This document shows, piece by piece, positions 1 to 64,000 of a stretch of 64,000 nucleotides of DNA. The stretch spans positions 1 to 64,000 of the forward strand of contig JANSYC010000013.1 of assembly GCA_024742605.1 (NCBI GenBank). The letters run 5' to 3'. This stretch comes from Alphaproteobacteria bacterium. GTDB lineage: Bacteria; Pseudomonadota; Alphaproteobacteria; Thalassobaculales; Thalassobaculaceae. Made by a program: the position numbers and the translations under genes. Position 1 is the stretch's first letter, and every line of letters begins with the position of its first letter. The notes under the pieces are model-generated. The model was not told the DNA's origin. It did not search any database and saw only the letters and a program-made list of their open reading frames with translations.

Positions 1-157
1 GCTTCAGCTTCCACCACATCATCTTCCACTGGGACGCCATGTAGTAGCGTTCCTGCTCCGGCGTCAGGACCTCGTCCCGCATCGGATCGAACGGCGCGGT
101 ATCGACGAAATGTCGGGCGCGACGCGGTTCCGAACTGCCTGGAGTGGTCGTGCTCAT
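1..157 (-). CDS. Peptide/nickel-type ABC transporter permease, OppC/DppC-like (partial, N-terminus only)
   Basis: This is the first 52 codons of a gene that continues past the left edge. The ATG at 157 overlaps the stop of the upstream permease gene in an ATGA junction, so the two are translationally coupled. The visible protein has a cytoplasmic leader of about 40 residues followed by a YYMASQWKMMWWKLK segment, which is how the second permease (OppC/DppC type) of this importer class begins just before its first membrane helix. The role, forming the inner-membrane channel with the neighbouring OppB-like subunit, is inferred from context and this N-terminus only. Confidence 0.75.
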   Translation of the reverse strand, partial: MSTTTPGSSEPRRARHFVDTAPFDPMRDEVLTPEQERYYMASQWKMMWWKLK

Positions 158-1152
158 CTTCCTGTCCCCCCCCCCAGTCGGATTCGGGGATCGAGCCAGG
201 CCAGTGCCAGATCTGACACCAGCATGCCGACCACCGTGAGCGAGGCGAGGAACATCAGGAACGAGCCCGCCAGATACATGTCCTGGCTTTGCAGCGCGCC
301 GATCAGCATCGGTCCGGTGGTCGGCAGCGACAGAACCACCGCGACCACGGCCGAGCCGGACACCACCTGCGGAATCAGATTGCCGATGTCGCTGATGAAC
401 GGATTCAGTGCCATCCGCAGCGGGTACTTCATCAGCGCCTTGAACGGCGACAGACCCTTGGCCTTGGCGGTCACATAGTACTGTTTCTGCAACTCATCCA
501 ACAGGTTGGCCCGCAACCGGCGGATCATTGCGGCCGTCCCGGCGGTACCGATCACCACCACCGGCACCCACATGTGCTCCAGCACCGACAGCACCTTGTC
601 CATGGTCCAGGGCTGATCGATGTAGATCGGATCCATCATGCCGCCGATCGTGGTGCCGAACCAGACATTGGCGAAGTACAGCATCACCAGCGCCAGCAGA
701 AAATTGGGCGTCGCCAGCCCGAAGAATCCGATGAAGGTCAGCCCGTAATCGCCCCAGCTGTACTGATGGGTCGCCGAGTAGATACCGATCGGAAAGGACA
801 TGGCGTAGATGAACAGGATCACCGTGAAGTTCAGCACGATGGTCAGCATCACCCGGTCGCCCACCACGTCAGAGACCGGAAGTTGGTATTCGAAACTGTA
901 GCCGAAATCGCCCTGCAGCATGCCGGTCGCCCAGTCGAAATACTGAATGTAGTACGGCTGGTCGAGGCCGTACTGGGCGCGCAGGGCGGCGATCTTCGCG
1001 TGATCGACCGACTCGCCCTGGCTTTCGAGCTCGGCGATCTGAGTCGTCAGAAAGTCGCCGGGGGGCAATTGGATGATGACGAAGGTGATGATGCTGATTG
1101 CCACCAACGTGGGCACCATGATCAGCAAACGACGGGCGATGTAGTCGAGCAT
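154..1152 (-). CDS. Peptide/nickel-type ABC transporter permease, OppB/DppB-like
   Basis: A 332-residue inner-membrane permease of the binding-protein-dependent class. The N-terminus (MLDYIARRLLIMVPTLVAIS) is a first transmembrane helix typical of OppB/DppB. It is followed by a periplasmic segment with the conserved PGD and DQPYYIQYFDW features, and further helices. An EAA-type cytoplasmic loop (TAKAKGLSPFKALMKYPLR, about residues 225-245) would contact the ATPase. It lies 7 bp after the binding-protein gene and overlaps the next permease by 4 bp. The substrate is probably an oligopeptide or similar small solute; the sequence does not decide which. Confidence 0.9.
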   Translation of the reverse strand: MLDYIARRLLIMVPTLVAISIITFVIIQLPPGDFLTTQIAELESQGESVDHAKIAALRAQYGLDQPYYIQYFDWATGMLQGDFGYSFEYQLPVSDVVGDRVMLTIVLNFTVILFIYAMSFPIGIYSATHQYSWGDYGLTFIGFFGLATPNFLLALVMLYFANVWFGTTIGGMMDPIYIDQPWTMDKVLSVLEHMWVPVVVIGTAGTAAMIRRLRANLLDELQKQYYVTAKAKGLSPFKALMKYPLRMALNPFISDIGNLIPQVVSGSAVVAVVLSLPTTGPMLIGALQSQDMYLAGSFLMFLASLTVVGMLVSDLALAWLDPRIRLGGGTGR

Positions 1153-1159
1153 GTGGCGC

Positions 1160-3139
1160 CTATTCCCCCTGGATCGCCTGCGCGATCACGTCATCGGGAA
1201 CGCGAGCCCGTTTCTCACCGAAGAAGAATGTATCGGGCCGGTAGATTCCGAAATGCGCCCCCGGCTCCCAGTTGTAGATCCCCGCGATCGGAACATTGTG
1301 GAGATGCAGATCGACCAGCACCGGTTGCAGCACACCCGCCACGATGCCGATCGTGAAGACCTCTTCAGACCAGATCTCCAACATCTGCTCCCAGATGCTG
1401 CGGCGGCGGTCGGTCGATGCGCCGACCCACTGATGATAGAGGTCCAGCAGGTCTTCCGCGGCCGGCAGGCTCGGCGGCTCTCCCGCCTGGCCCTTGGTCT
1501 GATAATACTGCCCCCATTGCGGCCACATGTACTGGGTCTGGGCAGTGGGAGCGAACTCGGCGGGCGGAAACGAGGCCGACGCCAGGCCGTTCTCGACGCC
1601 GGACCAGATCGACATTTGGGTCTCGCCGGAGAAGATCCGATTACGAAACACTTCGCGCTGCGACGGCCGGGAGTAGATCTTGACGCCGACCTTCATCCAC
1701 TGGTCCTCGACCAGTTGCAGGACATCGGTCTGTTCGCTGCTCTCACCGGCGGTCTCGACGATGATTTCCAGCGGTCGCCCATCGGGCAACAGCCGCACGC
1801 CCCGATCGTCCCGATCGGTCAGGCCGATCTCATCGAGCAAAGCGTTGGCCGCTTTGGGGTCAAAGGTGGCCCATCGCTTCCGCAGGCCGGACTCGAACAG
1901 CGGTGATGCCGGAAGCACCGTGTTCTGACCCTCCAGCGCGAGGCCGAAATAGATCACCTGATTGATTTCGTGGCGGTTGACCGCCATCGACAAAGCCCGC
2001 CGGAACCGGACATCGCGAAACAGTTCCCGCCAGACCGGGTCCCGGACGTTCATGTTCGGGTACAGCGCCAGATGCGCGCCCTTGGCCGTTCGCCAAAGAT
2101 AGGTCTCGTAATCGTGCTGGATCTCGCCTGCGCGCAGAAAGGTGTAGTCGTCGAAGGACAGGTAGCGCGCCTGCAGGCCGGATTCCCCCGTGCCGGATTT
2201 TGCGGGGATCAGGCGGCCGTCGGCGATCTGGAAGATGACCTCGTCGATATACGGCAGTTGATGGCCTTGCCGGTCGACCCGATGGAAGAACGGATTGCGT
2301 GAGAACACCAGCCGCTGGGTCGGACCCGCGGTCTGCGCGACCCAGGGCTGAAGGGTCGGCAGGTCCGGATTGTCGAACTTGTAGAGATTGTCTTCCTTGT
2401 TGTGCAGCGCCGCCCAGCCCCGCTGATTGTGCTCCTCGACCTTGTGCTTGAGATGATCGTGGTCGGTGTGATCGGCGTGGAACTGCTTGAGATAATGCGC
2501 CGGCCGGTAGAGGTAGAGCGGCCGTGAACCCGCCAGGGCGGGCAGGAAATTCGGGTTCGGCGTGCTCCAGGAGAACCGCACCTGGGTCGGAGACAGCACC
2601 TCGAAGCGGGGCGCCTCGCCGTCGACGATCAGCTCGCTGTTCGGTCCGGTCGGCGAGAGCTCGTGGTGGTTGGCCACATCCTCCCACCAGTACCGGAAAT
2701 CCTCGGCCGTGAACGGATGGCCGTCCGACCACTTGTGCCCTTCGCGCAGGGTGAAGGTGAAGACCCGGTCGCCAAGATTCTCCACCCGTTCCAGGATATC
2801 GGGAACCAGGTCGAAATTCCTCGGCTCGTAGGCGACCAGACGGGCGTAGCCGTAGACCACCATCTGCCGGCTGTCCTTGGTCCGGCCCATCACCGTGTTG
2901 AGGGTTCCGCCGTACCGGCCGACCTCCTTGCCCTCGGACACCAGATCGACCACGGAAGGACGGTCGGGCACGCGGGCCCCGATCGGCGGCAGGGTTCCGG
3001 CGTCCACCTGCTCTTCGAGCGACGGGACCTCGATGTAGCGGCTCTGCGCCGTCGCCTGGACGCCGAACGCCAGGACCAGGCCCACCGCCAGAGCACCGGC
3101 CCGCAGGCCTCCTGCGAAGAAATCCGTTCCTTGTCTCAT
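1160..3139 (-). CDS. ABC transporter substrate-binding protein, SBP_bac_5 (peptide/nickel) family
   Basis: A 659-residue periplasmic solute-binding protein. It opens with a basic n-region and hydrophobic stretch (ALAVGLVLAFGVQATAQ) that fits a Sec signal peptide cleaved near residue 31. The mature part has family-5 features: FTLREGHKWSDGHPFTAEDF near residue 130 and FRRALSMAVNRHEIN near residue 380. It is longer than the usual 500-550 residues, like the subgroup that travels with fused ATPases. The start overlaps the stop of the ATPase gene by 4 bp, so the cassette order is ATPase, binding protein, permease, permease. Confidence 0.9.
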   Translation of the reverse strand: MRQGTDFFAGGLRAGALAVGLVLAFGVQATAQSRYIEVPSLEEQVDAGTLPPIGARVPDRPSVVDLVSEGKEVGRYGGTLNTVMGRTKDSRQMVVYGYARLVAYEPRNFDLVPDILERVENLGDRVFTFTLREGHKWSDGHPFTAEDFRYWWEDVANHHELSPTGPNSELIVDGEAPRFEVLSPTQVRFSWSTPNPNFLPALAGSRPLYLYRPAHYLKQFHADHTDHDHLKHKVEEHNQRGWAALHNKEDNLYKFDNPDLPTLQPWVAQTAGPTQRLVFSRNPFFHRVDRQGHQLPYIDEVIFQIADGRLIPAKSGTGESGLQARYLSFDDYTFLRAGEIQHDYETYLWRTAKGAHLALYPNMNVRDPVWRELFRDVRFRRALSMAVNRHEINQVIYFGLALEGQNTVLPASPLFESGLRKRWATFDPKAANALLDEIGLTDRDDRGVRLLPDGRPLEIIVETAGESSEQTDVLQLVEDQWMKVGVKIYSRPSQREVFRNRIFSGETQMSIWSGVENGLASASFPPAEFAPTAQTQYMWPQWGQYYQTKGQAGEPPSLPAAEDLLDLYHQWVGASTDRRRSIWEQMLEIWSEEVFTIGIVAGVLQPVLVDLHLHNVPIAGIYNWEPGAHFGIYRPDTFFFGEKRARVPDDVIAQAIQGE

Positions 3140-5034
3140 GACGCCAGCTTCATGTTGAGAATGCGTTCGTCGGCCCGCACGAAATGCCCGTCGCCCATAT
3201 TCACCAGACGCGGCTCAAACCCATCGCCAATCGTGAACGGCGCCGCCCATTCCGACGGAATTGAACAGCGTTCATCCATCACACGCGCGAAATCCAGCGG
3301 ATTGTCCAGATTGGGATCCGGCACTGCGGCAAGGAGCGCCTGGGTATAGGGGTGGATCGGATTCCGGAACAATTCCTCGCGGGGTGCCAACTCGACCAGA
3401 CGCCCAGCGCACATCACCGCGATCCGGTCGGCGATGTAATCGACCACCGCCAGATTGTGGCTGATGAACATATAGGTCAGCCCCAGCTTGTCGCGCAGAT
3501 CCTTCAGCAGATTCAGGACCTGAGCCTGAATCGAGACGTCGAGCGCCGAGACCGGCTCGTCGCAGATCAGCAGACGCGGGCGCAGAGCCAACGCGCGGGC
3601 GATTCCGATCCGCTGCCGCTGGCCGCCCGAAAAGCTGTGCGGATACCGGTTCAGATGTCGGATATCCAGCCCCACCAGCCCCATCAGCTCGCTTACCATC
3701 TCGCGACGATAGGCGGCGTCACCGATCTTGTGGATCACCAACGGCTCGGAGATCAGGTCGAACACCGTCATCCGGGGATTCAGCGAGGAGAACGGGTCCT
3801 GGAACACGAACTGGATCTTACGCCGGAAGTCGATCAGCTTCTGGGCCTCAAGCGCCAGAACATCGACTTCGCCATCCTCGTCCCGATACGTCACGGAGCC
3901 GCTATCCGGTTGCAAGGCGCGCATCACGACCTTGGACAATGTGGTCTTACCGCAGCCGGACTCCCCCACCAGTCCAAGACACTCGCCACGCCGTATTGCG
4001 AACCCGACATCGTCGAGCGCCTGAACCTGATTGCGGGTCCCGCCGATCAGCCCGCTTTTCCGGATCGTGAAAGTCTTCGATAGCCCCGAGAGCTCCAGGA
4101 TCGGCTTGGCATCGGCGGCGTCCGGGCTCTGGTCGCGCCCGTCATCAGCCAACAGATGTCCGGTCCGCGGCTCGATCTCCCGGATCGGCTTCAACCGTTC
4201 GCCCGGCGGCATGTTGAAACGTGGCACCGCCCCCATCAAAGCCTTCAGATACGGATGCTGAGGGTTCCGGTAGATATCCTCCACATCGCCGGATTCCATG
4301 ACCCGGCCCCGGTACATCACGACTACCTCATCCGCCACGTTCGCCACCACTCCGAGATCATGGGTGATCATCAGAACGGCCATCTGCAGTTCCTGCTGCA
4401 AATCGCGCACCAGCTTGAGAATTTGCGCCTGGATGGTAACGTCGAGCGCCGTGGTCGGCTCATCCGCGATCAGCAGGGCCGGACGGCAGATCAGCGCCAT
4501 GGAAATCATGGCCCGTTGCCGCAATCCACCAGACAGCTCGAACGGATAGGTGCGCAAGGCACGCTGCGGATCCGGAAATCCAACCAGGCGAAGCATTTCG
4601 GCCGTCAGCTCGTCTGCTTCCCGACCGGAGACATTGCGATGCAGGGTGAGCGCCTCGCGGATCTGATTTCCGACGGTATGGAGCGGCGAGAGCGAGGTCA
4701 TCGGCTCCTGAAAAATAATCGAGATCCGCCCGCCCCGCAGACCCCGCATCTCCGCCCCGTTCGGCGACAGCCGCACGATATCGGTGATGGTCCCTGGCTT
4801 CTTCGGATCGGCAAAAAGGACCGATCCCCCAAACACCTTGGCCGACCGCGGCAGCAATCCCATGATGGTCTGGCTGATGACCGATTTGCCCGAGCCCGAC
4901 TCCCCGACCAAGGCGACTGTCGACCCGCGCTGTATCTGGAATGACACCCCGTCGACCGCGACCAGACGGCCCTCGGGAAGATCGAAACCCACCCGCAAGT
5001 CGTTGACTCGCAATAAAGGTGTCCGGTCGGCCAT
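3136..5034 (-). CDS. Fused dual-NBD ABC transporter ATP-binding protein (OppD-OppF type, GsiA/YejF-like)
   Basis: A 632-residue protein holding two complete ATPase domains. NBD1 has Walker A GESGSGKS (residues 44-51), an LSGGLRQR signature and Walker [17 protein letters not shown]2 has Walker [10 protein letters not shown] (about residue 358), the [15 protein letters not shown] signature and [12 protein letters not shown]. Each is followed by the oligopeptide C-terminal extension ([15 protein letters not shown] and [15 protein letters not shown]). It would energise both permeases as one polypeptide. The ATG directly abuts the stop of the upstream small membrane-protein gene. Confidence 0.93.
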
Positions 5035-5607
5035 CTAGAAGCCCCCTCCGTCCGAGCCAGGGCGGTCCCGCGACGACATTGACTTCAGCCCCGGCTCCAG
5101 ATTCACTTCCGGCATCGGGATTCCGGTGCGCGCGAGCGCCCGCAGATTGTCGATCGTGGTCTCGGACATCGTCAGGTCGTTGCGCTCGGCAGCCTCTCCG
5201 GCCCGCAATGCGACCTCGGGAAAATCCTGCAGACTGGATTCGATGCTGAGCCGTCTGGAGAGCGATCTGGAGCCGTCGCCGATCTTCAACTGCATCCAGC
5301 CACCAAACTTGTCTCGTCGGGTCGAGAAATAGCGCAGGTCGATTTCAGCCAAATCCTCCCACGGCAAATGAACCGCTCGCGGACCATGGGCACGAAGCCC
5401 GACATCATCGACTTCGATCACGGTCTGGGAGCGGATCCAGGTCCGTACCAGATAGACGCCGAACAACAGCGCTAGTCCGGTGAAAAGCGGCAGCATCCAG
5501 GATCCGAGTTCGGTGACGACGAGCGGCAGACCGACCACGGCAAGACCGGCGCCCCCCATAAGGTAGTCCTTGATGATTGCGCCGCGTTCATAGCGATGGG
5601 TCGTCAC
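5035..5607 (-). CDS. Small membrane protein with PH-like domain, unknown function
   Basis: A 190-residue protein read from a GTG start preceded by GGAGG at a 4-base spacing. Two adjacent hydrophobic segments (about residues 17-35 and 38-55) form a hairpin anchor. The following part (TVIEVDDVGLRAHGPRAVHL, then WEDLAEIDLRY) resembles bacterial PH-like domains in which a short membrane hairpin precedes a beta-sandwich. The C-terminus is polar and Gly/Ser-rich. Its stop abuts the ATPase start, so it may be co-transcribed with the importer, but no functional link is visible. Confidence 0.7.
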   Translation of the reverse strand: MTTHRYERGAIIKDYLMGGAGLAVVGLPLVVTELGSWMLPLFTGLALLFGVYLVRTWIRSQTVIEVDDVGLRAHGPRAVHLPWEDLAEIDLRYFSTRRDKFGGWMQLKIGDGSRSLSRRLSIESSLQDFPEVALRAGEAAERNDLTMSETTIDNLRALARTGIPMPEVNLEPGLKSMSSRDRPGSDGGGF

Positions 5608-5629
5608 GAAGCCTCCATGCCTTGAGCAG

Positions 5630-6418
5630 TCACTGAATCCGATCCCCGTCCACCATACACAAGGCCGTCTCCGGACACACCCACCGACTGGCCGAATGTG
5701 ATGCGATCACGCGCCAAACCGGCGCCCAGGCCGACCAATCGTTCGGTCTTGTCACCAGATGATGGGATAGCACTCCCACCGCGCTGTCCAGCGGGTTTTC
5801 GGTGCCCGACGCAAGTTTGACCCATGGGACCAGGAGGTCGACCAGCCGCTCGGCCGAAAGCCCCTGTCTGGTACCGCGCCAGTCGATCAGATCCACATGG
5901 GTGTCGAGACGTGGGCGCGACGCGGATTGCGGCTCCCGGCCCGGCATACGATAAGCCGACACTCCGGCCGCCTTGCTCCGGTGCAGGTGAGGCAAGAGGT
6001 CGGTCGCGATATTGTTCCAGGGTGGGGTGAACACCAGCAATGCCCGCGTACCTGCCAACGCCGCGATCCGGTTGCAGGCGCCGTCGATCTCGGCAAGCCG
6101 CTCCTCGACCGCCCGCCTAGGGCCATACTCCGATTTCTTTGCACCAGCCGGTTCGTGATTAACGTGCCGCCACCCATGTGGCATAACGCGCGCTTGTGTG
6201 CCGTCGAGAGCGCTGATCGCCTCGGATTTCACAGCGCCGGATACCGCGGCCAGGCCCGGCGCGATGCCGCTGTCTTCGGTAGCGGTGAGCATTTCCGCGA
6301 GCGCCAGGCTCGGGATTTCCAAATCGTCATCCCGCCACCAGAAGGACAGAACCGGCGCGCCCGTCTCGGCCCGCCGGTCGAGGGCCTGTCTCAAACGCTG
6401 GATCGCGGCCGCGCTCAC
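5630..6418 (-). CDS. Polysaccharide-deacetylase-like protein
   Basis: A 262-residue protein with a GTG start overlapping the stop of the upstream glycosyltransferase (GTGA). The motif FWWRDDDLE near residue 26 matches the metal-binding DD region of the carbohydrate esterase 4 / NodB fold, and MPHGWRHVNHEP near residue 78 matches the H-x-H-type second motif. No signal peptide is visible, so action in the cytoplasm on a precursor glycan is plausible. As the last gene of the glycan operon it may trim or deacetylate a sugar added by its neighbours. The substrate is unknown. Confidence 0.7.
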   Translation of the reverse strand: MSAAAIQRLRQALDRRAETGAPVLSFWWRDDDLEIPSLALAEMLTATEDSGIAPGLAAVSGAVKSEAISALDGTQARVMPHGWRHVNHEPAGAKKSEYGPRRAVEERLAEIDGACNRIAALAGTRALLVFTPPWNNIATDLLPHLHRSKAAGVSAYRMPGREPQSASRPRLDTHVDLIDWRGTRQGLSAERLVDLLVPWVKLASGTENPLDSAVGVLSHHLVTRPNDWSAWAPVWRVIASHSASRWVCPETALCMVDGDRIQ

Positions 6419-7578
6419 CCGCTGCGACCCTCAATCAGGCGCCGGACCATCCTGGCGGTATTGGCGGCGCCGTCCAGATCCACCGGGGGGACCCTGTCCC
6501 GCGGCCGGTCATAGGCCGCACGCATCGCGGCTGTGAGAGTCGGAATGTCCAGCCGGTCCTCCGTCACCATCTCCAGCGCCCCGAGCCCAGTCAGAAGATC
6601 CGCACGCAAGCGCTGCTCGGTCTCGACCCCGCCCTCGAACGGCACCACGACCGACCGGGCGCGAACCGCAAGAAGCTCCAGCAGCGTGTTGTAGCCCGCC
6701 TGACTGATCGACAGGGCCGCATGCGCCATCAGGGCCGGAAGATCGGGGCGGCTGCGCTCGATGATCAGATTGGGGCGATCTAAGGCCCGCAACTTCACGA
6801 GAGTGGCCTCCGGCATGTGATGCCCGGCGATCAGCCGCCAGGTGCGGTCCCCCAGGGGCAGGTCCGGCATCATCTCGACCAGCCGGGTGACCAGGTCCGC
6901 GCCGACGGCCCCGCCGCCCGCCGAGATCAGCACCTCGCCGGTATCGCGCGGGTCCGCATCGGGGACTGAAACCTCCGGCATGTTCACGACATATCCGGTG
7001 TAGATCAGCCGGTCGCGAATTCCGTCCACCATCGGGAAGGTGCGGTCGAGCGTGATCAATTCGGGATCCGCATGGATCAAGGCATGGTCATAGAACGCTG
7101 AAAAGGTATCGACGATCTCCTGGTTCCGATCGGCGCGCGGTTTGGTCACCAGAATATCGCGCATCGAGGACAGCACGACCGGACGCGGGCGGGCGGCATT
7201 GGCCGCCTCCAGAAGCGGAATCAGCTCAAACCGCATCTGGCGGCGGCCGAACGGAAACAGCTCGGTGATCACTGCATCCGGACGGACATCGTGGAAGATC
7301 TCCAATAGGGCGCCCCGCCGACGCTCCCGGAACCCGTCGTCGATCGGCCGGTCCGCCTCGTCGACCAGCAGTTTGAAGTCATTGTCTCGGGTGCGCACCG
7401 GCGGCAACTGCATCCATTCCGATCCACCCACCGGCAGATTCGGCACCGGCATGCCGCCGGTCACGAATGCGACCTTCATGCCGGCGGAATCCAGGGCACG
7501 CGCCACCGCGGCCGCGCGTCGGAGATGTCCGATCCCGAGCAAGTTCTGAACGTAGAGCAGGATGCGCGGTGCGGTCAT
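6415..7578 (-). CDS. Glycosyltransferase, MurG-like (GT28-type C-terminal domain)
   Basis: A 387-residue GT-B fold protein. The N-terminal Rossmann half begins RILLYVQNLLGIGHLRRA, with the GxGHxRR loop typical of MurG-like and related transferases. The C-terminal half has an SAGGGAVG donor loop (about residue 255) and ALSISQAGYNTLLELLAVRA (about residue 300), the nucleotide-sugar-binding signature of GT28-type enzymes. It overlaps both neighbours by 4 bp. A second protein of the same type is encoded at 10541-11776 and shares the GxGHLRR motif, so the operon has two paralogous steps. Donor and acceptor cannot be read from sequence. Confidence 0.85.
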   Translation of the reverse strand: MTAPRILLYVQNLLGIGHLRRAAAVARALDSAGMKVAFVTGGMPVPNLPVGGSEWMQLPPVRTRDNDFKLLVDEADRPIDDGFRERRRGALLEIFHDVRPDAVITELFPFGRRQMRFELIPLLEAANAARPRPVVLSSMRDILVTKPRADRNQEIVDTFSAFYDHALIHADPELITLDRTFPMVDGIRDRLIYTGYVVNMPEVSVPDADPRDTGEVLISAGGGAVGADLVTRLVEMMPDLPLGDRTWRLIAGHHMPEATLVKLRALDRPNLIIERSRPDLPALMAHAALSISQAGYNTLLELLAVRARSVVVPFEGGVETEQRLRADLLTGLGALEMVTEDRLDIPTLTAAMRAAYDRPRDRVPPVDLDGAANTARMVRRLIEGRSG

Positions 7579-8156
7579 GAAGTCCGGTCCAGGCTGATAT
7601 TGGGGCGGTCCAGGGAAACACTGCCATCCGCATCGAGTTGGAACAGATGGGCCGATGACCAGTCAAGCTTCACCGGAGGCTTCCCGATCATATCCCAACC
7701 GCTCGCACGCGCCATCAGAGCGCGGATCACACCCTTATGCGTGACGCAGCCGGTCGGGCGACGGATCTCGGCCAGCATCGGACACAGCCGGTCCTGAACC
7801 ATGCGCGGACTTTCGCCGTCTGGCGGGGTGAAGTCGAGACCCCGGTCCTCATTCGCGCTCATCTCGGCGCCAAGCCGGCGACGCAATTCACCGATAGTGC
7901 GGCCTTCATACATGCCGAAATCCATCTCGATCAGACGCGGGTCGACCGTTGCGGCAAGCCCGAGCGCTTCAGCCGTCTGACGGGCGCGCTGCAATGGGCT
8001 GACCCGCCAGTCGAACCCGACGAACTCCTCCGGCACCTGCCATCCGGACACCTGGCTAAGGCCCGACTCGGACAAGGGAATATCGGTGCGGCCCTGCAAA
8101 CGCTTTTCTGTATTCCAGGTGGTCGGCCCATGTCGGATCAGAAGCAGAGGTATCAT
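7575..8156 (-). CDS. Histidine phosphatase family protein (phosphoglycerate-mutase-like)
   Basis: A 193-residue cytoplasmic protein beginning IPLLLIRHGPTTWNTEKRLQ, the RHG phosphohistidine motif of the histidine phosphatase superfamily. LSESG and PLQRARQTAEALG follow at the expected spacing, and a late CVTHKGVIRAL supplies the second catalytic His. ATGA overlaps on both sides place it inside the glycosyltransferase operon. A sugar-phosphate or phosphoglycerate-sugar intermediate made by the neighbouring transferases is a reasonable substrate; this is inferred from position only. Confidence 0.88.
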   Translation of the reverse strand: MIPLLLIRHGPTTWNTEKRLQGRTDIPLSESGLSQVSGWQVPEEFVGFDWRVSPLQRARQTAEALGLAATVDPRLIEMDFGMYEGRTIGELRRRLGAEMSANEDRGLDFTPPDGESPRMVQDRLCPMLAEIRRPTGCVTHKGVIRALMARASGWDMIGKPPVKLDWSSAHLFQLDADGSVSLDRPNISLDRTS

Positions 8157-9247
8157 GGAACCAGCTCCCGAAATGCAGTGTCCAGAGCGACGGCCGCCGC
8201 CGTCAGGCCATGCTCCGCGACGACGATACGGGCGGCGTTGCCCCCCATCTCGCAGACCCGACCCGGCGACCGGATCAGCAGCTCCAGCCGGGCGGCGAGC
8301 GCTTCTGCATCCCCTTCCGGTGCCAGAAGGCCGGTCACCCCATCCCTGACAATGTCCGGCACCCCGCCGGCATCTCCCGCGACAGCGGCAAGGCCATGGG
8401 CCTGCGCTTCCAGTAGCGCCATTCCGTATGCTTCCCGGATTGCCGGCCAGACGAAGAGATCGTGCTGACGGTACGCATCCGCCAGGGCACTTGCGTCAAG
8501 AGCGCCGGTCAGCGTCACCCGTGCTCCGAACGGAGCGAAGGCCGCGGCAATCCGGGCCCGCATGGGTCCGTCTCCGACTAGGGTCAGCTGCCAATCGTCC
8601 GTTTCCAAGAGAGTCAGGACTTCGGCCAGTTTGAGATAGGAGCTGGTCTTGTCGCCCTGGCGCATCATGCCGACCGCCAAAAAGCGGAGCCGGCCGGGCG
8701 CGCGCGCATCGCGCGACGGGATGCCGGAGAGATCCAGAAAAGGCCTCAAGTGCAGGTAGCGCGCTGCAGGCTTCAGGGTCGGCGCGACAAGGCGCCGGTC
8801 CCGGCTGTTCAGGCCGATTACGAGATCCGCCCGCGAAAGCGCCTCCAGCGTGGCCCGATGCCCAGCATCCCAGGGCCCACCGGCCCGTTTGTGGGCCACC
8901 GACGCCTCCGCGATCACGTACGGCACATCCAAGGCATCAGCCACCGAGGGCCCGATCCAGTCGGGCGCCTTGTAATAGACGTGATAGGTGAACCAGAGGT
9001 CCGGTCTCGGTCGCCGTCCGGAGCGGACGCTTTCCACATACCGCGCCGCCAGCCGCTGTCCGATATCCCGCAGACGAAATTGCCGTGCGGGATCCCCGCC
9101 GCCATCGCGGCTCCGAAACCGGGTCGCCAATTCCACCTCATGTCCGGCCTCGCGCATCGCCTGACTCAGCAACCGCGCCATGGTCCGGTCGCCGGACGGC
9201 GTCGGCGCATCGGGCGGTTTCAACGGCGCGTGAAAGGCGATCCGCAT
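8153..9247 (-). CDS. Glycosyltransferase family 4 protein
   Basis: A GT-B glycosyltransferase of 364 residues from the ATG at 9247 (an in-frame ATG at 9271 lies inside the previous gene and would add eight poorly conserved residues). The start MRIAFHAPLKPPDAPTPSGD has the usual acceptor-side glycine loop. The C-terminal half shows RLRFLAVGMMRQGDKTS and the EX7E-type donor motif EAYGMALLEAQAHGLAAVAG around residue 280. The stop overlaps the histidine phosphatase start. It probably adds one sugar in an extracellular or outer-membrane glycan pathway. Confidence 0.88.
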   Translation of the reverse strand: MRIAFHAPLKPPDAPTPSGDRTMARLLSQAMREAGHEVELATRFRSRDGGGDPARQFRLRDIGQRLAARYVESVRSGRRPRPDLWFTYHVYYKAPDWIGPSVADALDVPYVIAEASVAHKRAGGPWDAGHRATLEALSRADLVIGLNSRDRRLVAPTLKPAARYLHLRPFLDLSGIPSRDARAPGRLRFLAVGMMRQGDKTSSYLKLAEVLTLLETDDWQLTLVGDGPMRARIAAAFAPFGARVTLTGALDASALADAYRQHDLFVWPAIREAYGMALLEAQAHGLAAVAGDAGGVPDIVRDGVTGLLAPEGDAEALAARLELLIRSPGRVCEMGGNAARIVVAEHGLTAAAVALDTAFRELVP

Positions 9248-9260
9248 GGCACCACTCGGG

Positions 9261-10541
9261 CTAGGCGGCACGGGCGTCGGCCTGCACCCCGAACCGGGCC
9301 GCCAAATCGTCGATCCCGGTTTCCGGGCCGAATTCCGACAAGACCCGGACCCGACCGGCTGCCCCCAAGCGCAGACGCTCCGTCGGATTGCAGATCAGAC
9401 GTTCCAGGGACGCCGCCAAGGCGGCGCTGTCCTGGGGCGGGACCAACAGACCTGTATGGCCGTCCGTCACCAGTTCCGGGATGGCGGACACGTCGGTTGA
9501 AAGGACGGGAAGCGCCATCGCCTGCGCCTCCATCAGTACGTTCGGCAGTCCATCCCGGTCCCCACTGGCGGCGACACGGCTGGCCAGGACGAACAGATCG
9601 CCCTCCTGCAGCGCCGACACCACCTCGGAGCGCGGCCGTGCGCCACGCCAGTCGACCGAACCGGACAGCCCCAGGCGTTCGGCATGGTCCGATAATTCTC
9701 GCTTCAACTCCCCGCCGCCGATATGCACCAGCCGCCACGACAGCGCCTTCGGCAACAGCGCCAGTGCGTCGAGCAGCACGTCGTAGCCCTTCTTCTCGAC
9801 CGCCCGACCGATCGAAACCAGCACGACCGGGTCCATCGGATCGCTGCCATCCTTGGCCGGCCGCTGGGGCGGGAGCGGAAAGTCTCTGGTATCGAGACCG
9901 TGGTAAAGCAGTGCCACCCGATCATCGCTCGGTGCCAGCCCGGCCAGATGGTCGCGGCCGATGGCGGTGCAGGTCACGCACCAGGACATTTCCGCCAGTT
10001 TTTCGCGCTTTTCCCAGTCCGGCGTGGTCCAGATGTCCTTGGCATGGGCGGATACCGACCAGGGCAGGCCGCGCATGATCGCGGCATATCGTGTGACCGA
10101 GGCCGGGGTGTGCAGGAAGTGCGCGTAGAGCGACCGGTATTCGGCCCCCAGCTCGGCGGCAAGTACGCAGGCCTGGCCGAACCGTCGCCCCCGGTTCGGG
10201 GTCGGGTCCCGCGCCAGATCCCGGCGCCAGGCCGCAAAGGCGGCAGCATATCCGGGCAGGTGTCGGGCGATGCGCCACCCGCGCCAGACACGGGCAGGCT
10301 CGTCGCGCAGATACTCGGGAAGATAGTCAACCGGTGCGCTGATCGCCGCATGGACGGGATGGGTGACTTTGTCGGTCGGGTGCCGAAGCGAGATGATGCG
10401 AAACGCCACCCCACGCTCCTGCAAGCCGAGAAGTTCCTGCGCGATGAAGGTCTCGGAAAGTCGCGGATAGCCCTTCAGGACGATCGCAACCGGACCGGTC
10501 GGCAGCGCCCTTTCCGGTCTCACGCCGTCGACCTCCACCAT
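9261..10541 (-). CDS. Glycosyltransferase family 4 protein
   Basis: A 426-residue GT4 protein. I start it at the ATG at 10541, which forms a TGATG junction with the upstream stop; the longer open frame reaching 10757 only adds residues lying inside the upstream gene. The protein begins MVEVDGVRPERALPTGPVAI, then VLKGYPRLSETFIAQEL, a common opening in this family. It carries VLVSIGRAVEKKGYDVLLDAL and the donor motif GLPNVLMEAQAMALPVLSTD near the C-terminus. It is the second gene of the six-gene glycan operon. Confidence 0.9.
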   Translation of the reverse strand: MVEVDGVRPERALPTGPVAIVLKGYPRLSETFIAQELLGLQERGVAFRIISLRHPTDKVTHPVHAAISAPVDYLPEYLRDEPARVWRGWRIARHLPGYAAAFAAWRRDLARDPTPNRGRRFGQACVLAAELGAEYRSLYAHFLHTPASVTRYAAIMRGLPWSVSAHAKDIWTTPDWEKREKLAEMSWCVTCTAIGRDHLAGLAPSDDRVALLYHGLDTRDFPLPPQRPAKDGSDPMDPVVLVSIGRAVEKKGYDVLLDALALLPKALSWRLVHIGGGELKRELSDHAERLGLSGSVDWRGARPRSEVVSALQEGDLFVLASRVAASGDRDGLPNVLMEAQAMALPVLSTDVSAIPELVTDGHTGLLVPPQDSAALAASLERLICNPTERLRLGAAGRVRVLSEFGPETGIDDLAARFGVQADARAA

Positions 10542-11776
10542 CACGCCGGTCGACGGAACGGTACGGTGCCGGAGGATTCTCTGACCGTCTTCTGCAAGTG
10601 ATTCCGGACAAAGCTCTGGACGTTCTCCAACCCGCCCAGCAGGTCGACATTGGAGGCTTCGGACGGGCGTTTCCGGCTCGGCAGGAGGCGCAGCGCCTCG
10701 GCCATCGCGCGGGGGGACCGATCCCCGTCGTCGACCAGCATGCCTAAAAGTCCCCATTCCTCGGCCTTCTTGGCTCGAATGTACTGCTCCAGCCGTGGCT
10801 CGGTCCGCGGCACGATCAGCGCCCGCTTGTCGAAGGACAGAATCTCGCAGAACGTATTGTAGCCTCCCATCGCCACGATCCCAGCACAGCGCGACATCAG
10901 CGCCTCGATCCGGCTGTCGAAGGTGATGGCATGCACCCGGTCAAGCCGGGAGGCGCGATCCATGAACTCCGTCTGCTGCTCGTAGGGCATGAACGGGCCA
11001 AGCACCAACAGGGCGGGATATGGCAGTTCCGAATCGTGCTCGTAGGCGCGCAGCACCCAATCCATCACCGGCTCCCCATCACCGCCGCCGCCCGCGGTGA
11101 CCAGCAGGAACGGATCGTCGGCAAACGGAATATTGGGCTTCGGCGCCGGTGTGCTGGACGCTTCCCGCCGCAGATAGCCGGTGTATCGCATCTTCGAGCG
11201 CACCGAGGCCGGAATACTCAAACCGTCCAGCGGGTCGCAGATCTCCTCCCGGCCATAGACCCAGATCTCATCATAAAGATCGCGCAGTGCCGGCAGGACC
11301 TTCTTGCGTTCCCATTCGGGAGCCAGAGCCGCCGGCTCGTCCATCACATCCCGTAGACCGAGCACAAGCGGCGTGCCGCGCTCCTTAAGCATCAGAAGGG
11401 TGTCGCGGACCTCGCCCCGGAGACCCAGAGGCTCCTTGTCCACGATGAAAAGGTCCGGGTCGAACGCCTCGGCGGTGTGATTGATGATCGAGGACCGCAG
11501 ATTGACGGTGTCCTCCACATCCATGTGCAGCGACAAAGACGTGTAGTCGCCGTTCCGCAGCTTGATAACCCCCGGCACCCGGACGAAATCGACCCGTGTC
11601 CGGAAATCGAAACTGCCGATGATCGGCGAGCCCGAAATGATCAGAACGCTCACATCGGGGTCCATCTCGACCAGCGAATGGGCAATGGCCCGACATCGCC
11701 GCAAATGGCCGAGGCCGAGCGTGTCGTGACTGTACATCAGGATGCGCCCGTTCCGATGAGCTCGGGAGTTTGCCAT
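10541..11776 (-). CDS. Glycosyltransferase, MurG-like (first gene of glycan operon)
   Basis: A 411-residue protein paralogous to the 6415-7578 product. RILMYSHDTLGLGHLRRCRA holds the GxGHLRR loop, LVTAGGGGDGEPV is the C-terminal nucleotide-sugar loop (about residue 232), and IVAMGGYNTFCEILSFDKRA (about residue 310) is the donor-binding signature. It is the promoter-proximal gene: a 252 bp spacer separates it from the divergent ABC-like gene at 12029. It likely acts in the cytoplasm on a lipid- or protein-linked acceptor. The exact glycan is not known. Confidence 0.85.
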   Translation of the reverse strand: MANSRAHRNGRILMYSHDTLGLGHLRRCRAIAHSLVEMDPDVSVLIISGSPIIGSFDFRTRVDFVRVPGVIKLRNGDYTSLSLHMDVEDTVNLRSSIINHTAEAFDPDLFIVDKEPLGLRGEVRDTLLMLKERGTPLVLGLRDVMDEPAALAPEWERKKVLPALRDLYDEIWVYGREEICDPLDGLSIPASVRSKMRYTGYLRREASSTPAPKPNIPFADDPFLLVTAGGGGDGEPVMDWVLRAYEHDSELPYPALLVLGPFMPYEQQTEFMDRASRLDRVHAITFDSRIEALMSRCAGIVAMGGYNTFCEILSFDKRALIVPRTEPRLEQYIRAKKAEEWGLLGMLVDDGDRSPRAMAEALRLLPSRKRPSEASNVDLLGGLENVQSFVRNHLQKTVRESSGTVPFRRPA

Positions 11777-12028
11777 TTCAGCCCTCCATACCGTCGGCCA
11801 CGCGGATGCCCGCGCCTCCGACAGAATTCACATGTGACCTTGGGAAAGGTCACCCCCGCTTAACCGAGCCTCGCATTTACCGCAAGAATATGTCACAGCC
11901 GAGATGGCCCGAAAACCAGAGAGTTACGACGCTCCAACGGTTGCGGTCGCAAGGCTTTGCCATCATCATCCGGACCGGAGGCATACCCTGGGTGTGCCTT
12001 CCGGCACTCCGAAAGGGCGTTTCGGCGA
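11777..12028. promoter_or_regulatory. Divergent intergenic region between glycan operon and ABC/CNBD/methyltransferase unit
   Basis: This is a 252 bp spacer with genes leaving in both directions, so it must hold promoters for both. The clearest element is the perfect palindrome at 11834-11853. An AAAGGG stretch about 11 bases before the ATG at 12029 is a possible ribosome binding site. I cannot assign -35/-10 boxes with confidence. Confidence 0.5.
11834..11853. promoter_or_regulatory. Perfect inverted repeat, candidate operator
   Basis: GTGACCTT and AAGGTCAC form an exact 8-bp inverted repeat around a GGGA centre. It lies in the middle of the divergent spacer, 57 bases from the minus-strand start and 175 from the plus-strand start. 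No T-run follows, so a regulator site is more likely than a terminator. The regulator is unknown. Confidence 0.45.
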
Positions 12029-14686
12029 ATGGACTCCACGATCTATCGCTTCATCTTCCGCCACAGCAAGAAAGAGCAGATTCTGCTCCTGGTGCTGACG
12101 GCGTTCTCGTTTCCCTTCCTGTACTATTCGCTCGATCTGCCCAAACGCATCATCAATGAGGCCCTAGGGGCCAAAGGCAGTCCGGAGTTTCCGGTCACCA
12201 TGCTGGGGGTCGAACTGACCCAGTTGCAGTTCCTTTGGACCCTGTCCGGAATCTTTCTGGCCCTGGTCTGCATCAACGGCGCTTTCAAATACTATATCAA
12301 CGTGTTCCGCGGGCAGCTCGGAGAGCGGATGCTGCGCCGCCTGCGCTACGATCTGTACGCCCGGGTCCTTCGCTTTCCTCTTCCCCATTTCCGAAAGGTC
12401 AGCCAGGGCGAGATCATTCCGATGATCACCGCCGAAGTGGAGCCGCTGGGCGGCTTCATCGGCGACGCGTTGGCTTTGCCCGCCTTTCAGGGCGGCACCT
12501 TGCTGACCATCCTGATGTTCATGTTCATCCAGGATCCGATCCTCGGGCTGGCCGCGATCTCGCTCTATCCGGTCCAGGGCTACATCATACCGAAGCTGCA
12601 ACGGCAGGTGAACCTGCTCGGCAAGGAACGGGTGAAGGCGGTCCGCGTGCTTTCGGACCGGATCGGCGAGAACATCAGCGGGGTCGAGACGATCCATGCG
12701 AACGACGGCGCCCGATATGCGCTGGCCTGGTTCGGCTACCGACTGGGCCGGATCTACGACATCCGGTTCAATATCTATCGGCGCAAATTCTTCATCAAGT
12801 TCCTGAACAATTTCCTCGGCCAACTGACACCATTCTTCTTCTACGCGATCGGCGGCTATCTGGTGATTGCCGGCAGTCTGAGCCTCGGTGCGCTGGTCGC
12901 GGTTCTGGCCGCCTACAAAGACCTGTCGGCACCGTGGAAGGAGCTGCTGAACTACTACCAGCGCAAGGAAGATGCCCGCATCAAGTACGAGCAGGTGATC
13001 GAGCAGTTCGACGTTCCGGAGATGATGACGGAAGAGCAGCAACTGAGCGATATCGATCCGGATATCCGGCTGGATGGTGCCTTGCGGGTCAACAATCTCG
13101 GTCTGGTCGATGACGAAGGCGATATGTTGCTGGACGGGGTCAATCTGAAGGCGGACCCGGGTGAGAAGATCGCATTGGTGGGCCCGGCGGGAGCCGGAAA
13201 GGAAAGCCTGATCATGCTGCTGGCGCGGCTGCAACAGCCGACCACCGGTCAGATCACCATCGGCGGGATCGATCTCAGCCAACAGCCTGAGGCCCTGACC
13301 GGGCGTCGCATCGGCTATGTCGGCCCGAGCGCCTTCGTTTTCTCGTCGACCATTCGCGAGAATCTCCTGCTCGGCGCCAAACACCAACCGCTCGGCCCAT
13401 CCGATCGGACCGATGGCGACACCGCGGCGATGACCAAGGACTTGGAGAATGCCGCCAAGTCGGGCAACTCCACCGACGATCCTGACGCCGATTGGGTCGA
13501 CTACGCGGCAATCGGCGTCGGTGACCCGTCCGATCTGCCTGGCAGGCTGACCGAACTCCTGGCAGCGGTCGATCTGTCGGAGGACTGTTACGTTCTGGGT
13601 ATTCGCGGCACCATCGATCCGGACAAGGCGAGCGAGACGGCAACCCGGATTCTTGCGGCACGCCAGGCCTTTCAGGATCGGCTCGGAGAGAAGAGCGACC
13701 TGTCGGAACTTGTCGAACCCTTCGCGATCGACCGCTACAACATGAATGCGACCGTGGCCGAAAATCTGTTGTTCGGAACGCCAGTGGGCCAGCAATTCGA
13801 TGCTGCGGGCATCGCCACCCACCCTTACGTTCGTGAGGTTCTGGATCGGCAGGACCTGACCGGGGCGTTCGTGGAGATGGGTCGAAACATCGCCTCGACC
13901 ATGGTGGAGCTGTTTGCCGATCTGCCCCCGGATCACGAGTTCTTCGCCCAGTTCAGCTTCATCTCGCCCGACGATCTGCCGGATTTCCAAACCCTGATCA
14001 CCCGTGTAGAGCGGCAGGGCCTGGAAAAGCTGTCGGAGGAGGATCGCGGCAAGCTCTTGGCTTTGCCGTTCAAGATCATCCCGGCGCGTCATCGTCTCGG
14101 CATGATCGACGACGACATGACCGCACGGCTTCTCAAGGCCCGACAGGACTTCGCCGAGAATCTGCCCGAAAACCTGAAGGAGTTCGTCGCGTTCTTCCGG
14201 TCCGATGCCTACAACGCGGCGGCCTCGCTTCAGGACAACATCCTGTTCGGTAAGATCGCCTACGGGCAGGCGAACGCAGGGGAGCGGGTCGGTCAGGAGA
14301 TCTCGAACGTTCTTACGGAACTCGGGCTGCGGGACACTGTGATCGAGGTCGGGTTGGACTTCGGAGTCGGAATAGCGGGGTCGCGCCTCTCCGGCCAGCA
14401 GCGCCAGAAGGTCGGGATCGCCAGGGTTCTTCTGCGGCGGCCGGATCTGTTGATTATGAACGACGCGACAGCCTCCCTCGACGGCGCCTCGCAGGAGCAT
14501 GTGATCCGGGAGGTGCTCAGAAGCGCCGAAGGACGGACCGTGATTTGGGGAACCCAGCGGAGCGAATTGGCAAGCCGCTTCGACCGGGTGCTGTTCATGC
14601 GCGGGGGACGGATTCTCGAAGACGGGACACCGGAAGAGTTGAACAAGGACGGAACCGCCTTTTACGCGTTCCTGAACCAGAGCTGA
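12029..14686 (+). CDS. ABC-exporter-like membrane protein with degenerate ATPase motifs and a large insertion in the NBD
   Basis: 885 residues from the ATG at 12029 (MDSTIYRFIFRHSKKEQ); an upstream in-frame ATG at 11957 adds an unconvincing leader. An N-terminal type-1 exporter membrane domain (about residues 20-330) precedes one nucleotide-binding domain. By eye the NBD reads GPAGAGKES for Walker A (385-393; Glu where Ser/Thr is expected), IGYVGPSAFVF at the Q-loop (Pro for Gln), LSGQQRQ as signature (787-793), LLIMNDATASLD for Walker B (Asn for Asp, Asp for catalytic Glu) and GTQRSEL at the H-loop (Gln for His). Walker A and the signature are about 395 residues apart instead of about 110. 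STIRENLLLG (440-449), ATVAENLLFG (574-583) and ASLQDNILFG (732-741) are three versions of one motif. It heads a unit with the CNBD and methyltransferase genes. It may be regulatory or a non-canonical pump; substrate unknown. Confidence 0.88.
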   Translation: MDSTIYRFIFRHSKKEQILLLVLTAFSFPFLYYSLDLPKRIINEALGAKGSPEFPVTMLGVELTQLQFLWTLSGIFLALVCINGAFKYYINVFRGQLGERMLRRLRYDLYARVLRFPLPHFRKVSQGEIIPMITAEVEPLGGFIGDALALPAFQGGTLLTILMFMFIQDPILGLAAISLYPVQGYIIPKLQRQVNLLGKERVKAVRVLSDRIGENISGVETIHANDGARYALAWFGYRLGRIYDIRFNIYRRKFFIKFLNNFLGQLTPFFFYAIGGYLVIAGSLSLGALVAVLAAYKDLSAPWKELLNYYQRKEDARIKYEQVIEQFDVPEMMTEEQQLSDIDPDIRLDGALRVNNLGLVDDEGDMLLDGVNLKADPGEKIALVGPAGAGKESLIMLLARLQQPTTGQITIGGIDLSQQPEALTGRRIGYVGPSAFVFSSTIRENLLLGAKHQPLGPSDRTDGDTAAMTKDLENAAKSGNSTDDPDADWVDYAAIGVGDPSDLPGRLTELLAAVDLSEDCYVLGIRGTIDPDKASETATRILAARQAFQDRLGEKSDLSELVEPFAIDRYNMNATVAENLLFGTPVGQQFDAAGIATHPYVREVLDRQDLTGAFVEMGRNIASTMVELFADLPPDHEFFAQFSFISPDDLPDFQTLITRVERQGLEKLSEEDRGKLLALPFKIIPARHRLGMIDDDMTARLLKARQDFAENLPENLKEFVAFFRSDAYNAAASLQDNILFGKIAYGQANAGERVGQEISNVLTELGLRDTVIEVGLDFGVGIAGSRLSGQQRQKVGIARVLLRRPDLLIMNDATASLDGASQEHVIREVLRSAEGRTVIWGTQRSELASRFDRVLFMRGGRILEDGTPEELNKDGTAFYAFLNQS

Positions 14687-14764
14687 GGCGGAACTAGGTA
14701 GGTGGGGGTTTCGACCACACCATTTTGAGCTGGCGGGGCGGCCGGACGGAAAGGGAGATCGACG

Positions 14765-15223
14765 ATGAGCCTGCAGGAGGAAGTCGAGCTGCTTCGGAAC
14801 ATCCCGTTGTTCCGCAAGATCGAGCCGTCGAAGTTGAAGCTTCTGGCGTTCACCTCCGAGCGTCTGACCTTCCAGGACGGCCATCGTCTGTTCGCACAAG
14901 GCGACGCCGGCGACGCCGCCTACATCATCATCGACGGCACCGCCGAGGTGAAGATCGACACTGACGGTGGTGAAATCACGGTCGCCAGCCTGGGGAAGGG
15001 CGACGTGGTCGGAGAAATCGCCATCCTCTGCGACGTCCCCCGCACCGCCTCGGTCGACGCACAGACCAAGGTCGTGACCCTGAAGATCACCAAGGAGCTG
15101 TTCTTCAGGCTGATCAGCGAGTTTCCGCAGATTTCCATCGAAATCATGCGCGAGCTGGCCGCCCGTCTGGAACGCACCAATACCCAGTTGCGCGAAGCCC
15201 TGTCGCGGAGCTCGAATTCGTGA
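14765..15223 (+). CDS. Cyclic nucleotide-binding domain protein (stand-alone CNBD)
   Basis: A 152-residue protein that is essentially one cNMP-binding beta-roll. LFRKIEPSKLKLLAF, LFAQGDAGDAAYIIIDGTAE and the phosphate-binding-cassette-like VGEIAILCDVPRTASV (about residues 80-95) follow in canonical order, ending in a helical tail (IMRELAARLERTNTQL). There is no DNA-binding helix-turn-helix, unlike Crp/Fnr. It lies 78 bp after the ABC-like gene, and its stop overlaps the methyltransferase start. It may sense a nucleotide and control the upstream membrane protein; this is inferred from adjacency. Confidence 0.9.
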   Translation: MSLQEEVELLRNIPLFRKIEPSKLKLLAFTSERLTFQDGHRLFAQGDAGDAAYIIIDGTAEVKIDTDGGEITVASLGKGDVVGEIAILCDVPRTASVDAQTKVVTLKITKELFFRLISEFPQISIEIMRELAARLERTNTQLREALSRSSNS

Positions 15224-15708
15224 GTCGTTTGGACAGCGGAATACGGCGCCTTCTGGCGCAGAAACATGCCCTCGAAGACGCGGCGACCAGAATTTCCCGG
15301 CTCTCCGGTTGCGTAATGGAGTTCGGCCTGGGCAACGGTCGAACCTACGATCACCTGCGGGAGATTCTGCCCGACCGACAGATCTACGTCTTCGATCGAC
15401 AGATCGCGGTTCACCCGGATTGTGAGCCGCCCGCCGACCGGATGTTCCTTGGCGATCTGTTCGAGACATTGCCCCAAGCGGTTTCCCGGCTCGCTGGACA
15501 GGCCGCCATGATCCATCTGGATATCGGCACCGGCGACAAGGACGCCAGCGTGACGCTCGTCGCGCGCGCGGCACCGGATCTGGTCCGGCTGCTAAAGACG
15601 GGGGGAGTCGTGGTCAGCGACCAGCCCGTCGATCACCCCTCACTCGCGCCGCTTGAGCTGCCGAAAGGTGTGAAACCGGGGCGCATCCATATGGCCGTTC
15701 GGCTCTAG
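15220..15708 (+). CDS. Small class I SAM-dependent methyltransferase-like protein
   Basis: 162 residues from a GTG start overlapping the CNBD stop (GTGA), so translation is coupled. Motif I reads VMEFGLGNGRTYDHLRE (about residues 32-48), followed by IYVFDR as the acidic strand-2 end that would hold the SAM ribose, and MIHLDIGTGDKD as strand 4. The protein is shorter than most free-standing methyltransferases (200 or more residues) and has little room for a substrate domain. The target is unknown. It ends 26 bp before the convergent RTX gene. Confidence 0.82.
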   Translation: MSRLDSGIRRLLAQKHALEDAATRISRLSGCVMEFGLGNGRTYDHLREILPDRQIYVFDRQIAVHPDCEPPADRMFLGDLFETLPQAVSRLAGQAAMIHLDIGTGDKDASVTLVARAAPDLVRLLKTGGVVVSDQPVDHPSLAPLELPKGVKPGRIHMAVRL

Positions 15709-15734
15709 TACGTAAACCGATCCCGGACCTTGCT

Positions 15735-18700
15735 CTAGATCAGTTGCCACTGATCGTTGATCGCGGCGACCTGAGCGATGTCGAGCGGCTGTGTGCCGGA
15801 GAAATCGATCACGTTGAGCGAATTGTCGGCCGTGCTGCGCATTACCATCTCTTCGCTTCCGTCGCCATTGGTGTCGGCGATCCGCGCCAATTCCCAGCTG
15901 TCGTCAACGGTGAAGGATGAGCCGAAGGTTGGGCTGGACGTTCCATTGGTCTCCCAGACGGCAAACCTGTTGGTTCCGTTTCTCAGGAGGATGTCGTCGG
16001 TCCCGTCCCCATTGAAGTCACCCGTCTGCACGATCTCCCAGGCGCTCGGCAAGGCGATGCTGGAACCGAAGCTCGGCGTATCGACCCCATTCATACCCCA
16101 CAAGGCGACCCGGCCGTCATCGCTGTTGCGCCACAGCAGATCGTCAGCACCATCGCCGTCAAAATCGTCCGTCTGCTCAAGCTGCCAGCTCTTGCTCAGC
16201 CCGATCGAGGACCCGTAGGTCGGTGTGCCGGCCCCATCCATTTCCCAAACAGCCAACCGTCCGGTAACGGAATTCCGCATCAGCAGATCGGCAGCCTCGT
16301 CGTCGGTATCCAACTTGCCGACATGGAGAATTTCCCAGTCGTTCGACACCGCGATCGACGCTCCGAAGGTCGGTCCGCCGCTGTCGTTCATTTCCCAGAC
16401 CGCGATCCGACCATCACTGTTGCGGACCAAGATGTCCGCGATCCCGTCGCCGCTCAGATCCTCTATCGTGTTGATCGACCAGCCTGTCGGGATCCCGATC
16501 GAGGATCCGTAGGAGATATCGTTCGGATCATCGATATCCCAGACCACGATTCGCTTCGAAGCCGCGTTGTACAGCAACAGTTCGTCGCTGGCGTCGGCAT
16601 CGAAGTTTTCGGTCGCCAGGGTGGTCCATCCGGACGGTGCGGCGAAGGCGTTGCCGAACGCCGGCGCGTCCGCGTCATTGGTCTCCCAGATCGCGAACAT
16701 CTGACCGTTGCGCCACAGAATGTCTTCCGAGCCGTCTCCATCGAAGTCAGCGACAGCGTCGACCTGCCAACCGGCCCCGAGACTGAACGACGTTCCGCCG
16801 TCGACTCCGCCCAATCCGTCATACCGGATCAGGGACACCTTGTCGGCCGCGTCGTCGAACAGAATCTCCAACGGACCGGCGGCACCGGTCACCGCGTTGG
16901 CCTCGACCACGCTTTCGATTCCGCTCACGGTCATGGAGAGCAGATCCGCATGACTGTTGACCGTCAGCACATCGGTGCCCGCGCCACCCACCACGGTGTC
17001 GCCCGACCCGGCCACGATTGCATCGTCACCGTCTCCGCCGGAGATCTGGTCGCGACCGGCACCGCCGATCAGCGAGTCATCGCCAATCCCTCCGAGCAGC
17101 GTATCGGCACCGTCGGCACCGTAGAGCGTGTCGTTTCCGTCACCGCCCAGAAGGCTGTCACTGCCGGCCTGGCCATCGATCGAGTCCGCGCCACCGAGGC
17201 CCAGCACCGTATCGTCACCACCCAGCGCCAGAATCGTGTCGCCAAGGGTTGTTCCGCTGACAAGGTCGGCGTTCTCGGTCACAACCAGGGTCTTGAAGAG
17301 AAGATCACCGCTCGTCGTGCGGATCTCTTCGATTCCGTCATAGGTGCCACCGAGCACCGTGTCGGTCACATAGGCGATATCGTAGCCTTCGCCACCGGAC
17401 AGGGTGTCCTCGGTCAGGTTGCCGTACAGCACATCGTTGCCGGCGCCGCCGATCAGCAGATCGTTCCCGGCGCCGCCGGAGAGCACGTCGTCTCCGGCAT
17501 TGCCGTTCAACGTCTCGTTTCCGCCGACACCGACCAGCGTATCCGAGCCCAGGCTGCCTATCAGGGTGGCGACCGTTGCACCCGGAACCAACATCTGGCC
17601 TGCGGTCAACGTCTGCCCTGCGGTCAAAGCATAGAGACCGTGCCCGAACGGGCCGGGGCCACTCAATGAACCAGACGGGTCAGTTGCGTAGAGTTGCTCG
17701 AAACCCCGCGTGTTCCCGGTGTTCCAGACATCCGTAAGGAAGCTTTCGACGTCAGACGTGTCTTCGGAGACCAGAAGATCCGTCCCGATACCGCCCTCCA
17801 GTGAGACCGATGCGAAGCCGGAGTTGGTGGGATCGACCGCAAATACCGTGTCGTTACCGGCGCCGGCGTCGATCACCTTCGCAAGTGACATTTTGCTCTG
17901 ATCAAATTCGTCGGGTTGGTAGATCCCGATCACATCGTCGCCATCTCCGCCGCTCAGCGTATCAACGTACTGGCCGCTTGCCACGAGCGTATCGTTTCCG
18001 GCGCCGCCGATCAGCAAACTGCCGGGCGGGATACCGTTCAGATGGGTGCTGACCAACAGATCGTCGCCGTCCCCACCGTCCAGCGTATCAAGCCCATTGA
18101 TCGACGAGAGGGTGTCGTCACCCGCGCCGCCGTAGAGCGTACTGTCACCCAGCCCGGCCGTGAGATGGTCATTACCGCCTTCGCCATAGACCAGATGCCC
18201 ACCCGGCAGCGAGCCGTCTAAATCGAGGCTGCCCACATAGGCGGTATCGGACCCATCACCGCCGTAGATCGTCGAGGATCCGTCTGAATAAGTGAGACCG
18301 TCGTAGTTCTGATCGGGGTCGGGGCCAAAGATGTCGTTTCCGGCACCGCCCGACAGGACGTCACTGCCGTCACCCATCACGAAGATGTCGTCACCGTAGC
18401 CGCCGCTGGCCGAACCCCCGCTGCCGCCTATGAGCGAATCATCGCCGTCTCCACCGATCGCCTGATCGCCTTCGCCGAAGAGATAGATCGTGTCGTTGCC
18501 GGCACCGCCAGACAATGTGTCGAAGCCAACGGCGCCCTGGATCGAGTCATCCCCGTCGCCGCCAGACACCTCACTGCTTCCCCATGTCGAAAACAGCGAG
18601 TCGTTGCCGCCAAAGCCGACGAGCGTGTCGCCTGCTTCAAATGTCCCGAGCAGATCGTCGCCCTCGGTCCCCAGAATACGGGGATCGGAGGTGTAGAGCC

Positions 18701-21700
18701 GTTCTCCGGTGGTGGTCGACCAGATCTCCTCGATCCCGTCATAGCTTCCGCCCAGAACCGTGTCGGTCACATAGGCGATGTCATGGCCCTCACCACCGGA
18801 CAGGGTGTCCTCGGTCAGATTGCCGTACAGGATATCGTTGCCAGAGCCGCCGGACATCAGGTCCGCGCCCTCGCCACCGGTCAGCACGTCTTCGCCTATT
18901 CCACCGACCAGCGTGTCCGCTCCGGCTCCACCTGACAACACGTCGTTGCCGGCACCTCCGCTCAGCAGATCGGCGCCCGGCAGACTCACGATCGGTGTGA
19001 CCGTCAGCCCGCTAATCTGGTAGTCGCTGCTGTCGTTGGTCGCGGTCTGGCTTTCGGCTCCACCATATGGGGTGGCCGTGAAGATCAGCTTGTCAAAAGA
19101 TACGCCGGGTTCGATCGACACGGTCGCGGTCGATCCGCCACCCTCCGCAAAGATATTGGCCTCTCCCACCAGAGTGCCACCGCTGTAGGCCGCCCAATGG
19201 CCGACTTCGCCGCCAGCGCCCTCGCTCGCGAACAAGCGCGTGACACTCACCGACGCAGCGCTGGCCTGGGCGTCCAGTTCGACGATCAGCTCTTCGGACA
19301 GCCCGTTCGCGGCATCATAGCCGAGCTGTACCGACGGGCCCCCGGTGTTTCCTTCGACGCCGATCTCGCTTCCTGCCGTAGAGACATTCTCGACACTCGC
19401 CTCGGAGAGCAGTCCCCCGACGATCGAGCGACCGAGGACCGCATAGCCGCTGTCGGTCGCCGAATAGTTCGAGCCATCGATGGTGAACGGATCCCCGGTG
19501 CCGCCCGACCCACCATCCCCGATCAGGGTGTCGTCGCCCGCACCGCCGGACAGCACGTCGTTGCCGCCCGCGCCGGTCAGTTGATCGTTGCCGTCGCCGC
19601 CGATCAACCGCTCGCGGCCTCCGGTTCCGACCAATGTGTCATCGCCGTCGGTGCCCTGGATCAGGAAGGGGTTCTCGAACCCGTCGCTCGACAGATACTC
19701 CAGATCAGCGTCCTGGCCGCCCGCGGCCTTGGTCGCCGATTCGTCGCGGCCGTTCATCTCGTAGCTGACGACCATCGTGCCGCTATCGGCTTCGGTCCAG
19801 AAATACGTCGTTCCCGGCTCCGCCGTGTAAGCGCCCTCTTGCGGGTCGCTGGCCCCGTAGAGATCGGCGGTAAAGTCGACCGCCTCATCGTTCGGGTTGA
19901 TCACCCGCCAGATGTGTTCGTTGTCGCCGTCGCCGTCCAGATCCGCGACCCCCATCGAGGTCAGGGTCAGCTCTTCGAGGGCGTAGCCCAGATCATCAAC
20001 GGTCCAGCCGCCGCTGCTGTCCGCGGACAGGGCGTCCATCGGGACATCGCCTTCGACCGCGAGCGTGTATTCGGATCCGCCCACATCAAAGGTGAAAGTG
20101 GTGACGCCATCCTCAACCAGACGGGTAACTGTTGCACCAGTGAGGTCGACGCCATCCAGCGCGATCGTGTCGCCGGTTTCGAAATCCGAGATCTCGGCCT
20201 GATCCGAAAGATCCATGATAAAGGTATCGGCACCTGCGCCACCCACAAGCACGTCGCCGGCACCACCGGATAGATTGTCCTTGCCGGAACCGCCGGACAG
20301 AGTGTCGAATCCGGCGCCACCGCTCAGGGTGTCGTCACCGGACCCGCCGCCCAGGATGTCGTTGCCCGCGCCGCCGACCAGCAGATCGTTGTCGCCACCG
20401 CCGGCCAGCGTGTCGTCGCCCTCACCCCCGAAGACCACGTCGTCGCCTGCGTCGCCGGCCAGAAGATCGTTTCCGGTCGCACCGGACAGGCTGTCGGCCC
20501 CCGCGCCGCCGCTCAATCCGTCGTCGCCGTCGCTCCCGCTCAGCACATCGTCCCCGGTGCCGCCGGACAGCACGTCGTTTCCGCCGCCGCCGATCAGGGT
20601 GTCGTTGCCGTCACCTCCGAGAACCAGATCGCTTTCACCGTCACCCTGAAGCGTGTCGTCACCGCCGCCGCCGGCCAGCGTATCGGCATCGGCGCCGCCG
20701 AACAGTGCGTCGGCACCTGCACCACCGGACAGAAGATCGGTTCCCGAACCACCGGACAACACATCGTCGCCTAGGAAGCCGAGAAGGGTGTCGCTGCCGC
20801 CGCCGCCCGCCAGGGTCTCTGAGCCGCCGGCCCCATTGATCAGATTGTCGTTTTCGTTGCCACCAATCGCGATATCGCCCGCCAACGCGGTCAGAGTGTC
20901 AAGACCGTCGGTTCCCTCGATTTCAACATCGTAGAGGACGACGCTATCGCCACCGGTGTCTTGAACAACGACGTCCAGACCATCGCCGCCGTAAATCGTA
21001 TCGTTACCGCCGCCGTTCGTGAACGTGTCGTTTCCGGCACCGCCGGACAGAATGTCGTCGCCGGTCCCGCTGCTGAGACTGTCGGCCCCGTCGCCGCCGA
21101 GCAGAGTGTCACCGCCGTCGCCGCCGGACAGGTCGTCCGCGCCGGCCCCGCCGTCGAGCAGATCATTGCCCAAGCCACCGGTCAGCGTGTCGCTGTCTGC
21201 GCCACCTGAAATCGTATCGTTGTCCACGCCGCCGTCGAGCACGTCATTGCCGGATCCACCGGTCAGCACGTCGTCACCCGCGCCACCCGCGCCGGTGTCG
21301 TTACCCGAGCCGCCATCCAGAACGTCATTGCCGGACCCACCGGACAAGGCGTCATCGTCTTCACCACCCGCGACAGTATCGTCACCGGCGCCGCCGTCGA
21401 GCACATCTGCACCCAAGCCGCCGCTCAATGTGTCGTTGCCGCCGCCACCGGTACCGGTATCGTTGCCCGAACCGCCATCCAGAAGATCGTTCCCGGTCCC
21501 GCCGGACAGGTCGTCATCGGCATCGCCGCCGGACAGCATGTCGTCACCGGCATCGCCATCGAGCACATCAGCGCCCGAGCCACCGCTCAATGTGTCGTTG
21601 CCGTCGCCACCGCTTGCCGTATCGTCACCGGCCCCACCAGCCAGAACATCGTTTCCGGCACCGCCCGTCAGCGCATCGTCACCCGATCCGCCGAGCACCG

Positions 21701-24700
21701 TATCGTCGCCTCCAGCGCCGTCCAAGACATCGGCATCGGCGCCGCCATCAACGACATCATTGCCGTCTCCACCATCGATCGTGTCCACTCCAGCGCCGCC
21801 GGAAAGGGTGTCGTCGCCCGCGCCGCCGCTGATCAGATCGTTCTCTGTCCCGCCCGAAGCGGCATCATTGCCGTCGCCGCCGTCGAGCGTATCGGCGCCG
21901 GCGCCGCCGGACAGCGTATCGTCGCCCACGCCGCCGCTGATCAGATCGTTTTGTGTCCCGCCCGAAGCGACGTCATTTCCGACGCCGCCGTCGAGCGTGT
22001 CGGACCCGGCGCCGCCGCCGAGTTGGTCGGCGCCGTCCCCACCGAAGAGCACGTCATCGCCGGAACCGCCGGAAAGGGTATCGTCGCCCAGTTCACCGTT
22101 GAGGGAATCATTGTCGCCGCCGCCGGACAGCAGATCGTTGTCCACGCCGCCTAGAACCGTATCGTCGCCGGATCCGCCGTCCAGGGTGTCGCTGCCGGCC
22201 CCGCCGGACAGCAGATCATTGTCCGCGCCGCCGAACCCCACATCGTCACCAGCTCCGCCGTCCAGACTGTCGGCGCCCGCACCACCGTCCAGAACGTCGG
22301 CATCGGCACCGCCGGAAAGTGCGTCGGAGCCGTCACCACCGGAGAGGGTATCTCTACCGGATCCGCCAGAGATCACGTCGTTACCGGCACCACCACTGAG
22401 CAGATCGTCGCCCTCGACGCCGGAAACCGTGTCGTTCCCCGCTCCACCGGAAATCGTATCGTTTCCGTCGGCGCCGACCAGTTGATCGTCGCGCTCCAGT
22501 CCGGTCAGGTTCAACGGACCCGGATCGAAAATCAGATCGGTGAAGACGTCTTCGTCCCCGACATTGTAAATACTTGTTGAGACTTGCCCGAACGCGCCGG
22601 TCAGCGTGAAGCTCACATCGGTATCGCCGTCACCATCGAGATCGATGTCGACTGACGTGTTCCCCGTAACACTGTCCTGGGTCAGCGTAACGTTGTCGTC
22701 GTCCACACTGCCACCCGCGAGACGCACAACGTCTCCGGTTCCAAAATCCTCGATCGTGTCGCCGTCGAGATTGGCAGCCGTTCCGCCCGACACGTCGGCC
22801 ATGAACACATCGCCCCCGGCACCGCCGGTGAGGCTGTCGGCTCCGAGACCGCCGTCGATCAGGTCCGCGCCGTCACCGCCCTGGATCTGGTCACTTCCGT
22901 CGCCGCCCAAAAGCGTGTCATTTCCGGCACCGCCATCCAGGCTGTCGTCGCCGCCGCTACCCTCGATATAGTCCCGATAGGCCGAGCCGGAGATCGCATC
23001 GTTTCCGGCGCCACCGTCGACACGGGCGCCGATTTCGGTCCAGCCGATCGTGTCGTCACCCGATGTGCCGACGTCCGCAAGATCGGCGGCCAGACCCACA
23101 TCCAAGGTCCCACCGCTCTCGAAGGTCACATTCTCGATGGTCTTAAAAACGTCCGTCCAGGACGTCAGCGTTACGGATTCCGAAAACCCATCCCACAACG
23201 TCAGATCTTCGGGCAAAGCGATGACAATGTCATCGCCGTCCAGCCAGACAACCACGTTTGAGAGGTTCAGATCACCGGTCAACTCCAGCGTATCGAACCC
23301 ACCGTTAAATTCCGTCGGGTTGCTGATCTGACCGAGGGGAGACTGATAGGTCCAGAAATACTGGTCCGTGACGGTGTCCTGGCCGTCGCCCGCGCCGAAC
23401 CGGTAGACGTCGTCACCGCCGCCGCCCATCATGGAGTCCGCGCCGGCGCCACCGTGCAGGGTGTCGGCTCCGGTATCCTCGTTTATGTATTGGCCCCGAA
23501 CACCGCCACTGCCGTAGAGGACATCGTCCCCGTCCCCACCTTCGAGTGAGTCGGCGCCATTGCCGCCGTCCAATGTATCGTTTCCTGCGCCACCGGACAG
23601 TGTGTCACCGCCACCCTGAGCGTAGATGCTGTCATTGCCCGAGGACCCGTCAAGACGATCGTCCCCGTCACCGGACCGAATGCTGTCGTCACCCGCTCCG
23701 CCGTCGATCGTGTCGTTTCCGGAACCGGTAGACACGGTATCATTTCCGGTGCCCGCATCGTATCCGATCGAACCTTGCATATGGTTCAGACTATCGTCGG
23801 CCGCAGCACCACTCATGGCGCCGAGGATATCCGCGGTGGACATGGTCTCACCGTTCGCGAACGCAAAGTTCTCGATCGAGCGATTCACATCCGTCCAGTT
23901 GACCATCGTGATGAGGTCGGACAGGTCCAAAAGTCCGGTGTCGCCATCGCGGATGCCGACGACCAAGTCATCGTTGATCAGCGAAATCCAAATATCGTCG
24001 GAGCCAATCCCGTCGCCGAACTGCAGCGTGTCATTGCCCCCGAATCTTTGCTCAGGCGGGCTAAGTTGTCCGAGCGGATGCTTGAACTGAAAGGTGTAAC
24101 GGTCCTCGACACGGTCGGTACCGTCGCCGGAATTGAAGATATAGACATCATTTCCACCACCGCCATACAGCGTGTCACTTCCGGTTCCGCCGACCAGGGT
24201 GTCGTCACCCTCTGCCTCGTTATAGCGGCCCAGAATGCCGCCACTGCCCAGAAGAATATCCTCGCCGGCACCGCCGTAGATCAGGTCGTTCCCGACGTCG
24301 CCATCTATCGTGTCGTTGCCGGCACCACCGGACAGGGTATCGCTGCCGGACCCGGCTGTGATCACGTCCCGGCCGTCGCCGCCATTCGCGATGTTGTCGC
24401 CGTTTCCGGTGACGATGCTGTCGTCGCCGGACCCACCGGAAAGGTTATCGGAGTAGGCGCCGCCTTTGATCGTATCATTGCCCGCGCCACCGGACACGCC
24501 GATCGATGTGTGGGTCCAAGAGATCAGGTCGTCTCCGCTCGAACCGCTGGTGTCCGAGACAATGCCCGAGATATCGAGGGTGCTGCCGTCCGAAAACGAG
24601 ATCGTCTCCAGCGCACGGTCGAGATCAACTTGATTCTCCCAGCGGATCAAATCGCTCAGATCATTGATATCGGTCGAACCTTCGCGGATACCGATCAGAA

Positions 24701-25103
24701 GATCGTCGCCCTCAAGCGAGATCCAAACATTGTCCTGGGTAATTCCGGCTCCAAAACGGAGGGTGTCGTAACCGCCGAAAACATCGTTTGGGCTCTCGAT
24801 CTCCCCGCCCGGCCTCTGGACACGGTACTCGTATCTGTCGTCAACGGTGTCCCGACCGTCCCCAATCTCAAAATGGTAGACGTCGTTCCCGCCGCCGCCA
24901 TACAGCGTGTCGTTTCCGGCCCCGCCGGACAGCGTGTCGTTTCCAGTCGGTTCATTGAAACTGTCAATCAGGCCGCCGGAGCCCTTGAGGAGATCATCAC
25001 CGCCGAGGCCCAGCAACACGTCATCGCCAGCACCGCCATCGATGCTGTCCGCACCACCTGTTCCGGTGATGGTGTCGTTGCCACTGCCGCCGAGCACGTC
25101 CAT
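15735..25103 (-). CDS. Giant RTX (hemolysin-type Ca2+-binding repeat) protein with C-terminal FG-GAP/VCBS-like propeller
   Basis: 3122 residues from an ATG preceded by GGGAGAG at a 5-base spacing. No Sec signal peptide is present: the protein opens directly with GGxGxD nonapeptides, as expected for type I secreted proteins. Residues 1-750 contain three long units with an HCBP-related segment. About 870-1625 is an almost unbroken nonapeptide array, and at least two non-RTX beta-rich segments follow. The last about 350 residues are seven repeats of 48-50 residues with DxDGDG-type calcium loops. More than 100 nonapeptides are present (not counted exactly). A surface or secreted adhesin or matrix protein is likely. 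No HlyB/HlyD/TolC genes are adjacent. Confidence 0.93.
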   Translation of the reverse strand: MDVLGGSGNDTITGTGGADSIDGGAGDDVLLGLGGDDLLKGSGGLIDSFNEPTGNDTLSGGAGNDTLYGGGGNDVYHFEIGDGRDTVDDRYEYRVQRPGGEIESPNDVFGGYDTLRFGAGITQDNVWISLEGDDLLIGIREGSTDINDLSDLIRWENQVDLDRALETISFSDGSTLDISGIVSDTSGSSGDDLISWTHTSIGVSGGAGNDTIKGGAYSDNLSGGSGDDSIVTGNGDNIANGGDGRDVITAGSGSDTLSGGAGNDTIDGDVGNDLIYGGAGEDILLGSGGILGRYNEAEGDDTLVGGTGSDTLYGGGGNDVYIFNSGDGTDRVEDRYTFQFKHPLGQLSPPEQRFGGNDTLQFGDGIGSDDIWISLINDDLVVGIRDGDTGLLDLSDLITMVNWTDVNRSIENFAFANGETMSTADILGAMSGAAADDSLNHMQGSIGYDAGTGNDTVSTGSGNDTIDGGAGDDSIRSGDGDDRLDGSSGNDSIYAQGGGDTLSGGAGNDTLDGGNGADSLEGGDGDDVLYGSGGVRGQYINEDTGADTLHGGAGADSMMGGGGDDVYRFGAGDGQDTVTDQYFWTYQSPLGQISNPTEFNGGFDTLELTGDLNLSNVVVWLDGDDIVIALPEDLTLWDGFSESVTLTSWTDVFKTIENVTFESGGTLDVGLAADLADVGTSGDDTIGWTEIGARVDGGAGNDAISGSAYRDYIEGSGGDDSLDGGAGNDTLLGGDGSDQIQGGDGADLIDGGLGADSLTGGAGGDVFMADVSGGTAANLDGDTIEDFGTGDVVRLAGGSVDDDNVTLTQDSVTGNTSVDIDLDGDGDTDVSFTLTGAFGQVSTSIYNVGDEDVFTDLIFDPGPLNLTGLERDDQLVGADGNDTISGGAGNDTVSGVEGDDLLSGGAGNDVISGGSGRDTLSGGDGSDALSGGADADVLDGGAGADSLDGGAGDDVGFGGADNDLLSGGAGSDTLDGGSGDDTVLGGVDNDLLSGGGDNDSLNGELGDDTLSGGSGDDVLFGGDGADQLGGGAGSDTLDGGVGNDVASGGTQNDLISGGVGDDTLSGGAGADTLDGGDGNDAASGGTENDLISGGAGDDTLSGGAGVDTIDGGDGNDVVDGGADADVLDGAGGDDTVLGGSGDDALTGGAGNDVLAGGAGDDTASGGDGNDTLSGGSGADVLDGDAGDDMLSGGDADDDLSGGTGNDLLDGGSGNDTGTGGGGNDTLSGGLGADVLDGGAGDDTVAGGEDDDALSGGSGNDVLDGGSGNDTGAGGAGDDVLTGGSGNDVLDGGVDNDTISGGADSDTLTGGLGNDLLDGGAGADDLSGGDGGDTLLGGDGADSLSSGTGDDILSGGAGNDTFTNGGGNDTIYGGDGLDVVVQDTGGDSVVLYDVEIEGTDGLDTLTALAGDIAIGGNENDNLINGAGGSETLAGGGGSDTLLGFLGDDVLSGGSGTDLLSGGAGADALFGGADADTLAGGGGDDTLQGDGESDLVLGGDGNDTLIGGGGNDVLSGGTGDDVLSGSDGDDGLSGGAGADSLSGATGNDLLAGDAGDDVVFGGEGDDTLAGGGDNDLLVGGAGNDILGGGSGDDTLSGGAGFDTLSGGSGKDNLSGGAGDVLVGGAGADTFIMDLSDQAEISDFETGDTIALDGVDLTGATVTRLVEDGVTTFTFDVGGSEYTLAVEGDVPMDALSADSSGGWTVDDLGYALEELTLTSMGVADLDGDGDNEHIWRVINPNDEAVDFTADLYGASDPQEGAYTAEPGTTYFWTEADSGTMVVSYEMNGRDESATKAAGGQDADLEYLSSDGFENPFLIQGTDGDDTLVGTGGRERLIGGDGNDQLTGAGGNDVLSGGAGDDTLIGDGGSGGTGDPFTIDGSNYSATDSGYAVLGRSIVGGLLSEASVENVSTAGSEIGVEGNTGGPSVQLGYDAANGLSEELIVELDAQASAASVSVTRLFASEGAGGEVGHWAAYSGGTLVGEANIFAEGGGSTATVSIEPGVSFDKLIFTATPYGGAESQTATNDSSDYQISGLTVTPIVSLPGADLLSGGAGNDVLSGGAGADTLVGGIGEDVLTGGEGADLMSGGSGNDILYGNLTEDTLSGGEGHDIAYVTDTVLGGSYDGIEEIWSTTTGERLYTSDPRILGTEGDDLLGTFEAGDTLVGFGGNDSLFSTWGSSEVSGGDGDDSIQGAVGFDTLSGGAGNDTIYLFGEGDQAIGGDGDDSLIGGSGGSASGGYGDDIFVMGDGSDVLSGGAGNDIFGPDPDQNYDGLTYSDGSSTIYGGDGSDTAYVGSLDLDGSLPGGHLVYGEGGNDHLTAGLGDSTLYGGAGDDTLSSINGLDTLDGGDGDDLLVSTHLNGIPPGSLLIGGAGNDTLVASGQYVDTLSGGDGDDVIGIYQPDEFDQSKMSLAKVIDAGAGNDTVFAVDPTNSGFASVSLEGGIGTDLLVSEDTSDVESFLTDVWNTGNTRGFEQLYATDPSGSLSGPGPFGHGLYALTAGQTLTAGQMLVPGATVATLIGSLGSDTLVGVGGNETLNGNAGDDVLSGGAGNDLLIGGAGNDVLYGNLTEDTLSGGEGYDIAYVTDTVLGGTYDGIEEIRTTSGDLLFKTLVVTENADLVSGTTLGDTILALGGDDTVLGLGGADSIDGQAGSDSLLGGDGNDTLYGADGADTLLGGIGDDSLIGGAGRDQISGGDGDDAIVAGSGDTVVGGAGTDVLTVNSHADLLSMTVSGIESVVEANAVTGAAGPLEILFDDAADKVSLIRYDGLGGVDGGTSFSLGAGWQVDAVADFDGDGSEDILWRNGQMFAIWETNDADAPAFGNAFAAPSGWTTLATENFDADASDELLLYNAASKRIVVWDIDDPNDISYGSSIGIPTGWSINTIEDLSGDGIADILVRNSDGRIAVWEMNDSGGPTFGASIAVSNDWEILHVGKLDTDDEAADLLMRNSVTGRLAVWEMDGAGTPTYGSSIGLSKSWQLEQTDDFDGDGADDLLWRNSDDGRVALWGMNGVDTPSFGSSIALPSAWEIVQTGDFNGDGTDDILLRNGTNRFAVWETNGTSSPTFGSSFTVDDSWELARIADTNGDGSEEMVMRSTADNSLNVIDFSGTQPLDIAQVAAINDQWQLI
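15738..16775 (-). repeat. Seven FG-GAP/VCBS-like protein repeats (probable beta-propeller) in the RTX protein
   Basis: Seven successive units of 48-50 residues each start with (G/D/S/A)W, carry a DFDGDG-like calcium loop followed by DILxRN, then AVWEMN and a PTFGSSI segment. The final QWQLI looks like the opening strand of an eighth unit, which would close a seven-bladed ring. Copies 2 and 4 have weakened calcium loops (NFDADASDE, KLDTDDEAAD). Confidence 0.75.
17283..17440 (-). repeat. Copy B of a duplicated about 50-residue module in the RTX protein
   Basis: LYGNLTEDTLSGGEGYDIAY followed by VTDTVLGGTYDGIEEI recurs almost unchanged at 18690-18840, about 1.4 kb away, indicating internal duplication within the gene. 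Confidence 0.8.
18690..18840 (-). repeat. Copy A of a duplicated about 50-residue module in the RTX protein
   Basis: LYGNLTEDTLSGGEGHDIAY followed by VTDTVLGGSYDGIEEI matches the copy at 17283-17440 with only a few substitutions. Confidence 0.8.
20230..22500 (-). repeat. Continuous RTX nonapeptide array (about 750 residues)
   Basis: A near-perfect run of 27-base codon blocks encodes GGxGxDxLx nonapeptides, interrupted by only a few short linkers (for example near 20900-20950). Such arrays fold into calcium-dependent parallel beta-rolls outside the cell. The DNA repeats are imperfect and vary at third positions, so they are protein-level repeats and not a CRISPR or satellite array. Confidence 0.9.
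23110..24900 (-). repeat. Three long-period units (about 245 residues, about 735 bp) with HCBP-related segments in the RTX protein
   Basis: Three copies share the order: nonapeptides, GGGGNDVYxFxxGDGxD, a PLGQIxxP-like segment, FGGxDTLxFG, a WISLxGDDLLIGIR-like strand and a closing IENxxFxxGxT. They sit near 24.6-24.9, 23.8-24.2 and 23.1-23.4 kb. The segment resembles the hemolysin-type calcium-binding protein related (HCBP_related) domain. Confidence 0.75.
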
Positions 25104-25388
25104 TTACACTCTCCCAGGATGGTTTTTAACCGAGTTTCAGCAGTTTGTGAAGCTCGAATCGAATTTTCTTCATATTTTAGGTAATCCAAATTTACTCGCG
25201 TTTCGATGTAGTTAGGCTCTCCACATTCAGATATTGGGCCGAAATTCGCGGGCTGCATTGACGATTTGTTTCACATCTCAAATCACATTCTCCACGGCGA
25301 ATTCGGCACCGCTCGGCAAGCAAGGATCTTCCCACCTGCACGCACACGCGCTACACGACCAATACCCAACAACCCCACATGTGCTGTC
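25104..25388. promoter_or_regulatory. Divergent AT-rich spacer between the RTX gene and gmhA
   Basis: This 285 bp spacer is visibly more AT-rich than its surroundings between about 25130 and 25250 and must contain promoters for both directions. The CTCTCCC at 25109-25115 is the reverse complement of the RTX ribosome binding site. I see no further convincing element. Confidence 0.5.
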
Positions 25389-25976
25389 ATGAACCTGAAC
25401 GCCTTCTTCGAGTCCGAGTTGGACGAACACCTCACCGTCACAAGCAAGACCCGGGCCACCATGTCCGAACCCTTTGCCGCGCTTGTTGCCCTGACCGCCG
25501 GGGTCGTGCGGGCCGGCGGCAAGATCATGCTGTTCGGAAACGGTGGAAGTGCTGCCGACGCGCACAACATCGCGACAGAGTTCGCCGTGCGCTACAAAAC
25601 CGACCGGGCGGCCATTCCGGCGATCGGCCTGACCACGGATGGCGGCGTGCTGACGGCGATCGGCAATGATTTCGGCTTCGAGCACGTTTTCGCGCGGCAG
25701 ATCGAGGCTTTGGGGAAACCCGGCGATCTTGCGATCGGGATCTCAACATCCGGCCGTTCGCCCAACGTGCTGGAAGGCCTGAAGACCGCCCGCAGCATGG
25801 ATATTCGGACCGCCGCATTCGGTGGCGGCACCGGTGGCGACATGGTCGAGCTGGTCGATCTCGCCTTGATCGTTCCGTCCAAGACGACCGCGCGCATTCA
25901 GGAAATGCACATCCTGCTCGGCCAGATGCTGTGCGGCGCGGTCGAGGTCGAACTCGGGCTGGTCCCAGCGCCCTAA
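25389..25976 (+). CDS. gmhA: Phosphoheptose (sedoheptulose-7-phosphate) isomerase GmhA
   Basis: 195 residues from the ATG at 25389 (MNLNAFFESELDEH); a longer frame from 25266 adds an unrelated leader. It converts sedoheptulose 7-phosphate to D-glycero-D-manno-heptose 7-phosphate in the cytoplasm, the first step to ADP-heptose for LPS core. The SIS-domain signatures are clear: LFGNGGSAADAHNIATEF (about residues 53-70) and GISTSGRSPNVLEGL (about 117-131). It lies 13 bp before hldE, which encodes the next steps, so both form one operon. Confidence 0.95.
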   Translation: MNLNAFFESELDEHLTVTSKTRATMSEPFAALVALTAGVVRAGGKIMLFGNGGSAADAHNIATEFAVRYKTDRAAIPAIGLTTDGGVLTAIGNDFGFEHVFARQIEALGKPGDLAIGISTSGRSPNVLEGLKTARSMDIRTAAFGGGTGGDMVELVDLALIVPSKTTARIQEMHILLGQMLCGAVEVELGLVPAP

Positions 25977-25989
25977 CTCAGGACAAGAC

Positions 25990-27474
25990 ATGACCCAAGA
26001 TTCTGACTTGGCAGGACTGGTCGATCGGCTTCAAGGCGTGCGGGTCTTGACCGTCGGAGACCTGATGCTGGATCGCTTTGTTTACGGCACCGTCGAGCGG
26101 ATCTCGCCTGAGGCGCCCGTGCCGGTGCTGCGGATCGACCACGAGATCGCCATGCTTGGCGGGGTAGGGAATGTCGCGCGCAATCTGCGCGCTCTCAATA
26201 CGTCGGTCTGCCTGGTTGCCATGCTCGGCAAAGACGAAGCGGCCCGTGAGGTGAAGGGGTTGCTTCAGGCCGATCTCGACATCGAAAGCAACCTGATTGA
26301 GGTCGAGACTCGTCCGACCACCATCAAGACCCGCTATATCGCCGGCAGCCAGCAGATGCTGCGGGCCGACCGGGAAGAAGTCTCACCGGCGCCCGACAGC
26401 CTCGGTGCCGAAGTGGTCGCGCGCGCCGAAGCCGATCTCTCCGCCGCGAAAGCCCTGGTTCTTTCAGACTATGGCAAAGGCGTTCTGACCAAGGATGCCG
26501 TCACTCGGCTGATCACGCTCGCGCGGCAGGCCGGCGTACCGGTGATCGTAGACCCGAAGGGCCGCGATTACGGCCGCTATATGGGCGCGGATCTGGTCAC
26601 GCCGAACCGCCGGGAGCTGACGCTTGCAACCGGCCTGCCGACGGAGACCGACGCGGACGTCACCGCGGCCGCCCGACAGCTGATCGAAAGTTCGGGTGTC
26701 CGTGGCGTGCTTGTCACGCGCAGCCAGGACGGAATGACCCTTGTCCGCGGCAACGGACCGCTGGACGGTGACGACGGCTCGGTCCTGCACCTGCCCGCCA
26801 CCGCGCGGGAGGTGTTCGACGTCTCCGGCGCCGGCGACACCGTGGTCGCCACCGTCGCCGCCGGGCTGGCCGCGGGCATCGATCTCGCGGATGCCTGTCG
26901 CCTGGCGAACGCCGCGGCGGGGATCGTCGTCGGCAAGATCGGAACCGCAACCGCCTCGGCCGAGGAAGTGGTGCACGCCCTGCACAGCCGCGACCTAAGC
27001 CATGGCGAGGCCAAGACGGCGACCCTGGAAACCGCGAAATCGCAGGTGGCACGGTGGCAGGCCAAGGGCCGCAAGGTCGGATTCACCAATGGATGTTTCG
27101 ATCTGCTGCATCCGGGGCACGTGTCCCTCCTGCGCCAGGCGGCCGAGCGGTGCGACAAGCTGATCGTGGGCTTGAACAGCGACGCCTCGGTCGCCCGCCT
27201 TAAGGGCCCGGAGCGCCCGGTCCAAAGCGAAGCCGCGCGGGCCGCCGTCCTCGGCTCGCTCGCATCGGTCGATCTTGTGGTGATTTTCGGCGACGACACC
27301 CCGCTCGACCTGATCTCCGCCCTGCGCCCGGACCTGCTGGTCAAAGGCGCCGACTACACGCCGGACACGGTGGTCGGAGCGGAGGTGGTCAGGAGCTATG
27401 GGGGATCTGTGTTCCTGGCATCGCTGGAGGCCGGGTTCAGCACCACGGCTACGATCGCCAAACTGGGCAAATAA
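25990..27474 (+). CDS. hldE: Bifunctional heptose-7-phosphate kinase / heptose-1-phosphate adenylyltransferase HldE
   Basis: 494 residues, the normal length for the fused enzyme. The N-terminal PfkB-type kinase (about 1-320) has RVLTVGDLMLDRFVYGTVER, GGVGNVARNL and the DVSGAGDTVVATVAAGLA catalytic region. The C-terminal nucleotidyltransferase (about 350-494) has VGFTNGCFDLLHPGHVSLLR with the HxGH motif. It phosphorylates and adenylylates heptose to give ADP-heptose precursors for LPS core. An AGGA lies just before the ATG. It is followed by two hairpins at 27487-27538. Confidence 0.95.
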   Translation: MTQDSDLAGLVDRLQGVRVLTVGDLMLDRFVYGTVERISPEAPVPVLRIDHEIAMLGGVGNVARNLRALNTSVCLVAMLGKDEAAREVKGLLQADLDIESNLIEVETRPTTIKTRYIAGSQQMLRADREEVSPAPDSLGAEVVARAEADLSAAKALVLSDYGKGVLTKDAVTRLITLARQAGVPVIVDPKGRDYGRYMGADLVTPNRRELTLATGLPTETDADVTAAARQLIESSGVRGVLVTRSQDGMTLVRGNGPLDGDDGSVLHLPATAREVFDVSGAGDTVVATVAAGLAAGIDLADACRLANAAAGIVVGKIGTATASAEEVVHALHSRDLSHGEAKTATLETAKSQVARWQAKGRKVGFTNGCFDLLHPGHVSLLRQAAERCDKLIVGLNSDASVARLKGPERPVQSEAARAAVLGSLASVDLVVIFGDDTPLDLISALRPDLLVKGADYTPDTVVGAEVVRSYGGSVFLASLEAGFSTTATIAKLGK

Positions 27475-27486
27475 GCGACCAGTCAA

Positions 27487-27510
27487 CCGGGCAATATCTG
27501 CGCTGCCCGG
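27487..27510 (+). terminator. Hairpin after hldE, possible terminator
   Basis: CCGGGCA and TGCCCGG form a perfect 7-bp stem with a 10-base loop, 12 bases after the hldE stop. No T-run follows, so it could act as a transcript-end stabiliser instead of a classical intrinsic terminator. Confidence 0.45.
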
Positions 27511-27518
27511 GATCGGAA

Positions 27519-27538
27519 CGCGCCCGCACTGGGGCGCG
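27519..27538. terminator. Second GC-rich hairpin between hldE and the convergent small gene
   Basis: CGCGCCC and GGGCGCG form a perfect 7-bp stem with a 6-base loop. Together with the hairpin at 27487 it separates hldE from the minus-strand small ORF ending at 27587. There is no T-run in either direction. Confidence 0.4.
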
Positions 27539-27586
27539 CTCCCCGATGGGAGACCGTCTGTTCGAGGTCCCGTATCCAGCCCGGGC

Positions 27587-27679
27587 TTAGAGGGCCCCGC
27601 CGAAAGCGACGACGACGATCATGGCGTAGCCCAGCGTGTAGACGATGGCGGTCTTGGTGATGTCGATAGCGTGATTCAT
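27587..27679 (-). CDS. Candidate 30-residue single-pass membrane peptide
   Basis: A 30-codon frame too short for normal gene calling. It starts with ATG preceded by GGAGAG at a 5-base spacing, the best ribosome binding site nearby, and reads MNHAIDITKTAIVYTLGYAM followed by IVVVAFGGAL. One hydrophobic helix spans about residues 11-28 and a short polar head precedes it, as in small membrane subunits or regulators. It sits alone: hldE converges from one side, with hairpins between, and an AT-rich leader lies upstream. Function unknown; I do not recognise a family. Confidence 0.5.
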   Translation of the reverse strand: MNHAIDITKTAIVYTLGYAMIVVVAFGGAL

Positions 27680-27746
27680 TGGATCTCTCCGATCGAAAAG
27701 GTGACGGACCATCCCGTCCCCTGCACTGCAATATGGACTCATGGGT

Positions 27747-27765
27747 TGGTCAGAACCACTGACCA
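27747..27765. promoter_or_regulatory. Inverted repeat upstream of the small membrane peptide gene
   Basis: TGGTCAG and CTGACCA form a perfect 7-bp inverted repeat with a 5-base centre, 68 bases upstream of the peptide start. It lies beside an AT-rich tract (27766-27820) that could hold a promoter. It is a candidate regulator site. Confidence 0.35.
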
Positions 27766-27900
27766 TTATTGCACGTTATTCATTCCATTTTGAGATTAAT
27801 AATATTGTATACAAGACAATACGTCGCGGTTCGCAGCCCAAATGGCCGAAGTTTCTGAAAATTCCTTTCGCGGTTGCGAAAGGCCTTAAATCGCCGATGG

Positions 27901-28383
27901 TCAGTATCCCACCGGCCTCGGATCGATCAGCTGACGCAGTCTGACGGCGGCGGTCCGCGCGAGTTTGACGGTCAACGCACGCCTGCGGGCCGAGGCCAGT
28001 TTCCGCTCCGGGGCCGATCGAACGATCTCCGCCGACCAGGCATCCGCCACGATCAGCCCGCAGACCGCCTCGCTCGGCAACAGGTCCATCGGAAACCCTG
28101 GGGCGACGGCGAAATAGAACCGGTCGCAAAAGGCCTGGTACTCCGTCCATTTGACGTCACTCAGGTAGTCTTCGCGACTGGATTTCACTTCCACAATGTC
28201 GATGCCGCCGTCCGGGTGAAGCGCCACCAGATCGGCCCGACGCCCGGTCGCCAAGGTGAATTCGGTGACGACCGCAGCCCCAAGATCCTCGAACAGCCTC
28301 GCGGTTCCGCGGGTCACGGCCTCCGTCACAGCGGGCCGCACATCACCGGGGATTGAAATCGGTCGCTCCCCGCGCGTCCACAT
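27901..28383 (-). CDS. mmcB: MmcB family DNA repair protein
   Basis: About 160 residues. The core VVTEFTLATGRRADLVAL, IDIVEVKSSREDYLSDVKW, YQAFCDRFYFAV and GLIVADAWSAEIVR matches the MmcB family, a PD-(D/E)xK-like alphaproteobacterial group; the E-x-K in VEVKSS is the expected metal-site motif. In Caulobacter MmcB belongs to the LexA-controlled DNA damage response. The start is uncertain: ATGs at 28413 and 28383 lie inside the upstream pentapeptide gene, while a GTG at 28341 comes just after its stop. No strong ribosome site decides between them. It is probably co-transcribed with the pentapeptide gene. Confidence 0.85.
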   Translation of the reverse strand: MWTRGERPISIPGDVRPAVTEAVTRGTARLFEDLGAAVVTEFTLATGRRADLVALHPDGGIDIVEVKSSREDYLSDVKWTEYQAFCDRFYFAVAPGFPMDLLPSEAVCGLIVADAWSAEIVRSAPERKLASARRRALTVKLARTAAVRLRQLIDPRPVGY

Positions 28384-29737
28384 CCCGGGTGTCGGCACCG
28401 CGCAGATCCGCATCGGTCATGACGGCGTCCTGCAGATCCGCCCCTCTAAGATTGGCGTCCCGCAAATCGGCACCGGACAGATCTGCACCGGACAGGGCCG
28501 CATAGGACATATCGACCCCGCGCAGCTTGGCTTCGCTCAGTCGGGCGTTCTCCAGATGTGCGGTCCAGCGCTGCACGTTGGAGCCGATGATGTTCACGGG
28601 CGACAGCCGGGCGCCGGTCAGATCCGCCTCGCTCAGGTTCGCCCGCCGCAGGGTGACCCCCCGCAGATCCGCATTGCTCAGGTTGGCCTTGCGCAGATCC
28701 GCGAAGGACAGGTCGGACATCAGCAGTTCCATCCGGCTCAGGTCGGACGCGACCAGGACGACGAACTCCATGTTGGAGGCCGAGAGGTTCAGTCCGGCAA
28801 GCGACTGTCCGCTGGCGTCCCGACGGCTCAGCTCCGCCCGCTTGCCTTCGCGCCCCGATGACCGGATCCAGGCGTCGTGGGAGATCAGCATCCGCTTCAT
28901 TTCGTCCCCGAGAGCGTCCAGCACCTTGGGCAGACGCGCATCCCGGAAATGCGGCGCGTCCCGGTTCATGGTCGAGAACGCAGCGCCCGCCAGATCCGCA
29001 TCGGTCAGGACGGTGCCGGAGAAGATCGCGTTGTAGAGGATCGCCCCGTTCAGGATTGCCCCGGTCAGGTTGGCCTCCGTCAGATCCGCACCTTCCAGGT
29101 TGGAGCCGGTCAGGTTGGCATGGCTGAGATCGGCCCGGTAGAACCGCACGTTCCGCAGCACGGTATCGGTCAGATCCGTCTGCACCATGAACGCGTTCGA
29201 CATCTTCGCGTTCGACATGTCCGCGCGCAGGGCGGTGGCGGTCGCCATGTCGGTGGAGGTGTTGTCGAAGCCGGCGGCGATCAGATTTCCCTTGTCATCC
29301 GGGCGCAGCAGAACCCCGTCCCGGAGGTCCGCCTCCGCCAGATGGCAATCCGACAGGTTGCAGCCGCGCAGGCAGGCGCCGCGCAGATCGGTCCGGCTCA
29401 GATCCGCAAACCGGAAATCCGCATGACGCAGATCGCAGGCAAAGAAATTCGCCGATGTGAACACCGCGTTCCGGCAGTCGGCGTGGGCCAGCCTGGCGCC
29501 GGAGAAATCCGCGCCGGACAGGTCGACCTCCTTGAAGTCCAGATAGCCCAGATCCGCGCCGGTGAAGTTGGCGCGCGCACCGCCGGTCCGCCCCTTGACG
29601 TAGAGGGTATGCTTCTGGGTCAGCTCGCTGACTTCCTTCTGGCTGAGTTTCCTCAACCGTGTGCTGACCGGTCGGTCATCGATCGGGAACTCATGCCCCG
29701 ATGCATGCTCGGCGAGAGAGCGGGTCAGTCCTCCCAT
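28343..29737 (-). CDS. Pentapeptide repeat-containing protein
   Basis: About 464 residues from the ATG at 29737, which has AGGA four bases upstream; a further in-frame ATG at 29761 is possible. After a helical N-terminus (LRKLSQKEVSELTQKHTLYV) come two blocks of A(D/N)Lxx repeats, about residues 60-260 and 320-464, that would form right-handed quadrilateral helices. Between them is a non-repeat stretch (DALGDEMKRMLISHDAWIRS). The residue pattern is clear but such proteins have diverse roles, so function is not assigned. It overlaps or abuts mmcB. Confidence 0.88.
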   Translation of the reverse strand: MGGLTRSLAEHASGHEFPIDDRPVSTRLRKLSQKEVSELTQKHTLYVKGRTGGARANFTGADLGYLDFKEVDLSGADFSGARLAHADCRNAVFTSANFFACDLRHADFRFADLSRTDLRGACLRGCNLSDCHLAEADLRDGVLLRPDDKGNLIAAGFDNTSTDMATATALRADMSNAKMSNAFMVQTDLTDTVLRNVRFYRADLSHANLTGSNLEGADLTEANLTGAILNGAILYNAIFSGTVLTDADLAGAAFSTMNRDAPHFRDARLPKVLDALGDEMKRMLISHDAWIRSSGREGKRAELSRRDASGQSLAGLNLSASNMEFVVLVASDLSRMELLMSDLSFADLRKANLSNADLRGVTLRRANLSEADLTGARLSPVNIIGSNVQRWTAHLENARLSEAKLRGVDMSYAALSGADLSGADLRDANLRGADLQDAVMTDADLRGADTRDVDARGATDFNPR

Positions 29738-29949
29738 GGTATCCTGGCCGTCAGAGCCCATACGCGTGTCCGTTCCGTTTCCTCGACCGCACGAGACCGA
29801 AGCCCTGATCCCGAAGCCTTGCCGATGCGAAATTCTGCACGGCAATGCATAAAATACCACGCATTAAACGCAACAGATAAAACCCTGCGTCCCCCGGCGG
29901 AACCTTGACCGCTGCGACCGGGATGACGCTATCAGATCTGAAGATAAAA

Positions 29950-30024
29950 TGGTGCTGCCGGAGAGATTTGAACTCTCGGCCTCTCCCTTACCAAGGGAGT
30001 GCTCTACCCCTGAGCTACGGCAGC
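29950..30024 (-). tRNA. tRNA-Thr (anticodon GGT)
   Basis: Read on the minus strand, the acceptor strands GCTGCCG and CGGCAGC pair. The D arm TAGCTCAGGGGTAGAGCA, the anticodon stem-loop CTCCC-TTGGTAA-GGGAG with anticodon GGT, and the T arm GAGAGTTCAAATCTCTC are complete, and CCA is encoded. The 75-nt length is normal. Confidence 0.95.
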
Positions 30025-30249
30025 GAACCTGTTCGTACCGGGAGGATCCTGGGGGAAACCGAGGCCGCCGGACGCGAAGCGGCGCATAGATGCCAGACCG
30101 GGCCGGTTGGTGCAAGGCCCGAATACGGAATTCCTGCGATCGGCCGAATTCGCCGGCCGCAACGTCGCGCACGGTTTATCGGCTCCGCGCTTTCTGACAT
30201 TGTCTTAGGAAATCTCTTCACCTCTCATCTCCAGCGACAGACCGTGCCC

Positions 30250-30474
30250 ATGTCCTCGAAATCAGCCTCGGCCGGCCCAGGGAGATCCGGCGGAACACAA
30301 ACCGCCGATTCGGGCGAATCGGCCGGTTTCGAGTCGGACGAACCGAAAGCGGCCGCGCGGCCGCCGGCCAAGGCCTCCGACGCCGACCGGGCGAACCGGC
30401 GGGCCGAGGCGCTGCGGGCCAATCTCCGCCGCCGCAAGGATCAGTCCCGGGCGCGTCGTGGCAATTCCGACTGA
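30250..30474 (+). CDS. Short basic hypothetical protein upstream of murA
   Basis: 74 residues from ATG 30250 (GTG at 30244 is an alternative start). The N-terminal half is low-complexity, rich in Ser, Gly, Ala and Pro. The C-terminus is strongly basic and helical (DRANRRAEALRANLRRRKDQ), a tail seen in short alphaproteobacterial proteins encoded near murA. There is no convincing ribosome binding site. Possibly nucleic-acid binding; function not known. Confidence 0.6.
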   Translation: MSSKSASAGPGRSGGTQTADSGESAGFESDEPKAAARPPAKASDADRANRRAEALRANLRRRKDQSRARRGNSD

Positions 30475-30700
30475 GGCCCCCTGAAAGTCCAGGCAAACCG
30501 TGGACATAGGAGTTGACCACCGGGGCGAGACGGCGCGGTCGTGGAAATCTGCGGCAGCCGGTCGATCCACCCGAAACGCCGCCATGCCAAAGCCATGTTT
30601 CGCGGCGAGCCTGACCCTGCGGGACGGTTCGGCGCGTTCTTGCTTGAGGTTTGGGGGGCGTCTTCGTTAGAACCTAGGAAATACCTGGAGGATATCCTTG

Positions 30701-31993
30701 ATGGATCAGATTCGCGTTCGGGGTGGTCAGGCCCTGAAGGGCACCATTCGGATCAGCGGCGCGAAGAACGCGGCTCTGCCCCTGATGACGGTCGGGCTGC
30801 TGACCGACCAGCCGGTGGTGTTGCGAAACGTGCCCGCGCTGGCCGATATCGAGTCCATGACCAATCTGCTGCGCCAGCATGGCGTCCGGATCACCGCCAT
30901 CGAAGGCGAGGCCGGGACCTGGACCCTGGACGGGTCCGACATCGTCAGCACCCTGGCGCCCTACGATCTGGTGCGCAAGATGCGGGCTTCGGTTCTGGTT
31001 CTGGGACCGCTCCTGACCCGGTTCGGCGAGGCGACCGTCTCGATGCCCGGAGGCTGCGCGATCGGCAACCGGCCGGTCGATCTGCATCTGAAGGGGCTGG
31101 AGGCGCTGGGTGCGCAGATCGAGATCGAGTCCGGATACGTGCACGCACGGGCGCCCAAGGGCGGGCTGACCGGCGGCCGGGTGACGTTCCCGATGATTTC
31201 CGTCGGGGCCACCGAGAATCTTCTGACCGCCGCCGCACTGGCCTCCGGTGAGACCGAATTGGTGAATGCGGCCCGGGAACCCGAGATCGTCGATCTCGCC
31301 AACCTGCTGATTTCCATGGGTGCCGAGATCGAAGGTGCGGGGTCCGACACCATCCGGATTCAGGGCAAGCCGACATTAGGCGCCGCCGATCACCGGGTCC
31401 TGCCCGACCGGATCGAGACCGGAACCTACGCCATGGCGGTCGGTGCCGCCGGGGGTGAGGTTCTGCTGGAAGGGGCCGAGGCCGGGCTGCTGGACGCCGC
31501 ATTCGACGTCCTGCGCCGGGCCGGCATGACGGTCACCCAGGAAGCGACCGGCATCCGGGTCTCCCGTCCCTGCGACCGACTGGTCGGCGTTGATGCGATG
31601 ACCGAGCCCTACCCGGGCTTTCCGACCGATCTGCAGGCCCAGCTCATGGCCATGCTGACGGTCGCGGACGGGGCCTCGATGATCACCGAGACGATTTTCG
31701 AGAACCGGTTCATGCACGTGCCGGAACTGGCGCGGATGGGCGCCAACATCACCGTCCACCACTCCTCCGCGCTGGTGCGGGGGGTCGCGGGCCTGACCGG
31801 CGCGCCTGTCATGGCGACCGATCTGCGCGCCTCAGTCTCGCTGGTGCTGGCGGCACTGGCGGCGAAGGGCGAGACCACGGTGAACCGGGTCTATCATCTT
31901 GACCGCGGCTATGCGGGGCTGGTCGAGAAACTGACGGCCTGCGGTGCGGATATTGCCCGTCTCCAGGGACAGCGGGCCGCCGCGGAAGAATAG
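30701..31993 (+). CDS. murA: UDP-N-acetylglucosamine 1-carboxyvinyltransferase MurA
   Basis: 430 residues from ATG 30701, chosen over the TTG at 30698 because GGAGGA sits about 8 bases upstream. It transfers enolpyruvate from PEP to UDP-GlcNAc, the first committed step of peptidoglycan synthesis, in the cytoplasm. The start [20 protein letters not shown] and the catalytic loop [18 protein letters not shown] (with the Cys alkylated by fosfomycin in this family) are present, with [12 protein letters not shown] later. It begins the conserved murA-DUF2948-hisG-hisD block. Confidence 0.96.
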
Positions 31994-32038
31994 ACCTTCG
32001 ACGACGAACCCGACGACCGACCGGCGAGGAGCATCACA

Positions 32039-32560
32039 GTGGCGCCCAATGTCCCTAAACGCCTGAGAGGCCCCAACGGCGACGTGATTCCATTCCGGGT
32101 CGCGGCGAAGGATTCCGAGGATTTGGCCGTGGTCGCGGCCTTTCTCCAGGATGCGATCCTGCCCGCGCCGGAGATGACCTATGATCCAAAGACCAAACGC
32201 TTCGTCGCGATCCTGACCCGGTTCCGCTGGGAACGGCTGGAGGACGGGCCGAAAAGCGAAGACGGTGCCCGGCTGTACGAACGGGTGCACACCGCCCTGC
32301 GCTTCGATGACGTCACCTCGGTCCGCTCGGTCAAGATCGACCGAAAGGACCCGAAACTGATGTTGAACCTTCTCTCGATCGGCTGGGAGGCGGGTGAGAC
32401 CGGTGACACCGTCGATCTGGTTTTTGCCGACGGAGCGACCATCCGGCTTGACGTCGCGCGCCTCTCCTGCCACGTGGAGGACCTCGGAGAGCCTTGGGTC
32501 ACCCCGTTCCGCCCGGATCACGATACCGCCCCGGACGCGGACGGCACCTCCCAGGTCTGA
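32039..32560 (+). CDS. DUF2948 family protein
   Basis: 173 residues from a GTG start with AGGAG eight bases upstream. The sequence (FRVAAKDSEDLAVVAAFLQD, VAILTRFRWE, LSIGWEAGETGDTVDLVFAD) matches the DUF2948 family, which commonly follows murA in alphaproteobacteria. It is a soluble protein without known catalytic motifs, and its function is unknown. It lies 45 bp after murA and 21 bp before hisG. Confidence 0.88.
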   Translation: MAPNVPKRLRGPNGDVIPFRVAAKDSEDLAVVAAFLQDAILPAPEMTYDPKTKRFVAILTRFRWERLEDGPKSEDGARLYERVHTALRFDDVTSVRSVKIDRKDPKLMLNLLSIGWEAGETGDTVDLVFADGATIRLDVARLSCHVEDLGEPWVTPFRPDHDTAPDADGTSQV

Positions 32561-32581
32561 AACACAGCCACGAGACGACCG

Positions 32582-33244
32582 GTGAGCGCGAACGAGAAAC
32601 TGGTGCTGGCCCTGCCGAAGGGCCGCATTTTGAAGGCGATCACGCCGTTGCTGACCCGGGCCGGAATCGAGCCCGAAGACGCGTTCTTCGACGAGGATGC
32701 GCGGCAACTGCAGTTCGCCACCCGGGATCCGGAACTGGACATCATCCGGGTCCGGAGCTTTGATACGGCGACGTTTCTGGCGTTCGGCGCCGCCCATCTG
32801 GCGGTCTCCGGCTCCGATGTGCTGATGGAATTCGACCACCCGGAGATCTACGCGCCGGTCGACCTGAATGTCGGACACTGCCATCTGGCGGTCGCCGCCC
32901 CGGCCGAGATCGCCAAGACCGAAGATCCCCAGCGCTGGTCCCATCTTCGGGTCGCGACCAAGTATCCGAACGTCACCCGCTCGTATTTCGCCGCCCGCGG
33001 CGTACAGGCCGAATGCATCAAGCTGAACGGTGCCCTGGAGCTGGCGCCGAACCTGGGCCTGTGCCGCCGGATCGTCGATCTGGTGCAGACCGGCTCCACT
33101 TTGAAGGCGAACGGGCTGGTCGAGATCGACAAGATCGCCGATGTCAGCGCCCGGCTGGCCGTGAACCGGACCGCGCTAAAGACCCGGACCGGGCCGATCA
33201 ACGATCTGATCGGCCGGTTCCAGGAGGCCGCCCGTGCCGCTTAG
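32582..33244 (+). CDS. hisG: ATP phosphoribosyltransferase HisG, short form
   Basis: 220 residues from a GTG start. It condenses ATP with PRPP, the first step of histidine synthesis. LVLALPKGRILKAITPLL opens the catalytic domain, DLNVGHCHLAVAAP follows, and RIVDLVQTGSTLKANGLVEI is the PRPP-binding region. The length fits the short form that lacks the C-terminal regulatory domain and normally works with a HisZ subunit; no hisZ lies in this window. It overlaps hisD by 11 bp. Confidence 0.94.
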   Translation: MSANEKLVLALPKGRILKAITPLLTRAGIEPEDAFFDEDARQLQFATRDPELDIIRVRSFDTATFLAFGAAHLAVSGSDVLMEFDHPEIYAPVDLNVGHCHLAVAAPAEIAKTEDPQRWSHLRVATKYPNVTRSYFAARGVQAECIKLNGALELAPNLGLCRRIVDLVQTGSTLKANGLVEIDKIADVSARLAVNRTALKTRTGPINDLIGRFQEAARAA

Positions 33245-34541
33245 GCTGGACGCGCGCGCACCGGATTTCGAGACCGCCTTCCAGGCGCTGGTGGACGGGG
33301 ACCGGGAGACCCAATCCGACGTCTCCGATGCGGCCCGGACGATCATCGATCAGGTCGTGACCGGTGGCGACGCGGCGCTCTGCGCGCTGACCGAGCGGTT
33401 CGATCGCTTCGACGTGGCGGCCACCGGCCTGGCGATCACCGAGACGGAGATCGACGCCGCCGTGGCGCGGGTCCCGGCGGAGACCCGGGCGGCGCTGGAG
33501 CTGGCGGCCGAACGGATCGAGGCGTTCCATACCAGACAGATTCCGGACAATATCCAGTACACTGACGATCAGGGCGTAGAGCTGGGCTTGCGCTGGACTC
33601 CGATCGACGCGGCAGGACTCTACGTTCCCGGCGGCACTGCCGCCTATCCGTCCTCGGTGCTGATGAACGCGGTTCCGGCGCGGGTCGCTGGCGTGACTCG
33701 ACGGGTCATGGTGGTTCCGACCCCGGACGGGGTGGTGAACGATCTGGTGCTGGCGGCCGCCCGACTGTCCGGCGTGACCGAGATCTGGCGGATCGGCGGG
33801 GCCCAGGCGGTTGCGGCCCTGGCCCACGGAACCGAGAGCATCCGGCCGGTCGACAAGATCGTCGGGCCCGGCAATGCCTATGTGGCGGCGGCCAAGCGGC
33901 TGGTGTTCGGCAAGGTCGGGATCGACAGCATCGCCGGTCCCTCCGAGATCCTGGTGGTGGCCGACGGCAGGAACAATCCGTCCTGGATCGCCATCGATCT
34001 GCTGAGCCAGGCGGAACACGACACGGCGGCACAGGCGATCCTGATCACCGACGATGCGGAGTTCGCTGACGCGGTCACCGCCGCCGTCGACGATCATCTG
34101 GCCACGCTGCCCCGTACGGCGATCGCCGCCGAGAGCTGGCGGGTCCACGGGGCGGTCATCGTGGTCGCGAGCCTGGACGACGCGCCAGCCCTTGTCGACC
34201 GGCTGGCACCCGAGCATCTGGAGCTCGCGGTCGACGATCCGGACGCCATGGCCGCCAGGATCCGCCACGCGGGCGCGATGTTCCTGGGACGGCACGCGCC
34301 GGAAGCGGTCGGCGATTACGTCGCCGGGCCGAACCATGTGCTGCCGACCATGCGGACCGCCCGGTTCTCAAGCGGTCTCGGCGTGCTCGATTTTATGAAA
34401 CGGACCACGCTGGTCGGCTGTTCCGCCGGGAGCCTTGCGAGGATCGGGCCCGCTGCGATTACACTGGCGGAGGCGGAAGGCTTGGACGCGCATGCGCGCT
34501 CGATCGCGGTCCGGCTCAACAGCCGTCCGGAGACGATTTAG
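33234..34541 (+). CDS. hisD: Histidinol dehydrogenase HisD
   Basis: 435 residues, full length. It oxidises L-histidinol to histidine in two NAD-dependent steps, the last reactions of the pathway, with a zinc cofactor. Recognisable segments are GLYVPGGTAAYPSSVLMNAV, KIVGPGNAYVAAAKRLVFG, IDLLSQAEHDTAAQAIL and LAPEHLELAVDDP. It overlaps hisG (translational coupling) and is followed 24 bp later by the UPF0262 gene. Confidence 0.96.
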   Translation: MPLRLDARAPDFETAFQALVDGDRETQSDVSDAARTIIDQVVTGGDAALCALTERFDRFDVAATGLAITETEIDAAVARVPAETRAALELAAERIEAFHTRQIPDNIQYTDDQGVELGLRWTPIDAAGLYVPGGTAAYPSSVLMNAVPARVAGVTRRVMVVPTPDGVVNDLVLAAARLSGVTEIWRIGGAQAVAALAHGTESIRPVDKIVGPGNAYVAAAKRLVFGKVGIDSIAGPSEILVVADGRNNPSWIAIDLLSQAEHDTAAQAILITDDAEFADAVTAAVDDHLATLPRTAIAAESWRVHGAVIVVASLDDAPALVDRLAPEHLELAVDDPDAMAARIRHAGAMFLGRHAPEAVGDYVAGPNHVLPTMRTARFSSGLGVLDFMKRTTLVGCSAGSLARIGPAAITLAEAEGLDAHARSIAVRLNSRPETI

Positions 34542-34565
34542 GGCGGCAGACATCTGGGAGACGGG

Positions 34566-35060
34566 ATGGCCGACGAACTCGACCTGGACGGCGAGGATGC
34601 CCGCATCGTTCACATCGCCCTGGACGAGCGCAACGTCATCCGTCGCAGCCCCGAGGTCGAGCAGGAACGGGCGATCGCCGTCTACGATCTGTTGGAGGAC
34701 AACAGGTTCCGTCCCTCCAACGCCGGTTTCGGGCCCTACCACCTGCATCTGCGGGTCGAGGAATCCCGGCTGATCTTCGATGTGCGCGGCACCGACAACG
34801 ACCCGCGCTGCGCCATCCCCATGTCGCTCTCGCCGTTCCGCGGGATCGTGAAGGACTATTTCCAGATCTGCGAGAGCTACTACAACGCCATCAAAACCCT
34901 GTCGCCCAGCCAGATCGAGACCATCGACATGGCCCGGCGCGGACTGCACAACGAGGGATCGAACGAACTCCAGGACCGGCTGGCCGCGAAGATCGCGATG
35001 GATTTCGTTACCGCGCGTCGCCTGTTCACCCTGCTCTGCATCCTGCATATCCGGGGCTAG
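34566..35060 (+). CDS. UPF0262 family protein
   Basis: 164 residues. IVHIALDERNVIRRSPEVEQ, then ERAIAVYDLLEDN, FGPYHLHLRVEESRLIFDVR and FRGIVKDYFQICESYYNAI match the UPF0262 family of alphaproteobacteria, which is regularly placed after hisD. It is a cytoplasmic protein of unknown function. It lies 6 bp before the phosphatase-like gene. Confidence 0.92.
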   Translation: MADELDLDGEDARIVHIALDERNVIRRSPEVEQERAIAVYDLLEDNRFRPSNAGFGPYHLHLRVEESRLIFDVRGTDNDPRCAIPMSLSPFRGIVKDYFQICESYYNAIKTLSPSQIETIDMARRGLHNEGSNELQDRLAAKIAMDFVTARRLFTLLCILHIRG

Positions 35061-35066
35061 CGGCAG

Positions 35067-35555
35067 ATGTCTACCAGCCCGTTCCTCGGCAAACCGATTT
35101 CCGGCCCCATGGACCCGATGGGTCCGATCGCCCGCCCCAGCGCGGTCCTGTTTGCCTGCACCATGAACTCGGTCCGCTCGCCGATGGCGGAAGGCCTGAT
35201 GAAGCACTACGCCGGGACCAGCATCTATGTGGATTCCTGCGGCCTGAGGCATGGCGAACTCGACCCGTTCGTGATCGAGGTGATGGGCGAGGTGAACGTG
35301 GACATCTCGCATCACCGGCCGAAAAGCTTCGACATGCTGGAGGACGGCTTTTTCGACCTGATCGTCTCCCTCTCTCCCGAGGCCCAGCACCGCGCCACCG
35401 AGTTCACCCGGACCATGGCCTGCGATATCGAGTACTGGCCGATGCTTGACGTCACCATGATCGAAGGCAGCCGCGAGGTGCGGCTCGACGCCTACCGGGC
35501 CTTGCGCGATCAGCTCAACGCGCGCATTCATGCCCGCTTCCCCCTAGAGGACTAG
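35067..35555 (+). CDS. Low-molecular-weight phosphatase / arsenate-reductase-like protein
   Basis: 162 residues. The phosphate loop VLFACTMNSVRSPMAEGLMK has the C-x5-R-S motif of LMW phosphatases. The general-acid region reads WPMLDVTMIEGSREVRLDAY, where typical tyrosine phosphatases have DP(Y/F/W), so the family may differ in activity. It is a standard member of the hisD-UPF0262 block in alphaproteobacteria. Substrate unknown. A second, more typical LMW phosphatase is encoded at 55373. Confidence 0.88.
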   Translation: MSTSPFLGKPISGPMDPMGPIARPSAVLFACTMNSVRSPMAEGLMKHYAGTSIYVDSCGLRHGELDPFVIEVMGEVNVDISHHRPKSFDMLEDGFFDLIVSLSPEAQHRATEFTRTMACDIEYWPMLDVTMIEGSREVRLDAYRALRDQLNARIHARFPLED

Positions 35556-35576
35556 GGTCTCGTTCGCCCCGCGTAA

Positions 35577-36212
35577 ATGGATCAGATGACCGACACCACG
35601 CCGCTCTCTCCGCCCTCGGACGCCCGTTTCGTGCTCGCCTCCGCCTCGCCGCGCCGGCTGGACCTGCTGGCGCAGATCGGGTTGGCCCCGGATGCGGTCG
35701 ACCCGGCGGATCTGGACGAATCCCCGCGCCGGGCCGAACTGCCGAGAATCTATGCCGCCCGCATGGCGGAGGAGAAGGCCCGCGCCGTTGCCTCCAGACA
35801 CACAGGCGCGTTTGTGCTGGCAGCGGATACCGTGGTCGCCTGCGGTCGCCGGATCCTCCCCAAGACCGAGACCGAGGCCGAGGCTGCCCGCTGTCTGGAT
35901 CTTCTGTCCGGCCGCCGCCACAAGGTTCTGGGCGGGGTCACGGTGATCGGCCCCGACGACAGGATCGTCTCCCGATTGGTCGAAACCCAGGTCACCTTCA
36001 AGCGCCTGTCCGAGGAGGAGCGCGCGACCTATCTCGGATCGGGCGAATGGCGGGGCAAGGCCGGGGGATACGCCATTCAGGGGCTGGCCGCCGCCTATGT
36101 GAGCTGGATCGCCGGGTCCTACAGCAACGTGGTCGGCCTGCCCTTGTCGGAGACCTACAAGCTGCTGGCGGGATTTGGGTTCCGCCATGCGGTTCCGGAC
36201 AATGCCGGTTGA
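35577..36212 (+). CDS. maf: Maf family nucleoside triphosphate pyrophosphatase
   Basis: 211 residues from ATG 35577 (a second ATG at 35586 is possible). Maf proteins hydrolyse non-canonical or excess nucleoside triphosphates to monophosphates. FVLASASPRRLDLLAQIG is the signature N-terminal loop, and LAADTVVACGRRILPKTET, RHKVLGGV and GYAIQGLAA follow in the usual order. It overlaps the RNase G-like gene by 11 bp. The preceding spacer is only 21 bp, so the infA gene often found at this position is absent. Confidence 0.93.
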   Translation: MDQMTDTTPLSPPSDARFVLASASPRRLDLLAQIGLAPDAVDPADLDESPRRAELPRIYAARMAEEKARAVASRHTGAFVLAADTVVACGRRILPKTETEAEAARCLDLLSGRRHKVLGGVTVIGPDDRIVSRLVETQVTFKRLSEEERATYLGSGEWRGKAGGYAIQGLAAAYVSWIAGSYSNVVGLPLSETYKLLAGFGFRHAVPDNAG

Positions 36213-37473
36213 CGGGATCCTGATCCATCCGGCCCCGGGCGTCACATGGGTGGCGTTCCTGGAGGGCCGGCAGATCGTGGAGCTGTGGGCGGAACCATCG
36301 GACGCGCCCAGCCTGGTCGACGGCATCGCGCTTGCCCGTGTGGTCGGAAAACGGCCGGGACTGGACGCGATGATCGTCCGCCTTCCGGACGGCGAGGCCT
36401 TCGTAAAGGATGCGCCGAAGGTGGAAGAAGGCGCCGCCCTGATCGTTCAGGTCACCCGAGATGCGGTCGGGCCGAAACGGGCGATGGCGCGGGCGGCGGT
36501 CGAACTGGTCGAAGGACCGCTGGTGCTGACCCCGTCCCGTCCGGGGACAGGTCTTTCCGCGCGGATCACCGGCAAGGCCCGGCGGGCCGCGATCAGAACC
36601 GCCGTGCAGCAGGAGGTCCCGGACGATCTGGGCTGTCTGGTGCGCGGCGATGCCGGCGCCAGTGAACTCTCCGACATCGCCCAGACGGCGCGCGTCCTCG
36701 TCGCGCGATGGCGGGACCTGCTGAGGACAGCGCGAACCGCAGCGGCGCCTGCCTGGGTGGCCGCGCCACCCAGCATCCTGGACCGCGCCCAGCGTCATGC
36801 GGCGGGTGCGGCACTGACCTCCGACTCCGAGATGGAGCTGCTAACGGCGGCCGTCGACGCAGTGCTGGACCAGCATGTCGTGCTTCCCGGTCTGGGGGCG
36901 CTGACGATCGATGCGACCGAGGCTGCCGTTCTGATCGACGTCGATCTGCACGAGACGTTCGGCGGCAAAGGTCTGGTGGCGGCGAACAGCCGCATTCTGG
37001 AGGCCGTCGCCGCCCAGATCCGACTGCGCGGTCTGCGCGGCACGATCCTGGTCGATCTGCCGCGTATGACGAAACCGGGGGACCGAAAGGCAACCGAGGC
37101 GGCCTTTCTCGCGAAAGCCGCCTCGGATCCTGCACCGGTGGCGCTCCTGGGCTGGACGCCCGGCGGCATGCTGGAGATCACCCGTGAGAGCGCCCGTCGG
37201 CCGCTTCACGAAATTCTTTGGGCCGCGACCGACCCCACGCCTTCCGTCAGGTTCGCCGCGTGGCAGGCGCTCGCTGGGCTTGAAACGGCGGCACGCCGCG
37301 CGGGCGAGGTGCCGGCGCGTCCGGTGCTGGAAGTTTCCGAGGAGGTGGCGCGCTGGCTCGGAGGGCCGGGCGCCGAGCTGGTCGACGCCCTGCGCGCCCA
37401 ATTGGGGGCCTTGACGGTACGGGGCTCGCCCACATGTCCTCGCAACGACTATCGTATTGTGTCCGAGATCTGA
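36202..37473 (+). CDS. RNase E/G-like protein lacking S1 and zinc-link features
   Basis: 423 residues from ATG 36202, inside the end of maf; a frame from 36175 is longer but less natural. The catalytic region is recognisable: [18 protein letters not shown] and [12 protein letters not shown] hold the two Asp positions expected to bind Mg2+, followed by [20 protein letters not shown]. The N-terminal half is short and has no clear S1 RNA-binding domain, and only one Cys (SPTCPRND) remains near where RNase E/G has its CPxCxG zinc link. It probably processes RNA but is divergent. Confidence 0.8.
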
Positions 37474-37489
37474 GATAGACGGGGCTGAC

Positions 37490-37705
37490 ATGGCGGAAGT
37501 ACACGAAATCGGCAAGGCCCGGCGCGGCAAATGCCCGAACTGCGGCAAGCAGACGGAACCGGACTACCGACCGTTCTGCTCGGCCCGCTGCAAGACCATC
37601 GATCTCGGCAAATGGGTGACCGGCAGCTACCGGATTCCAACGGACGAGGTGCCGGAGGAGAGCGATATGGAGGCCCTGCTGCGCGACAGAGAAGACGAGC
37701 GATAG
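37490..37705 (+). CDS. yacG: DNA gyrase inhibitor YacG
   Basis: 71 residues from ATG 37490. The zinc ligands are in the classic arrangement CPNCGK and [14 protein letters not shown], followed by an acidic C-terminal tail. YacG is a small zinc protein that binds GyrB and inhibits gyrase. It ends the conserved murA-maf block and converges with the TPR/methyltransferase gene, 18 bp away. Confidence 0.94.
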
Positions 37706-37723
37706 GATAGGCCGGGAGAGGCG

Positions 37724-39688
37724 CTAGGCGGCCCGCACCCAGACCTGATACATGCCCAGAAACATGGAGGGATGCTCGGTCTCGACCGAATCCCAGGCCC
37801 GCAGATCCAGGCCGGCGGCATCCTCCGGCTTGCGGCGGCGGTATTCCACCAGCCAGGCCGGGTCCGGCAACTCGAAGCCGAGAAAGCGCAGGCCCAGCAG
37901 GTCCAGCGCCGTTTCAAGCCAGGGCAGGTCGACCGTGCTCTCCTGCTCGTGGAGCAGCGCGTCGCGCACCCCGCTGGTGGCGTAGAAATCCGCCGTCCGC
38001 AGCAGAGCGCGGCCCGGATGACCCTCCGGCAGGGCGAAGACCGCCCGCCGGATTCCGTCCACCCGCTCTTTCAGCGCCCCGTGGGACGGGACGGACGCCC
38101 GGATGTCGTCGAACGGCGCCCGTGCCCGTCGGCTGTAGAAGGCAAGCCGCATCAGGCCGTCGGGCCGGAGCAGCCCCTGAAGCTTCCGCCAGCCCGCGAC
38201 CGGGTCCGCCAGATGGTGCAGCACGCCGGAACTCTCTATCAGATCGAACCGATTGGGGATCCGGTCGAGCGCCAGGATATCCCCCTGATAAAAGGCGATG
38301 TTCCGAACACCGAGATCCTGCGCCATGCGTTTGCCATAGGACAGGGATCTGCGGGACAGATCGATCGCGGTGACGTCCGAGCCCTGGTAGCGCAGCGCCG
38401 TCTGGATGGCGTGGCGTCCGGTCCCGCATCCGGCGATCAGGATGCGCGGCGCGAGCGAGTCGACCGGCCCGATTGGAGAGGACGGCAGAACCCGGGACAG
38501 ATGCTCCTCCAGGCTGCGCGGCGGCCGGCGGTCAACCGAGAGCCAGCGCGGATACGGGCTCTCCTCGTATTGCGAGCGCACCCTGGCCGAGGTGTCGTCG
38601 GCGATCGGGGTCAGGTTGCGGATGTCCTCGGCCAGGGTCGCCTCGGTATGGGGGTGCAGGAACGACCGGCGCAGCAGCGTCACCCAGAGCGACTCGGGTT
38701 CGTCCTCCGGCACGGTTTCGGCATACGGCAGCTTGCTGGCCCGGGTTCGGAGCACCGCCGCCACCGGATCGGTCTCGAGCGGGCGGAACATGGCGCGGAC
38801 CAGCACTCGGGTCCGGTTCGGCTCCTTCTCCTCGGCGATCCGGTCGATACCGGCGTCCAGCTTGCCGAGATTAAGAGTATCGATCTCGCGCTCCGGCCAG
38901 ACCCATTCGGTGATCCGGGCCTGCAGGGCCAGCGCCGGCAGCCAGTCGTCATCGATCCGCAGCCGGTCGCCCGCAACCAGCGTCTTCAGCAACTCCCGCC
39001 GGGTGAAGACGATCGACGCCTCCAGGTCCGGGTCGACCGCCACCGCCCAGGACAAAGCGGCCACGATCAGCGGATCGGCGAGGAAGGTGCCGAGCGGCTG
39101 GAACCCGCGTCCGGGTTCGGTCGCTGCCGGATAGCCTTTGGCGGCCGCCGCCAGGGCCTTCTCCACCGCCGGAATCGTCCGCCACAATCGGATCGCCGCG
39201 CCGGCCAGGAGCTGCCTGTCCAGATCCGTCCGCTCGAACAGGCCGGACAGGGCCGAACGGGCGGCGGCATTCGGCTTCTGGAACGGGCAGCGGCGGAGCG
39301 ATGAGATCAGGGCATCCCGTTGCTCGAGGTTCTCGGGATCCAGGCGCCACGCATCGACCCGGTGCTCGATCGCGTCAACCGGCCTGCCTTGGACTTCCAG
39401 AGCGCTCGCCAGATTCGCGTGCGCCGCGACGTAGTCGGGTTTCAGCCGGATGGCGCGCCGGAAGCAGGGGATCGCGTCCGACACGTGTCCGGCGGCCTTC
39501 AGGGCGATGCCGAGATTGTTGTGCAGATCCGGCAGCTTCGGACGCTTGCGAATGACGTCCCGATAGATCTCCGCCGCCGCCAGATAGCGCCCGGCCCGGA
39601 AATGCGCGCCCGCCTGTTGCAGGGCACCCAGGGCGACGCCGATGCCGCCGGAGGTCGGAGGGATCGGCGCCCTCGGTTGCCTGGCCAT
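37724..39688 (-). CDS. TPR-repeat protein fused to a class I SAM-dependent methyltransferase
   Basis: 654 residues. Residues about 20-130 are TPRs (FRAGRYLAAAEIYRDVIRKR, LHNNLGIALKAAGHVSDAIP and YVAAHANLASALEVQGRPVD). A middle helical region of about 250 residues has no clear match. The methyltransferase domain begins PRILIAGCGTGRHAIQTALR (about residue 410), with VTAIDLSRRSL and SSGVLHHLADPVAGW. It is cytoplasmic with no signal peptide. It lies 8 bp after the TPR/oxygenase gene, so the two are likely one operon modifying a shared target. The substrate is unknown. Confidence 0.87.
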   Translation of the reverse strand: MARQPRAPIPPTSGGIGVALGALQQAGAHFRAGRYLAAAEIYRDVIRKRPKLPDLHNNLGIALKAAGHVSDAIPCFRRAIRLKPDYVAAHANLASALEVQGRPVDAIEHRVDAWRLDPENLEQRDALISSLRRCPFQKPNAAARSALSGLFERTDLDRQLLAGAAIRLWRTIPAVEKALAAAAKGYPAATEPGRGFQPLGTFLADPLIVAALSWAVAVDPDLEASIVFTRRELLKTLVAGDRLRIDDDWLPALALQARITEWVWPEREIDTLNLGKLDAGIDRIAEEKEPNRTRVLVRAMFRPLETDPVAAVLRTRASKLPYAETVPEDEPESLWVTLLRRSFLHPHTEATLAEDIRNLTPIADDTSARVRSQYEESPYPRWLSVDRRPPRSLEEHLSRVLPSSPIGPVDSLAPRILIAGCGTGRHAIQTALRYQGSDVTAIDLSRRSLSYGKRMAQDLGVRNIAFYQGDILALDRIPNRFDLIESSGVLHHLADPVAGWRKLQGLLRPDGLMRLAFYSRRARAPFDDIRASVPSHGALKERVDGIRRAVFALPEGHPGRALLRTADFYATSGVRDALLHEQESTVDLPWLETALDLLGLRFLGFELPDPAWLVEYRRRKPEDAAGLDLRAWDSVETEHPSMFLGMYQVWVRAA

Positions 39689-39696
39689 CGGGAGCG

Positions 39697-40920
39697 CTAC
39701 CGGGCGTGCAGGTCGAAGGCCACGCTGATGCGCTCACCGCCGCCGTCGAAGGGGATGGTTCGATGCCAGACATAGGAGGGGAACAGGACCAGCATGCCTT
39801 CCTCGGGTCGGGTGGCGCGCAGGGGCACGCCGTCATAGTCGGGAATACCGTAGCCCGGACGGTTGAACTCGATCCAGCCGGCCTGATCCCCGTCGTCTTC
39901 GAACACCGCCGGCGGCAGCGTCACATAGTACACGCCGCTCAGCCATCCGAGATTGTGAATATGCCCGGTCTGATGCCCTTGGGCGCCGAGGATGTTGGCC
40001 CAGCAGTCGATCGCGAACCCGGACGGACGCGCCGACAGGTGGGGATGGTCCGGGGTTTCGGCGATATGCGGAGCGAGATCCCGGGTGTAGGTCGCGACCG
40101 CCGCGTCCAGGGCCGTCTTAAAGGCCCGGATCGCCGGATCCTCGGATTTCAGAAGATCGGTGACGATGGCCCCACCGCGGATCGCCCGGCGGGTCGGGTC
40201 CCACTGCTCCATCAGGTTCGGATGGCCGCGAATCGCGGTCTCGAAGGCCCGGTTGAACGCCGGTATGTCGTCGAACCCGTCCGGCACCGGCAGACGCATC
40301 ACCCGGGTCAGCGCGCCCCATCCGATCAACCGCTCGGCCTCCTCCGTCCGTCCGCTTGCCGCGTGGGTGATGGTTTTGAAAGCCAGGGCGCGGATATGGC
40401 GCGGCTGCGCCGCCAGCGCTGTGTCGCAGGCCGCGTCCGCCGCCTCGACCCGGCGGAGTTTCAGCAGGGCGGCGATCAGGTTCATCCGGCAGGCCTGGTC
40501 CTTCGGCTGCGCCACCAGGGACCGCCCATAGGCCGGGACGGAGTCCGCCGGCCGCTCGGCCCGGGCCTGGTACAGATTTCCCAGCGCAAACCAGCCGCCG
40601 GCCGCACGCGGAGACAGGACCAGCGCCCGCCGCAGCGCGTTCAACGCAACCGGAATGTCGGTCTGCGGATCCTCAGCCAGGATCTGGGCCCTCAGATCCA
40701 AAGCGGCCGAATAATCGGGGGCCGTTGCGAGGGCCGTGTCCAGCAGGCCGAGCGCCGCCCCGCTCTCACCACTCCGATGCAGATGCCGGGCAAGCAATGC
40801 GTTCGCGACCGGATTGCCCGGCTGCGCGCGCAGAATCTCACCGCACAGCGCGGCACCCTGCTCGGTGCGGCCGGCATTGAAATGTCCCATGACGAGACGA
40901 AGGGCGTCCTCGATCCGCAT
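39697..40920 (-). CDS. TPR-repeat protein with C-terminal 2OG-Fe(II) oxygenase domain
   Basis: 407 residues from ATG 40920 (MRIEDALRLVMGHFNAGR); a frame from 40977 adds a weak leader. The N-terminal about 200 residues are TPR-like helices. The C-terminal about 200 residues match the putative 2OG-Fe(II) oxygenase family PF13759: GHQTGHIHNLGWLSGVYYVT holds the first iron His ligands, and LFPSYVWHRTIPF then RISVAFDL the distal His and 2OG-binding Arg. It would hydroxylate a protein or small molecule. It is encoded just before the TPR/methyltransferase gene. Confidence 0.87.
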   Translation of the reverse strand: MRIEDALRLVMGHFNAGRTEQGAALCGEILRAQPGNPVANALLARHLHRSGESGAALGLLDTALATAPDYSAALDLRAQILAEDPQTDIPVALNALRRALVLSPRAAGGWFALGNLYQARAERPADSVPAYGRSLVAQPKDQACRMNLIAALLKLRRVEAADAACDTALAAQPRHIRALAFKTITHAASGRTEEAERLIGWGALTRVMRLPVPDGFDDIPAFNRAFETAIRGHPNLMEQWDPTRRAIRGGAIVTDLLKSEDPAIRAFKTALDAAVATYTRDLAPHIAETPDHPHLSARPSGFAIDCWANILGAQGHQTGHIHNLGWLSGVYYVTLPPAVFEDDGDQAGWIEFNRPGYGIPDYDGVPLRATRPEEGMLVLFPSYVWHRTIPFDGGGERISVAFDLHAR

Positions 40921-41098
40921 GCCGCCGGACTTTAGGCATGCGCATGCGCTCGGGCAACGGCCCAGATGACCCGGCACGGGAGCCGGTGCGCGACCTGGGC
41001 AAAAATCGCTCGGATCGGGTCTGGACAGGCCCAGCCGGTCGCGCTATAGCACCAGCCGGATGAGGACGGGTCGGGCGACCGCTCCCGGACCTCCCGGT

Positions 41099-41174
41099 GC
41101 CCAGGTAGCTCAGTTGGTAGAGCAGTGGACTGAAAATCCGCGTGTCGGTGGTTCGAGTCCGCCCCTGGGCACCA
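41099..41174 (+). tRNA. tRNA-Phe (anticodon GAA)
   Basis: Acceptor GCCCAGG pairs with CCTGGGC. The D arm TAGCTCAGTTGGTAGAGCA, the anticodon loop CTGAAAA (anticodon GAA) in stem GTGGA/TCCGC, and the T arm GGTTCGAGTCC are complete, and CCA is encoded. Length is 76 nt. A short T-rich tract follows immediately and may help termination. Confidence 0.96.
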
Positions 41175-41224
41175 TTTTCTCTTTCAGACTGTGATTTCGG
41201 CTCCGGCACGGACCGCTAGCGTTC

Positions 41225-42721
41225 TCACGCCGCCGCCTGCTTGTGCCCGGTGGACGCTGCGGCACTCTCCCCGGCAAGCTTTCCGAACACGGATCCCGCC
41301 ATCAGGCCGCTGCCGCCGGGATAGTTCTCGTAGAACAGACCGCCGACCAGTTCCCCCGCCGCGTAGAGTCCGGGGATCGAACGGTCGCTGACATCCTGCA
41401 CCTCGCCCAGATCGTTGATCTTCAGGCCGCCGAAGGTGAAGGTCACCCCGGTCGTCGTGACGAAGGCCTCGTACGGTCCCTGGTCGATCGGCAGCGCCCA
41501 GTTGGTCTTGTTCGGCGACAGGCCCTCGGTCCGGACCCCGTCCAGGACGGAGGGGTTGAAGTCGCCCGGCCTGCAGGCGGCGTTGAAGGCCTCGACGGTC
41601 GCCGTCAACGTGGCCGGATCGATCTCCAGTTCGACCGCCAGTTCCGCGATCGTATTGGCGGTCACCTTGGTCACCTGTTTGATCCGGTATTCATCCCGCA
41701 ACAGGGGAATGGTCTTCTGGTCGAAGATCTGAACCGCGGTGCGCTGCCGCTGTTTCATGATCTCCCGGCCGAATCTGACGTAGGTCAGGTTCCGCAGGTC
41801 CTCGCCCTCGTCGACGAACCGCTTGCCGTCGAGATTGACCATGATGCTCCAGGGGTAGGAATGCTTCTGGAAATTGTCGAGCACCTCATAATCGCCATAG
41901 GGCGGCGCCGAGATGTCCCAGCCGACCGAATGGCAGCCGGACCAGTTGCCGTGCGGCCGGGCGCCGATCTCGATCGCCATGCGGATCCCCGCGCCCATGT
42001 TGTGCCGGGTGCCCCGGACCCGCGCCAGATCCCAGCCCGGGCCCAGATAGCGGGCGCGCATCTCGGGATTGCTCTCGAACCCGCCGCAGGCCAGCACCAC
42101 CGCATCGGCGGAGATCTCCTCGTAACCGTTCGGTCCACGCACCTCGACCCCGGTCACCCGGCGCTGCTTGTCCTGGATCAGGCGGGTGGCCGCAGTCTCG
42201 TAGCGGATCTCGCAGCCGATCTTGAGGGCGCGCGCCACCTCGGCCTCGACCAGCCCGGCCCCGCCGCCGACGGCTTCGATGTTCACGCCGCCGTAGAAGT
42301 GGTGCTTTCCCCCGACCTCAAAAGACTGCCGGCCGAACATCGGGATGAACCGGATGCCGTGCTTCCGCAACCACACCATTGCGGGCCGCGAGCCGTCGAT
42401 CAGCCGCCACGCCATGTCCTCCTCGGCCTGATGGTGGGTGACCTTCATCAGGGTCTGGTAGAACACGTCCCGATCATGCACCGGCAGGACGATCCGCGCC
42501 CGCTCCGCCTCGGACAGGTCGGTCAGGACGTCGGTCGCCGCATCCTCGATCCCGCTGTGGCAGAACCGGAATCCGCCGGCCGTGAAGGTGGAGTTGCCGC
42601 CGCGCTCATGCTCCGGGGCCGCTTCCAGGATCAGCACGCGGGCGCCGTTCTCCCGCGCCGCCAGGGCCGCGCAGAGGGCCGCATTGCCAGCCCCGACCAC
42701 CAGAACGTCATAGTCCGCCAT
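41225..42721 (-). CDS. FAD-dependent tricarballylate dehydrogenase-like flavoprotein (TcuA family)
   Basis: 498 residues from the ATG at 42721, which has GGAG seven bases upstream (the ATG at 42724 is closer than ideal). The N-terminal dinucleotide fold reads YDVLVVGAGNAALCAALAAR, then GGNSTFTAGGFRF. The C-terminal FAD region is GLYAAGELVGGLFYENYPGG, typical of fumarate reductase/succinate dehydrogenase-type flavoproteins and closest to TcuA, which oxidises tricarballylate to cis-aconitate. The usual partner TcuB, which reoxidises the flavin, is not encoded nearby, so the electron acceptor and true substrate are open. Confidence 0.83.
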   Translation of the reverse strand: MADYDVLVVGAGNAALCAALAARENGARVLILEAAPEHERGGNSTFTAGGFRFCHSGIEDAATDVLTDLSEAERARIVLPVHDRDVFYQTLMKVTHHQAEEDMAWRLIDGSRPAMVWLRKHGIRFIPMFGRQSFEVGGKHHFYGGVNIEAVGGGAGLVEAEVARALKIGCEIRYETAATRLIQDKQRRVTGVEVRGPNGYEEISADAVVLACGGFESNPEMRARYLGPGWDLARVRGTRHNMGAGIRMAIEIGARPHGNWSGCHSVGWDISAPPYGDYEVLDNFQKHSYPWSIMVNLDGKRFVDEGEDLRNLTYVRFGREIMKQRQRTAVQIFDQKTIPLLRDEYRIKQVTKVTANTIAELAVELEIDPATLTATVEAFNAACRPGDFNPSVLDGVRTEGLSPNKTNWALPIDQGPYEAFVTTTGVTFTFGGLKINDLGEVQDVSDRSIPGLYAAGELVGGLFYENYPGGSGLMAGSVFGKLAGESAAASTGHKQAAA

Positions 42722-42887
42722 CATCCGTCTCCACCCGTTCCGCCGGCCATCCTGTCTTCGGCAGCCGATCTCATCTCCCGGCGATACTGAACCAGGAGCC
42801 GGGGTGGTGGCAATTCGGCGCACCGGTGGACCCGGCGGACCTGCGCTCTACCTAAAACCTGCAGATAAAACCTGTTTGAGGCCCCAT

Positions 42888-43457
42888 ATGCACATCGCCG
42901 CACGTATTCTGCTCGCTCTGGCAGTACTGCTGTTCCCCGCCGCGGCGGCCGACGCCTCGGAGGAGGCGGCTTGGGAAGCTCTGCGTCAGCCCGGGGCAAT
43001 CGCGATCATGCGTCATGCGGTGGCACCGGGCACCGGCGACCCGTCAAACTTCACGCTCGGCGACTGCAGCACCCAACGCAATCTGGATGCGCGCGGACGG
43101 GATCAGGCCCGGATGATCGGCCAAGCGTTCCGGGAGCGCGGAATCGACATCGACCGGGTGCTGACCAGCCAATGGTGCCGCTGCCGCGAGACCGCCGAAC
43201 TGTTGGATCTGGCACCGGTGGAGGATCTCCCGGCGCTGAACTCCTTCTTCCAGGACCGCTCGACCCGGGACCGACAAACCGCCGAGGTGAAGGCCGTTCT
43301 GGAAGACTTGCCCGAGGGCGAACGGGCGATGCTGGTCACCCATCAGGTCAATATCTCCGCATTGACCGGACGGCCGACCGCGTCGGGGCAGGTCCTGGTG
43401 CTGAAGCGGCTCCCCGGCGGATCGGTCGAGGTTCTGGGCGACATCCTGATCCGCTAG
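42888..43457 (+). CDS. Exported histidine phosphatase family protein
   Basis: 189 residues from ATG 42888. A signal peptide (ILLALAVLLFPAAAADA) is likely cleaved before SEEA, placing it in the periplasm. The phosphatase motif is unusual, AIMRHAVAPGTG instead of RHG, a variant common in periplasmic members of the superfamily. Later TSQWCRCRETAELL and MLVTHQVNISALTG (second catalytic His) are present. It diverges from the TcuA-like gene. Substrate unknown. Confidence 0.87.
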   Translation: MHIAARILLALAVLLFPAAAADASEEAAWEALRQPGAIAIMRHAVAPGTGDPSNFTLGDCSTQRNLDARGRDQARMIGQAFRERGIDIDRVLTSQWCRCRETAELLDLAPVEDLPALNSFFQDRSTRDRQTAEVKAVLEDLPEGERAMLVTHQVNISALTGRPTASGQVLVLKRLPGGSVEVLGDILIR

Positions 43458-43623
43458 AGCATCCGGTCCGGAAACGGTCGACCCGCTTCCGCGACGGAAT
43501 GACGGAACTCCCACGTTTCACTGTGGACCGGAGCGCTAACAGCATTACATTAATTCATGTCAGCCGTATGGGGATATCTCACCCAATCCCGGGTTGGATC
43601 GCTCCCAAGCCGAAGTCATTGAG

Positions 43624-44736
43624 ATGAACCTGTTCCGCCAGCTTGTCATTGTGGTTGTGATCGGAGGCACTGCGGGGGCCGCATGGCTTGGCCTCGGGCC
43701 GATGTTCAGTGCGGCCGAGACCGCCACCACCAACGGTAAGCGCGACCGCGCGGCCGCCGTCGTGGTGCGGCAGGTGACCGAGGGCGTTGAACGGATACGG
43801 GTCGAGGCCGTGGGCAATGCGCGCGCCACCCTCTCTGCCACCCTGTTTCCGGCAACTGCCGGCGAGGTTCAGGCAATCAACTTCACCTCCGACCAGCCGG
43901 TGACCCGTGGTGACGTCCTGGTCGAACTGGATCGGGAGACCGAGCAGCTTGCGGTCGAACTTGCGCAGGTGCGGGTTGCGGACGCAGAACGGATCTTCCG
44001 GCGCCTGCAAAGCCTGATCAAGACCGGGGCGACGGCGCAGTCCTCGCTGGATGACGCCCGAACCAATCTGGAAGCCTCCCGGATCGAACAGAAGCGGTCC
44101 GAGGTGGCCCTGGCGGACCGGTTCGTGGTGGCGCCGTTCTCGGGCCGCATCGGGTTGACCGAACTGGATGTGGGTGACCGGATCGATCCGGAAACCGAAA
44201 TCGCGACGCTGGATGACCGGTCCACCCTGCTGGTGCGGTTCGACGTTCCGGAGGTGCTGCTGGGCCGCGTTGCGATCGGCGACCCAGTCGCGGTCACCCC
44301 CTGGGCCAGCAACGGGGACGCGACCACCGGCCGGGTCTCCGACGTGGGCAGCCGGGTCTCCGAGCAGACCCGAACCTTCACGGTCCGTGCCGCCATACCG
44401 AACCCGACGGACTCGCTTCGACCGGGGATGAGCTTTCGGGTGGTATTGGATGTGGAAGGCGGCCGCTTTCCGAAAGTGCCGGAGATCGCCATCCAATGGG
44501 GCGGCGAAGGCTCCTTCGTCTGGGCGATCCGGGACGGCATCGCAAAGCGGGTCCCGGTGCTGATCGTTCAGCGCCAGGAAGCCCAGGTTCTGGTCGACGG
44601 TGAGATCGCGCCGGGCACGGCGGTTGTGATCGAGGGCCTGCATCGCATGCGGCCCGGCAGCAAGGTCGAGATTCTCGCCGAGAGCGAAGATCAATCGCAG
44701 CCGATTCCGGCCCGGCTGGACGGCACCGGCTCATGA
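43624..44736 (+). CDS. RND efflux periplasmic adaptor (membrane fusion protein)
   Basis: 370 residues from ATG 43624. An uncleaved N-terminal anchor (LVIVVVIGGTAGAAWLGLG) precedes the HlyD-type biotinyl-lipoyl halves, split by a helical hairpin (LIKTGATAQSSLDDARTNLE), then the beta-barrel DRFVVAPFSGRIGLTELDVG. It links the inner-membrane pump to an outer-membrane channel. Its stop overlaps the pump start (ATGA). No TolC-like gene is present here, so an unlinked channel is probably used. Substrate unknown. Confidence 0.92.
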   Translation: MNLFRQLVIVVVIGGTAGAAWLGLGPMFSAAETATTNGKRDRAAAVVVRQVTEGVERIRVEAVGNARATLSATLFPATAGEVQAINFTSDQPVTRGDVLVELDRETEQLAVELAQVRVADAERIFRRLQSLIKTGATAQSSLDDARTNLEASRIEQKRSEVALADRFVVAPFSGRIGLTELDVGDRIDPETEIATLDDRSTLLVRFDVPEVLLGRVAIGDPVAVTPWASNGDATTGRVSDVGSRVSEQTRTFTVRAAIPNPTDSLRPGMSFRVVLDVEGGRFPKVPEIAIQWGGEGSFVWAIRDGIAKRVPVLIVQRQEAQVLVDGEIAPGTAVVIEGLHRMRPGSKVEILAESEDQSQPIPARLDGTGS

Positions 44737-47700
44737 CGTCCGCACCGGAGTCCGGGTCCGAACCGTCGGCGCCGACCGCGTCCGGTCTCGCCCTCAACGA
44801 TCTGCCGGCCCTCAGTGTGCGGCGGCCCCTGCTGGCGATGGTGCTCAACCTCCTGATCGCCCTTGCGGGGATCGCGGCGGTGCTTGCGGTCGAGGTCCGG
44901 GAACTGCCGAACGTGGACCGGCCGATCGTCACCGTGCGCGGCATCCTGCAGGGCGCCTCCCCCGAAACCATGGACCGGGAAGTCACCAGCCTGGTCGAAG
45001 GGGCGGTGGCGCGGGTCAACGGCGTGAAGGAGATCCGGTCCTCAAGCGAGGAGAACAACTTCCGCATGCGGGCCGAGTTCGGCCCAGGCACCGATCTGGA
45101 CACCGCCGCCTCGGACGTGCGGGAAGCGGTCAGCCGGGTGCAGCGGGATCTGCCGGACGAGATTGAGCAACTGGTCGTGGTCAAGGCGGATGCGGATGCC
45201 TCGCCGATCATGCGGCTGGCGGTCCGCGCCGACGGCATGGACCAGGACGAGCTGACCCGGATCGTCGAGAACGACATCATTCCGGAGTTCATCTCGGTCG
45301 AGGGTGTCGCCGACGTGACCCTGTTCGGTGACCGCCAGCGCCTCTTGCGGGTGGTCCTCGACCCGATGCGGCTGAGCGCCTACCAGATGTCGGTCACCGA
45401 CGTGATCGACGTGCTTGAGAATGCGCCCTTCGACATTCCGACCGGCAGCTTCGCATCCGACGACCAGGAGCTTCTGGTCCGGGCCGACGCGACGGTCGAA
45501 AACGCCGCCGAGGTCGAAGCGATCATCATTCGCGATCCGGTGCGCATCGGCGACGTGGCACAGGTGTTCTTCGGACCGGAGGAGGCCGAAAGCCTGGTTC
45601 GGGTCAACGCGGCACCGGTGATCGGCCTCGGCATCGTCAGGCAGGCACAGTCCAACACGATCCAGATTTCCGACAGCATCCGGGAGGTGGCCGATCATCT
45701 GAACGCCCGGTTCGAGAATCTGGAGGTCATCATCACCTCCGACGACGCTCTGTTCATCCGCGGTTCGGTCGAGGAGGTGCTGTTCAGCCTGGCTCTGGCG
45801 GTGCTGATCGTGGTGGCGACCCTGTGGCTGTTCCTGGGGTCGCCCAGCGCGACCCTGATTCCCTGCGTCTCGATTCCGATCGCTCTGGTCGGGTCGGTGG
45901 CCGCGATCTGGGCGCTCGGGTTTTCGATCAACATCCTGACCCTCCTGGCCCTGGTGCTGGCGACCGGACTGATCGTGGACGACAGCATCGTGGTGCTGGA
46001 AAACATCCAGCGCCGGCGGGCCCAGGGCCTGGGCGCACGGGCGGCGGCCGTTCTGGGCTCACGACAAGTGTTTTTCGCGGTGATCGCGACCACCGCCACC
46101 CTGATCTCGGTCTTCGTGCCGATCTCCTTCCTGCCCAGCACGGCCGGACGGCTGTTCCGGGAGTTCGGTTTCGTGCTGGCGATTGCGGTGGCGATCTCGT
46201 CCTTCGTTGCCCTGACCCTGGTTCCCGCACTCGCCGCTCGTCTGGGAGACGACAAAGCGGACGGGCTGGGAGTCCGGAAACTGATCGGCCGGCTCGGTGA
46301 TCGATGCGCCGCCGCCTACGGGGTCACCCTGCGCTGGACCTTGGCGATGCCGATCGTGGTGATGGCCGTGGCGCTCGGGCTCGCGGGCGGCTCCTGGATC
46401 GCGTTTCAGAATCTGGATCAGGAGCTGCTCCCCCAGGAGGATCGCGGGATGATCAACGTGTTCGCGACCGGCCCCGACGGGGTGGGTCTGGGGTACAGCG
46501 ACCGGCAGGCCGACAAGATGGAAGCGGTGCTGCAGCCGTATCTTGACAGCGGCGAGATCCAGTCCCTGTTCACCATCGTCGGGCGCTACGATCTCAACCG
46601 GGTCTATATCGGCGCCGCGCTTGCCCCCTGGACCGAGCGGGCCCGATCCCAGGCCGAGATCATGGACGAGATCCGGCCGAAAATGAACCAGATCGCGGGC
46701 ATGCGGACCCGGGTCTACAGCTCCAACAGCCTGAATCTGAGGAGCAATTCCGGGGGGCTGGAGGTGGCGCTGGTCGGCAGCGACTATCTCAGGCTCTACG
46801 AGGCCGCAAAGTCCTTCTCCCGACAGATCGAAGACCGGTATCCCTATCTCTCCGACCTCCGGATCTCCTACCAGCCGACCCAGCCCCAGCTTTCGGTCCA
46901 GATCGACCGCCGGCGGGCCTCCGATCTGGGCATTGATCTGGACGATCTGGCGGACACCCTGCGGGTCATGATCGACGGTCTCGAAGTGGCGGATCTGAAT
47001 ATCCGGGACCAGGCCATTCCGATCCAGCTGGAAGCCCGCGGCGGATCGATCGATGATCCCAGCGACCTGATCAACCTGTATGTCCGAACCGACGGCGACG
47101 GGCTGGTCCCCCTGTCCAGCCTGGTGTCGCTCAAGGAGGAAGGGGTCGCCGCCGAACTGGATCGCCATGTCCAGCGCCGGGCGGTCGAGATCGATGCCGA
47201 TGTCGCGTCCACCGTTCCGCTGAACGAGGCGGTCGCGGCGGTGCAAGAGCTTGCGGAGGAGGTTCTGCCGGGGGACATCGACATGATCCTGCTGGGCGAG
47301 GCCGAAGCCCTGAAGGAGGCCGAGCGGGAGGTCATGATCACCTATGCCATCGCCCTGGTGGTGGTGTTCCTGGTTCTGGTCGCGCAGTTCGAAAGTCTGA
47401 CCAGTGCCGCGATCGTGCTGGTCACGGTGCCGTTCGGCATCGCCGCCGCGATCTACGCCCTGCTGCTGACCGGAACCTCGGTGAACATCTACAGCCAGAT
47501 CGGGCTGGTCATGATGATCGGCATGATGGCCAAGAACGGGATTCTGGTGGTCGAGTTCGCGGACCAGTTGCGGGACCGCGGACTGTCGGTCCGGGAGGCG
47601 GTCGAGCGGGCCGCCATCGTCCGGCTGCGGCCGATCGTGATGACCATGATTTCAACGGTGCTCGGCGGGCTGCCCCTGATCCTCAGCCACGGTCCGGGTG

Positions 47701-47906
47701 CCGAGGCGCGGGAAGCGATCGGTTGGGTCGTGTTCGGAGGACTCGGTCTGGCGGCGGTGTTCACGCTCTACCTGACGCCGGTCGTCTATCTCGGCTTGGC
47801 ACGCCTGTCTCCAGCTCGGGCCAGCGGCGCGGCCCACCTCGACCGTGAGATGGCCGAGGCGGAGGCCATCGGCGACAGCGCCGAACGGCAGGCCGAACCG
47901 GCCTGA
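44733..47906 (+). CDS. RND efflux transporter permease (AcrB/HAE1-type)
   Basis: 1057 residues, normal for a trimeric RND pump. After a polar leader, TM1 is MVLNLLIALAGIAAVLAVEV. The proton-relay Asp pair lies in ATGLIVDDSIVVLENIQRRR (TM4), and the C-terminal half repeats the fold with MMIGMMAKNGILVVEFADQL. Two large periplasmic loops carry the pore domain. It exports drugs, lipids or other amphiphiles using proton motive force. It forms an operon with the preceding adaptor and converges on the FNT gene 10 bp away. Confidence 0.95.
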   Translation: MTSAPESGSEPSAPTASGLALNDLPALSVRRPLLAMVLNLLIALAGIAAVLAVEVRELPNVDRPIVTVRGILQGASPETMDREVTSLVEGAVARVNGVKEIRSSSEENNFRMRAEFGPGTDLDTAASDVREAVSRVQRDLPDEIEQLVVVKADADASPIMRLAVRADGMDQDELTRIVENDIIPEFISVEGVADVTLFGDRQRLLRVVLDPMRLSAYQMSVTDVIDVLENAPFDIPTGSFASDDQELLVRADATVENAAEVEAIIIRDPVRIGDVAQVFFGPEEAESLVRVNAAPVIGLGIVRQAQSNTIQISDSIREVADHLNARFENLEVIITSDDALFIRGSVEEVLFSLALAVLIVVATLWLFLGSPSATLIPCVSIPIALVGSVAAIWALGFSINILTLLALVLATGLIVDDSIVVLENIQRRRAQGLGARAAAVLGSRQVFFAVIATTATLISVFVPISFLPSTAGRLFREFGFVLAIAVAISSFVALTLVPALAARLGDDKADGLGVRKLIGRLGDRCAAAYGVTLRWTLAMPIVVMAVALGLAGGSWIAFQNLDQELLPQEDRGMINVFATGPDGVGLGYSDRQADKMEAVLQPYLDSGEIQSLFTIVGRYDLNRVYIGAALAPWTERARSQAEIMDEIRPKMNQIAGMRTRVYSSNSLNLRSNSGGLEVALVGSDYLRLYEAAKSFSRQIEDRYPYLSDLRISYQPTQPQLSVQIDRRRASDLGIDLDDLADTLRVMIDGLEVADLNIRDQAIPIQLEARGGSIDDPSDLINLYVRTDGDGLVPLSSLVSLKEEGVAAELDRHVQRRAVEIDADVASTVPLNEAVAAVQELAEEVLPGDIDMILLGEAEALKEAEREVMITYAIALVVVFLVLVAQFESLTSAAIVLVTVPFGIAAAIYALLLTGTSVNIYSQIGLVMMIGMMAKNGILVVEFADQLRDRGLSVREAVERAAIVRLRPIVMTMISTVLGGLPLILSHGPGAEAREAIGWVVFGGLGLAAVFTLYLTPVVYLGLARLSPARASGAAHLDREMAEAEAIGDSAERQAEPA

Positions 47907-47916
47907 GCAGCACCCG

Positions 47917-48807
47917 CTACTTTTTCTCCGGCAGTTCTTCTCGGATCTGGCCGTAGGTCAGAAAGGTGAACAGGAAGGTGCCGCCCAGAATGTTGCCGAT
48001 CAGCGCCGGGAGGATGAATCCGAACACAGCGGCTTCGATCCCGATCTGACCAACGATGACCAGGGCCGCCATCTCGACGGTTCCCGCAACAACATGAGAG
48101 AAGCCGGCAAGCGCCACGACATAGGTGATGATGAACACGAGCAACACCTCGCCGCTCTGACGTCCCGCCAGCAACCAGCCCAGGGCCGCGATCAGGAAAC
48201 CGGCGCCGACCCCTTTGGTCATGGTCACGAGGAAGCCACCATCCGATGCATGCCGCCCCAAACCCAGGATCGCTTCCTGCACACTGGGGGGCACGGCACT
48301 GGTCTTCATCACAAAGATGGCGAACAGAACGGCACCTACAATGTTGGCGGCCAGCACCAGGCTCCAGATCCGCGCGAGGCGCAGAAAATTGCTTCGGGTC
48401 GGAGACTTGCAGAGGGTGGCGACCGGAATGATGGTGTTCTCCGTGAACAGTTGCATGCCACCCACGATCACCAGGATGAAACCGATCGTGTAGCCCATGT
48501 TCCCGATCAAGGGCGCCCAGACCGCATCCGCAGGCAGATGTGTGTTCATCACCGCCTCTGTCAGGACCGAGAAGCCCATCGCGAGCCCGGCTGCCAGACC
48601 CGAGAACGCAAGTGAGGTGGCGGGCCGCGCCATCTCCTCCTCCCCGTCGCGCCGGACCACTTCGAAGGTCTTGCCGGCAGACATCCGCCGATGGGCCTCG
48701 ACACCGGCATCCGCACCGGACTGGGGGGTGCCGTTTACCGATTCCATATGGTCACGTGGTTCGGACGGATCTTGCTGGCCGGTCTTCGAAGAAAGGGAGG
48801 TGGTCAT
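47917..48807 (-). CDS. Formate/nitrite transporter (FNT) family channel
   Basis: 296 residues from an ATG with GGAG five bases upstream. After an unusually long polar N-terminus of about 60 residues come six hydrophobic segments with FNT features (SGLAAGLAMGFSVLTEAVMN, QLFTENTIIPVATL, GFSHVVAGTVEMAAL, LPALIGNILGGTFLFTFLTY). FNT channels move small monovalent anions such as formate, nitrite or hydrosulfide across the inner membrane. It stands alone, so the physiological anion is unknown. Confidence 0.92.
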   Translation of the reverse strand: MTTSLSSKTGQQDPSEPRDHMESVNGTPQSGADAGVEAHRRMSAGKTFEVVRRDGEEEMARPATSLAFSGLAAGLAMGFSVLTEAVMNTHLPADAVWAPLIGNMGYTIGFILVIVGGMQLFTENTIIPVATLCKSPTRSNFLRLARIWSLVLAANIVGAVLFAIFVMKTSAVPPSVQEAILGLGRHASDGGFLVTMTKGVGAGFLIAALGWLLAGRQSGEVLLVFIITYVVALAGFSHVVAGTVEMAALVIVGQIGIEAAVFGFILPALIGNILGGTFLFTFLTYGQIREELPEKK

Positions 48808-49013
48808 TGGAACTCCAGACGTTCGGTAGCGTTCCCCATGAACGTGGGCCTTCGGAACTCCCCGGACTTTCCCGGAGCGGCAGGCGCGATCACGGCATGT
48901 GCAGGAACACAGATGGGGCTGGAGAACGGTATATATGCCGATTTGAAAGGCTTTCTAGCGCTGGCCTCGATCCTGTAGGCTCCGGCGCGAAGACCTATAG
49001 GGAGGAAATGACA

Positions 49014-50171
49014 ATGTCCGGGCCAGGCCCCTTCAGTCAGGATATTCTGCCGTCCGGGGTTCAGGCGCGGATGGTGCCGAACGGCAACGGGCTCAACATG
49101 CACGTGCTTGAGGCCGGTGTGCCCGGCCAGCCCCTGGTCGTGCTGCTGCACGGTTTTCCCGAGATCGCCTACAGCTGGCGTGAGATCATCGGACCGCTGG
49201 CCGCAGAGGGTTATCACGTGGTCGCGCCCGATCAGCGCGGCTACGGGCGCACGACCGGATGGAGCGCCGGATACGACGAGTCCCTGGAGCCGTTCGCACC
49301 GTTGAACCTGGTGCGCGACATCACCGGCCTGGTGGGTGCCTTGGGCTATGATCAGGCCGAGGCGGTGATCGGTCACGACTACGGTTCCCCGGTGGCGGCC
49401 TTCTGCGCGTTGGTGCGTCCGGACGTGTTCCGCTCGGTGGTTCTGATGAGCGCCCCGTTCGGCGGGCCCGGGCCGTTGCGCAAGGACGGCAACGCCACCA
49501 AGGGCATGGCTGACGGCTTGTCGGACCCCAACCTGTTGGCGTCGATGGAAAAGCTTGACCGGCCGCGCAAGCATTACCACTGGTACTATGCGACACGGCC
49601 GGCCGATCAGGACATGTGCGGATGTCCGGAAGGGATTCACGATTTCCTGCGAGCCTATTTCCATATGAAGAGCGCGGACTGGAGCGCCAACGCGCCGCAT
49701 CCGCTGGAGGGCTGGCGGGCCGAGGAACTGGCAAAGCTGCCGACCTACTACGTCATGGATCTTGCCCGTGACATGCCGGAAAGCGTCCGTTCGGAGATGC
49801 CACCGCAGGATGCGATCGCGGACTGCCGTTGGTTACCGGACGACGTCCTGGCGATCTATGCCCAGGAATATGACCGCACCCGTTTCCAGGGTGGGCTGCA
49901 ATGGTACCGGGTGGTGACCGGCGGGATCGTGGGCCGGGATCTCCGGACCTTTGCCGGGCGACGGATCGAGGTGCCGTCCGCGTTTATCGCAGGCGCCCAG
50001 GACTGGGGCGTGCACCAGAAACCGGGCGAGTTCGAAGCGATGCAATCCAAGGGTCTGGCGGACTTAAGAGGCGTGCACCTGCTCGACGGTGCCGGCCACT
50101 GGGTCCAGCAGGAACAGGCCGACAAAGTGTTGGGCCTGTTGATCGAATTTCTCAAAACGGAGAAAGCGTGA
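49014..50171 (+). CDS. Alpha/beta hydrolase, epoxide hydrolase-like
   Basis: 385 residues from the ATG at 49014, where GGAGG lies eight bases upstream; the ATG at 49008 is too close to it. The oxyanion motif LLHGFPEIAYSWRE and nucleophile elbow AVIGHDYGSPVAAF (Asp122 instead of Ser) are those of soluble epoxide hydrolases, and the catalytic His lies in DGAGHWVQQEQ near residue 363. It is cytoplasmic and would open epoxides to diols; haloalkane dehalogenases share the Asp nucleophile but have a different oxyanion motif. Its stop forms a TGATG junction with the M48 gene. Confidence 0.9.
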   Translation: MSGPGPFSQDILPSGVQARMVPNGNGLNMHVLEAGVPGQPLVVLLHGFPEIAYSWREIIGPLAAEGYHVVAPDQRGYGRTTGWSAGYDESLEPFAPLNLVRDITGLVGALGYDQAEAVIGHDYGSPVAAFCALVRPDVFRSVVLMSAPFGGPGPLRKDGNATKGMADGLSDPNLLASMEKLDRPRKHYHWYYATRPADQDMCGCPEGIHDFLRAYFHMKSADWSANAPHPLEGWRAEELAKLPTYYVMDLARDMPESVRSEMPPQDAIADCRWLPDDVLAIYAQEYDRTRFQGGLQWYRVVTGGIVGRDLRTFAGRRIEVPSAFIAGAQDWGVHQKPGEFEAMQSKGLADLRGVHLLDGAGHWVQQEQADKVLGLLIEFLKTEKA

Positions 50172-50935
50172 TGATCGGAAAATCTTGGATCCGCGGGGGT
50201 GCCCTGGCGATCAGCCTCTCGCTCCTGGCGGCCTGCGAGACCGCGCCGCTGACCGGCCGCAATCAATTGATCCTGCTTCCGGAAAGTCAGTCCCAAGCGA
50301 TGGGGGTCGATGCCTACCAGGAGATCAAAAGCAAGACCCCGATCTCGAACGATCCACGGTACACCGGTCCGGTCAACGAGATCGGCCAGCGGATCGCGGC
50401 GATCAGCACCCAGCCGGGCCTCAACTGGGAGTTCACGGTCTTTGAGGACGAAACACCGAACGCGTTCGCGCTTCCAGGCGGCAAGGTCGGGGTCAATACC
50501 GGCCTGTTCAAGGTCGCGAAGACCGACGATCAATTGGCTGCCGTGATGGCGCATGAGGTCGGGCACGTGATGGCCCGCCACGGCTCCGAGCGGATGTCGA
50601 CCCAGATGGCGACACAGCTGGGCGTGCAGCTCGGCGGCGCAGTCGTCGGTCAGGAGTATGCCGGGTTGTTGGGCCAGGTCGCGACCTTGGGCGTGGTCCT
50701 GCCGTACTCCCGTATCCAGGAATCCGAAGCGGACGAGATCGGCCTGATCATGATGGCCAAAGCCGGCTACGACCCCCGGGCCGCCGTGACGCTCTGGCAG
50801 AATTTCGCGGCGGAGGGCGGCAGCCGGCAACCCGAATTCCTGTCGACCCACCCGCACCCGGAGACCCGCATCAAGGATATCGAGGCGGCTTTGCCCGGGG
50901 TCATGCCGTATTACGAGTCCAGCCCCTATCGGTAG
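50171..50935 (+). CDS. M48 family metalloprotease, periplasmic lipoprotein
   Basis: 254 residues starting at the TGATG junction with the hydrolase gene. A signal peptide ends in a lipobox LSLLAAC with the lipidated Cys at residue 22. The zinc motif MAHEVGHVMARHGSER and the third-ligand region ESEADEIGLIMMAKAGYDP are complete, as in periplasmic M48 proteases of the LoiP/YggG/BepA group that act in outer-membrane quality control. It ends with STHPHPETRI, also typical. The coupling to an epoxide hydrolase is unexpected and may only reflect transcription. Confidence 0.92.
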   Translation: MIGKSWIRGGALAISLSLLAACETAPLTGRNQLILLPESQSQAMGVDAYQEIKSKTPISNDPRYTGPVNEIGQRIAAISTQPGLNWEFTVFEDETPNAFALPGGKVGVNTGLFKVAKTDDQLAAVMAHEVGHVMARHGSERMSTQMATQLGVQLGGAVVGQEYAGLLGQVATLGVVLPYSRIQESEADEIGLIMMAKAGYDPRAAVTLWQNFAAEGGSRQPEFLSTHPHPETRIKDIEAALPGVMPYYESSPYR

Positions 50936-50958
50936 GGCACGATTGTCCACATCGTCCA

Positions 50959-50977
50959 ACGGACCATTTCGGTCCGT
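50959..50977 (+). terminator. Hairpin between M48 and SDR genes, possible terminator
   Basis: ACGGACC and GGTCCGT pair in a perfect 7-bp stem with a 5-base loop, 23 bases after the M48 stop. It lacks a T-run, so a weak terminator or attenuating structure before the SDR gene is possible. Confidence 0.4.
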
Positions 50978-51015
50978 ACGCATCAAGACTGACATTGCAG
51001 AGGGAGTGCACGCAC

Positions 51016-51813
51016 ATGGATTTCAGCCTCGACGGCAAGCTGGCACTGGTGACCGGATCGACCCGCGGAATCGGCCTCGCGACGGCCAAGGGACTGGCGC
51101 AGATGGGGGCCGAGGTGGTGATCAACGGTCGTGACCAGGCCGCCGTCGACCGCGCGCTCTCCGACATCAAGGCACTGACGCCCGACGCTTCGGTGCACGG
51201 CATCGTCGCCGATCTGTCCGATGCCGCCGGATGCGACGCGCTGATCAAGGCGCTGCCCGCGGTGGATATCCTGGTCAACAATATGGGGATCTACGAGCCG
51301 AAGGCGTTCTTCGATATCCCCGACGAAGACTGGCAGAAAATGTTCGACGTGAACGTGATGAGCGGCGTGCGGCTGACCCGTCACTATCTCAAGGACATGC
51401 TGGACGAGAAGGTTTGGGGCCGGGTGGTCTTCGTCTCCAGCGAGTCCGGGATCTATATCCCGAAGGAGATGGTCCACTACGGGTTCTCCAAGGGCGCGCA
51501 GCTGGTGATCGCCCGCGGCGCGGCCGAGATGACCAAGGGCACCAATATCACCGTGAATTCGGTGCTGCCGGGACCGACCTGGGTCGAGGCACATGAGGGT
51601 CGCTTCACTGCCCGGGCCGAAGCCCAGGGCACCACGCTGGATGCGCTCAAATCGGGCACCTTCACCGAACGGCGGCCGGCCTCCCTGCTGCAGCGGTTTG
51701 CCACCCCGGAAGAGGTCGCGAACATGATCTGCTACGTCTGCTCGCCCGCCTCCAGCGCCACCAACGGCGCCGCCCTCCGGGTTGAGGGCGGGATCGTGAC
51801 CAATCCGTTCTGA
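51016..51813 (+). CDS. Short-chain dehydrogenase/reductase (SDR) family oxidoreductase
   Basis: 265 residues from ATG 51016 with AGGGAG about ten bases upstream. The classic SDR elements are present: ALVTGSTRGIGLATA (cofactor loop), ILVNNMGIYEP (NNxG), VVFVSSESGIY with the catalytic Ser, and YGFSKGAQ with YxxxK, then PGPTWVEA. It uses NAD(H) or NADP(H) on an unknown alcohol or ketone. It sits between the hydrolase/M48 pair and the DUF427 gene in the same direction. Confidence 0.93.
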   Translation: MDFSLDGKLALVTGSTRGIGLATAKGLAQMGAEVVINGRDQAAVDRALSDIKALTPDASVHGIVADLSDAAGCDALIKALPAVDILVNNMGIYEPKAFFDIPDEDWQKMFDVNVMSGVRLTRHYLKDMLDEKVWGRVVFVSSESGIYIPKEMVHYGFSKGAQLVIARGAAEMTKGTNITVNSVLPGPTWVEAHEGRFTARAEAQGTTLDALKSGTFTERRPASLLQRFATPEEVANMICYVCSPASSATNGAALRVEGGIVTNPF

Positions 51814-51828
51814 TCGCGAGCCATCCCG

Positions 51829-52443
51829 ATGGTAAACCGCGGGCGGCCGCCGCCCAAATCAGTGCTGCTGCCCCTGGTGGCCGGCTCCCGCGGCGGGTGG
51901 GGGCCGCCGCCACGGAGTCTGACCATTGAGGACCCGGGTCCCGGGCGGGAGAGCGTCTGGGACTACCCGCGCCCGCCCCGCCTGGAGGACGTGCCGGAGA
52001 TCGTGCGGGTGGTGTTCGGCGGGGTCGTCCTGGCCGAGACCGACCGGGCCGTGCGGGTTCTGGAGACAGCCGGGGCACCGGTTTACTACCTGCCGAAGGA
52101 TTGCTTCCGGGACGGCGCGCTGATCGCGCGGGACGCCTGGACGATCTGCGAATGGAAAGGTGTGGCGGTTTACTTCGACGTGACCTCGAACGGCGTCACG
52201 GCCGAAGGTGCGGCCTATGCCTATCCCGAGCCGTTCGACGATCAGGTGGCCGCCTTCGCGCGGCTGGCCGACTATGTCTCGATCTATCCCGGCCCCGTCG
52301 CGGACTTGGCAGGTCATCCGGATGACGGATGTTTCGTCGGCACGGAACGCGCCCGGCCGCAACCGGGGGGCTATTACGGCGGCTGGGTCCTCGACCGGGT
52401 GACCGGTCCGATCAAGGGTGCACCGGGAAGCGAGGGCTGGTGA
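51829..52443 (+). CDS. DUF427 family protein
   Basis: 204 residues as drawn. The core ESVWDYPRPPRLE, VRVVFGGVVLAETDRAVRVL, PVYYLPKDC, CEWKGVAVYFDV and YPEPF matches the DUF427 family. The first about 40 residues are Pro/Gly-rich and not typical, so the true start may be further downstream, though no better ATG exists before the conserved core. Its 3' end overlaps the convergent LysR gene by 32 bp. Function unknown. Confidence 0.82.
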   Translation: MVNRGRPPPKSVLLPLVAGSRGGWGPPPRSLTIEDPGPGRESVWDYPRPPRLEDVPEIVRVVFGGVVLAETDRAVRVLETAGAPVYYLPKDCFRDGALIARDAWTICEWKGVAVYFDVTSNGVTAEGAAYAYPEPFDDQVAAFARLADYVSIYPGPVADLAGHPDDGCFVGTERARPQPGGYYGGWVLDRVTGPIKGAPGSEGW

Positions 52444-53317
52444 GAGCGCCGCCGTGGGCCGACAGGATCAGGTCCGCCAGGGCCATGGCCTCGGGCGTAC
52501 GATCACCGGTGCCGAACTGAAGCACCACCTTGGAGGACGGCAACGGGCCGAGGCCAGAGTCCACCGGTTCGATCGGCCGGCCCGCCAGGTCCTTGCGCGA
52601 CAGCACGCCGATCGCGAACCCCGCCTCGATGGCGGCCAAAACACCACTGGTGCTTTCACTGGAATAGACGATCCGAAATGGACGACTGCCGGCTCGAAGC
52701 GAGGCGAGCGCCGAGTCCCGCCACCAGCATGCCCGATCGAACAATGCGACCGGCATCGGCTCCAGGTCCTCGAGGGGCCGGCCGCGCGCCCGGGCCCAGA
52801 CCATCGGCTCCTCGCGCAGCAGGATCATATCGGGTGCAACCGTCTCAACCTCGTGAACGGCGAGGTCCAACGCTCCCCGTGCCAACTCTTCGGGGAACGC
52901 GGCGCTGACGCCCCGCCGCACGAACAGATCGACGCCGGGGTGTTCGCGCATGAAGGTGGAGACCAACCCGACCAACCCGGCCTTGGCACCCGCGCCAGGA
53001 GGTTTTTCCACTCCGGTCTCCGGCAGGCCAACCCGCAAAGGCCCCTGCAGGCGTGTCTGACGCAATTCCGCCAGGGTCCTGTCCAGGGCCCCGACCACCT
53101 GGCGCGCCACCGGTTCGAGCCGTTCCGCGGTCGGGGTCGGGACGATCCCCCGCCCCTTCCGGAGGAACACCGGCCGGTCGAGCACCTGTTCCAACTGTTT
53201 GATCTGCATGCTGGTCGCAGACTGCGACCGCAGGATGCGTTTGGCTCCGGCCGTTACGCTGCCGGTGTCGAGGACCGCCAGAAACGTTCGCAGGAGATCG
53301 CTGTCCAGTCGGTCCAT
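52412..53317 (-). CDS. LysR family transcriptional regulator
   Basis: 301 residues. The N-terminal winged helix-turn-helix reads LLRTFLAVLDTGSVTAGAKR, then QSATSMQIKQLEQVLDRPVF. The remainder is a periplasmic-binding-protein-like effector domain (VGLPETGVEKP to LADLILSAHGG). LysR regulators usually control a divergent neighbour, here the permease gene at 53423, across a 105 bp spacer. The effector is unknown. Confidence 0.92.
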   Translation of the reverse strand: MDRLDSDLLRTFLAVLDTGSVTAGAKRILRSQSATSMQIKQLEQVLDRPVFLRKGRGIVPTPTAERLEPVARQVVGALDRTLAELRQTRLQGPLRVGLPETGVEKPPGAGAKAGLVGLVSTFMREHPGVDLFVRRGVSAAFPEELARGALDLAVHEVETVAPDMILLREEPMVWARARGRPLEDLEPMPVALFDRACWWRDSALASLRAGSRPFRIVYSSESTSGVLAAIEAGFAIGVLSRKDLAGRPIEPVDSGLGPLPSSKVVLQFGTGDRTPEAMALADLILSAHGGALTSPRFPVHP

Positions 53318-53422
53318 CTCTCACTCATCTGAATTACCGATGGAATGATACTAGATTATGCGTTTGTCGAATACAGGTGCCCGCCCGATAGTGTAGCGGT
53401 CGTGACCGAGGACCTGTCCAAC
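53318..53422. promoter_or_regulatory. Divergent promoter region between the LysR regulator and the permease
   Basis: This 105 bp spacer contains an AT-rich core (about 53330-53375), in contrast to the GC-rich coding DNA around it. It must hold the lysR promoter, probably the permease promoter, and likely a LysR-type binding site. I do not see an unambiguous T-N11-A palindrome. Confidence 0.4.
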
Positions 53423-54454
53423 ATGCAACGCATGGCCCACCGATTCCGCACCCTCTCAAAGAGCACTCTGGCGCTGATCGCTCTTGCGGTGCTGACCATG
53501 GTCGGCGCAGGCGTGGCACCCGCGCGGACGGCGGACACTGCCGTGTTCGTCGCCACGGGATTGGCGGAGGTGGCGCCTTTGGTGATTCCGGGAATCCTTC
53601 TGGCAGCCTGGGTGACGGCGAGCGGGGCGAGCGGTTGGATCTCGACCACATTGAACGGGCATATGGCCGGCGCCGTGTTGGTCGCCTCGGCCATCGGCGC
53701 GATCACGCCGGTATGCGGGGTGACGGTGCTGCCGCTGATGGCGGGGCTTCTGGCCGGCGGAGTGCCGCTGGCGCCGGTGATGGCCTTCTGGCTGTCCTCA
53801 CCGGTGACCGATCCGGCAATGTTCGCGACCACCGCGGCCACACTGGGACTGCCCTTCGCGATCGGCAAGACGGCGGCCGCCTTTGGTCTCGGACTGGCAG
53901 GCGGTGTCGCGACCGCGGCGCTGCGGGGACTGGCGTGGTGCCAGGCGCCGCTGCGCCAAGGCGGGCTTGCCGGTGACCTCGCGCGATGCTCACGAGGCGC
54001 GTGCGCGGGTCCGGCGCCATTCGAACCGGTGTTCTGGCGGACCACGGCCGGACGCAGCAGGTTCCAGGCCGAGGCATTGGCAACCTCGCGTCTGATCCTG
54101 ATCTGCCTGACGCCCGCCTTCGCGGCGGAATACCTCCTGCGCGCCACGCTGAGCCCAAACGCCCTGACCGGGTATCTGGGGCCCGAGGCGTGGTGGTCGA
54201 TCCCGGCGGCGGTGTTCGTTGGGGCGCCGGCCTATCTCGACGGCTACGCCGCGCTACCTCTGACCCGCACATTGATGGAGCATGGAATGTCGCCGGGCAC
54301 GGCCATGGCGTTCCTGGTCTCTGGCAGCGTTGTAAGCATCTGGGGCGCGTTGGCGATCGCACCCGTACTGCGCCTCAAGCCGTTCCTGCTTTACCTCGGG
54401 CTGGCCCTGGCCGGATCTCTTGCGAGCGGGTGGCTCTACGAATTGGCTGTGTAG
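53423..54454 (+). CDS. Permease of the DUF318/ArsP-type family
   Basis: 343 residues from ATG 53423 (MQRMAHRF), with GAGGA about 11 bases upstream; a frame reaching 53345 runs into the promoter region. Some eight hydrophobic segments are visible. The paired family motifs are ITPVCGVTVLPLMAGLLAGG with SSPVTDPAMF, and later FVGAPAYLDGYAALPL with MAFLVSGSVVSI. Relatives export organoarsenicals or other small solutes, or have no known substrate. It is divergent from the LysR regulator, which probably controls it. The stop overlaps cobB by 19 bp. Confidence 0.85.
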   Translation: MQRMAHRFRTLSKSTLALIALAVLTMVGAGVAPARTADTAVFVATGLAEVAPLVIPGILLAAWVTASGASGWISTTLNGHMAGAVLVASAIGAITPVCGVTVLPLMAGLLAGGVPLAPVMAFWLSSPVTDPAMFATTAATLGLPFAIGKTAAAFGLGLAGGVATAALRGLAWCQAPLRQGGLAGDLARCSRGACAGPAPFEPVFWRTTAGRSRFQAEALATSRLILICLTPAFAAEYLLRATLSPNALTGYLGPEAWWSIPAAVFVGAPAYLDGYAALPLTRTLMEHGMSPGTAMAFLVSGSVVSIWGALAIAPVLRLKPFLLYLGLALAGSLASGWLYELAV

Positions 54455-55212
54455 CTGCTCAGCGATCCCAGCACCGCGTCCACGAAAGCTGGGACCAGTT
54501 TGGTCGCCGGGCCGTGATAGGCCGTGTGGAATTCGGTCACACCGGCGGACGGCTCCAGATTCAGTTCGACCGTGTGGGCGCCGCCCACGAAGCGGGCTTC
54601 CTGCACGAAACCGGCGGCGGGATAGACGTTCCCGGAGGTGCCGATCGACACGAACAGGGCGCAACGGGCCAGGGCCGCGTAGATCCGGTCCATGCCCATC
54701 GGCATTTCGCCGAACCAGACCACGTCCGGTCGCCGGCTGCCGATGGTTCCGCAATTCGCGCAGATGCTGTCAGACGAGAGAGCCACGACGCAGTCCACGA
54801 CGTCATGACATTCGGCGCAGCGGCTTTTCAGCAGTTCGCCGTGCATGTGGATCAGCCCGCTCGACCCGCCGCGCTCGTGCAGATTGTCCACGTTCTGGGT
54901 GACCAGAAGAAAATCTGCGGGCCAATTCTGCTGCAGTTTGGCCAACGCATGGTGCGCTGAGTTCGGTTCAATCTCCGCCTCCAGCAGCCCGGCGCGGCGA
55001 TGATTGTAGAATTCCTGCACGCGGACCGGATTGGCGGCAAAGGCCTCTGGCGTCGCCACGTCCTCGATCCGGACTTTCGACCAGACCCCGTCCGCGTCCC
55101 GGAAGGTGTCGAGACCGGATTCCTTGGAGATCCCAGCCCCGGTCAGGATGACGATCGCACTCGTCTCGTCCAGATCGGGCAGGTCGAAGGACGGCATATC
55201 CCGATACAGCAT
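54436..55212 (-). CDS. cobB: NAD-dependent protein deacylase, sirtuin (CobB-like)
   Basis: 258 residues from the ATG at 55212, which has GAGGAC about seven bases upstream; the open frame extends far beyond but into unrelated sequence. IVILTGAGISKESGLDTFRD (NAD site), VTQNVDNLHERGGSS, the catalytic His in HMHGELLKS, the zinc cysteines RCAECHD and ICANCGTIGSRRPDVVWFGE, and GTSGNVYPAA are all in place. It removes acyl groups from lysines using NAD and also occurs as a regulator of acetyl-CoA synthetase. It diverges from the phosphatase gene at 55373. Confidence 0.94.
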   Translation of the reverse strand: MLYRDMPSFDLPDLDETSAIVILTGAGISKESGLDTFRDADGVWSKVRIEDVATPEAFAANPVRVQEFYNHRRAGLLEAEIEPNSAHHALAKLQQNWPADFLLVTQNVDNLHERGGSSGLIHMHGELLKSRCAECHDVVDCVVALSSDSICANCGTIGSRRPDVVWFGEMPMGMDRIYAALARCALFVSIGTSGNVYPAAGFVQEARFVGGAHTVELNLEPSAGVTEFHTAYHGPATKLVPAFVDAVLGSLSSYTANS

Positions 55213-55372
55213 CGACATGTCCTCGCTACGTGCGCTTACATATGCCCCGGCGCCGGTCGGCAGGCGGATCGACTTGAGCCGCAGCCCTACCCGGACGGTG
55301 TTGCGGTGCAACATAACGATAATGTGACGCTCATGCAAATGAGCTCCGAGCAGCACTGACGGAGTCCTTCCC

Positions 55373-55861
55373 GTGTACCGTATCCTTTTTGTCTGCACCG
55401 GAAACATCTGCCGCTCGCCGACGGCGGAGGGCATCCTGCGGGAGTTGTTGCGTGACGCCGGGCTCGGCGACACGATCGAACTCGATTCCGCCGGGCTGTA
55501 CGACGGCCATGTCGGCGCACCGCCCGACACCCTGGCGCGGCTGGCGGCGCGCGGCCGCGGCTATGTGCTGGACGATCTGCGGGCACGAGCGTTTCGCGAA
55601 ACGGATTTCCGCGATTTCGATCTGATCTTGGGGATGGACGGCGGTCATGTGCACGACATGAGACTGCGCGCACCTGACGGGGCGCGGGACCGTATCCGGC
55701 TGTTCAACGATATGTCCCGCGAGAACAAGGGCAGGGATGTGCCGGATCCGTACGGACGCAGTGCCGATGTCTACCAGTCGACCCTGGATATGATCGAGAT
55801 CGGCTGCCGAGATTTGAGGGACGCCCTGGTCGCCCAGCGGCCGGATCGGGGTCCTCTCTAG
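55373..55861 (+). CDS. Low-molecular-weight protein-tyrosine-phosphatase
   Basis: 162 residues from a GTG start. The catalytic loop ILFVCTGNICRSPTAEGILR (C-x5-R-S) is followed by LGMDGGHVHDM, and the general acid lies in DVPDPYGRSADVYQSTLDMI, so all functional parts are present. Such enzymes dephosphorylate phosphotyrosine proteins, often those regulating surface polysaccharide export. It stands alone between cobB and a DMT transporter. It is more typical than the paralogue at 35067. Confidence 0.93.
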   Translation: MYRILFVCTGNICRSPTAEGILRELLRDAGLGDTIELDSAGLYDGHVGAPPDTLARLAARGRGYVLDDLRARAFRETDFRDFDLILGMDGGHVHDMRLRAPDGARDRIRLFNDMSRENKGRDVPDPYGRSADVYQSTLDMIEIGCRDLRDALVAQRPDRGPL

Positions 55862-55880
55862 TCTGCGGGGACCGCGGGGA

Positions 55881-56867
55881 TCAGCCCGAATCCCGCGCCG
55901 CTTTTCGCCGTGTCAGCATCCCGCGGATCTCGTCGTAGAAGATCTCGCCCAGCACAAATCCTGTGATTGCCAGAATCGCCGCCAGCTGCGGCCAGGTGAT
56001 CTCGGTGTGCAGGATGAAGGTCGCGAGGATCGCCGCAATCACCGGCTTCAGAAAGAACAGGTAGTTGCCACGCGCCGGATCGGGCACATGCCCCAGCCCC
56101 CAGAGCCAGAGAATGAAGCCGATACAGGTGTTCCAGATCCCCAAGGTCAGGATCGCCGCCATCTGGCCACCAGGCCGATCGAACAAGCTGAGCGGATCGA
56201 CCCAGATACCCCAGAGCGCACCGACCAGCGGCCAGAGCACGACACCGCCCAGCGCGAAGGTATAGGTCGTCATGCGGATGGCACCGTATTTCTTGATCCA
56301 GGGCCGCACCAGCACGAGATAGACCGCCCCGATCGCGCCGCAACCGAGCGCCAGCAGCACGCCCGGCAACGAACTCGCTCCGCCCTCAAGCTTGTCGAGC
56401 ACCCCGTCGGTCAGGAGGAACAGGCACCCGAGAAACGCGCCCACGCCGCTGACCATCTTCGGTGCGGTCACCGGCGTCTTCTCGACGATCCGGGCCACGA
56501 ACACCACGAAGATCGGCATCATGGTGACCATGGTCGCGACCTGCACCACGCTGGCGTAGTCGAGGGCCAGATGAAACAGAAACTGGGCAAAGGCCATACC
56601 GCCGATCGACAGGGCCACGATCGGCACAAAATCCTGCCGCAGCGGGGTGATCAGATCGCGGGTCGACTTCTGCGCCAAAGCCACCAGAACCAGGGCCAGA
56701 CCGCCCAACCCGAATCGCCAGACCGTCACCTCCGCACCCTGGAGCCCGGTCAGTTTGACCACAAACTCGCTCGACGCGTGTCCGCAGACTCCTGCAAATG
56801 CTGCCAGATAGGCCAGATAAATCATGGTCTTGGACGGGCCGTCCAAACTGGTCGAGGGGCTAGACAT
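55881..56867 (-). CDS. DMT family transporter (two EamA domains)
   Basis: 328 residues from an ATG with GGAG six bases upstream. Ten hydrophobic segments fall in two EamA repeats; the second begins after GGASSLPGVLLALGCGAIGA. The opening AFAGVCGHASSEFVVKLTGL and the closing ILATFILHTEITWPQLAAIL are typical of the drug/metabolite transporter superfamily. It probably exports a small metabolite. It diverges from panB across 174 bp. Confidence 0.92.
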   Translation of the reverse strand: MSSPSTSLDGPSKTMIYLAYLAAFAGVCGHASSEFVVKLTGLQGAEVTVWRFGLGGLALVLVALAQKSTRDLITPLRQDFVPIVALSIGGMAFAQFLFHLALDYASVVQVATMVTMMPIFVVFVARIVEKTPVTAPKMVSGVGAFLGCLFLLTDGVLDKLEGGASSLPGVLLALGCGAIGAVYLVLVRPWIKKYGAIRMTTYTFALGGVVLWPLVGALWGIWVDPLSLFDRPGGQMAAILTLGIWNTCIGFILWLWGLGHVPDPARGNYLFFLKPVIAAILATFILHTEITWPQLAAILAITGFVLGEIFYDEIRGMLTRRKAARDSG

Positions 56868-57041
56868 GGGATCTCCAACAGATTGTTGTCTAGCAGACTA
56901 TCGCGCTGCCTACGACCTGGAAAGAGGCAGCAGAAGCTAAGTTCGATCAGCACGGGCCTCAGATCAATGTCGAGTCCGATAGGCCTTGTTCGCCCCGCCA
57001 CTTCGGGGTTAGGTCCCGCAGAGACCGAGAGGAAAGCCACA

Positions 57042-57917
57042 ATGTACCCATCGAACACGCCACAATCGCAACCTGATCGACCGAAGAAAATCACCGTCTT
57101 CGATATCCGTGCCGCCAAGGCCGAGGGCCGGCCGATAACCATGTCGACCGCTTATGACGCACTGTTCGGCGCCCTGATGGACGAGGCCGGGATTGAGGTC
57201 GTGCTGGTTGGTGACAGCGTTGGCATGACGACTTTGGGGATGGACAGCACGGTTCCGGTCACGATGGACGAGATGCTGCATCACGTGCGGGCGGTCCGGC
57301 GGGGCTGCAGACACGCGCTGGTGGTCGGCGACCTGCCATTCATGAGTTTCAACGTCTCGATCGAGGAGGCGATCCGAAATGCCGGCCGACTCGTCAAAGA
57401 GGCGGGTGCCGATTGCGTGAAGCTGGAAGGCGGCGCCCATTTCGCGCCGACGGTCGCCGCCATCGTCAAGGCCGGTATTCCGGTCCAGGGACATATCGGG
57501 CTGCTGCCGCAGACGGCGGCCGCCGGCGGCGGGTTCAAGGTGCAGGGCAAGACCTTGGAGGCCGTTGGAGAGCTGATCGCGGATGCCCGCGCCCTGGAAG
57601 CGGCCGGCGCGTTCTCGATCATTCTGGAAGCGGTTCCGGCGGAAGTCGGCGCCAAGGTTGCCCAGGCGGTCTCGATTCCGGTCATCGGGGTGGGTGCCGG
57701 CCCGCATGTGGACGGGCAGTGCGTGGTGATGCACGACCTGCTCGGGCTCTACGATGCCTTCACGCCGAAATTCGCCAAAGTCTACGCCAAGCTGCGTCCG
57801 CTAATCGTCGGTGCCCTATCGGAGTTCCGTGACGAGATCCTGGACCAAAGCTTCCCCGGCCCGGAACACAGCTACAAGATGCCGAAGGACGCGGCCGAGC
57901 GGTTGAAGGATCTCTGA
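57042..57917 (+). CDS. panB: 3-methyl-2-oxobutanoate hydroxymethyltransferase PanB
   Basis: 291 residues from ATG 57042 with GAGAGGA eight bases upstream; the open frame extends upstream into antisense of the transporter gene and is not real. It makes ketopantoate from alpha-ketoisovalerate, the first step to pantothenate and CoA. TAYDALFGALMDEAGIEVVL, LVGDSVGMTTLGMDSTVPVT, VKLEGG, GHIGLLPQ and VIGVGAGPHVDGQ are hallmark segments with metal and substrate residues. panC is not adjacent. Confidence 0.95.
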   Translation: MYPSNTPQSQPDRPKKITVFDIRAAKAEGRPITMSTAYDALFGALMDEAGIEVVLVGDSVGMTTLGMDSTVPVTMDEMLHHVRAVRRGCRHALVVGDLPFMSFNVSIEEAIRNAGRLVKEAGADCVKLEGGAHFAPTVAAIVKAGIPVQGHIGLLPQTAAAGGGFKVQGKTLEAVGELIADARALEAAGAFSIILEAVPAEVGAKVAQAVSIPVIGVGAGPHVDGQCVVMHDLLGLYDAFTPKFAKVYAKLRPLIVGALSEFRDEILDQSFPGPEHSYKMPKDAAERLKDL

Positions 57918-57922
57918 TCCAC

Positions 57923-57940
57923 CCGATCACTTCGGATCGG
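57923..57940. terminator. Short palindrome at the panB / CMD convergent junction
   Basis: CCGATC and GATCGG pair around a 6-base centre just after the panB stop and reaching into the last codons of the convergent gene. It could serve as a bidirectional terminator, but without T-runs this is weak. Confidence 0.3.
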
Positions 57941-58373
57941 ACCAGCTTCGCAGAAATACCTCATCAACCGGCACCTTGTAGGCTTCCGCCAGGGCGTTGG
58001 TCTGGTTGAACATGCCGACCACCGCGAGCAACTCTCCGTATTCCCGGTCCGACATCCCCAGCTTGCGGGCGGCGGCGGTATGGCTGCGGGTGCAATAGTC
58101 GCAGCCGTTGGTGACGGAAACCGCCACCGCGATCATTTCCTTGAACTTCGGATCCAGCGCGCCCGGCGCCATCACTTCTTTCAGACCGTACCAGAGCCGG
58201 GACAGGGTCGGCGGGTGGCTCGCGAACACCTTCCAGGCGTTGGGTACGAAATCGATCTTCTTGGTGGTCATAATGTCGTCGAACACGGCCCGCACCTCAT
58301 CGGAGGCGTCCGCGTAGTCCACCATCGGCACGGTGGCGGGCTCGGGTGGGTTCGAGGCGGCGATCTGAGACAT
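57927..58373 (-). CDS. Carboxymuconolactone decarboxylase family / AhpD-like protein
   Basis: 148 residues from an ATG with GGAGG six bases upstream. The helical core LDPKFKEMIAVAVSVTNGCD then YCTRSHTAAARKLGMS carries the CxxC-x3-H redox motif of AhpD-like peroxidase-associated proteins. Members reduce alkylhydroperoxidases or act as small oxidoreductases. It is probably co-transcribed with the enoyl-CoA hydratase and Rieske genes upstream. The precise partner is unknown. Confidence 0.9.
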   Translation of the reverse strand: MSQIAASNPPEPATVPMVDYADASDEVRAVFDDIMTTKKIDFVPNAWKVFASHPPTLSRLWYGLKEVMAPGALDPKFKEMIAVAVSVTNGCDYCTRSHTAAARKLGMSDREYGELLAVVGMFNQTNALAEAYKVPVDEVFLRSWSDPK

Positions 58374-58432
58374 GAGAGGCCTCCTGGGGTTTGGAAACAG
58401 CGGTGGCGAGGGGGTGAGAACTGACGCCCGGC

Positions 58433-59224
58433 TCAGAGTTGGCCGGTGAAGGTCGGCGCACGCTTTTCAGCGAAGGCGGCCATGCCCTCCTGGGCGTCGG
58501 GTTCGGCGGCCGAGGTGGCGATGCCGGTGCCCTCGCGTTCCATCTGGGTCTCGAGCGGGGTCTCGTAGCTTTCCAGCAGCAGCCGCTTGGCGCGGCCGAA
58601 GGCGCGGGTCGGACCCTGGGCCAGGGCACGCGCCTGTTTCTCCGCCGTCTCGAACAGGGTGTCGTCGGGCAGCACCGAGGTGATCAGCCCCCAGTCCATC
58701 GCCTCCTGGGCGCTCAGGCGCCGGTTCGTCAGGGTCAGCTCCTGGGCGCGCCGCAGGCCGATCAGGCGCGGCAGAAGAAAGGTCGAGCCACCGTCCGGCG
58801 ACAGGCCCGCCGCCGTATAGGCCATGGTGAACCTGGCACTCTCCCCGCCATAGACCAGATCGCCGAGGAGGGCGAGCGACAGCCCGCCACCGGCCGCCGC
58901 CCCCTGGATCGCTGCCACCACTGGCGCGTCCATCCGGGCGAACTGCGCGCAGGCGGCATGCAGCAGGGCGGTGGTTTTCTTCAGCATCCGGCCCACATCC
59001 GGGCCCGCCTCTCGAAACACTTTCAAGTCGCCGCCGACGCAGAAATTCTTGCCCGCACCGCTCAGCAGCACCGCGCGCACTCCGCCGTCGGTCTCGCACC
59101 GCGCCGCCGCGTCGAGGAACTGGGCCGCCATCTCCTCGGTGATGCCGTTGCCCGCCTCCGGTCGGTTCAGCACCACGCGCGCCAGACCGTTCTCGACCGA
59201 AAACTTCACCAGATTCTGCGCCAT
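58433..59224 (-). CDS. Enoyl-CoA hydratase/isomerase family protein
   Basis: 263 residues from an ATG with GGAG six bases upstream. Crotonase-fold features: ARVVLNRPEAGNGITEEMAA, VLLSGAGKNFCVGGDLKVFR (oxyanion hole) and AIQGAAAGGGLSLALLGDLV, then YTAAGLSPDGGSTFLLPRLI with Asp rather than Glu around the second catalytic position. It hydrates or isomerises an acyl-CoA, perhaps in fatty- or aromatic-acid breakdown. The local context does not fix the substrate. Confidence 0.92.
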   Translation of the reverse strand: MAQNLVKFSVENGLARVVLNRPEAGNGITEEMAAQFLDAAARCETDGGVRAVLLSGAGKNFCVGGDLKVFREAGPDVGRMLKKTTALLHAACAQFARMDAPVVAAIQGAAAGGGLSLALLGDLVYGGESARFTMAYTAAGLSPDGGSTFLLPRLIGLRRAQELTLTNRRLSAQEAMDWGLITSVLPDDTLFETAEKQARALAQGPTRAFGRAKRLLLESYETPLETQMEREGTGIATSAAEPDAQEGMAAFAEKRAPTFTGQL

Positions 59225-59323
59225 GTCCGTCTCCGTGTTTGATAGCGTCTTTGCGGCTCAGCCTAGGACGCTCCGGGGTCCAGGAAAAGCGCCAGGGGAA
59301 AACGGCAGCAATGCGGGGTGCTC

Positions 59324-60952
59324 TTACTCGCCCTCAACCGTCTTGAGCGCCTGATAGGCTGTCCTGCGGGTGAGCTTGCGGGTGAACGGCTCGTTCAGGA
59401 ACCGGTTCAGCGCCGCGACCAGGGCCGGCACCCAGGGGGCCTCTGGACGCAGCAGCACCTCTTCCCGCACCGCATAGGTCATCTTCACCAGGTGCGCCGA
59501 GACGATGTACTCGGTGTTGCCGTGATCGACGATATCGCGGGCGGTGACCTCCAGAAACCCGATCTGGTCGGCCACCCGCCAGGGGGCGGTCTCCCGCGCC
59601 GGGTCGACGAACCCGCCGCTGCGTCCCAGGAAACAGGCGATCTGCAGCAGCACGTCCGGCCACAGGTCCGGATGGCGTTCGGCAATCCGGCGGCCGGCAT
59701 TGGCGAAGGTGATCGCATGGCTGAAGTCGAGTCGGTTGACGTTCTGGCTGATCGGCTGATCCGGCCGGGTCGCATAGGTCGGATCGGCCCGCACCAGCTG
59801 CCAGGCCGCCGCCTCCAGCATCGCATCATAGAGTGCGGAAATGTTCCCGCTGGCGGCCAGCACCCGGTCGAGCGCCTTGGTCACCGACACCCGGCAGAAA
59901 TCGGCGGGCTTGGCGCGGGCGCTGCCGGTTCCGGTCCAGGCCTTGCGAGCCGGGTGATACCCCTTGAATTCCGGGATCAGATCCTCCCGGCGGGCGGTGA
60001 CCAGTGCCCGCAGACAGGCCAGCGCGTAGGGCAGTTCAGCCGCTGTTCCCAACCGCTGCACCGCCTCCCGACTCTTCTCCACATAGATCGCGGAATGTCC
60101 GAAATCCTGATAATGCGCCAGCGCCGCACGGGCCAGCCCCCGATCGATCCTGTCCCAGCCACCGATCCGCAGCCCGTCCCGCAGCAGTTTGGTCGCCGTG
60201 TCCTCGTCCTCGGCTTCAACCGCCGCCACGAAGGCGTCTTCCGCCCAAGGCAGCATGCCCTCGGCGAAGGGGAAGCTCGGCATCCGCAGGCTGTCCCAGC
60301 ACAGATGGCCGAGAATTTCCGATATGGCCGCGACCCGGTCCGGGTCGTTCTCGGCGCGCTCGTAGACCGCCAGCCAGTCCGGCGCCGCCGCCAGCGCATG
60401 GGTCATGCCCCATTCGAACTTATCGTGGGTCCAGTCGATCGCCGCCCGTACGGCGTCCCTCGGATCCCCGCCAGCCTGCTGAATTCGGGCGACATCGCGG
60501 GCAATCCGGTCGTAGTCGTAACGCTTGAATGAGGCTTTCAGCGAGGCGAGGGCTCTCTCGATACGAACCTCGGGCGGCGGATCGGTCAGATCGAGTTGGA
60601 TCATGCCCTTGACCACCCGGATCGGATAGGTCCGGACCGGATCTCCACCGCCGGCTTCCGCGCCGGTTTCCAGGTCAAATTTCCAGTTGTGCCAGTTGCA
60701 GGTCAATGTGCAGACGGTGCCACCCTCGGTGAAGGTGCCCTCGGACAGAGGGTATCCCTCATGGGGACAGCGGTTCGCGATCGCGCGCGGGCCCCGGGGG
60801 GTCGCAAACAGGGCGATCTGCTTGCCGCCGCGTTTGATCAGCACCCTCCCCTTGGCGTCGAGTTCGGAGGCCTCCAGCGCCTCGACCCACATTCCGACCT
60901 CATCGGCGGCGTCGGCTCTTGAGGCGGGCGGCTCTGAAACGGTTACGGGCAT
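59324..60952 (-). CDS. Rieske [2Fe-2S] protein with large C-terminal helical domain
   Basis: 542 residues from an ATG with AGGAGAC just upstream. Residues about 20-120 are a Rieske domain: RCPHEGYPLSEG (C62, H64) and CTLTCNWHNWKFDLETG (C85, H88) bind the cluster. The remaining about 420 residues are predicted helical, with repeated EDP/ALA-rich segments and no motif of the usual Rieske oxygenase catalytic domain (no obvious H-x4-H plus Asp iron site). It therefore looks like an electron-transfer domain fused to a novel or poorly described partner. No signal peptide. Confidence 0.88.
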   Translation of the reverse strand: MPVTVSEPPASRADAADEVGMWVEALEASELDAKGRVLIKRGGKQIALFATPRGPRAIANRCPHEGYPLSEGTFTEGGTVCTLTCNWHNWKFDLETGAEAGGGDPVRTYPIRVVKGMIQLDLTDPPPEVRIERALASLKASFKRYDYDRIARDVARIQQAGGDPRDAVRAAIDWTHDKFEWGMTHALAAAPDWLAVYERAENDPDRVAAISEILGHLCWDSLRMPSFPFAEGMLPWAEDAFVAAVEAEDEDTATKLLRDGLRIGGWDRIDRGLARAALAHYQDFGHSAIYVEKSREAVQRLGTAAELPYALACLRALVTARREDLIPEFKGYHPARKAWTGTGSARAKPADFCRVSVTKALDRVLAASGNISALYDAMLEAAAWQLVRADPTYATRPDQPISQNVNRLDFSHAITFANAGRRIAERHPDLWPDVLLQIACFLGRSGGFVDPARETAPWRVADQIGFLEVTARDIVDHGNTEYIVSAHLVKMTYAVREEVLLRPEAPWVPALVAALNRFLNEPFTRKLTRRTAYQALKTVEGE

Positions 60953-60996
60953 GACCTGTCTCCTCCATATCGTTGGATGGAGTATTCGCCGTTCGG

Positions 60997-61020
60997 AAAA
61001 TTAAAACAAGAAAAATCTTG
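60997..61020 (-). terminator. Candidate intrinsic terminator of the small membrane-protein gene
   Basis: On the minus strand CAAGA and TCTTG pair around a T4 loop, followed by TTTTAATTTT. It lies just after the stop at 61026. The stem is only five pairs, so strength is uncertain, but the T-rich tail is the best in the window. Confidence 0.5.
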
Positions 61021-61025
61021 CTTAA

Positions 61026-61343
61026 TTAATCCCCGAAAATCCGATCCGTTCGTTCCCGCCGACGGCCCAGCAGCAGCAGGATCGCTCCGAGCCCACCGAA
61101 TACCGCGAAGGCCGGCCACAACAGAATGGTGGTGATCACGGGATGCCAAAGGATCGGATGGACGTAGCGGGACACCGCGGCCTCGGCCAGTTGCAGCGAG
61201 CCCGAATGCAGGCTGTGCCACAGAAAGCCGAGCACGATCGGCTCGAACCGGCCTTCAGTGGCGAAGTGGATCAGATCACGTCCGAGAAGGATGAGGGCGA
61301 TCGAGAGGAAGGTCCAACCGATCGCACGAAGTACAAGACGCAT
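61026..61343 (-). CDS. Small hypothetical membrane protein
   Basis: 105 residues from ATG 61343 (ATG 61370 would add nine). Two clear transmembrane segments, about residues 8-25 (GWTFLSIALILLGRDL) and 70-92 (ITTILLWPAFAVFGGLGAIL), flank a loop with WHSLHSGSLQLAEA. A basic C-terminal tail follows. No family recognised. It is transcribed toward the Rieske gene but separated by the terminator at 60997-61020. Confidence 0.7.
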   Translation of the reverse strand: MRLVLRAIGWTFLSIALILLGRDLIHFATEGRFEPIVLGFLWHSLHSGSLQLAEAAVSRYVHPILWHPVITTILLWPAFAVFGGLGAILLLLGRRRERTDRIFGD

Positions 61344-61579
61344 GGGAGTATCTTCAGATTTGAAGACCATAGCTCGGGTCCGCCACGGAAAATGTCTCCC
61401 CGCGACCCCGCTCTCTCACCTCCGTTTAACCATGAAAACCGGCCGGAGAAAACCCATGCGACCGGTCAGTCGAACACGCCTGCCGTCCGACCGGATCCCC
61501 GGCCACGCACATTCCTGAGAAAATACGCGTCCACCGCGTTGCATGTTGCCGCCGCGTCGACTATTTTCCCGCTCCTTAC

Positions 61580-61669
61580 GGAGGGGTGGCCGAGTGGTTG
61601 AAGGCGCACGCCTGGAAAGTGTGTAGGGGTGAAAGCCTCTCGCGGGTTCGAATCCCGCTCCCTCCGCCA
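61580..61669 (+). tRNA. tRNA-Ser (anticodon GGA)
   Basis: Acceptor GGAGGGG pairs with TCCCTCC (one G-U). The D arm GGCCGAGTGGTTGAAGGC, the anticodon loop CTGGAAA (anticodon GGA), a long variable arm (GTAGGGGTGAAAGCCTCTC, as in class II tRNAs) and the T arm CGGGTTCGAATCCCG are complete, and CCA is encoded. It borders an unusual low-GC non-coding tract. Confidence 0.96.
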
Positions 61670-62163
61670 TTAAAAATTGTTAACCCATTTAAAAACAAGA
61701 TAAATTGAACAACTCAGGGTTCTCACCCCACATTCCACCCAACATGTCCTGGGGCTATTCTCCTGGGCGCGTGACCTGATGCATGACTAGACCTAATGAG
61801 GTTGGACAGCCTTCTGGTGATGGATGCTGAGGACGTCTTCTTTGTTCACACCAACCACTTGGGCGCATAGCGAAACTACGTACCGGCGAATTACGACATA
61901 CCGTTGCGATAGTTCGTTGGTATGGGAAATTGAAGCGACGTCTGCTACAGACGATCTGCGGCAACGGTGATGGGCTTAGTTTTGTTCAGAAATGCAAACA
62001 TCTCGGGAGACGACTGGCCGTGGGGGCTCGTTAAATTGCTCTAGAGCCACGTCGCTATGACCTCGTCATATTGAGACATCAGACCTCAAACTGAGACATT
62101 TTGCCGAGCGAATCTACTTAGCCCGTGAGCAACCTCATCTCCAGACATAAAGCGGATCGCGAT
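61670..62163. other. Non-coding, lower-GC tract after tRNA-Ser
   Basis: About 490 bp with no convincing ORF on either strand and visibly lower GC than the rest of the window. It starts with an A/T-rich stretch directly after the tRNA and includes a CGTCTG/CAGACG inverted repeat (61939-61953) and two 8-bp direct repeats (62072-62099). The position after a tRNA and before accessory genes suggests a degraded mobile element or integration scar, but no transposase or integrase sequence can be recognised. Confidence 0.5.
62072..62099 (+). repeat. Pair of direct repeats TGAGACAT, 20 bp apart
   Basis: TGAGACAT occurs at 62072-62079 and again at 62092-62099, start-to-start exactly 20 bp (two helical turns). 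Such spacing suits cooperative protein binding, either by a regulator of the following genes or by a transposase at a relic element end. Confidence 0.55.
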
Positions 62164-62898
62164 ATGAAACCGACTTCCTGGGCGTATACCGTCCAAAATA
62201 AGTGGAAATCGGCGCGAGCATCGGCAGTCCTTCTGGGATTCGCCTTGATTCTCCTCGCCAGTGCCTCTTCGGCATTCGCCCATGCCGTCACCGAAGGCGA
62301 CAAGGGCTACATCCTTGAAATCTACGGGGTGCACATTGTCCCGTTCATCTATCTCGGGGCCAAGCACATGGTCACAGGATACGACCATCTGCTGTTCCTG
62401 TTCGGCGTCGTCTTCTTCCTCTATCGGATGCAGCACGTCGCCCTCTATGTCAGCCTATTCGCCCTGGGGCATTCAACGACCATGCTCCTGGGCGTCTACC
62501 TGAACTGGAATGTGAACGCCTATCTGATCGACGCCATCATCGGGCTGTCCGTGGTCTATAAGGCCCTGGACAATATGGGAGCCTATCAGCGGTGGTTCGG
62601 GTTTCAGCCGAACACGAAGGCGGCTACGCTCATCTTCGGCCTGTTCCACGGCCTCGGCCTGGCGACCAAGATTTTGGAATACGACGTGGCTCCCGATGGT
62701 CTGCTCGTGAACCTCATTGCCTTCAACGTCGGTGTCGAGCTTGGCCAGATCGTGGCCCTCGCCCTGATCCTGATCGCCATGGGCTTCTGGCGGAAGACCG
62801 AGGGTTCCTGGAAACACGCCTACACCGCCAACGTCGTCATGATGTCGCTCGGCTTCATGCTGATCGGCTTGCAGCTCACCGGCTACTTCGTCGCCTGA
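62164..62898 (+). CDS. HupE/UreJ_2 family membrane protein
   Basis: 244 residues from ATG 62164 (MKPTSWAYTVQNKW); a GTG at 62125 would add 13. A signal-like first helix (LGFALILLASASSAFAHA) is followed by about six more helices with conserved His motifs: GYDHLLFLFGVVF, LGHSTTMLLG and GLFHGLGLATK, as in the HupE/UreJ family associated with nickel/cobalt or other metal handling. It is followed 32 bp later by an anchor-protein gene in the same direction. The metal specificity is not visible. Confidence 0.85.
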   Translation: MKPTSWAYTVQNKWKSARASAVLLGFALILLASASSAFAHAVTEGDKGYILEIYGVHIVPFIYLGAKHMVTGYDHLLFLFGVVFFLYRMQHVALYVSLFALGHSTTMLLGVYLNWNVNAYLIDAIIGLSVVYKALDNMGAYQRWFGFQPNTKAATLIFGLFHGLGLATKILEYDVAPDGLLVNLIAFNVGVELGQIVALALILIAMGFWRKTEGSWKHAYTANVVMMSLGFMLIGLQLTGYFVA

Positions 62899-62930
62899 CG
62901 GACCCGCTTCGGCACGAAAGGAAATCGAAC

Positions 62931-63593
62931 ATGTACAATGCCAACAAACCCAATCCCGACGAGTTGCCGAGCACGGCACAACTGATCCGCTCGACCATCA
63001 TCGCTGCGGTGGCTGCGATCATCGTTCTGGTCACGGTCATCCTGCCGGCTGAATACGGCATCGACCCGACCCGCATCGGTCGTCTGATCGGGCTTGCGGA
63101 AATGGGTGAGATCAAGACCCAACTGGCCGAAGAAGCCGAGGAAGATCGTCTCCGGGACCTCCAGAACCAGGCCCCGGCGAACGTGGACGACAAGAGTTCG
63201 AGTTGGTTCGACCGGCTTCCAAGCCTGTTCATCTCGACCGCGCACGCTCACGGCACCGGCGGCCATGGGCCGGGTACCGGCGTGAACGACCAGGCCATCT
63301 TCACCCTGGACCCGGGCCAGGGCATCGAGATCAAGCTTGTGATGCTGGAAGGCGGTGTTGCGGAGTTCATCTGGTTCGCCGAAGGGGGGAAGGTCAACTT
63401 CGACCTGCACGGCGACGGCAGCGGACAGAAGATCAGCTACGAGAAGGGACGGGGCGTTGAAGGGCAGGAAGGCAAGCTCACCGCAGCCTTCACGGGCAAC
63501 CACGGCTGGTTCTGGCGAAACCGCAACTCTCAGCCCGTGACCATCACCCTGGTCGTCAGCGGGGAGTTCAGCGAGATCAAGCGATACGATTGA
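62931..63593 (+). CDS. Membrane-anchored periplasmic protein (transmembrane anchor family)
   Basis: 220 residues from ATG 62931 with AAAGGAAA about eight bases upstream. One N-terminal helix (IIAAVAAIIVLVTVILPAEY) anchors the protein, then comes a helical charged linker (IKTQLAEEAEEDRLRDLQ). After a His/Gly-rich stretch (TAHAHGTGGHGPGTG) is a beta-rich C-terminal domain (QAIFTLDPGQGIEIKLVMLE to VTITLVVSGEFSEIK). Such proteins occur beside HupE/UreJ-type genes. The His-rich region suggests metal binding; function otherwise unknown. Confidence 0.8.
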   Translation: MYNANKPNPDELPSTAQLIRSTIIAAVAAIIVLVTVILPAEYGIDPTRIGRLIGLAEMGEIKTQLAEEAEEDRLRDLQNQAPANVDDKSSSWFDRLPSLFISTAHAHGTGGHGPGTGVNDQAIFTLDPGQGIEIKLVMLEGGVAEFIWFAEGGKVNFDLHGDGSGQKISYEKGRGVEGQEGKLTAAFTGNHGWFWRNRNSQPVTITLVVSGEFSEIKRYD

Positions 63594-63708
63594 GCGTCTC
63601 GCAGGCGGGACAGCCCAAGGGGCCGTTCCGTTAGCCCATTGCGATCTGGAGTTTAATGATGTTGTCTGCAGATGGGGGGCCGATCGCGTTTCAAACAGGA
63701 GCTACGAA

Positions 63709-64000
63709 ATGTCTCGTATAATCCTGTGCTTAGCCGTCCTTACTCTTCTGGTGATGACAACATCCCCAGCGGATGCGCACTCGGCACGCCCGGATAGTGC
63801 TTTATCTGCCCAAAGTGCCGACAGCGCTGCGGCAGCGGCGGTTCTGTCTGGATCGGCCAACTTTCCCACCAGACAGGAGCAAATCGACGCCGGATGCTCG
63901 GTCTCGATTGTTCTGATTGATGTTCGGACCGATACCGTTCGCGGGTCTATATCGACGGCATGGTGGACTGACTCTAGGGGCTCTGCCTCCCATAGATACG
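63709..64000 (+). CDS. Exported hypothetical protein (partial, runs off the right edge)
   Basis: A frame open from ATG 63709 to the window end (97 codons, no stop), with AGGAG eight bases upstream. The start MSRIILCLAVLTLLVMTTSP, then ADAHS, is a signal peptide with a likely cleavage after ADA. The mature part begins Ser/Ala-rich (SALSAQSADSAAAAAVLSGS), followed by QIDAGCSVSIVLIDVRTDTV. It follows the anchor gene by 115 bp in the same direction and may belong to the same exported group. No family recognised. Confidence 0.6.
   Translation, partial: MSRIILCLAVLTLLVMTTSPADAHSARPDSALSAQSADSAAAAAVLSGSANFPTRQEQIDAGCSVSIVLIDVRTDTVRGSISTAWWTDSRGSASHRY

Follow-up and report, generated by a model that had tools for sequence, protein, structure and literature searches.

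The window, which is the whole 64,000-nucleotide stretch of DNA analysed here, encodes an ABC-exporter-like protein in which the ATP site is broken; this result is well supported, and the damage is more extensive than was first noted. In the family to which the protein belongs the ABC fold is retained, whereas the ATP pocket has been taken apart and made acidic, with an acidic residue at the A-loop position and another in place of the Mg-binding Ser/Thr of Walker A. The reading preferred here, in which we place about as much belief as doubt, is that of an ABC-fold transporter independent of ATP hydrolysis and situated at a conserved glycan locus, in which the pseudo-NBD and a cyclic-nucleotide (cNMP)-binding protein would serve control and not power. 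The evidence is set out below, followed by the other explanations considered and a comparison with known systems.

Gene and motif assignment

The open reading frame at 12029-14686 on the forward strand begins with an ATG at 12029, ends with a stop codon at 14684-14686 and specifies 885 residues. Its start matches the starts of homologues, which read MEPTIYRF or MESTIFRF, and the coordinates given in the preliminary description are correct. The exporter transmembrane domain (TMD; PF00664) and the NBD (PF00005) lie in one chain, both above the curated Pfam cut-offs, and the ABC_tran match to the NBD is split. The gene and the nucleotide-site motifs were assigned as follows.

12029..14686, + strand: coding sequence of the pseudo-ABC exporter (open reading frame and homologue starts; Pfam ABC_membrane 73.6 bits, ABC_tran 81.1 bits)
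13109..13114, + strand: A-loop position, D361-D362 where an aromatic residue is expected
13181..13207, + strand: degenerate Walker A GPAGAGKES (G385-PAGAG-K391-E392-S393), with E392 for Ser/Thr
13310..13342, + strand: first Q-loop copy IGYVGPSAFVF, with P433 at the Gln position
14381..14401, + strand: signature SRLSGQQ, the second Gly of LSGGQ being gone
14441..14464, + strand: Walker B region PDLLIMND, with N811 for Asp and D812 for the catalytic Glu
14549..14563, + strand: H-loop GTQRS, with Q843 for His

The preliminary description had listed five degenerate positions, and its readings at the Walker A Ser/Thr, the Q-loop Gln, the Walker B Asp, the catalytic Glu and the H-loop His were all confirmed. 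Five was nevertheless an undercount, as the A-loop aromatic residue is lost too, and so is the signature's second Gly. Of the elements that it had reported as remaining, the Walker A Lys is indeed present (K391), but the LSG signature is broken, reading LSGQQ. The motif set of a functional ATPase is altered throughout in the window protein, that is, at the A-loop, Walker A, Q-loop, signature, Walker B, catalytic Glu and H-loop. In canonical exporters encoded by the window's own genome the motifs are intact in every case in which the P-loop or Walker B could be recovered (GK[ST][ST] in five; DE together with AHR or SHR in six).

Conservation of the motif losses and selection on the family

Family counts were made on 81 representatives at 70% identity, drawn from 117 distinct homologues of many genera. 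At most four of the six catalytic residues are kept in every one of the 81 representatives, and 18/81 keep none of the six. The Walker A Lys is kept in 42/81 (Lys or Arg in 66/81), position 392 is Ser/Thr in 6/81 and Asp/Glu in 60/81, and the K+[S/T] pair of Walker A is kept in only 2/81. The Q-loop Gln is found in 10/81, the Walker B Asp in 18/81 (with Asn instead in 46/81), the catalytic Glu in 33/81 and the H-loop His in 16/81. No representative (0/81) has GG in the signature; A-loop position 361 is aromatic in 0/81 and Asp/Glu in 76/81; and the D-loop residue Asp818 is kept in 66/81. Members from G057, G188 and G363 are without a recognisable P-loop, and the G057 protein (L069) has no Pfam ABC_tran match at all. 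Three related records (L111-L113) retain GKS and the Walker B DE, so that nucleotide binding may survive in places, and the frequencies of Lys or Arg in Walker A and of the catalytic Glu likewise make nucleotide binding possible in some members.

Homologues were checked for canonical residues at these sites, and the canonical set was present in 0/81 representatives; the same changes recur among the 117 homologues. At the level of sequence, these counts support the earlier proposal that ATP hydrolysis by a homodimer would be poor or absent.

When eight close pairs were compared by codon, dN/dS was ~0.04-0.10 between the window gene and its sister in every domain, the NBD included. Values were similar (0.04-0.10) in most other pairs and higher (0.19-0.37) in the L117/L118 pair. 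By this measure the NBD is under purifying selection despite the loss of its catalytic residues. Near-invariant columns numbered 62, with 40 in the TMD, 15 in the insertion described below and 6 in the NBD core, the last six all being non-catalytic, and on this distribution selective constraint is shifted away from the ATP site.

Insertion, internal repeats and structure models

Overlooked in the preliminary account of the motifs was a family-specific insertion of ~295 residues, which carries two extra copies of one segment. It separates the first Q-loop copy from the signature. The segment from Q-loop to signature is present as three copies, each of which starts at the Q-loop, includes ENLLFG and extends as far as the helix that precedes the signature, and the insertion adds two of them.

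13394..14278, + strand: family-specific insertion, residues ~456-750 (profile A1; mostly helical in the model)
13298..13672, + strand: repeat copy 1, residues 424-548 (hhalign)
13670..14128, + strand: repeat copy 2, residues 548-700 (hhalign; E 1e-14 against copy 3)
14126..14443, + strand: repeat copy 3, residues 700-805, reaching into the signature (hhalign)

The hhalign probabilities were 98.3 for copies 2 and 3, 93.3 for copies 1 and 2 and 89.7 for copies 1 and 3, with controls at or below 12.9, the E-values being pairwise and without database calibration. In predicted models, which are shallow (six sequences, mean pLDDT 60-61), the ABC core is intact and resembles the NBDs of TAP1, HlyB and ComA, isolated exporter NBDs being matched at TMt 0.75-0.81. 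The models also match full ABC exporters, and the insertion is modelled as helical at low-to-moderate confidence.

Distribution

Profile A1 matched 131 of the 385 sampled Alphaproteobacteria genomes, or 118 of the 315 of good quality, and a strong full-length match was obtained in 33 of 61 close relatives. Matches in a phylum-level sample were confined to Alphaproteobacteria, other proteobacterial classes not being clearly represented in that sample, and there were none in 146 genomes from the phylum of a Nostocaceae record or in 149 from the phylum of a Nonomuraea record. Strong matches were found on 331 plasmid records, mostly of Rhizobium and Sinorhizobium, and these plasmid copies, where annotated, are designated ABC transporter ATP-binding or transmembrane proteins. 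The pSymB copy of S. meliloti 1021 (L185:13685-16436, at ~842 kb) occupies two frames, so that gene decay occurs in places; other S. meliloti strains match the full 904 residues.

Glycan locus and cyclic-nucleotide-binding partner

The pseudo-ABC gene is flanked on one side by a divergent glycan cluster and on the other by a short operon continuation, as listed here.

5630..11776, - strand: glycan cluster, divergent from the pseudo-ABC gene (Pfam; order conserved across genera)
14765..15223, + strand: cyclic-nucleotide-binding domain (cNBD) protein, 152 residues (PF00027, 74.1 bits)
15011..15049, + strand: phosphate-binding cassette GEIAILCDVPRTA, intact
15220..15708, + strand: SAM methyltransferase, 162 residues (PF12692, 173 bits), with a 4-bp overlap with the cNBD gene

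The glycan cluster comprises genes for two GT28-like proteins (411 and 387 residues), two GT4 proteins (498 and 372 residues), a histidine phosphatase (193 residues) and a deacetylase-like protein (262 residues), the last of which has no Pfam match. Most family loci are divergent from this conserved glycosyltransferase cluster, and gene order is kept in the nearest genomes. GT28 was found in at least 58 of 87 loci; because the locus stretches are ~15 kb, counts of neighbouring genes are minima. Beyond the glycan cluster, at 157-5034 (- strand), the window carries an Opp-type importer consisting of a permease, an SBP_bac_5 protein and a 632-residue double ATPase, and a similar importer set adjoins the glycan cluster in R. 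johnstonii 3841. The R. johnstonii family locus may include pRL110056, which has been reported as required for root colonisation (PMC11103875), but this gene is given no weight in the argument. At 25266-27474 (+ strand) the window also contains SIS-domain and PfkB/cytidylyltransferase genes that resemble the ADP-heptose pathway (GmhA, HldE).

The cNBD gene starts 78 bp downstream of the pseudo-ABC gene. A cNBD was present in 82 of 87 loci, in 70 as an adjacent downstream gene on the same strand and in 12 fused to the exporter C-terminus; the fused members group together on quick trees, and the fusion was thus probably a single event. The phosphate-binding cassette keeps its Glu in 74/81 and its Arg in 80/81. 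With the cassette intact, the cyclic-nucleotide site survives although the ATP site does not, and the 152-residue protein, in which no DNA-binding domain was found, is likely a cyclic-nucleotide sensor. Matches of the cNBD and NBD to an anti-phage library were put down to shared domains only.

The SAM methyltransferase (PF12692) follows in 37 of 87 loci. A cyclase-like gene was seen in 6 of 87 loci, counted in the fetched stretches, and additionally at the R. johnstonii locus, where a gene with an adenylate/guanylate cyclase domain (strain 3841, L186:2646-3989) neighbours the cNBD and pseudo-ABC genes. Immediately after the operon in the window, and convergent with it, comes the gene for a 3122-residue protein that contains 57 stretches of RTX calcium-binding repeats (15735-25103, - strand).

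Transmembrane domain and NBD-less relatives

The TMD is the best-conserved part of the family, with a mean pairwise identity of 0.49 vs 0.34-0.38 elsewhere in the protein.

12029..13003, + strand: ABC-exporter TMD, residues 1-325 (PF00664)
12335..12439, + strand: ICL1, coupling-helix-1 region, residues 103-137
12626..12772, + strand: ICL2, coupling-helix-2 region, residues 200-248
12917..12922, + strand: TM6 pair Lys297-Asp298 (Lys/Arg in 75/81, Asp/Glu in 76/81)

The TM6 Lys-Asp pair is near-invariant in the family and was not present in the canonical exporters examined. A search with the TMD alone, from which 18 further stretches were added, recovered NBD-less open reading frames of 328-425 residues. 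Proteins of this kind (L188, L189-L203, L070-L072; ~314-413 residues) occur in at least 19 genomes, with ABC_membrane as the only Pfam match. Most of them fall into a group of their own, with 27-34% identity. The near relatives L188, L070/L071 and L189 have 44-49% identity and keep the TM6 pair; on quick trees such near TMD-only relatives fall at a poorly resolved node with long branches, so that the NBD may have been lost once or several times. L188 (G356, 2194-3231) is divergent from the same glycosyltransferase cluster and 345 residues long, with unrelated genes after it; neither an NBD nor the insertion nor a cNBD was detectable near it at this syntenic locus. In two relatives of Nisaea (L070:6608-7849 and L071:6540-7781) the TMD-only gene stands beside multicopper-oxidase-like and copper-binding-like genes, a setting unlike the glycan cluster.

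ICL1 and ICL2 have 35 and 49 residues, respectively, in all 76 full-length members, whereas in 19 TMD-only proteins they range over 28-39 and 35-55 residues. These fixed lengths in the one set and variable lengths in the other suggest that full-length members still engage the NBD mechanically and that this constraint no longer acts on TMD-only members.

Proposed mechanism and alternatives

Under the preferred reading, a half-transporter of the homodimer type of ABC exporter would have turned into a pseudo-ATPase. Its TMD would move a glycan or glycolipid from the divergent cluster without ATP hydrolysis, either downhill or coupled to ions. The pseudo-NBD and its extra helical repeats would form a control module that works by way of the coupling helices and that docks or gates when the cNBD protein has bound a nucleotide. 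A broader version is offered tentatively, as one that we would sooner doubt than adopt: the family would represent widespread ABC-fold exporters that work without ATP hydrolysis, are gated by a cyclic nucleotide acting via a pseudo-NBD whose helical subdomain is triplicated, and are transitional towards an NBD-less secondary transporter or channel. Since some relatives have no ATP domain, the pump may have been caught in the course of switching its power source or its control.

The preliminary description had also suggested a sensor or scaffold. This is strengthened by the near-universal cNMP-binding neighbour or fusion and its intact ligand site, and a transport role was nonetheless kept as likelier because the TMD is the best-conserved part. 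In its full form the alternative would make the protein a membrane scaffold or receptor that is no longer a transporter and that anchors glycosyltransferases or relays a cNMP signal to them. The dead ATP site, the cNBD partner and the linkage to glycan enzymes all fit such a role, as would the analogy of the sulphonylurea receptors, ABC proteins that regulate channels (PMC7756269). The distribution of conservation does not: the invariant residues occur throughout the TMD and include the TM6 Lys-Asp pair, and a version without NBD or cNBD persists at a syntenic locus, which is unexpected for a pure cNMP relay. We regard a pure scaffold or receptor as doubtful, though it is the alternative to be taken most seriously.

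Alternatively, the NBDs might bind ATP without hydrolysing it and so form an ATP-binding switch, like the degenerate site of heterodimeric exporters. Such a switch seems unlikely for the family, given that acid replaces the A-loop aromatic residue and the Walker A Ser/Thr in most representatives and that the P-loop is missing altogether from several members. Known cases, moreover, keep one canonical site per pair (PMC7756269), and here every chain is degenerate. Its strongest points are the frequent retention of Lys or Arg at position 391 and of the D-loop Asp818, the intact ABC fold and the three records with GKS and DE.

Pairing with a canonical half-transporter encoded elsewhere in the genome, which would supply the working site, was the third suggestion of the preliminary description, which placed the gene for the other half beyond the window. 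Known exporters include pairs of one degenerate and one canonical half-transporter (PMC7756269), and the window's genome encodes other exporters, but a search of that genome, to which the genome-wide partner search was applied, returned no other full-length family exporter: the next exporter scored 75-77 bits vs 1974 for the protein itself, and the only closer paralogue, at 112 bits, is a TMD-only protein. In the conserved glycan clusters, where sampled loci were judged on identified genes and without a general exporter profile, no second exporter was identified, the nearby ABC genes being importers. Some chains lack the P-loop or the entire NBD, as the G356 relative does. We consider a heterodimer of this kind improbable. 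An artefact of misalignment, sequencing error or pseudogene decay, to which the split S. meliloti 1021 copy might seem to point, is scarcely credible in view of the same substitutions in 117 distinct homologues, the strong purifying selection on all domains and the conserved synteny.

Comparison with known systems

With the type IV-fold ABC exporters (MsbA, Sav1866, TM287/288 and PCAT1) the family shares the TMD and NBD folds, the domain order and the coupling-helix motifs. It differs from them in that the ATP site of every chain is degenerate and in having the ~295-residue insertion, the two extra helical repeats and a separate or fused cNMP-binding subunit. Assignment to the MsbA lipid A flippase was rejected, TIGR02203 scoring 203 bits, below its cut-off of 602. 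Nor is the family the S. meliloti MsbA2 (SMb21191), an MsbA-like exporter whose gene also lies on pSymB beside glycosyltransferases and is needed for symbiosis: its operon is at ~938 kb (PMC3687685), and the family member of strain 1021 is at ~842 kb.

Heterodimeric exporters (TAP, TmrAB, TM287/288, BmrCD and CFTR) likewise have a degenerate Walker B Glu and H-loop, and in the degenerate exporters that have been reviewed the pair retains one canonical site (PMC7756269). For the present family no canonical partner chain was found, and the degeneracy reaches the A-loop, Walker A and the signature. Degeneracy in ABC exporters is known as that of one site of a pair, and degeneracy of all chains under strong selection was not found described in the open-licence literature searched, nor was any paper on the pseudo-ABC family. 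The family covers about one third of the sampled Alphaproteobacteria, including Rhizobium and Sinorhizobium.

A tie between an ABC exporter and a cNBD-type ligand domain needed for function is known from HetC, in which that domain is N-terminal and binds ppGpp (PMC10986499), and HetC is thus a precedent for control of an ABC exporter by such a domain. HetC has a C39 peptidase and a needed catalytic ATPase residue, whereas in the family described here the cNBD is separate or C-terminal and the ATPase is dead. The cNMP-binding partner would be a new form of control, and one that can be tested.

The proton-driven transporter SbmA has the ABC fold and has been proposed to derive from a full-length ABC transporter by loss of the NBD (PMC13316013); it is a precedent for transport on this fold in the absence of an NBD. 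In SbmA/BacA-like peptide transporters (SLiPT) an exporter TMD works without ATP, and the present family shows both dead-NBD and NBD-less forms. Unlike SbmA/BacA, the window protein has both an NBD and coupling helices; loss or erosion of these is confined to the TMD-only relatives. Membership of the SbmA/BacA family was rejected, as PF05992 did not match the window protein and its best score among the NBD-less relatives (L189, 14.6 bits) was below the cut-off of 24. The window family thus lies outside the SbmA family, although it looks like an intermediate on the way to NBD-less transporters of the SbmA kind, and because its members grade from near-intact forms through P-loop-less to NBD-less ones, the proposed origin of SbmA-type secondary transporters from ABC exporters becomes open to experiment.

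What the first reader, a model, noticed from the sequence alone, without database searches (positions are those of the whole stretch)
59324..60952. Rieske cluster domain joined to about 420 residues of unrecognised helical protein
Ligands C62, H64, C85 and H88 are clear, but the rest lacks the mononuclear iron motif of Rieske oxygenases. The downstream genes (enoyl-CoA hydratase, AhpD-like) hint at a catabolic role.
Basis: partly seen in the sequence, partly recalled or inferred. Interest (0 to 1): 0.5.

Follow-up and report, generated by a model that had tools for sequence, protein, structure and literature searches.

The report
Rieske-fused BTG13-fold oxygenase in redox regulon
A bacterial protein joins an electron-carrying iron-sulphur (Rieske) domain to a helical domain with the fold of fungal quinone-cleaving iron oxygenases, and its gene seems to be controlled together with stress genes by an iron-sulphur sensing regulator, so it probably helps to destroy redox-active aromatic poisons.

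Summary
In detail: window 59324-60952(-) encodes 542 residues with an N-terminal Rieske domain (C62, H64, C85, H88 in 79 of 79 aligned proteins) and about 417 helical residues that no Pfam or NCBIfam model recognises. By fold that part is recognisable: modelled alone (pLDDT 95.3) it matches BTG13, a fungal questin-oxidase-like non-heme iron dioxygenase, at Z 20.7 over 333 residues, and PaD, a hydroquinone dioxygenase, at 18.5; the next unrelated chain has Z 7.0. The domain has exactly four invariant His and one invariant Lys (H185, H286, H412, H487, K490), in the order and similar spacing of BTG13 H58, H158, H374, K377 (third His not read). The catabolic neighbours are not conserved. Conserved instead is a SufR-like regulator, divergent from the gene in 44 of 80 loci, and a palindrome (CAAG-N6-CTTG in the window, 61007-61020). 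In five held-out genomes 19 of 21 sites lie at a superoxide dismutase, efflux pump, VOC, epimerase-like, regulator or Rieske-oxygenase gene. Best reading: a Rieske-coupled BTG13-type oxygenase of a SoxR-like redox-stress regulon. Substrate and reaction are inferred.

The parts
59324..60952 (-). CDS, 542 aa: Rieske domain fused to a BTG13-fold domain
60584..60889 (-). Rieske [2Fe-2S] domain (residues 22-123), ligands C62, H64, C85, H88
   Evidence: VIA-align to 2qpz Z 17.0, rmsd 1.7, 101 aligned
59327..60577 (-). BTG13-fold domain, presumed catalytic (residues 126-542)
   Evidence: model pLDDT 95.3, pTM 0.93; BTG13 7y3x Z 20.7, PaD 8z4q Z 18.5, next unrelated Z 7.0
60398..60400 (-). H185, predicted Fe ligand, counterpart of BTG13 H58
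   Evidence: 79 of 79; BTG13 H58 aligned to the corresponding His of a bacterial PF14027 protein
60095..60097 (-). H286, predicted Fe ligand, counterpart of BTG13 H158
   Evidence: 79 of 79; BTG13 numbering counted from the alignments; pairing of H286 rather than H280 is my choice
59708..59719 (-). H412-x-x-T415, predicted Fe ligand and pocket Thr; counterpart of PaD H317-x-x-T320
   Evidence: 79 of 79 for both residues; hhalign pairs LDFSHAITFANA with IVFTHAITAVAA; PaD numbering counted
59483..59494 (-). H487-x-x-K490, predicted Fe ligands; counterpart of BTG13 H374-x-x-K377
   Evidence: 79 of 79; BTG13 numbering counted from the alignment; hhalign pairs HLVK with HVIK
61007..61020 (.). CAAG-N6-CTTG palindrome, predicted operator of the SufR-like regulator, about 55 bp before the ATG
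   Evidence: the only copy in the 64-kb window
60960..60966 (-). Shine-Dalgarno-like GGAGGAG
   Evidence: sequence
61026..61370 (-). upstream 114-aa ORF, hydrophobic by eye; neighbour, homologues in 9 of 80 loci
   Evidence: no Pfam family over its cut-off and no NCBIfam family
58433..59224 (-). downstream enoyl-CoA hydratase, neighbour judged not part of the system
57927..58373 (-). downstream AhpD/CMD-like protein, neighbour judged not part of the system

Best explanation
The protein is a Rieske-coupled, non-heme iron oxygenase whose catalytic domain has the all-helical BTG13/questin-oxidase-like fold, not the fold of classical Rieske oxygenases. Shown by computation: domain architecture, fold match, and invariance of four His and one Lys at sites corresponding to the BTG13 metal site. 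Inferred: H185, H286, H412, H487 and K490 (possibly carboxylated, as recalled for BTG13) hold one iron; the Rieske cluster hands electrons from a cellular reductase to this iron or to a bound quinone; with O2 the enzyme hydroxylates or cleaves a (hydro)quinone-like or other redox-active aromatic compound. The gene belongs to a small regulon of a SufR-like regulator (shown: shared palindrome and linkage; binding and direction of control inferred) together with superoxide dismutase, an MFS efflux pump, VOC proteins and an NAD-dependent epimerase-like protein. When redox-cycling compounds damage the regulator's presumed Fe-S cluster, repression is lifted and the poison is exported and degraded: a functional analogue of the SoxR circuit.
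For: Fold: (BTG13 and PaD hold the top five rows for the domain, Z 18.2-20.7 against 7.0 for the next). Catalytic residues. Fusion: no free-standing copy of the domain among the hits whose DNA was held. Regulator: 49 of 80 loci have it, 44 divergent within 600 bp; its five Cys are in 63-65 of 65 rows, gaps otherwise. Operator: AAAG-N6-CTTT in 28 of 44 intergenic regions against 0.15 expected (best of all 4-mer dyads tried); CAAG-N6-CTTG before the gene in 10 of 17 family rows and before the regulator in 14 of 15 family genomes. Regulon: 19 of 21 sites in five held-out genomes, 13 of 15 leaving out the regulator's and this gene's own sites; genomes with the regulator hold 69 sites against 29 reversed-pattern controls, genomes without it 49 against 47. 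SOD, VOC, MFS and epimerase-like identities.
Against: Sequence homology to BTG13 or PF14027 is weak: hhalign probability 6.4% (E 0.0058), PF14027 matched by 0 of 79 domain parts at E up to 0.05, Foldseek E only 0.048 (probability 0.99, TM 0.45, with an unrelated chain of probability 0.11 ranked above it), and no PDB hit for the domain profile. No coordinates could be read, so the geometry of the metal site and its distance to the Rieske cluster were not measured. Ligand identity in BTG13 is recalled, not read. No substrate, reductase or activity is shown. 31 of 80 loci lack a linked regulator; 23 of 80 have neither it nor an exact dyad, and 20 of the 49 with it lack both exact dyads within 400 bp. 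Family rows L010-L013, L015, L016 and L009 (3' part of a split gene) lack the dyad before this gene. In G009 and G016 the reversed control exceeds the pattern. 14 of 14 further sites in regulator-bearing genomes lay next to none of the reference genes, so the bare palindrome also occurs by chance. In the window's own genome no site was found before a superoxide dismutase.
Confidence: 0.6

Rival explanations
1. The enzyme is a biosynthetic tailoring oxygenase: it modifies an endogenous redox-active metabolite, and the co-regulated pump exports the product.
For: BTG13 and AflY are fungal enzymes (names) of biosynthetic pathways (recalled). In antibiotic producers SoxR controls transporters and proteins like antibiotic-tailoring enzymes (abstract of PMC4146615). 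An MFS gene lies within 0.7 kb of this gene in 5 of 80 loci.
Against: No biosynthetic gene cluster stood out among the recurrent neighbours (only some clusters were identified by family search); sites lie before superoxide dismutase in five genomes (L218, L230, L232, L244, L213).
Confidence: 0.18
2. The protein is a sensor or a reductase (quinone, NO or superoxide reducing) rather than an oxygenase: the Rieske domain feeds electrons to the helical-domain iron, which reduces an oxidant.
For: The regulon looks like a stress regulon; the NirD model gives the best NCBIfam score for the Rieske part.
Against: The fold and the invariant residues match known dioxygenases; the NirD score is below its cut-off (50.9 against 74.65).
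Confidence: 0.15
3. A catabolic ring-hydroxylating system together with the downstream enoyl-CoA hydratase and AhpD-like genes.
For: In the window the four genes from 61370 down to 57927 run the same way with gaps of about 60-100 bp.
Against: The full arrangement is found only in the same-genus contig (1 of 80 loci).
Confidence: 0.05

Closest known systems
BTG13, questin oxidase of Cercospora sp. JNU001 (PDB 7y3w, 7y3x, 7y3y)
   Same: Fold (Z 20.7, 333 residues, rmsd 4.4); four His and one Lys in the same order with similar spacing (185, 286, 412, 487, 490 against 58, 158, not read, 374, 377).
   Different: 10-11% identity, no PF14027 match for our protein, and no Rieske domain was seen in the BTG13 chain (444 residues); fungal and biosynthetic (recalled).
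PaD, hydroquinone dioxygenase (PDB 8z4q, 8z4r)
   Same: Fold (Z 18.5, 327 residues); H166, H317-x-x-T320 and H394-x-x-K397, counted from the alignment, fit the same motif.
   Different: No Rieske domain seen in the aligned chain (473 residues); 8-12% identity.
Bacterial PF14027 proteins (L111-L115, L118)
   Same: Four invariant His and one invariant Lys in the five of A3 and in the pair L118/L111.
   Different: About 350-450 residues as open frames, sequence-dissimilar; found in other genomes; three of the five in A3 (L111-L113) pass the Pfam cut-off, L114 and L115 do not.
Classical Rieske non-heme iron oxygenases (e.g. carbazole 1,9a-dioxygenase, dicamba monooxygenase)
   Same: N-terminal Rieske domain which, by inference, feeds an iron site in the same polypeptide.
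   Different: The catalytic domain fold differs; in the rows the oxygenases align only within residues 16-125.
SoxR regulon of Streptomyces coelicolor (PMC4146615, abstract read)
   Same: [quoted passage not shown] SoxR is an Fe-S sensor (recalled).
   Different: The regulator here is SufR-like (winged helix, five conserved Cys) with another operator; superoxide dismutase is included.

Membership tests
Rieske [2Fe-2S] domain (PF00355) | CxH...CxxH ligands and score over the gathering cut-off | tested here: met
   52.2 bits against 20.3; ligands 79 of 79
Rieske non-heme iron ring-hydroxylating oxygenase, alpha subunit | beta-sheet-based catalytic domain with a 2-His-1-carboxylate iron site (recalled definition) | tested here: not met
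   Residues 127-541 helical; domain alone matches BTG13; no motif
BTG13/PaD structural family (questin-oxidase-like fold) | fold | tested here: met
   Z 20.7 and 18.5 with the next unrelated chain at 7.0
BTG13/PaD structural family (questin-oxidase-like fold) | four His and one Lys at the metal site (recalled definition) | tested here: inconclusive
   Five invariant residues in matching order and spacing; third BTG13 His not read, geometry not measured
Questin_oxidase, PF14027 | score over the Pfam cut-off | tested here: not met
   Not matched by P0001 nor by any of 79 domain parts at E up to 0.05; none in the genome
Questin_oxidase, PF14027 | dioxygenase activity on (hydro)quinones | not testable with these tools
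   Needs biochemistry
SufR (TIGR02702) for the associated regulator | score over the curated cut-off | tested here: not met
   120.3 bits for L051's protein against 178.8; no family genome over the cut-off, best 126.4: hence 'SufR-like'
SufR (TIGR02702) for the associated regulator | conserved Cys ligands in the C-terminal part | tested here: met
   Five Cys in 63-65 of 65 rows, gaps otherwise; cluster binding not tested

The most novel reading that the evidence does not exclude
A second class of Rieske oxygenase: electrons from a Rieske cluster drive a four-His plus (carboxylated) Lys iron site in a BTG13-type helical domain, an arrangement that arose independently of the classical Rieske oxygenases, as the effector of a SoxR-like redox-stress regulon run by a SufR-like sensor in Alphaproteobacteria.
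Probability: 0.45. Interest if true: 0.75.

Novelty: new variant of a known kind. Interest (0 to 1): 0.62.

Why it matters
In classical Rieske oxygenases the Rieske domain is tied to one catalytic fold (recalled). A natural single-chain fusion of a Rieske cluster with the unrelated BTG13-type iron site would make it possible to ask how Rieske electron supply changes the chemistry of that site (dioxygenase to monooxygenase, or quinone reduced in place). The regulon gives a concrete physiological role and testable inducers, and names a candidate SoxR-like circuit built on another regulator.

Tried and rejected
Catabolic operon idea: rejected, neighbours not conserved. Mononuclear-iron motif of classical Rieske oxygenases: not found. 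Sequence routes to the fold: Pfam, NCBIfam, PDB profile searches and hhalign gave nothing decisive; Foldseek with the full model listed only Rieske proteins in the 50 rows shown. First operator guess (TTTNNAAAG-N6-CTTTNNAAA, 2 mismatches) in the window's own genome: one place, counted on both strands, fewer than the control's two per strand; the CAAG-N6-CTTG form was then found. Stand-alone copies of the domain: none seen; of 62 hmmsearch ORF rows (many genes appear twice) 56 show the Rieske motif by a regular expression; the 6 misses are one gene with a longer spacer (L008/L129; motif seen), the 3' part of a split gene (L009) and one fragment (L017/L024/L135). Eight class genomes (G156, G131, G658, G573, G644, G586, G479, G612) were not checked for the motif; their open frames are 196-760 aa. 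Literature: no paper held both 'questin oxidase' and 'Rieske' (0 papers); ten papers hold 'Rieske' and 'SufR' (titles and starts of abstracts seen, none of them by these about such a protein); the primary BTG13 paper was not found, only the title of a 2024 ACS Catalysis paper in two reference lists (passages). Coordinates of the models are not available, so distances were not measured. A Z 6-7 match of residues 234-344 to the C-terminal part of AAA ATPases is middling and was not followed.

Rows dropped: alignment A2 left out L031 and L059 of the 80 loci (78 of 80 used, plus the window protein). The 18 operator sites were chosen by eye for A+T-rich sequence (one of them, L235, from a genome without the regulator); 14 further listed sites in regulator-bearing genomes were then fetched and none matched. 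Sites listed for genomes without the regulator were otherwise not examined, and its list was cut off.

Full report
1. What is there. Window 59324-60952, minus strand, is one open reading frame of 542 codons beginning with ATG behind a GGAGGAG. Residues 22-98 match the Rieske domain (PF00355, 52.2 bits, cut-off 20.3); nothing else in Pfam or NCBIfam matches the rest. The profile search of genome contigs gave 312 tblastn-confirmed relatives, of which 80 loci are held; by record title most are Alphaproteobacteria or families of it, three are labelled otherwise (L072 Arenicellales, L077 SAR324, L100 Gammaproteobacteria) and three only 'Proteobacteria' or 'bacterium'. In the alignment A2 (window protein plus 78 of those 80) C62, H64, C85 and H88 are present in 79 of 79. 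The same-genus orthologue is 89% identical with dN 0.061 and dS 0.513, so the gene is under purifying selection.

2. Distribution. With the C-terminal part alone as a profile (A4), 17 of 36 genomes of the family have a match (14 of 20 good ones; one of the 17 is a fragment and one a split gene), 39 of 385 genomes of the class (one a weak partial match, G612, and one interrupted by a stop, G479), and 3 of 299 of the phylum sample, all three of the window's class. Among hits whose DNA was held, every intact gene carries the Rieske motif (and, for one with a long spacer); eight class genomes were not checked. The fusion is therefore the normal state of this family, not an accident of the window.

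3. Fold. AlphaFold2 on A2 gave mean pLDDT 92.5 and pTM 0.89; residues 127-541 are helical. VIA-align with the full model put BTG13 first (7y3y Z 20.3, 332 aligned, rmsd 4.4), with 8yxs (AflY, 19.7) and PaD 8z4q (18.3) next, above the Rieske ferredoxins (17.0 and below, residues 19-123). The domain alone (pLDDT 95.3, pTM 0.93) gave 7y3x Z 20.7 (333 aligned, rmsd 4.4), 7y3w 20.6, 7y3y 19.7, 8z4q 18.5, 8z4r 18.2, and then 7.0 for the first unrelated chain; 8yxs did not appear in that list. Foldseek listed PaD at rank 2 with E 0.048 and probability 0.99. Sequence evidence alone is weak: hhalign against five bacterial PF14027-type proteins has probability 6.4% and E 0.0058, though its 94 aligned columns are those that hold two of the catalytic motifs.

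4. The presumed metal site. In A4 the domain has exactly four invariant His and one invariant Lys: domain positions 60, 161, 287, 362 and 365, that is H185, H286, H412, H487 and K490. The five bacterial proteins of A3 also have exactly four invariant His and one invariant Lys: 48, 138, 266, 334 and 337, and so does the pair L118/L111: 30, 122, 235, 312 and 315. PDB alignments with such proteins place BTG13 H58 at the first, H158 at the second and H374-x-x-K377 at the last two; PaD shows H166, H317-x-x-T320 and H394-x-x-K397; these numbers I counted from the printed alignments. The third BTG13 His was not read; T299, mutated in 7y3y, would stand where T415 does. I recall, but could not read, that BTG13 binds iron by four His and carboxylated Lys377. 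On this basis the four His and K490 are the predicted iron ligands. The pairing of H286 with BTG13 H158 (rather than H280, 78 of 79) is my choice, from the shared HxxI pattern.

5. Neighbours. The enoyl-CoA hydratase and AhpD-like genes are not conserved neighbours. Automatic gene calls on the 80 loci gave one strong recurrent neighbour: a SufR-like regulator (TIGR02702 120.3 bits, below the cut-off of 178.8), found by tblastn in 49 of 80 loci, divergent and within 600 bp in 44, further away in 3 and on the same strand in 2; of the 31 without it, 5 have under 700 bp of upstream DNA. Its Cys residues are conserved. In the window's own genome it lies elsewhere (C103) between a photolyase-like gene and an MFS gene (photolyase recognised by recall). 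In the family's 36 genomes the two genes occur together in 13, this gene alone in 4 (one a fragment), the regulator alone in 2, neither in 17 (Fisher p 1e-4; genome size and completeness confound this). The TIGR02702 search also rang in 12 of 14 control genomes, over the cut-off in 1; the family's 15 hits counted here all have 106-126 bits, against about 21-23 bits for its weak second matches.

6. Operator and regulon. AAAG-N6-CTTT occurs in 28 of 44 intergenic regions between regulator and Rieske gene, against 0.15 expected from block shuffles (the strongest of all 4-mer dyads with gaps 0-14), and extends to TTTMTAAAG-N6-CTTTANAAA. In the family the form is CAAG-N6-CTTG: before the regulator in 14 of 15 genomes, and before this gene in 10 of 17 rows (two rows being the parts of the split gene in G010), including the window at 61007-61020, its only copy in 64 kb. 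Either dyad lies within 400 bp upstream in 37 of 80 loci against 0.7 expected from shuffles. With WW flanks the window's genome has 4 sites (control 1): before this gene, 17 bp before the MFS start (position), 15 bp before a VOC gene, and one inside the ORF of a DegQ-like protein (recalled). Over the family, regulator-bearing genomes hold 69 sites against 29 reversed-pattern controls (15 genomes) and the others 49 against 47 (21 genomes). Eighteen sites chosen by eye gave 17 next to SOD, VOC (two types), MFS or epimerase-like genes; since five of the reference proteins came from these sites, this is not an independent test. The 21 sites of five genomes that gave no SOD, VOC, MFS or epimerase reference (G026-G030) are such a test: 19 have the start of a homologue of one of the eight reference proteins within 116 bp (regulator 2, this gene 4, SOD 2, VOC 7, epimerase-like 3, MFS 1); leaving out the regulator's and this gene's own sites, part of which I had seen before, 13 of 15. 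Fourteen further listed sites in regulator-bearing genomes matched none.

7. Mechanism. The pieces fit a SoxR-like circuit: a regulator with conserved Cys, presumed to hold an Fe-S cluster that redox-cycling compounds would harm, controls superoxide dismutase, an efflux pump, VOC proteins, an epimerase-like protein and this oxygenase. The S. [quoted passage not shown] BTG13 and PaD act on anthraquinone or hydroquinone substrates (PDB titles, a paper title, otherwise recalled), which are of the right chemical kind. That this enzyme acts on such compounds, and what the Rieske cluster does, are inferences.

8. Verdict. The finding is real and more interesting than stated: a known domain and a known fold in a combination for which I found no description (searches, in a library that lacks most subscription papers), with a well-supported predicted regulon. 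I file it as a structural relative of BTG13, not as a PF14027 member, and as a Rieske-containing protein, probably an oxygenase, that is not a classical Rieske oxygenase.

Noticed in passing
L020:1519-3381 (G000:C59, the window's own genome): Another unusual Rieske fusion: N-terminal Rieske domain followed by thiamine-pyrophosphate enzyme domains (TPP_enzyme N, M and C; the locus ends inside the gene).
   Followed up: partly
G010:C145:36145-40330 (L019, L009): In one family genome the Rieske-oxygenase gene is split by about 2.5 kb; in G013 only a fragment was found (L017). Described only.
   Followed up: no
window 54436-55861: A Sir2-like and a low-molecular-weight phosphatase-like gene (names recalled) lie within 7 kb of the Rieske gene in the window; homologues lie near it in 12 and 14 of 80 loci, a wider conserved neighbourhood without explanation.
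   Followed up: no
L166:1-3603 (G000:C103): The unlinked SufR-like regulator sits between a photolyase/cryptochrome-like gene and an MFS pump whose start carries the palindrome.
   Followed up: partly
window 61580-61669: tRNA-Ser (GGA), about 200 bp upstream of the 114-aa ORF.
   Followed up: no
P0001 residues 234-344: Middling structural match (Z 6-7) to the C-terminal part of MgsA-type AAA ATPases.
   Followed up: no
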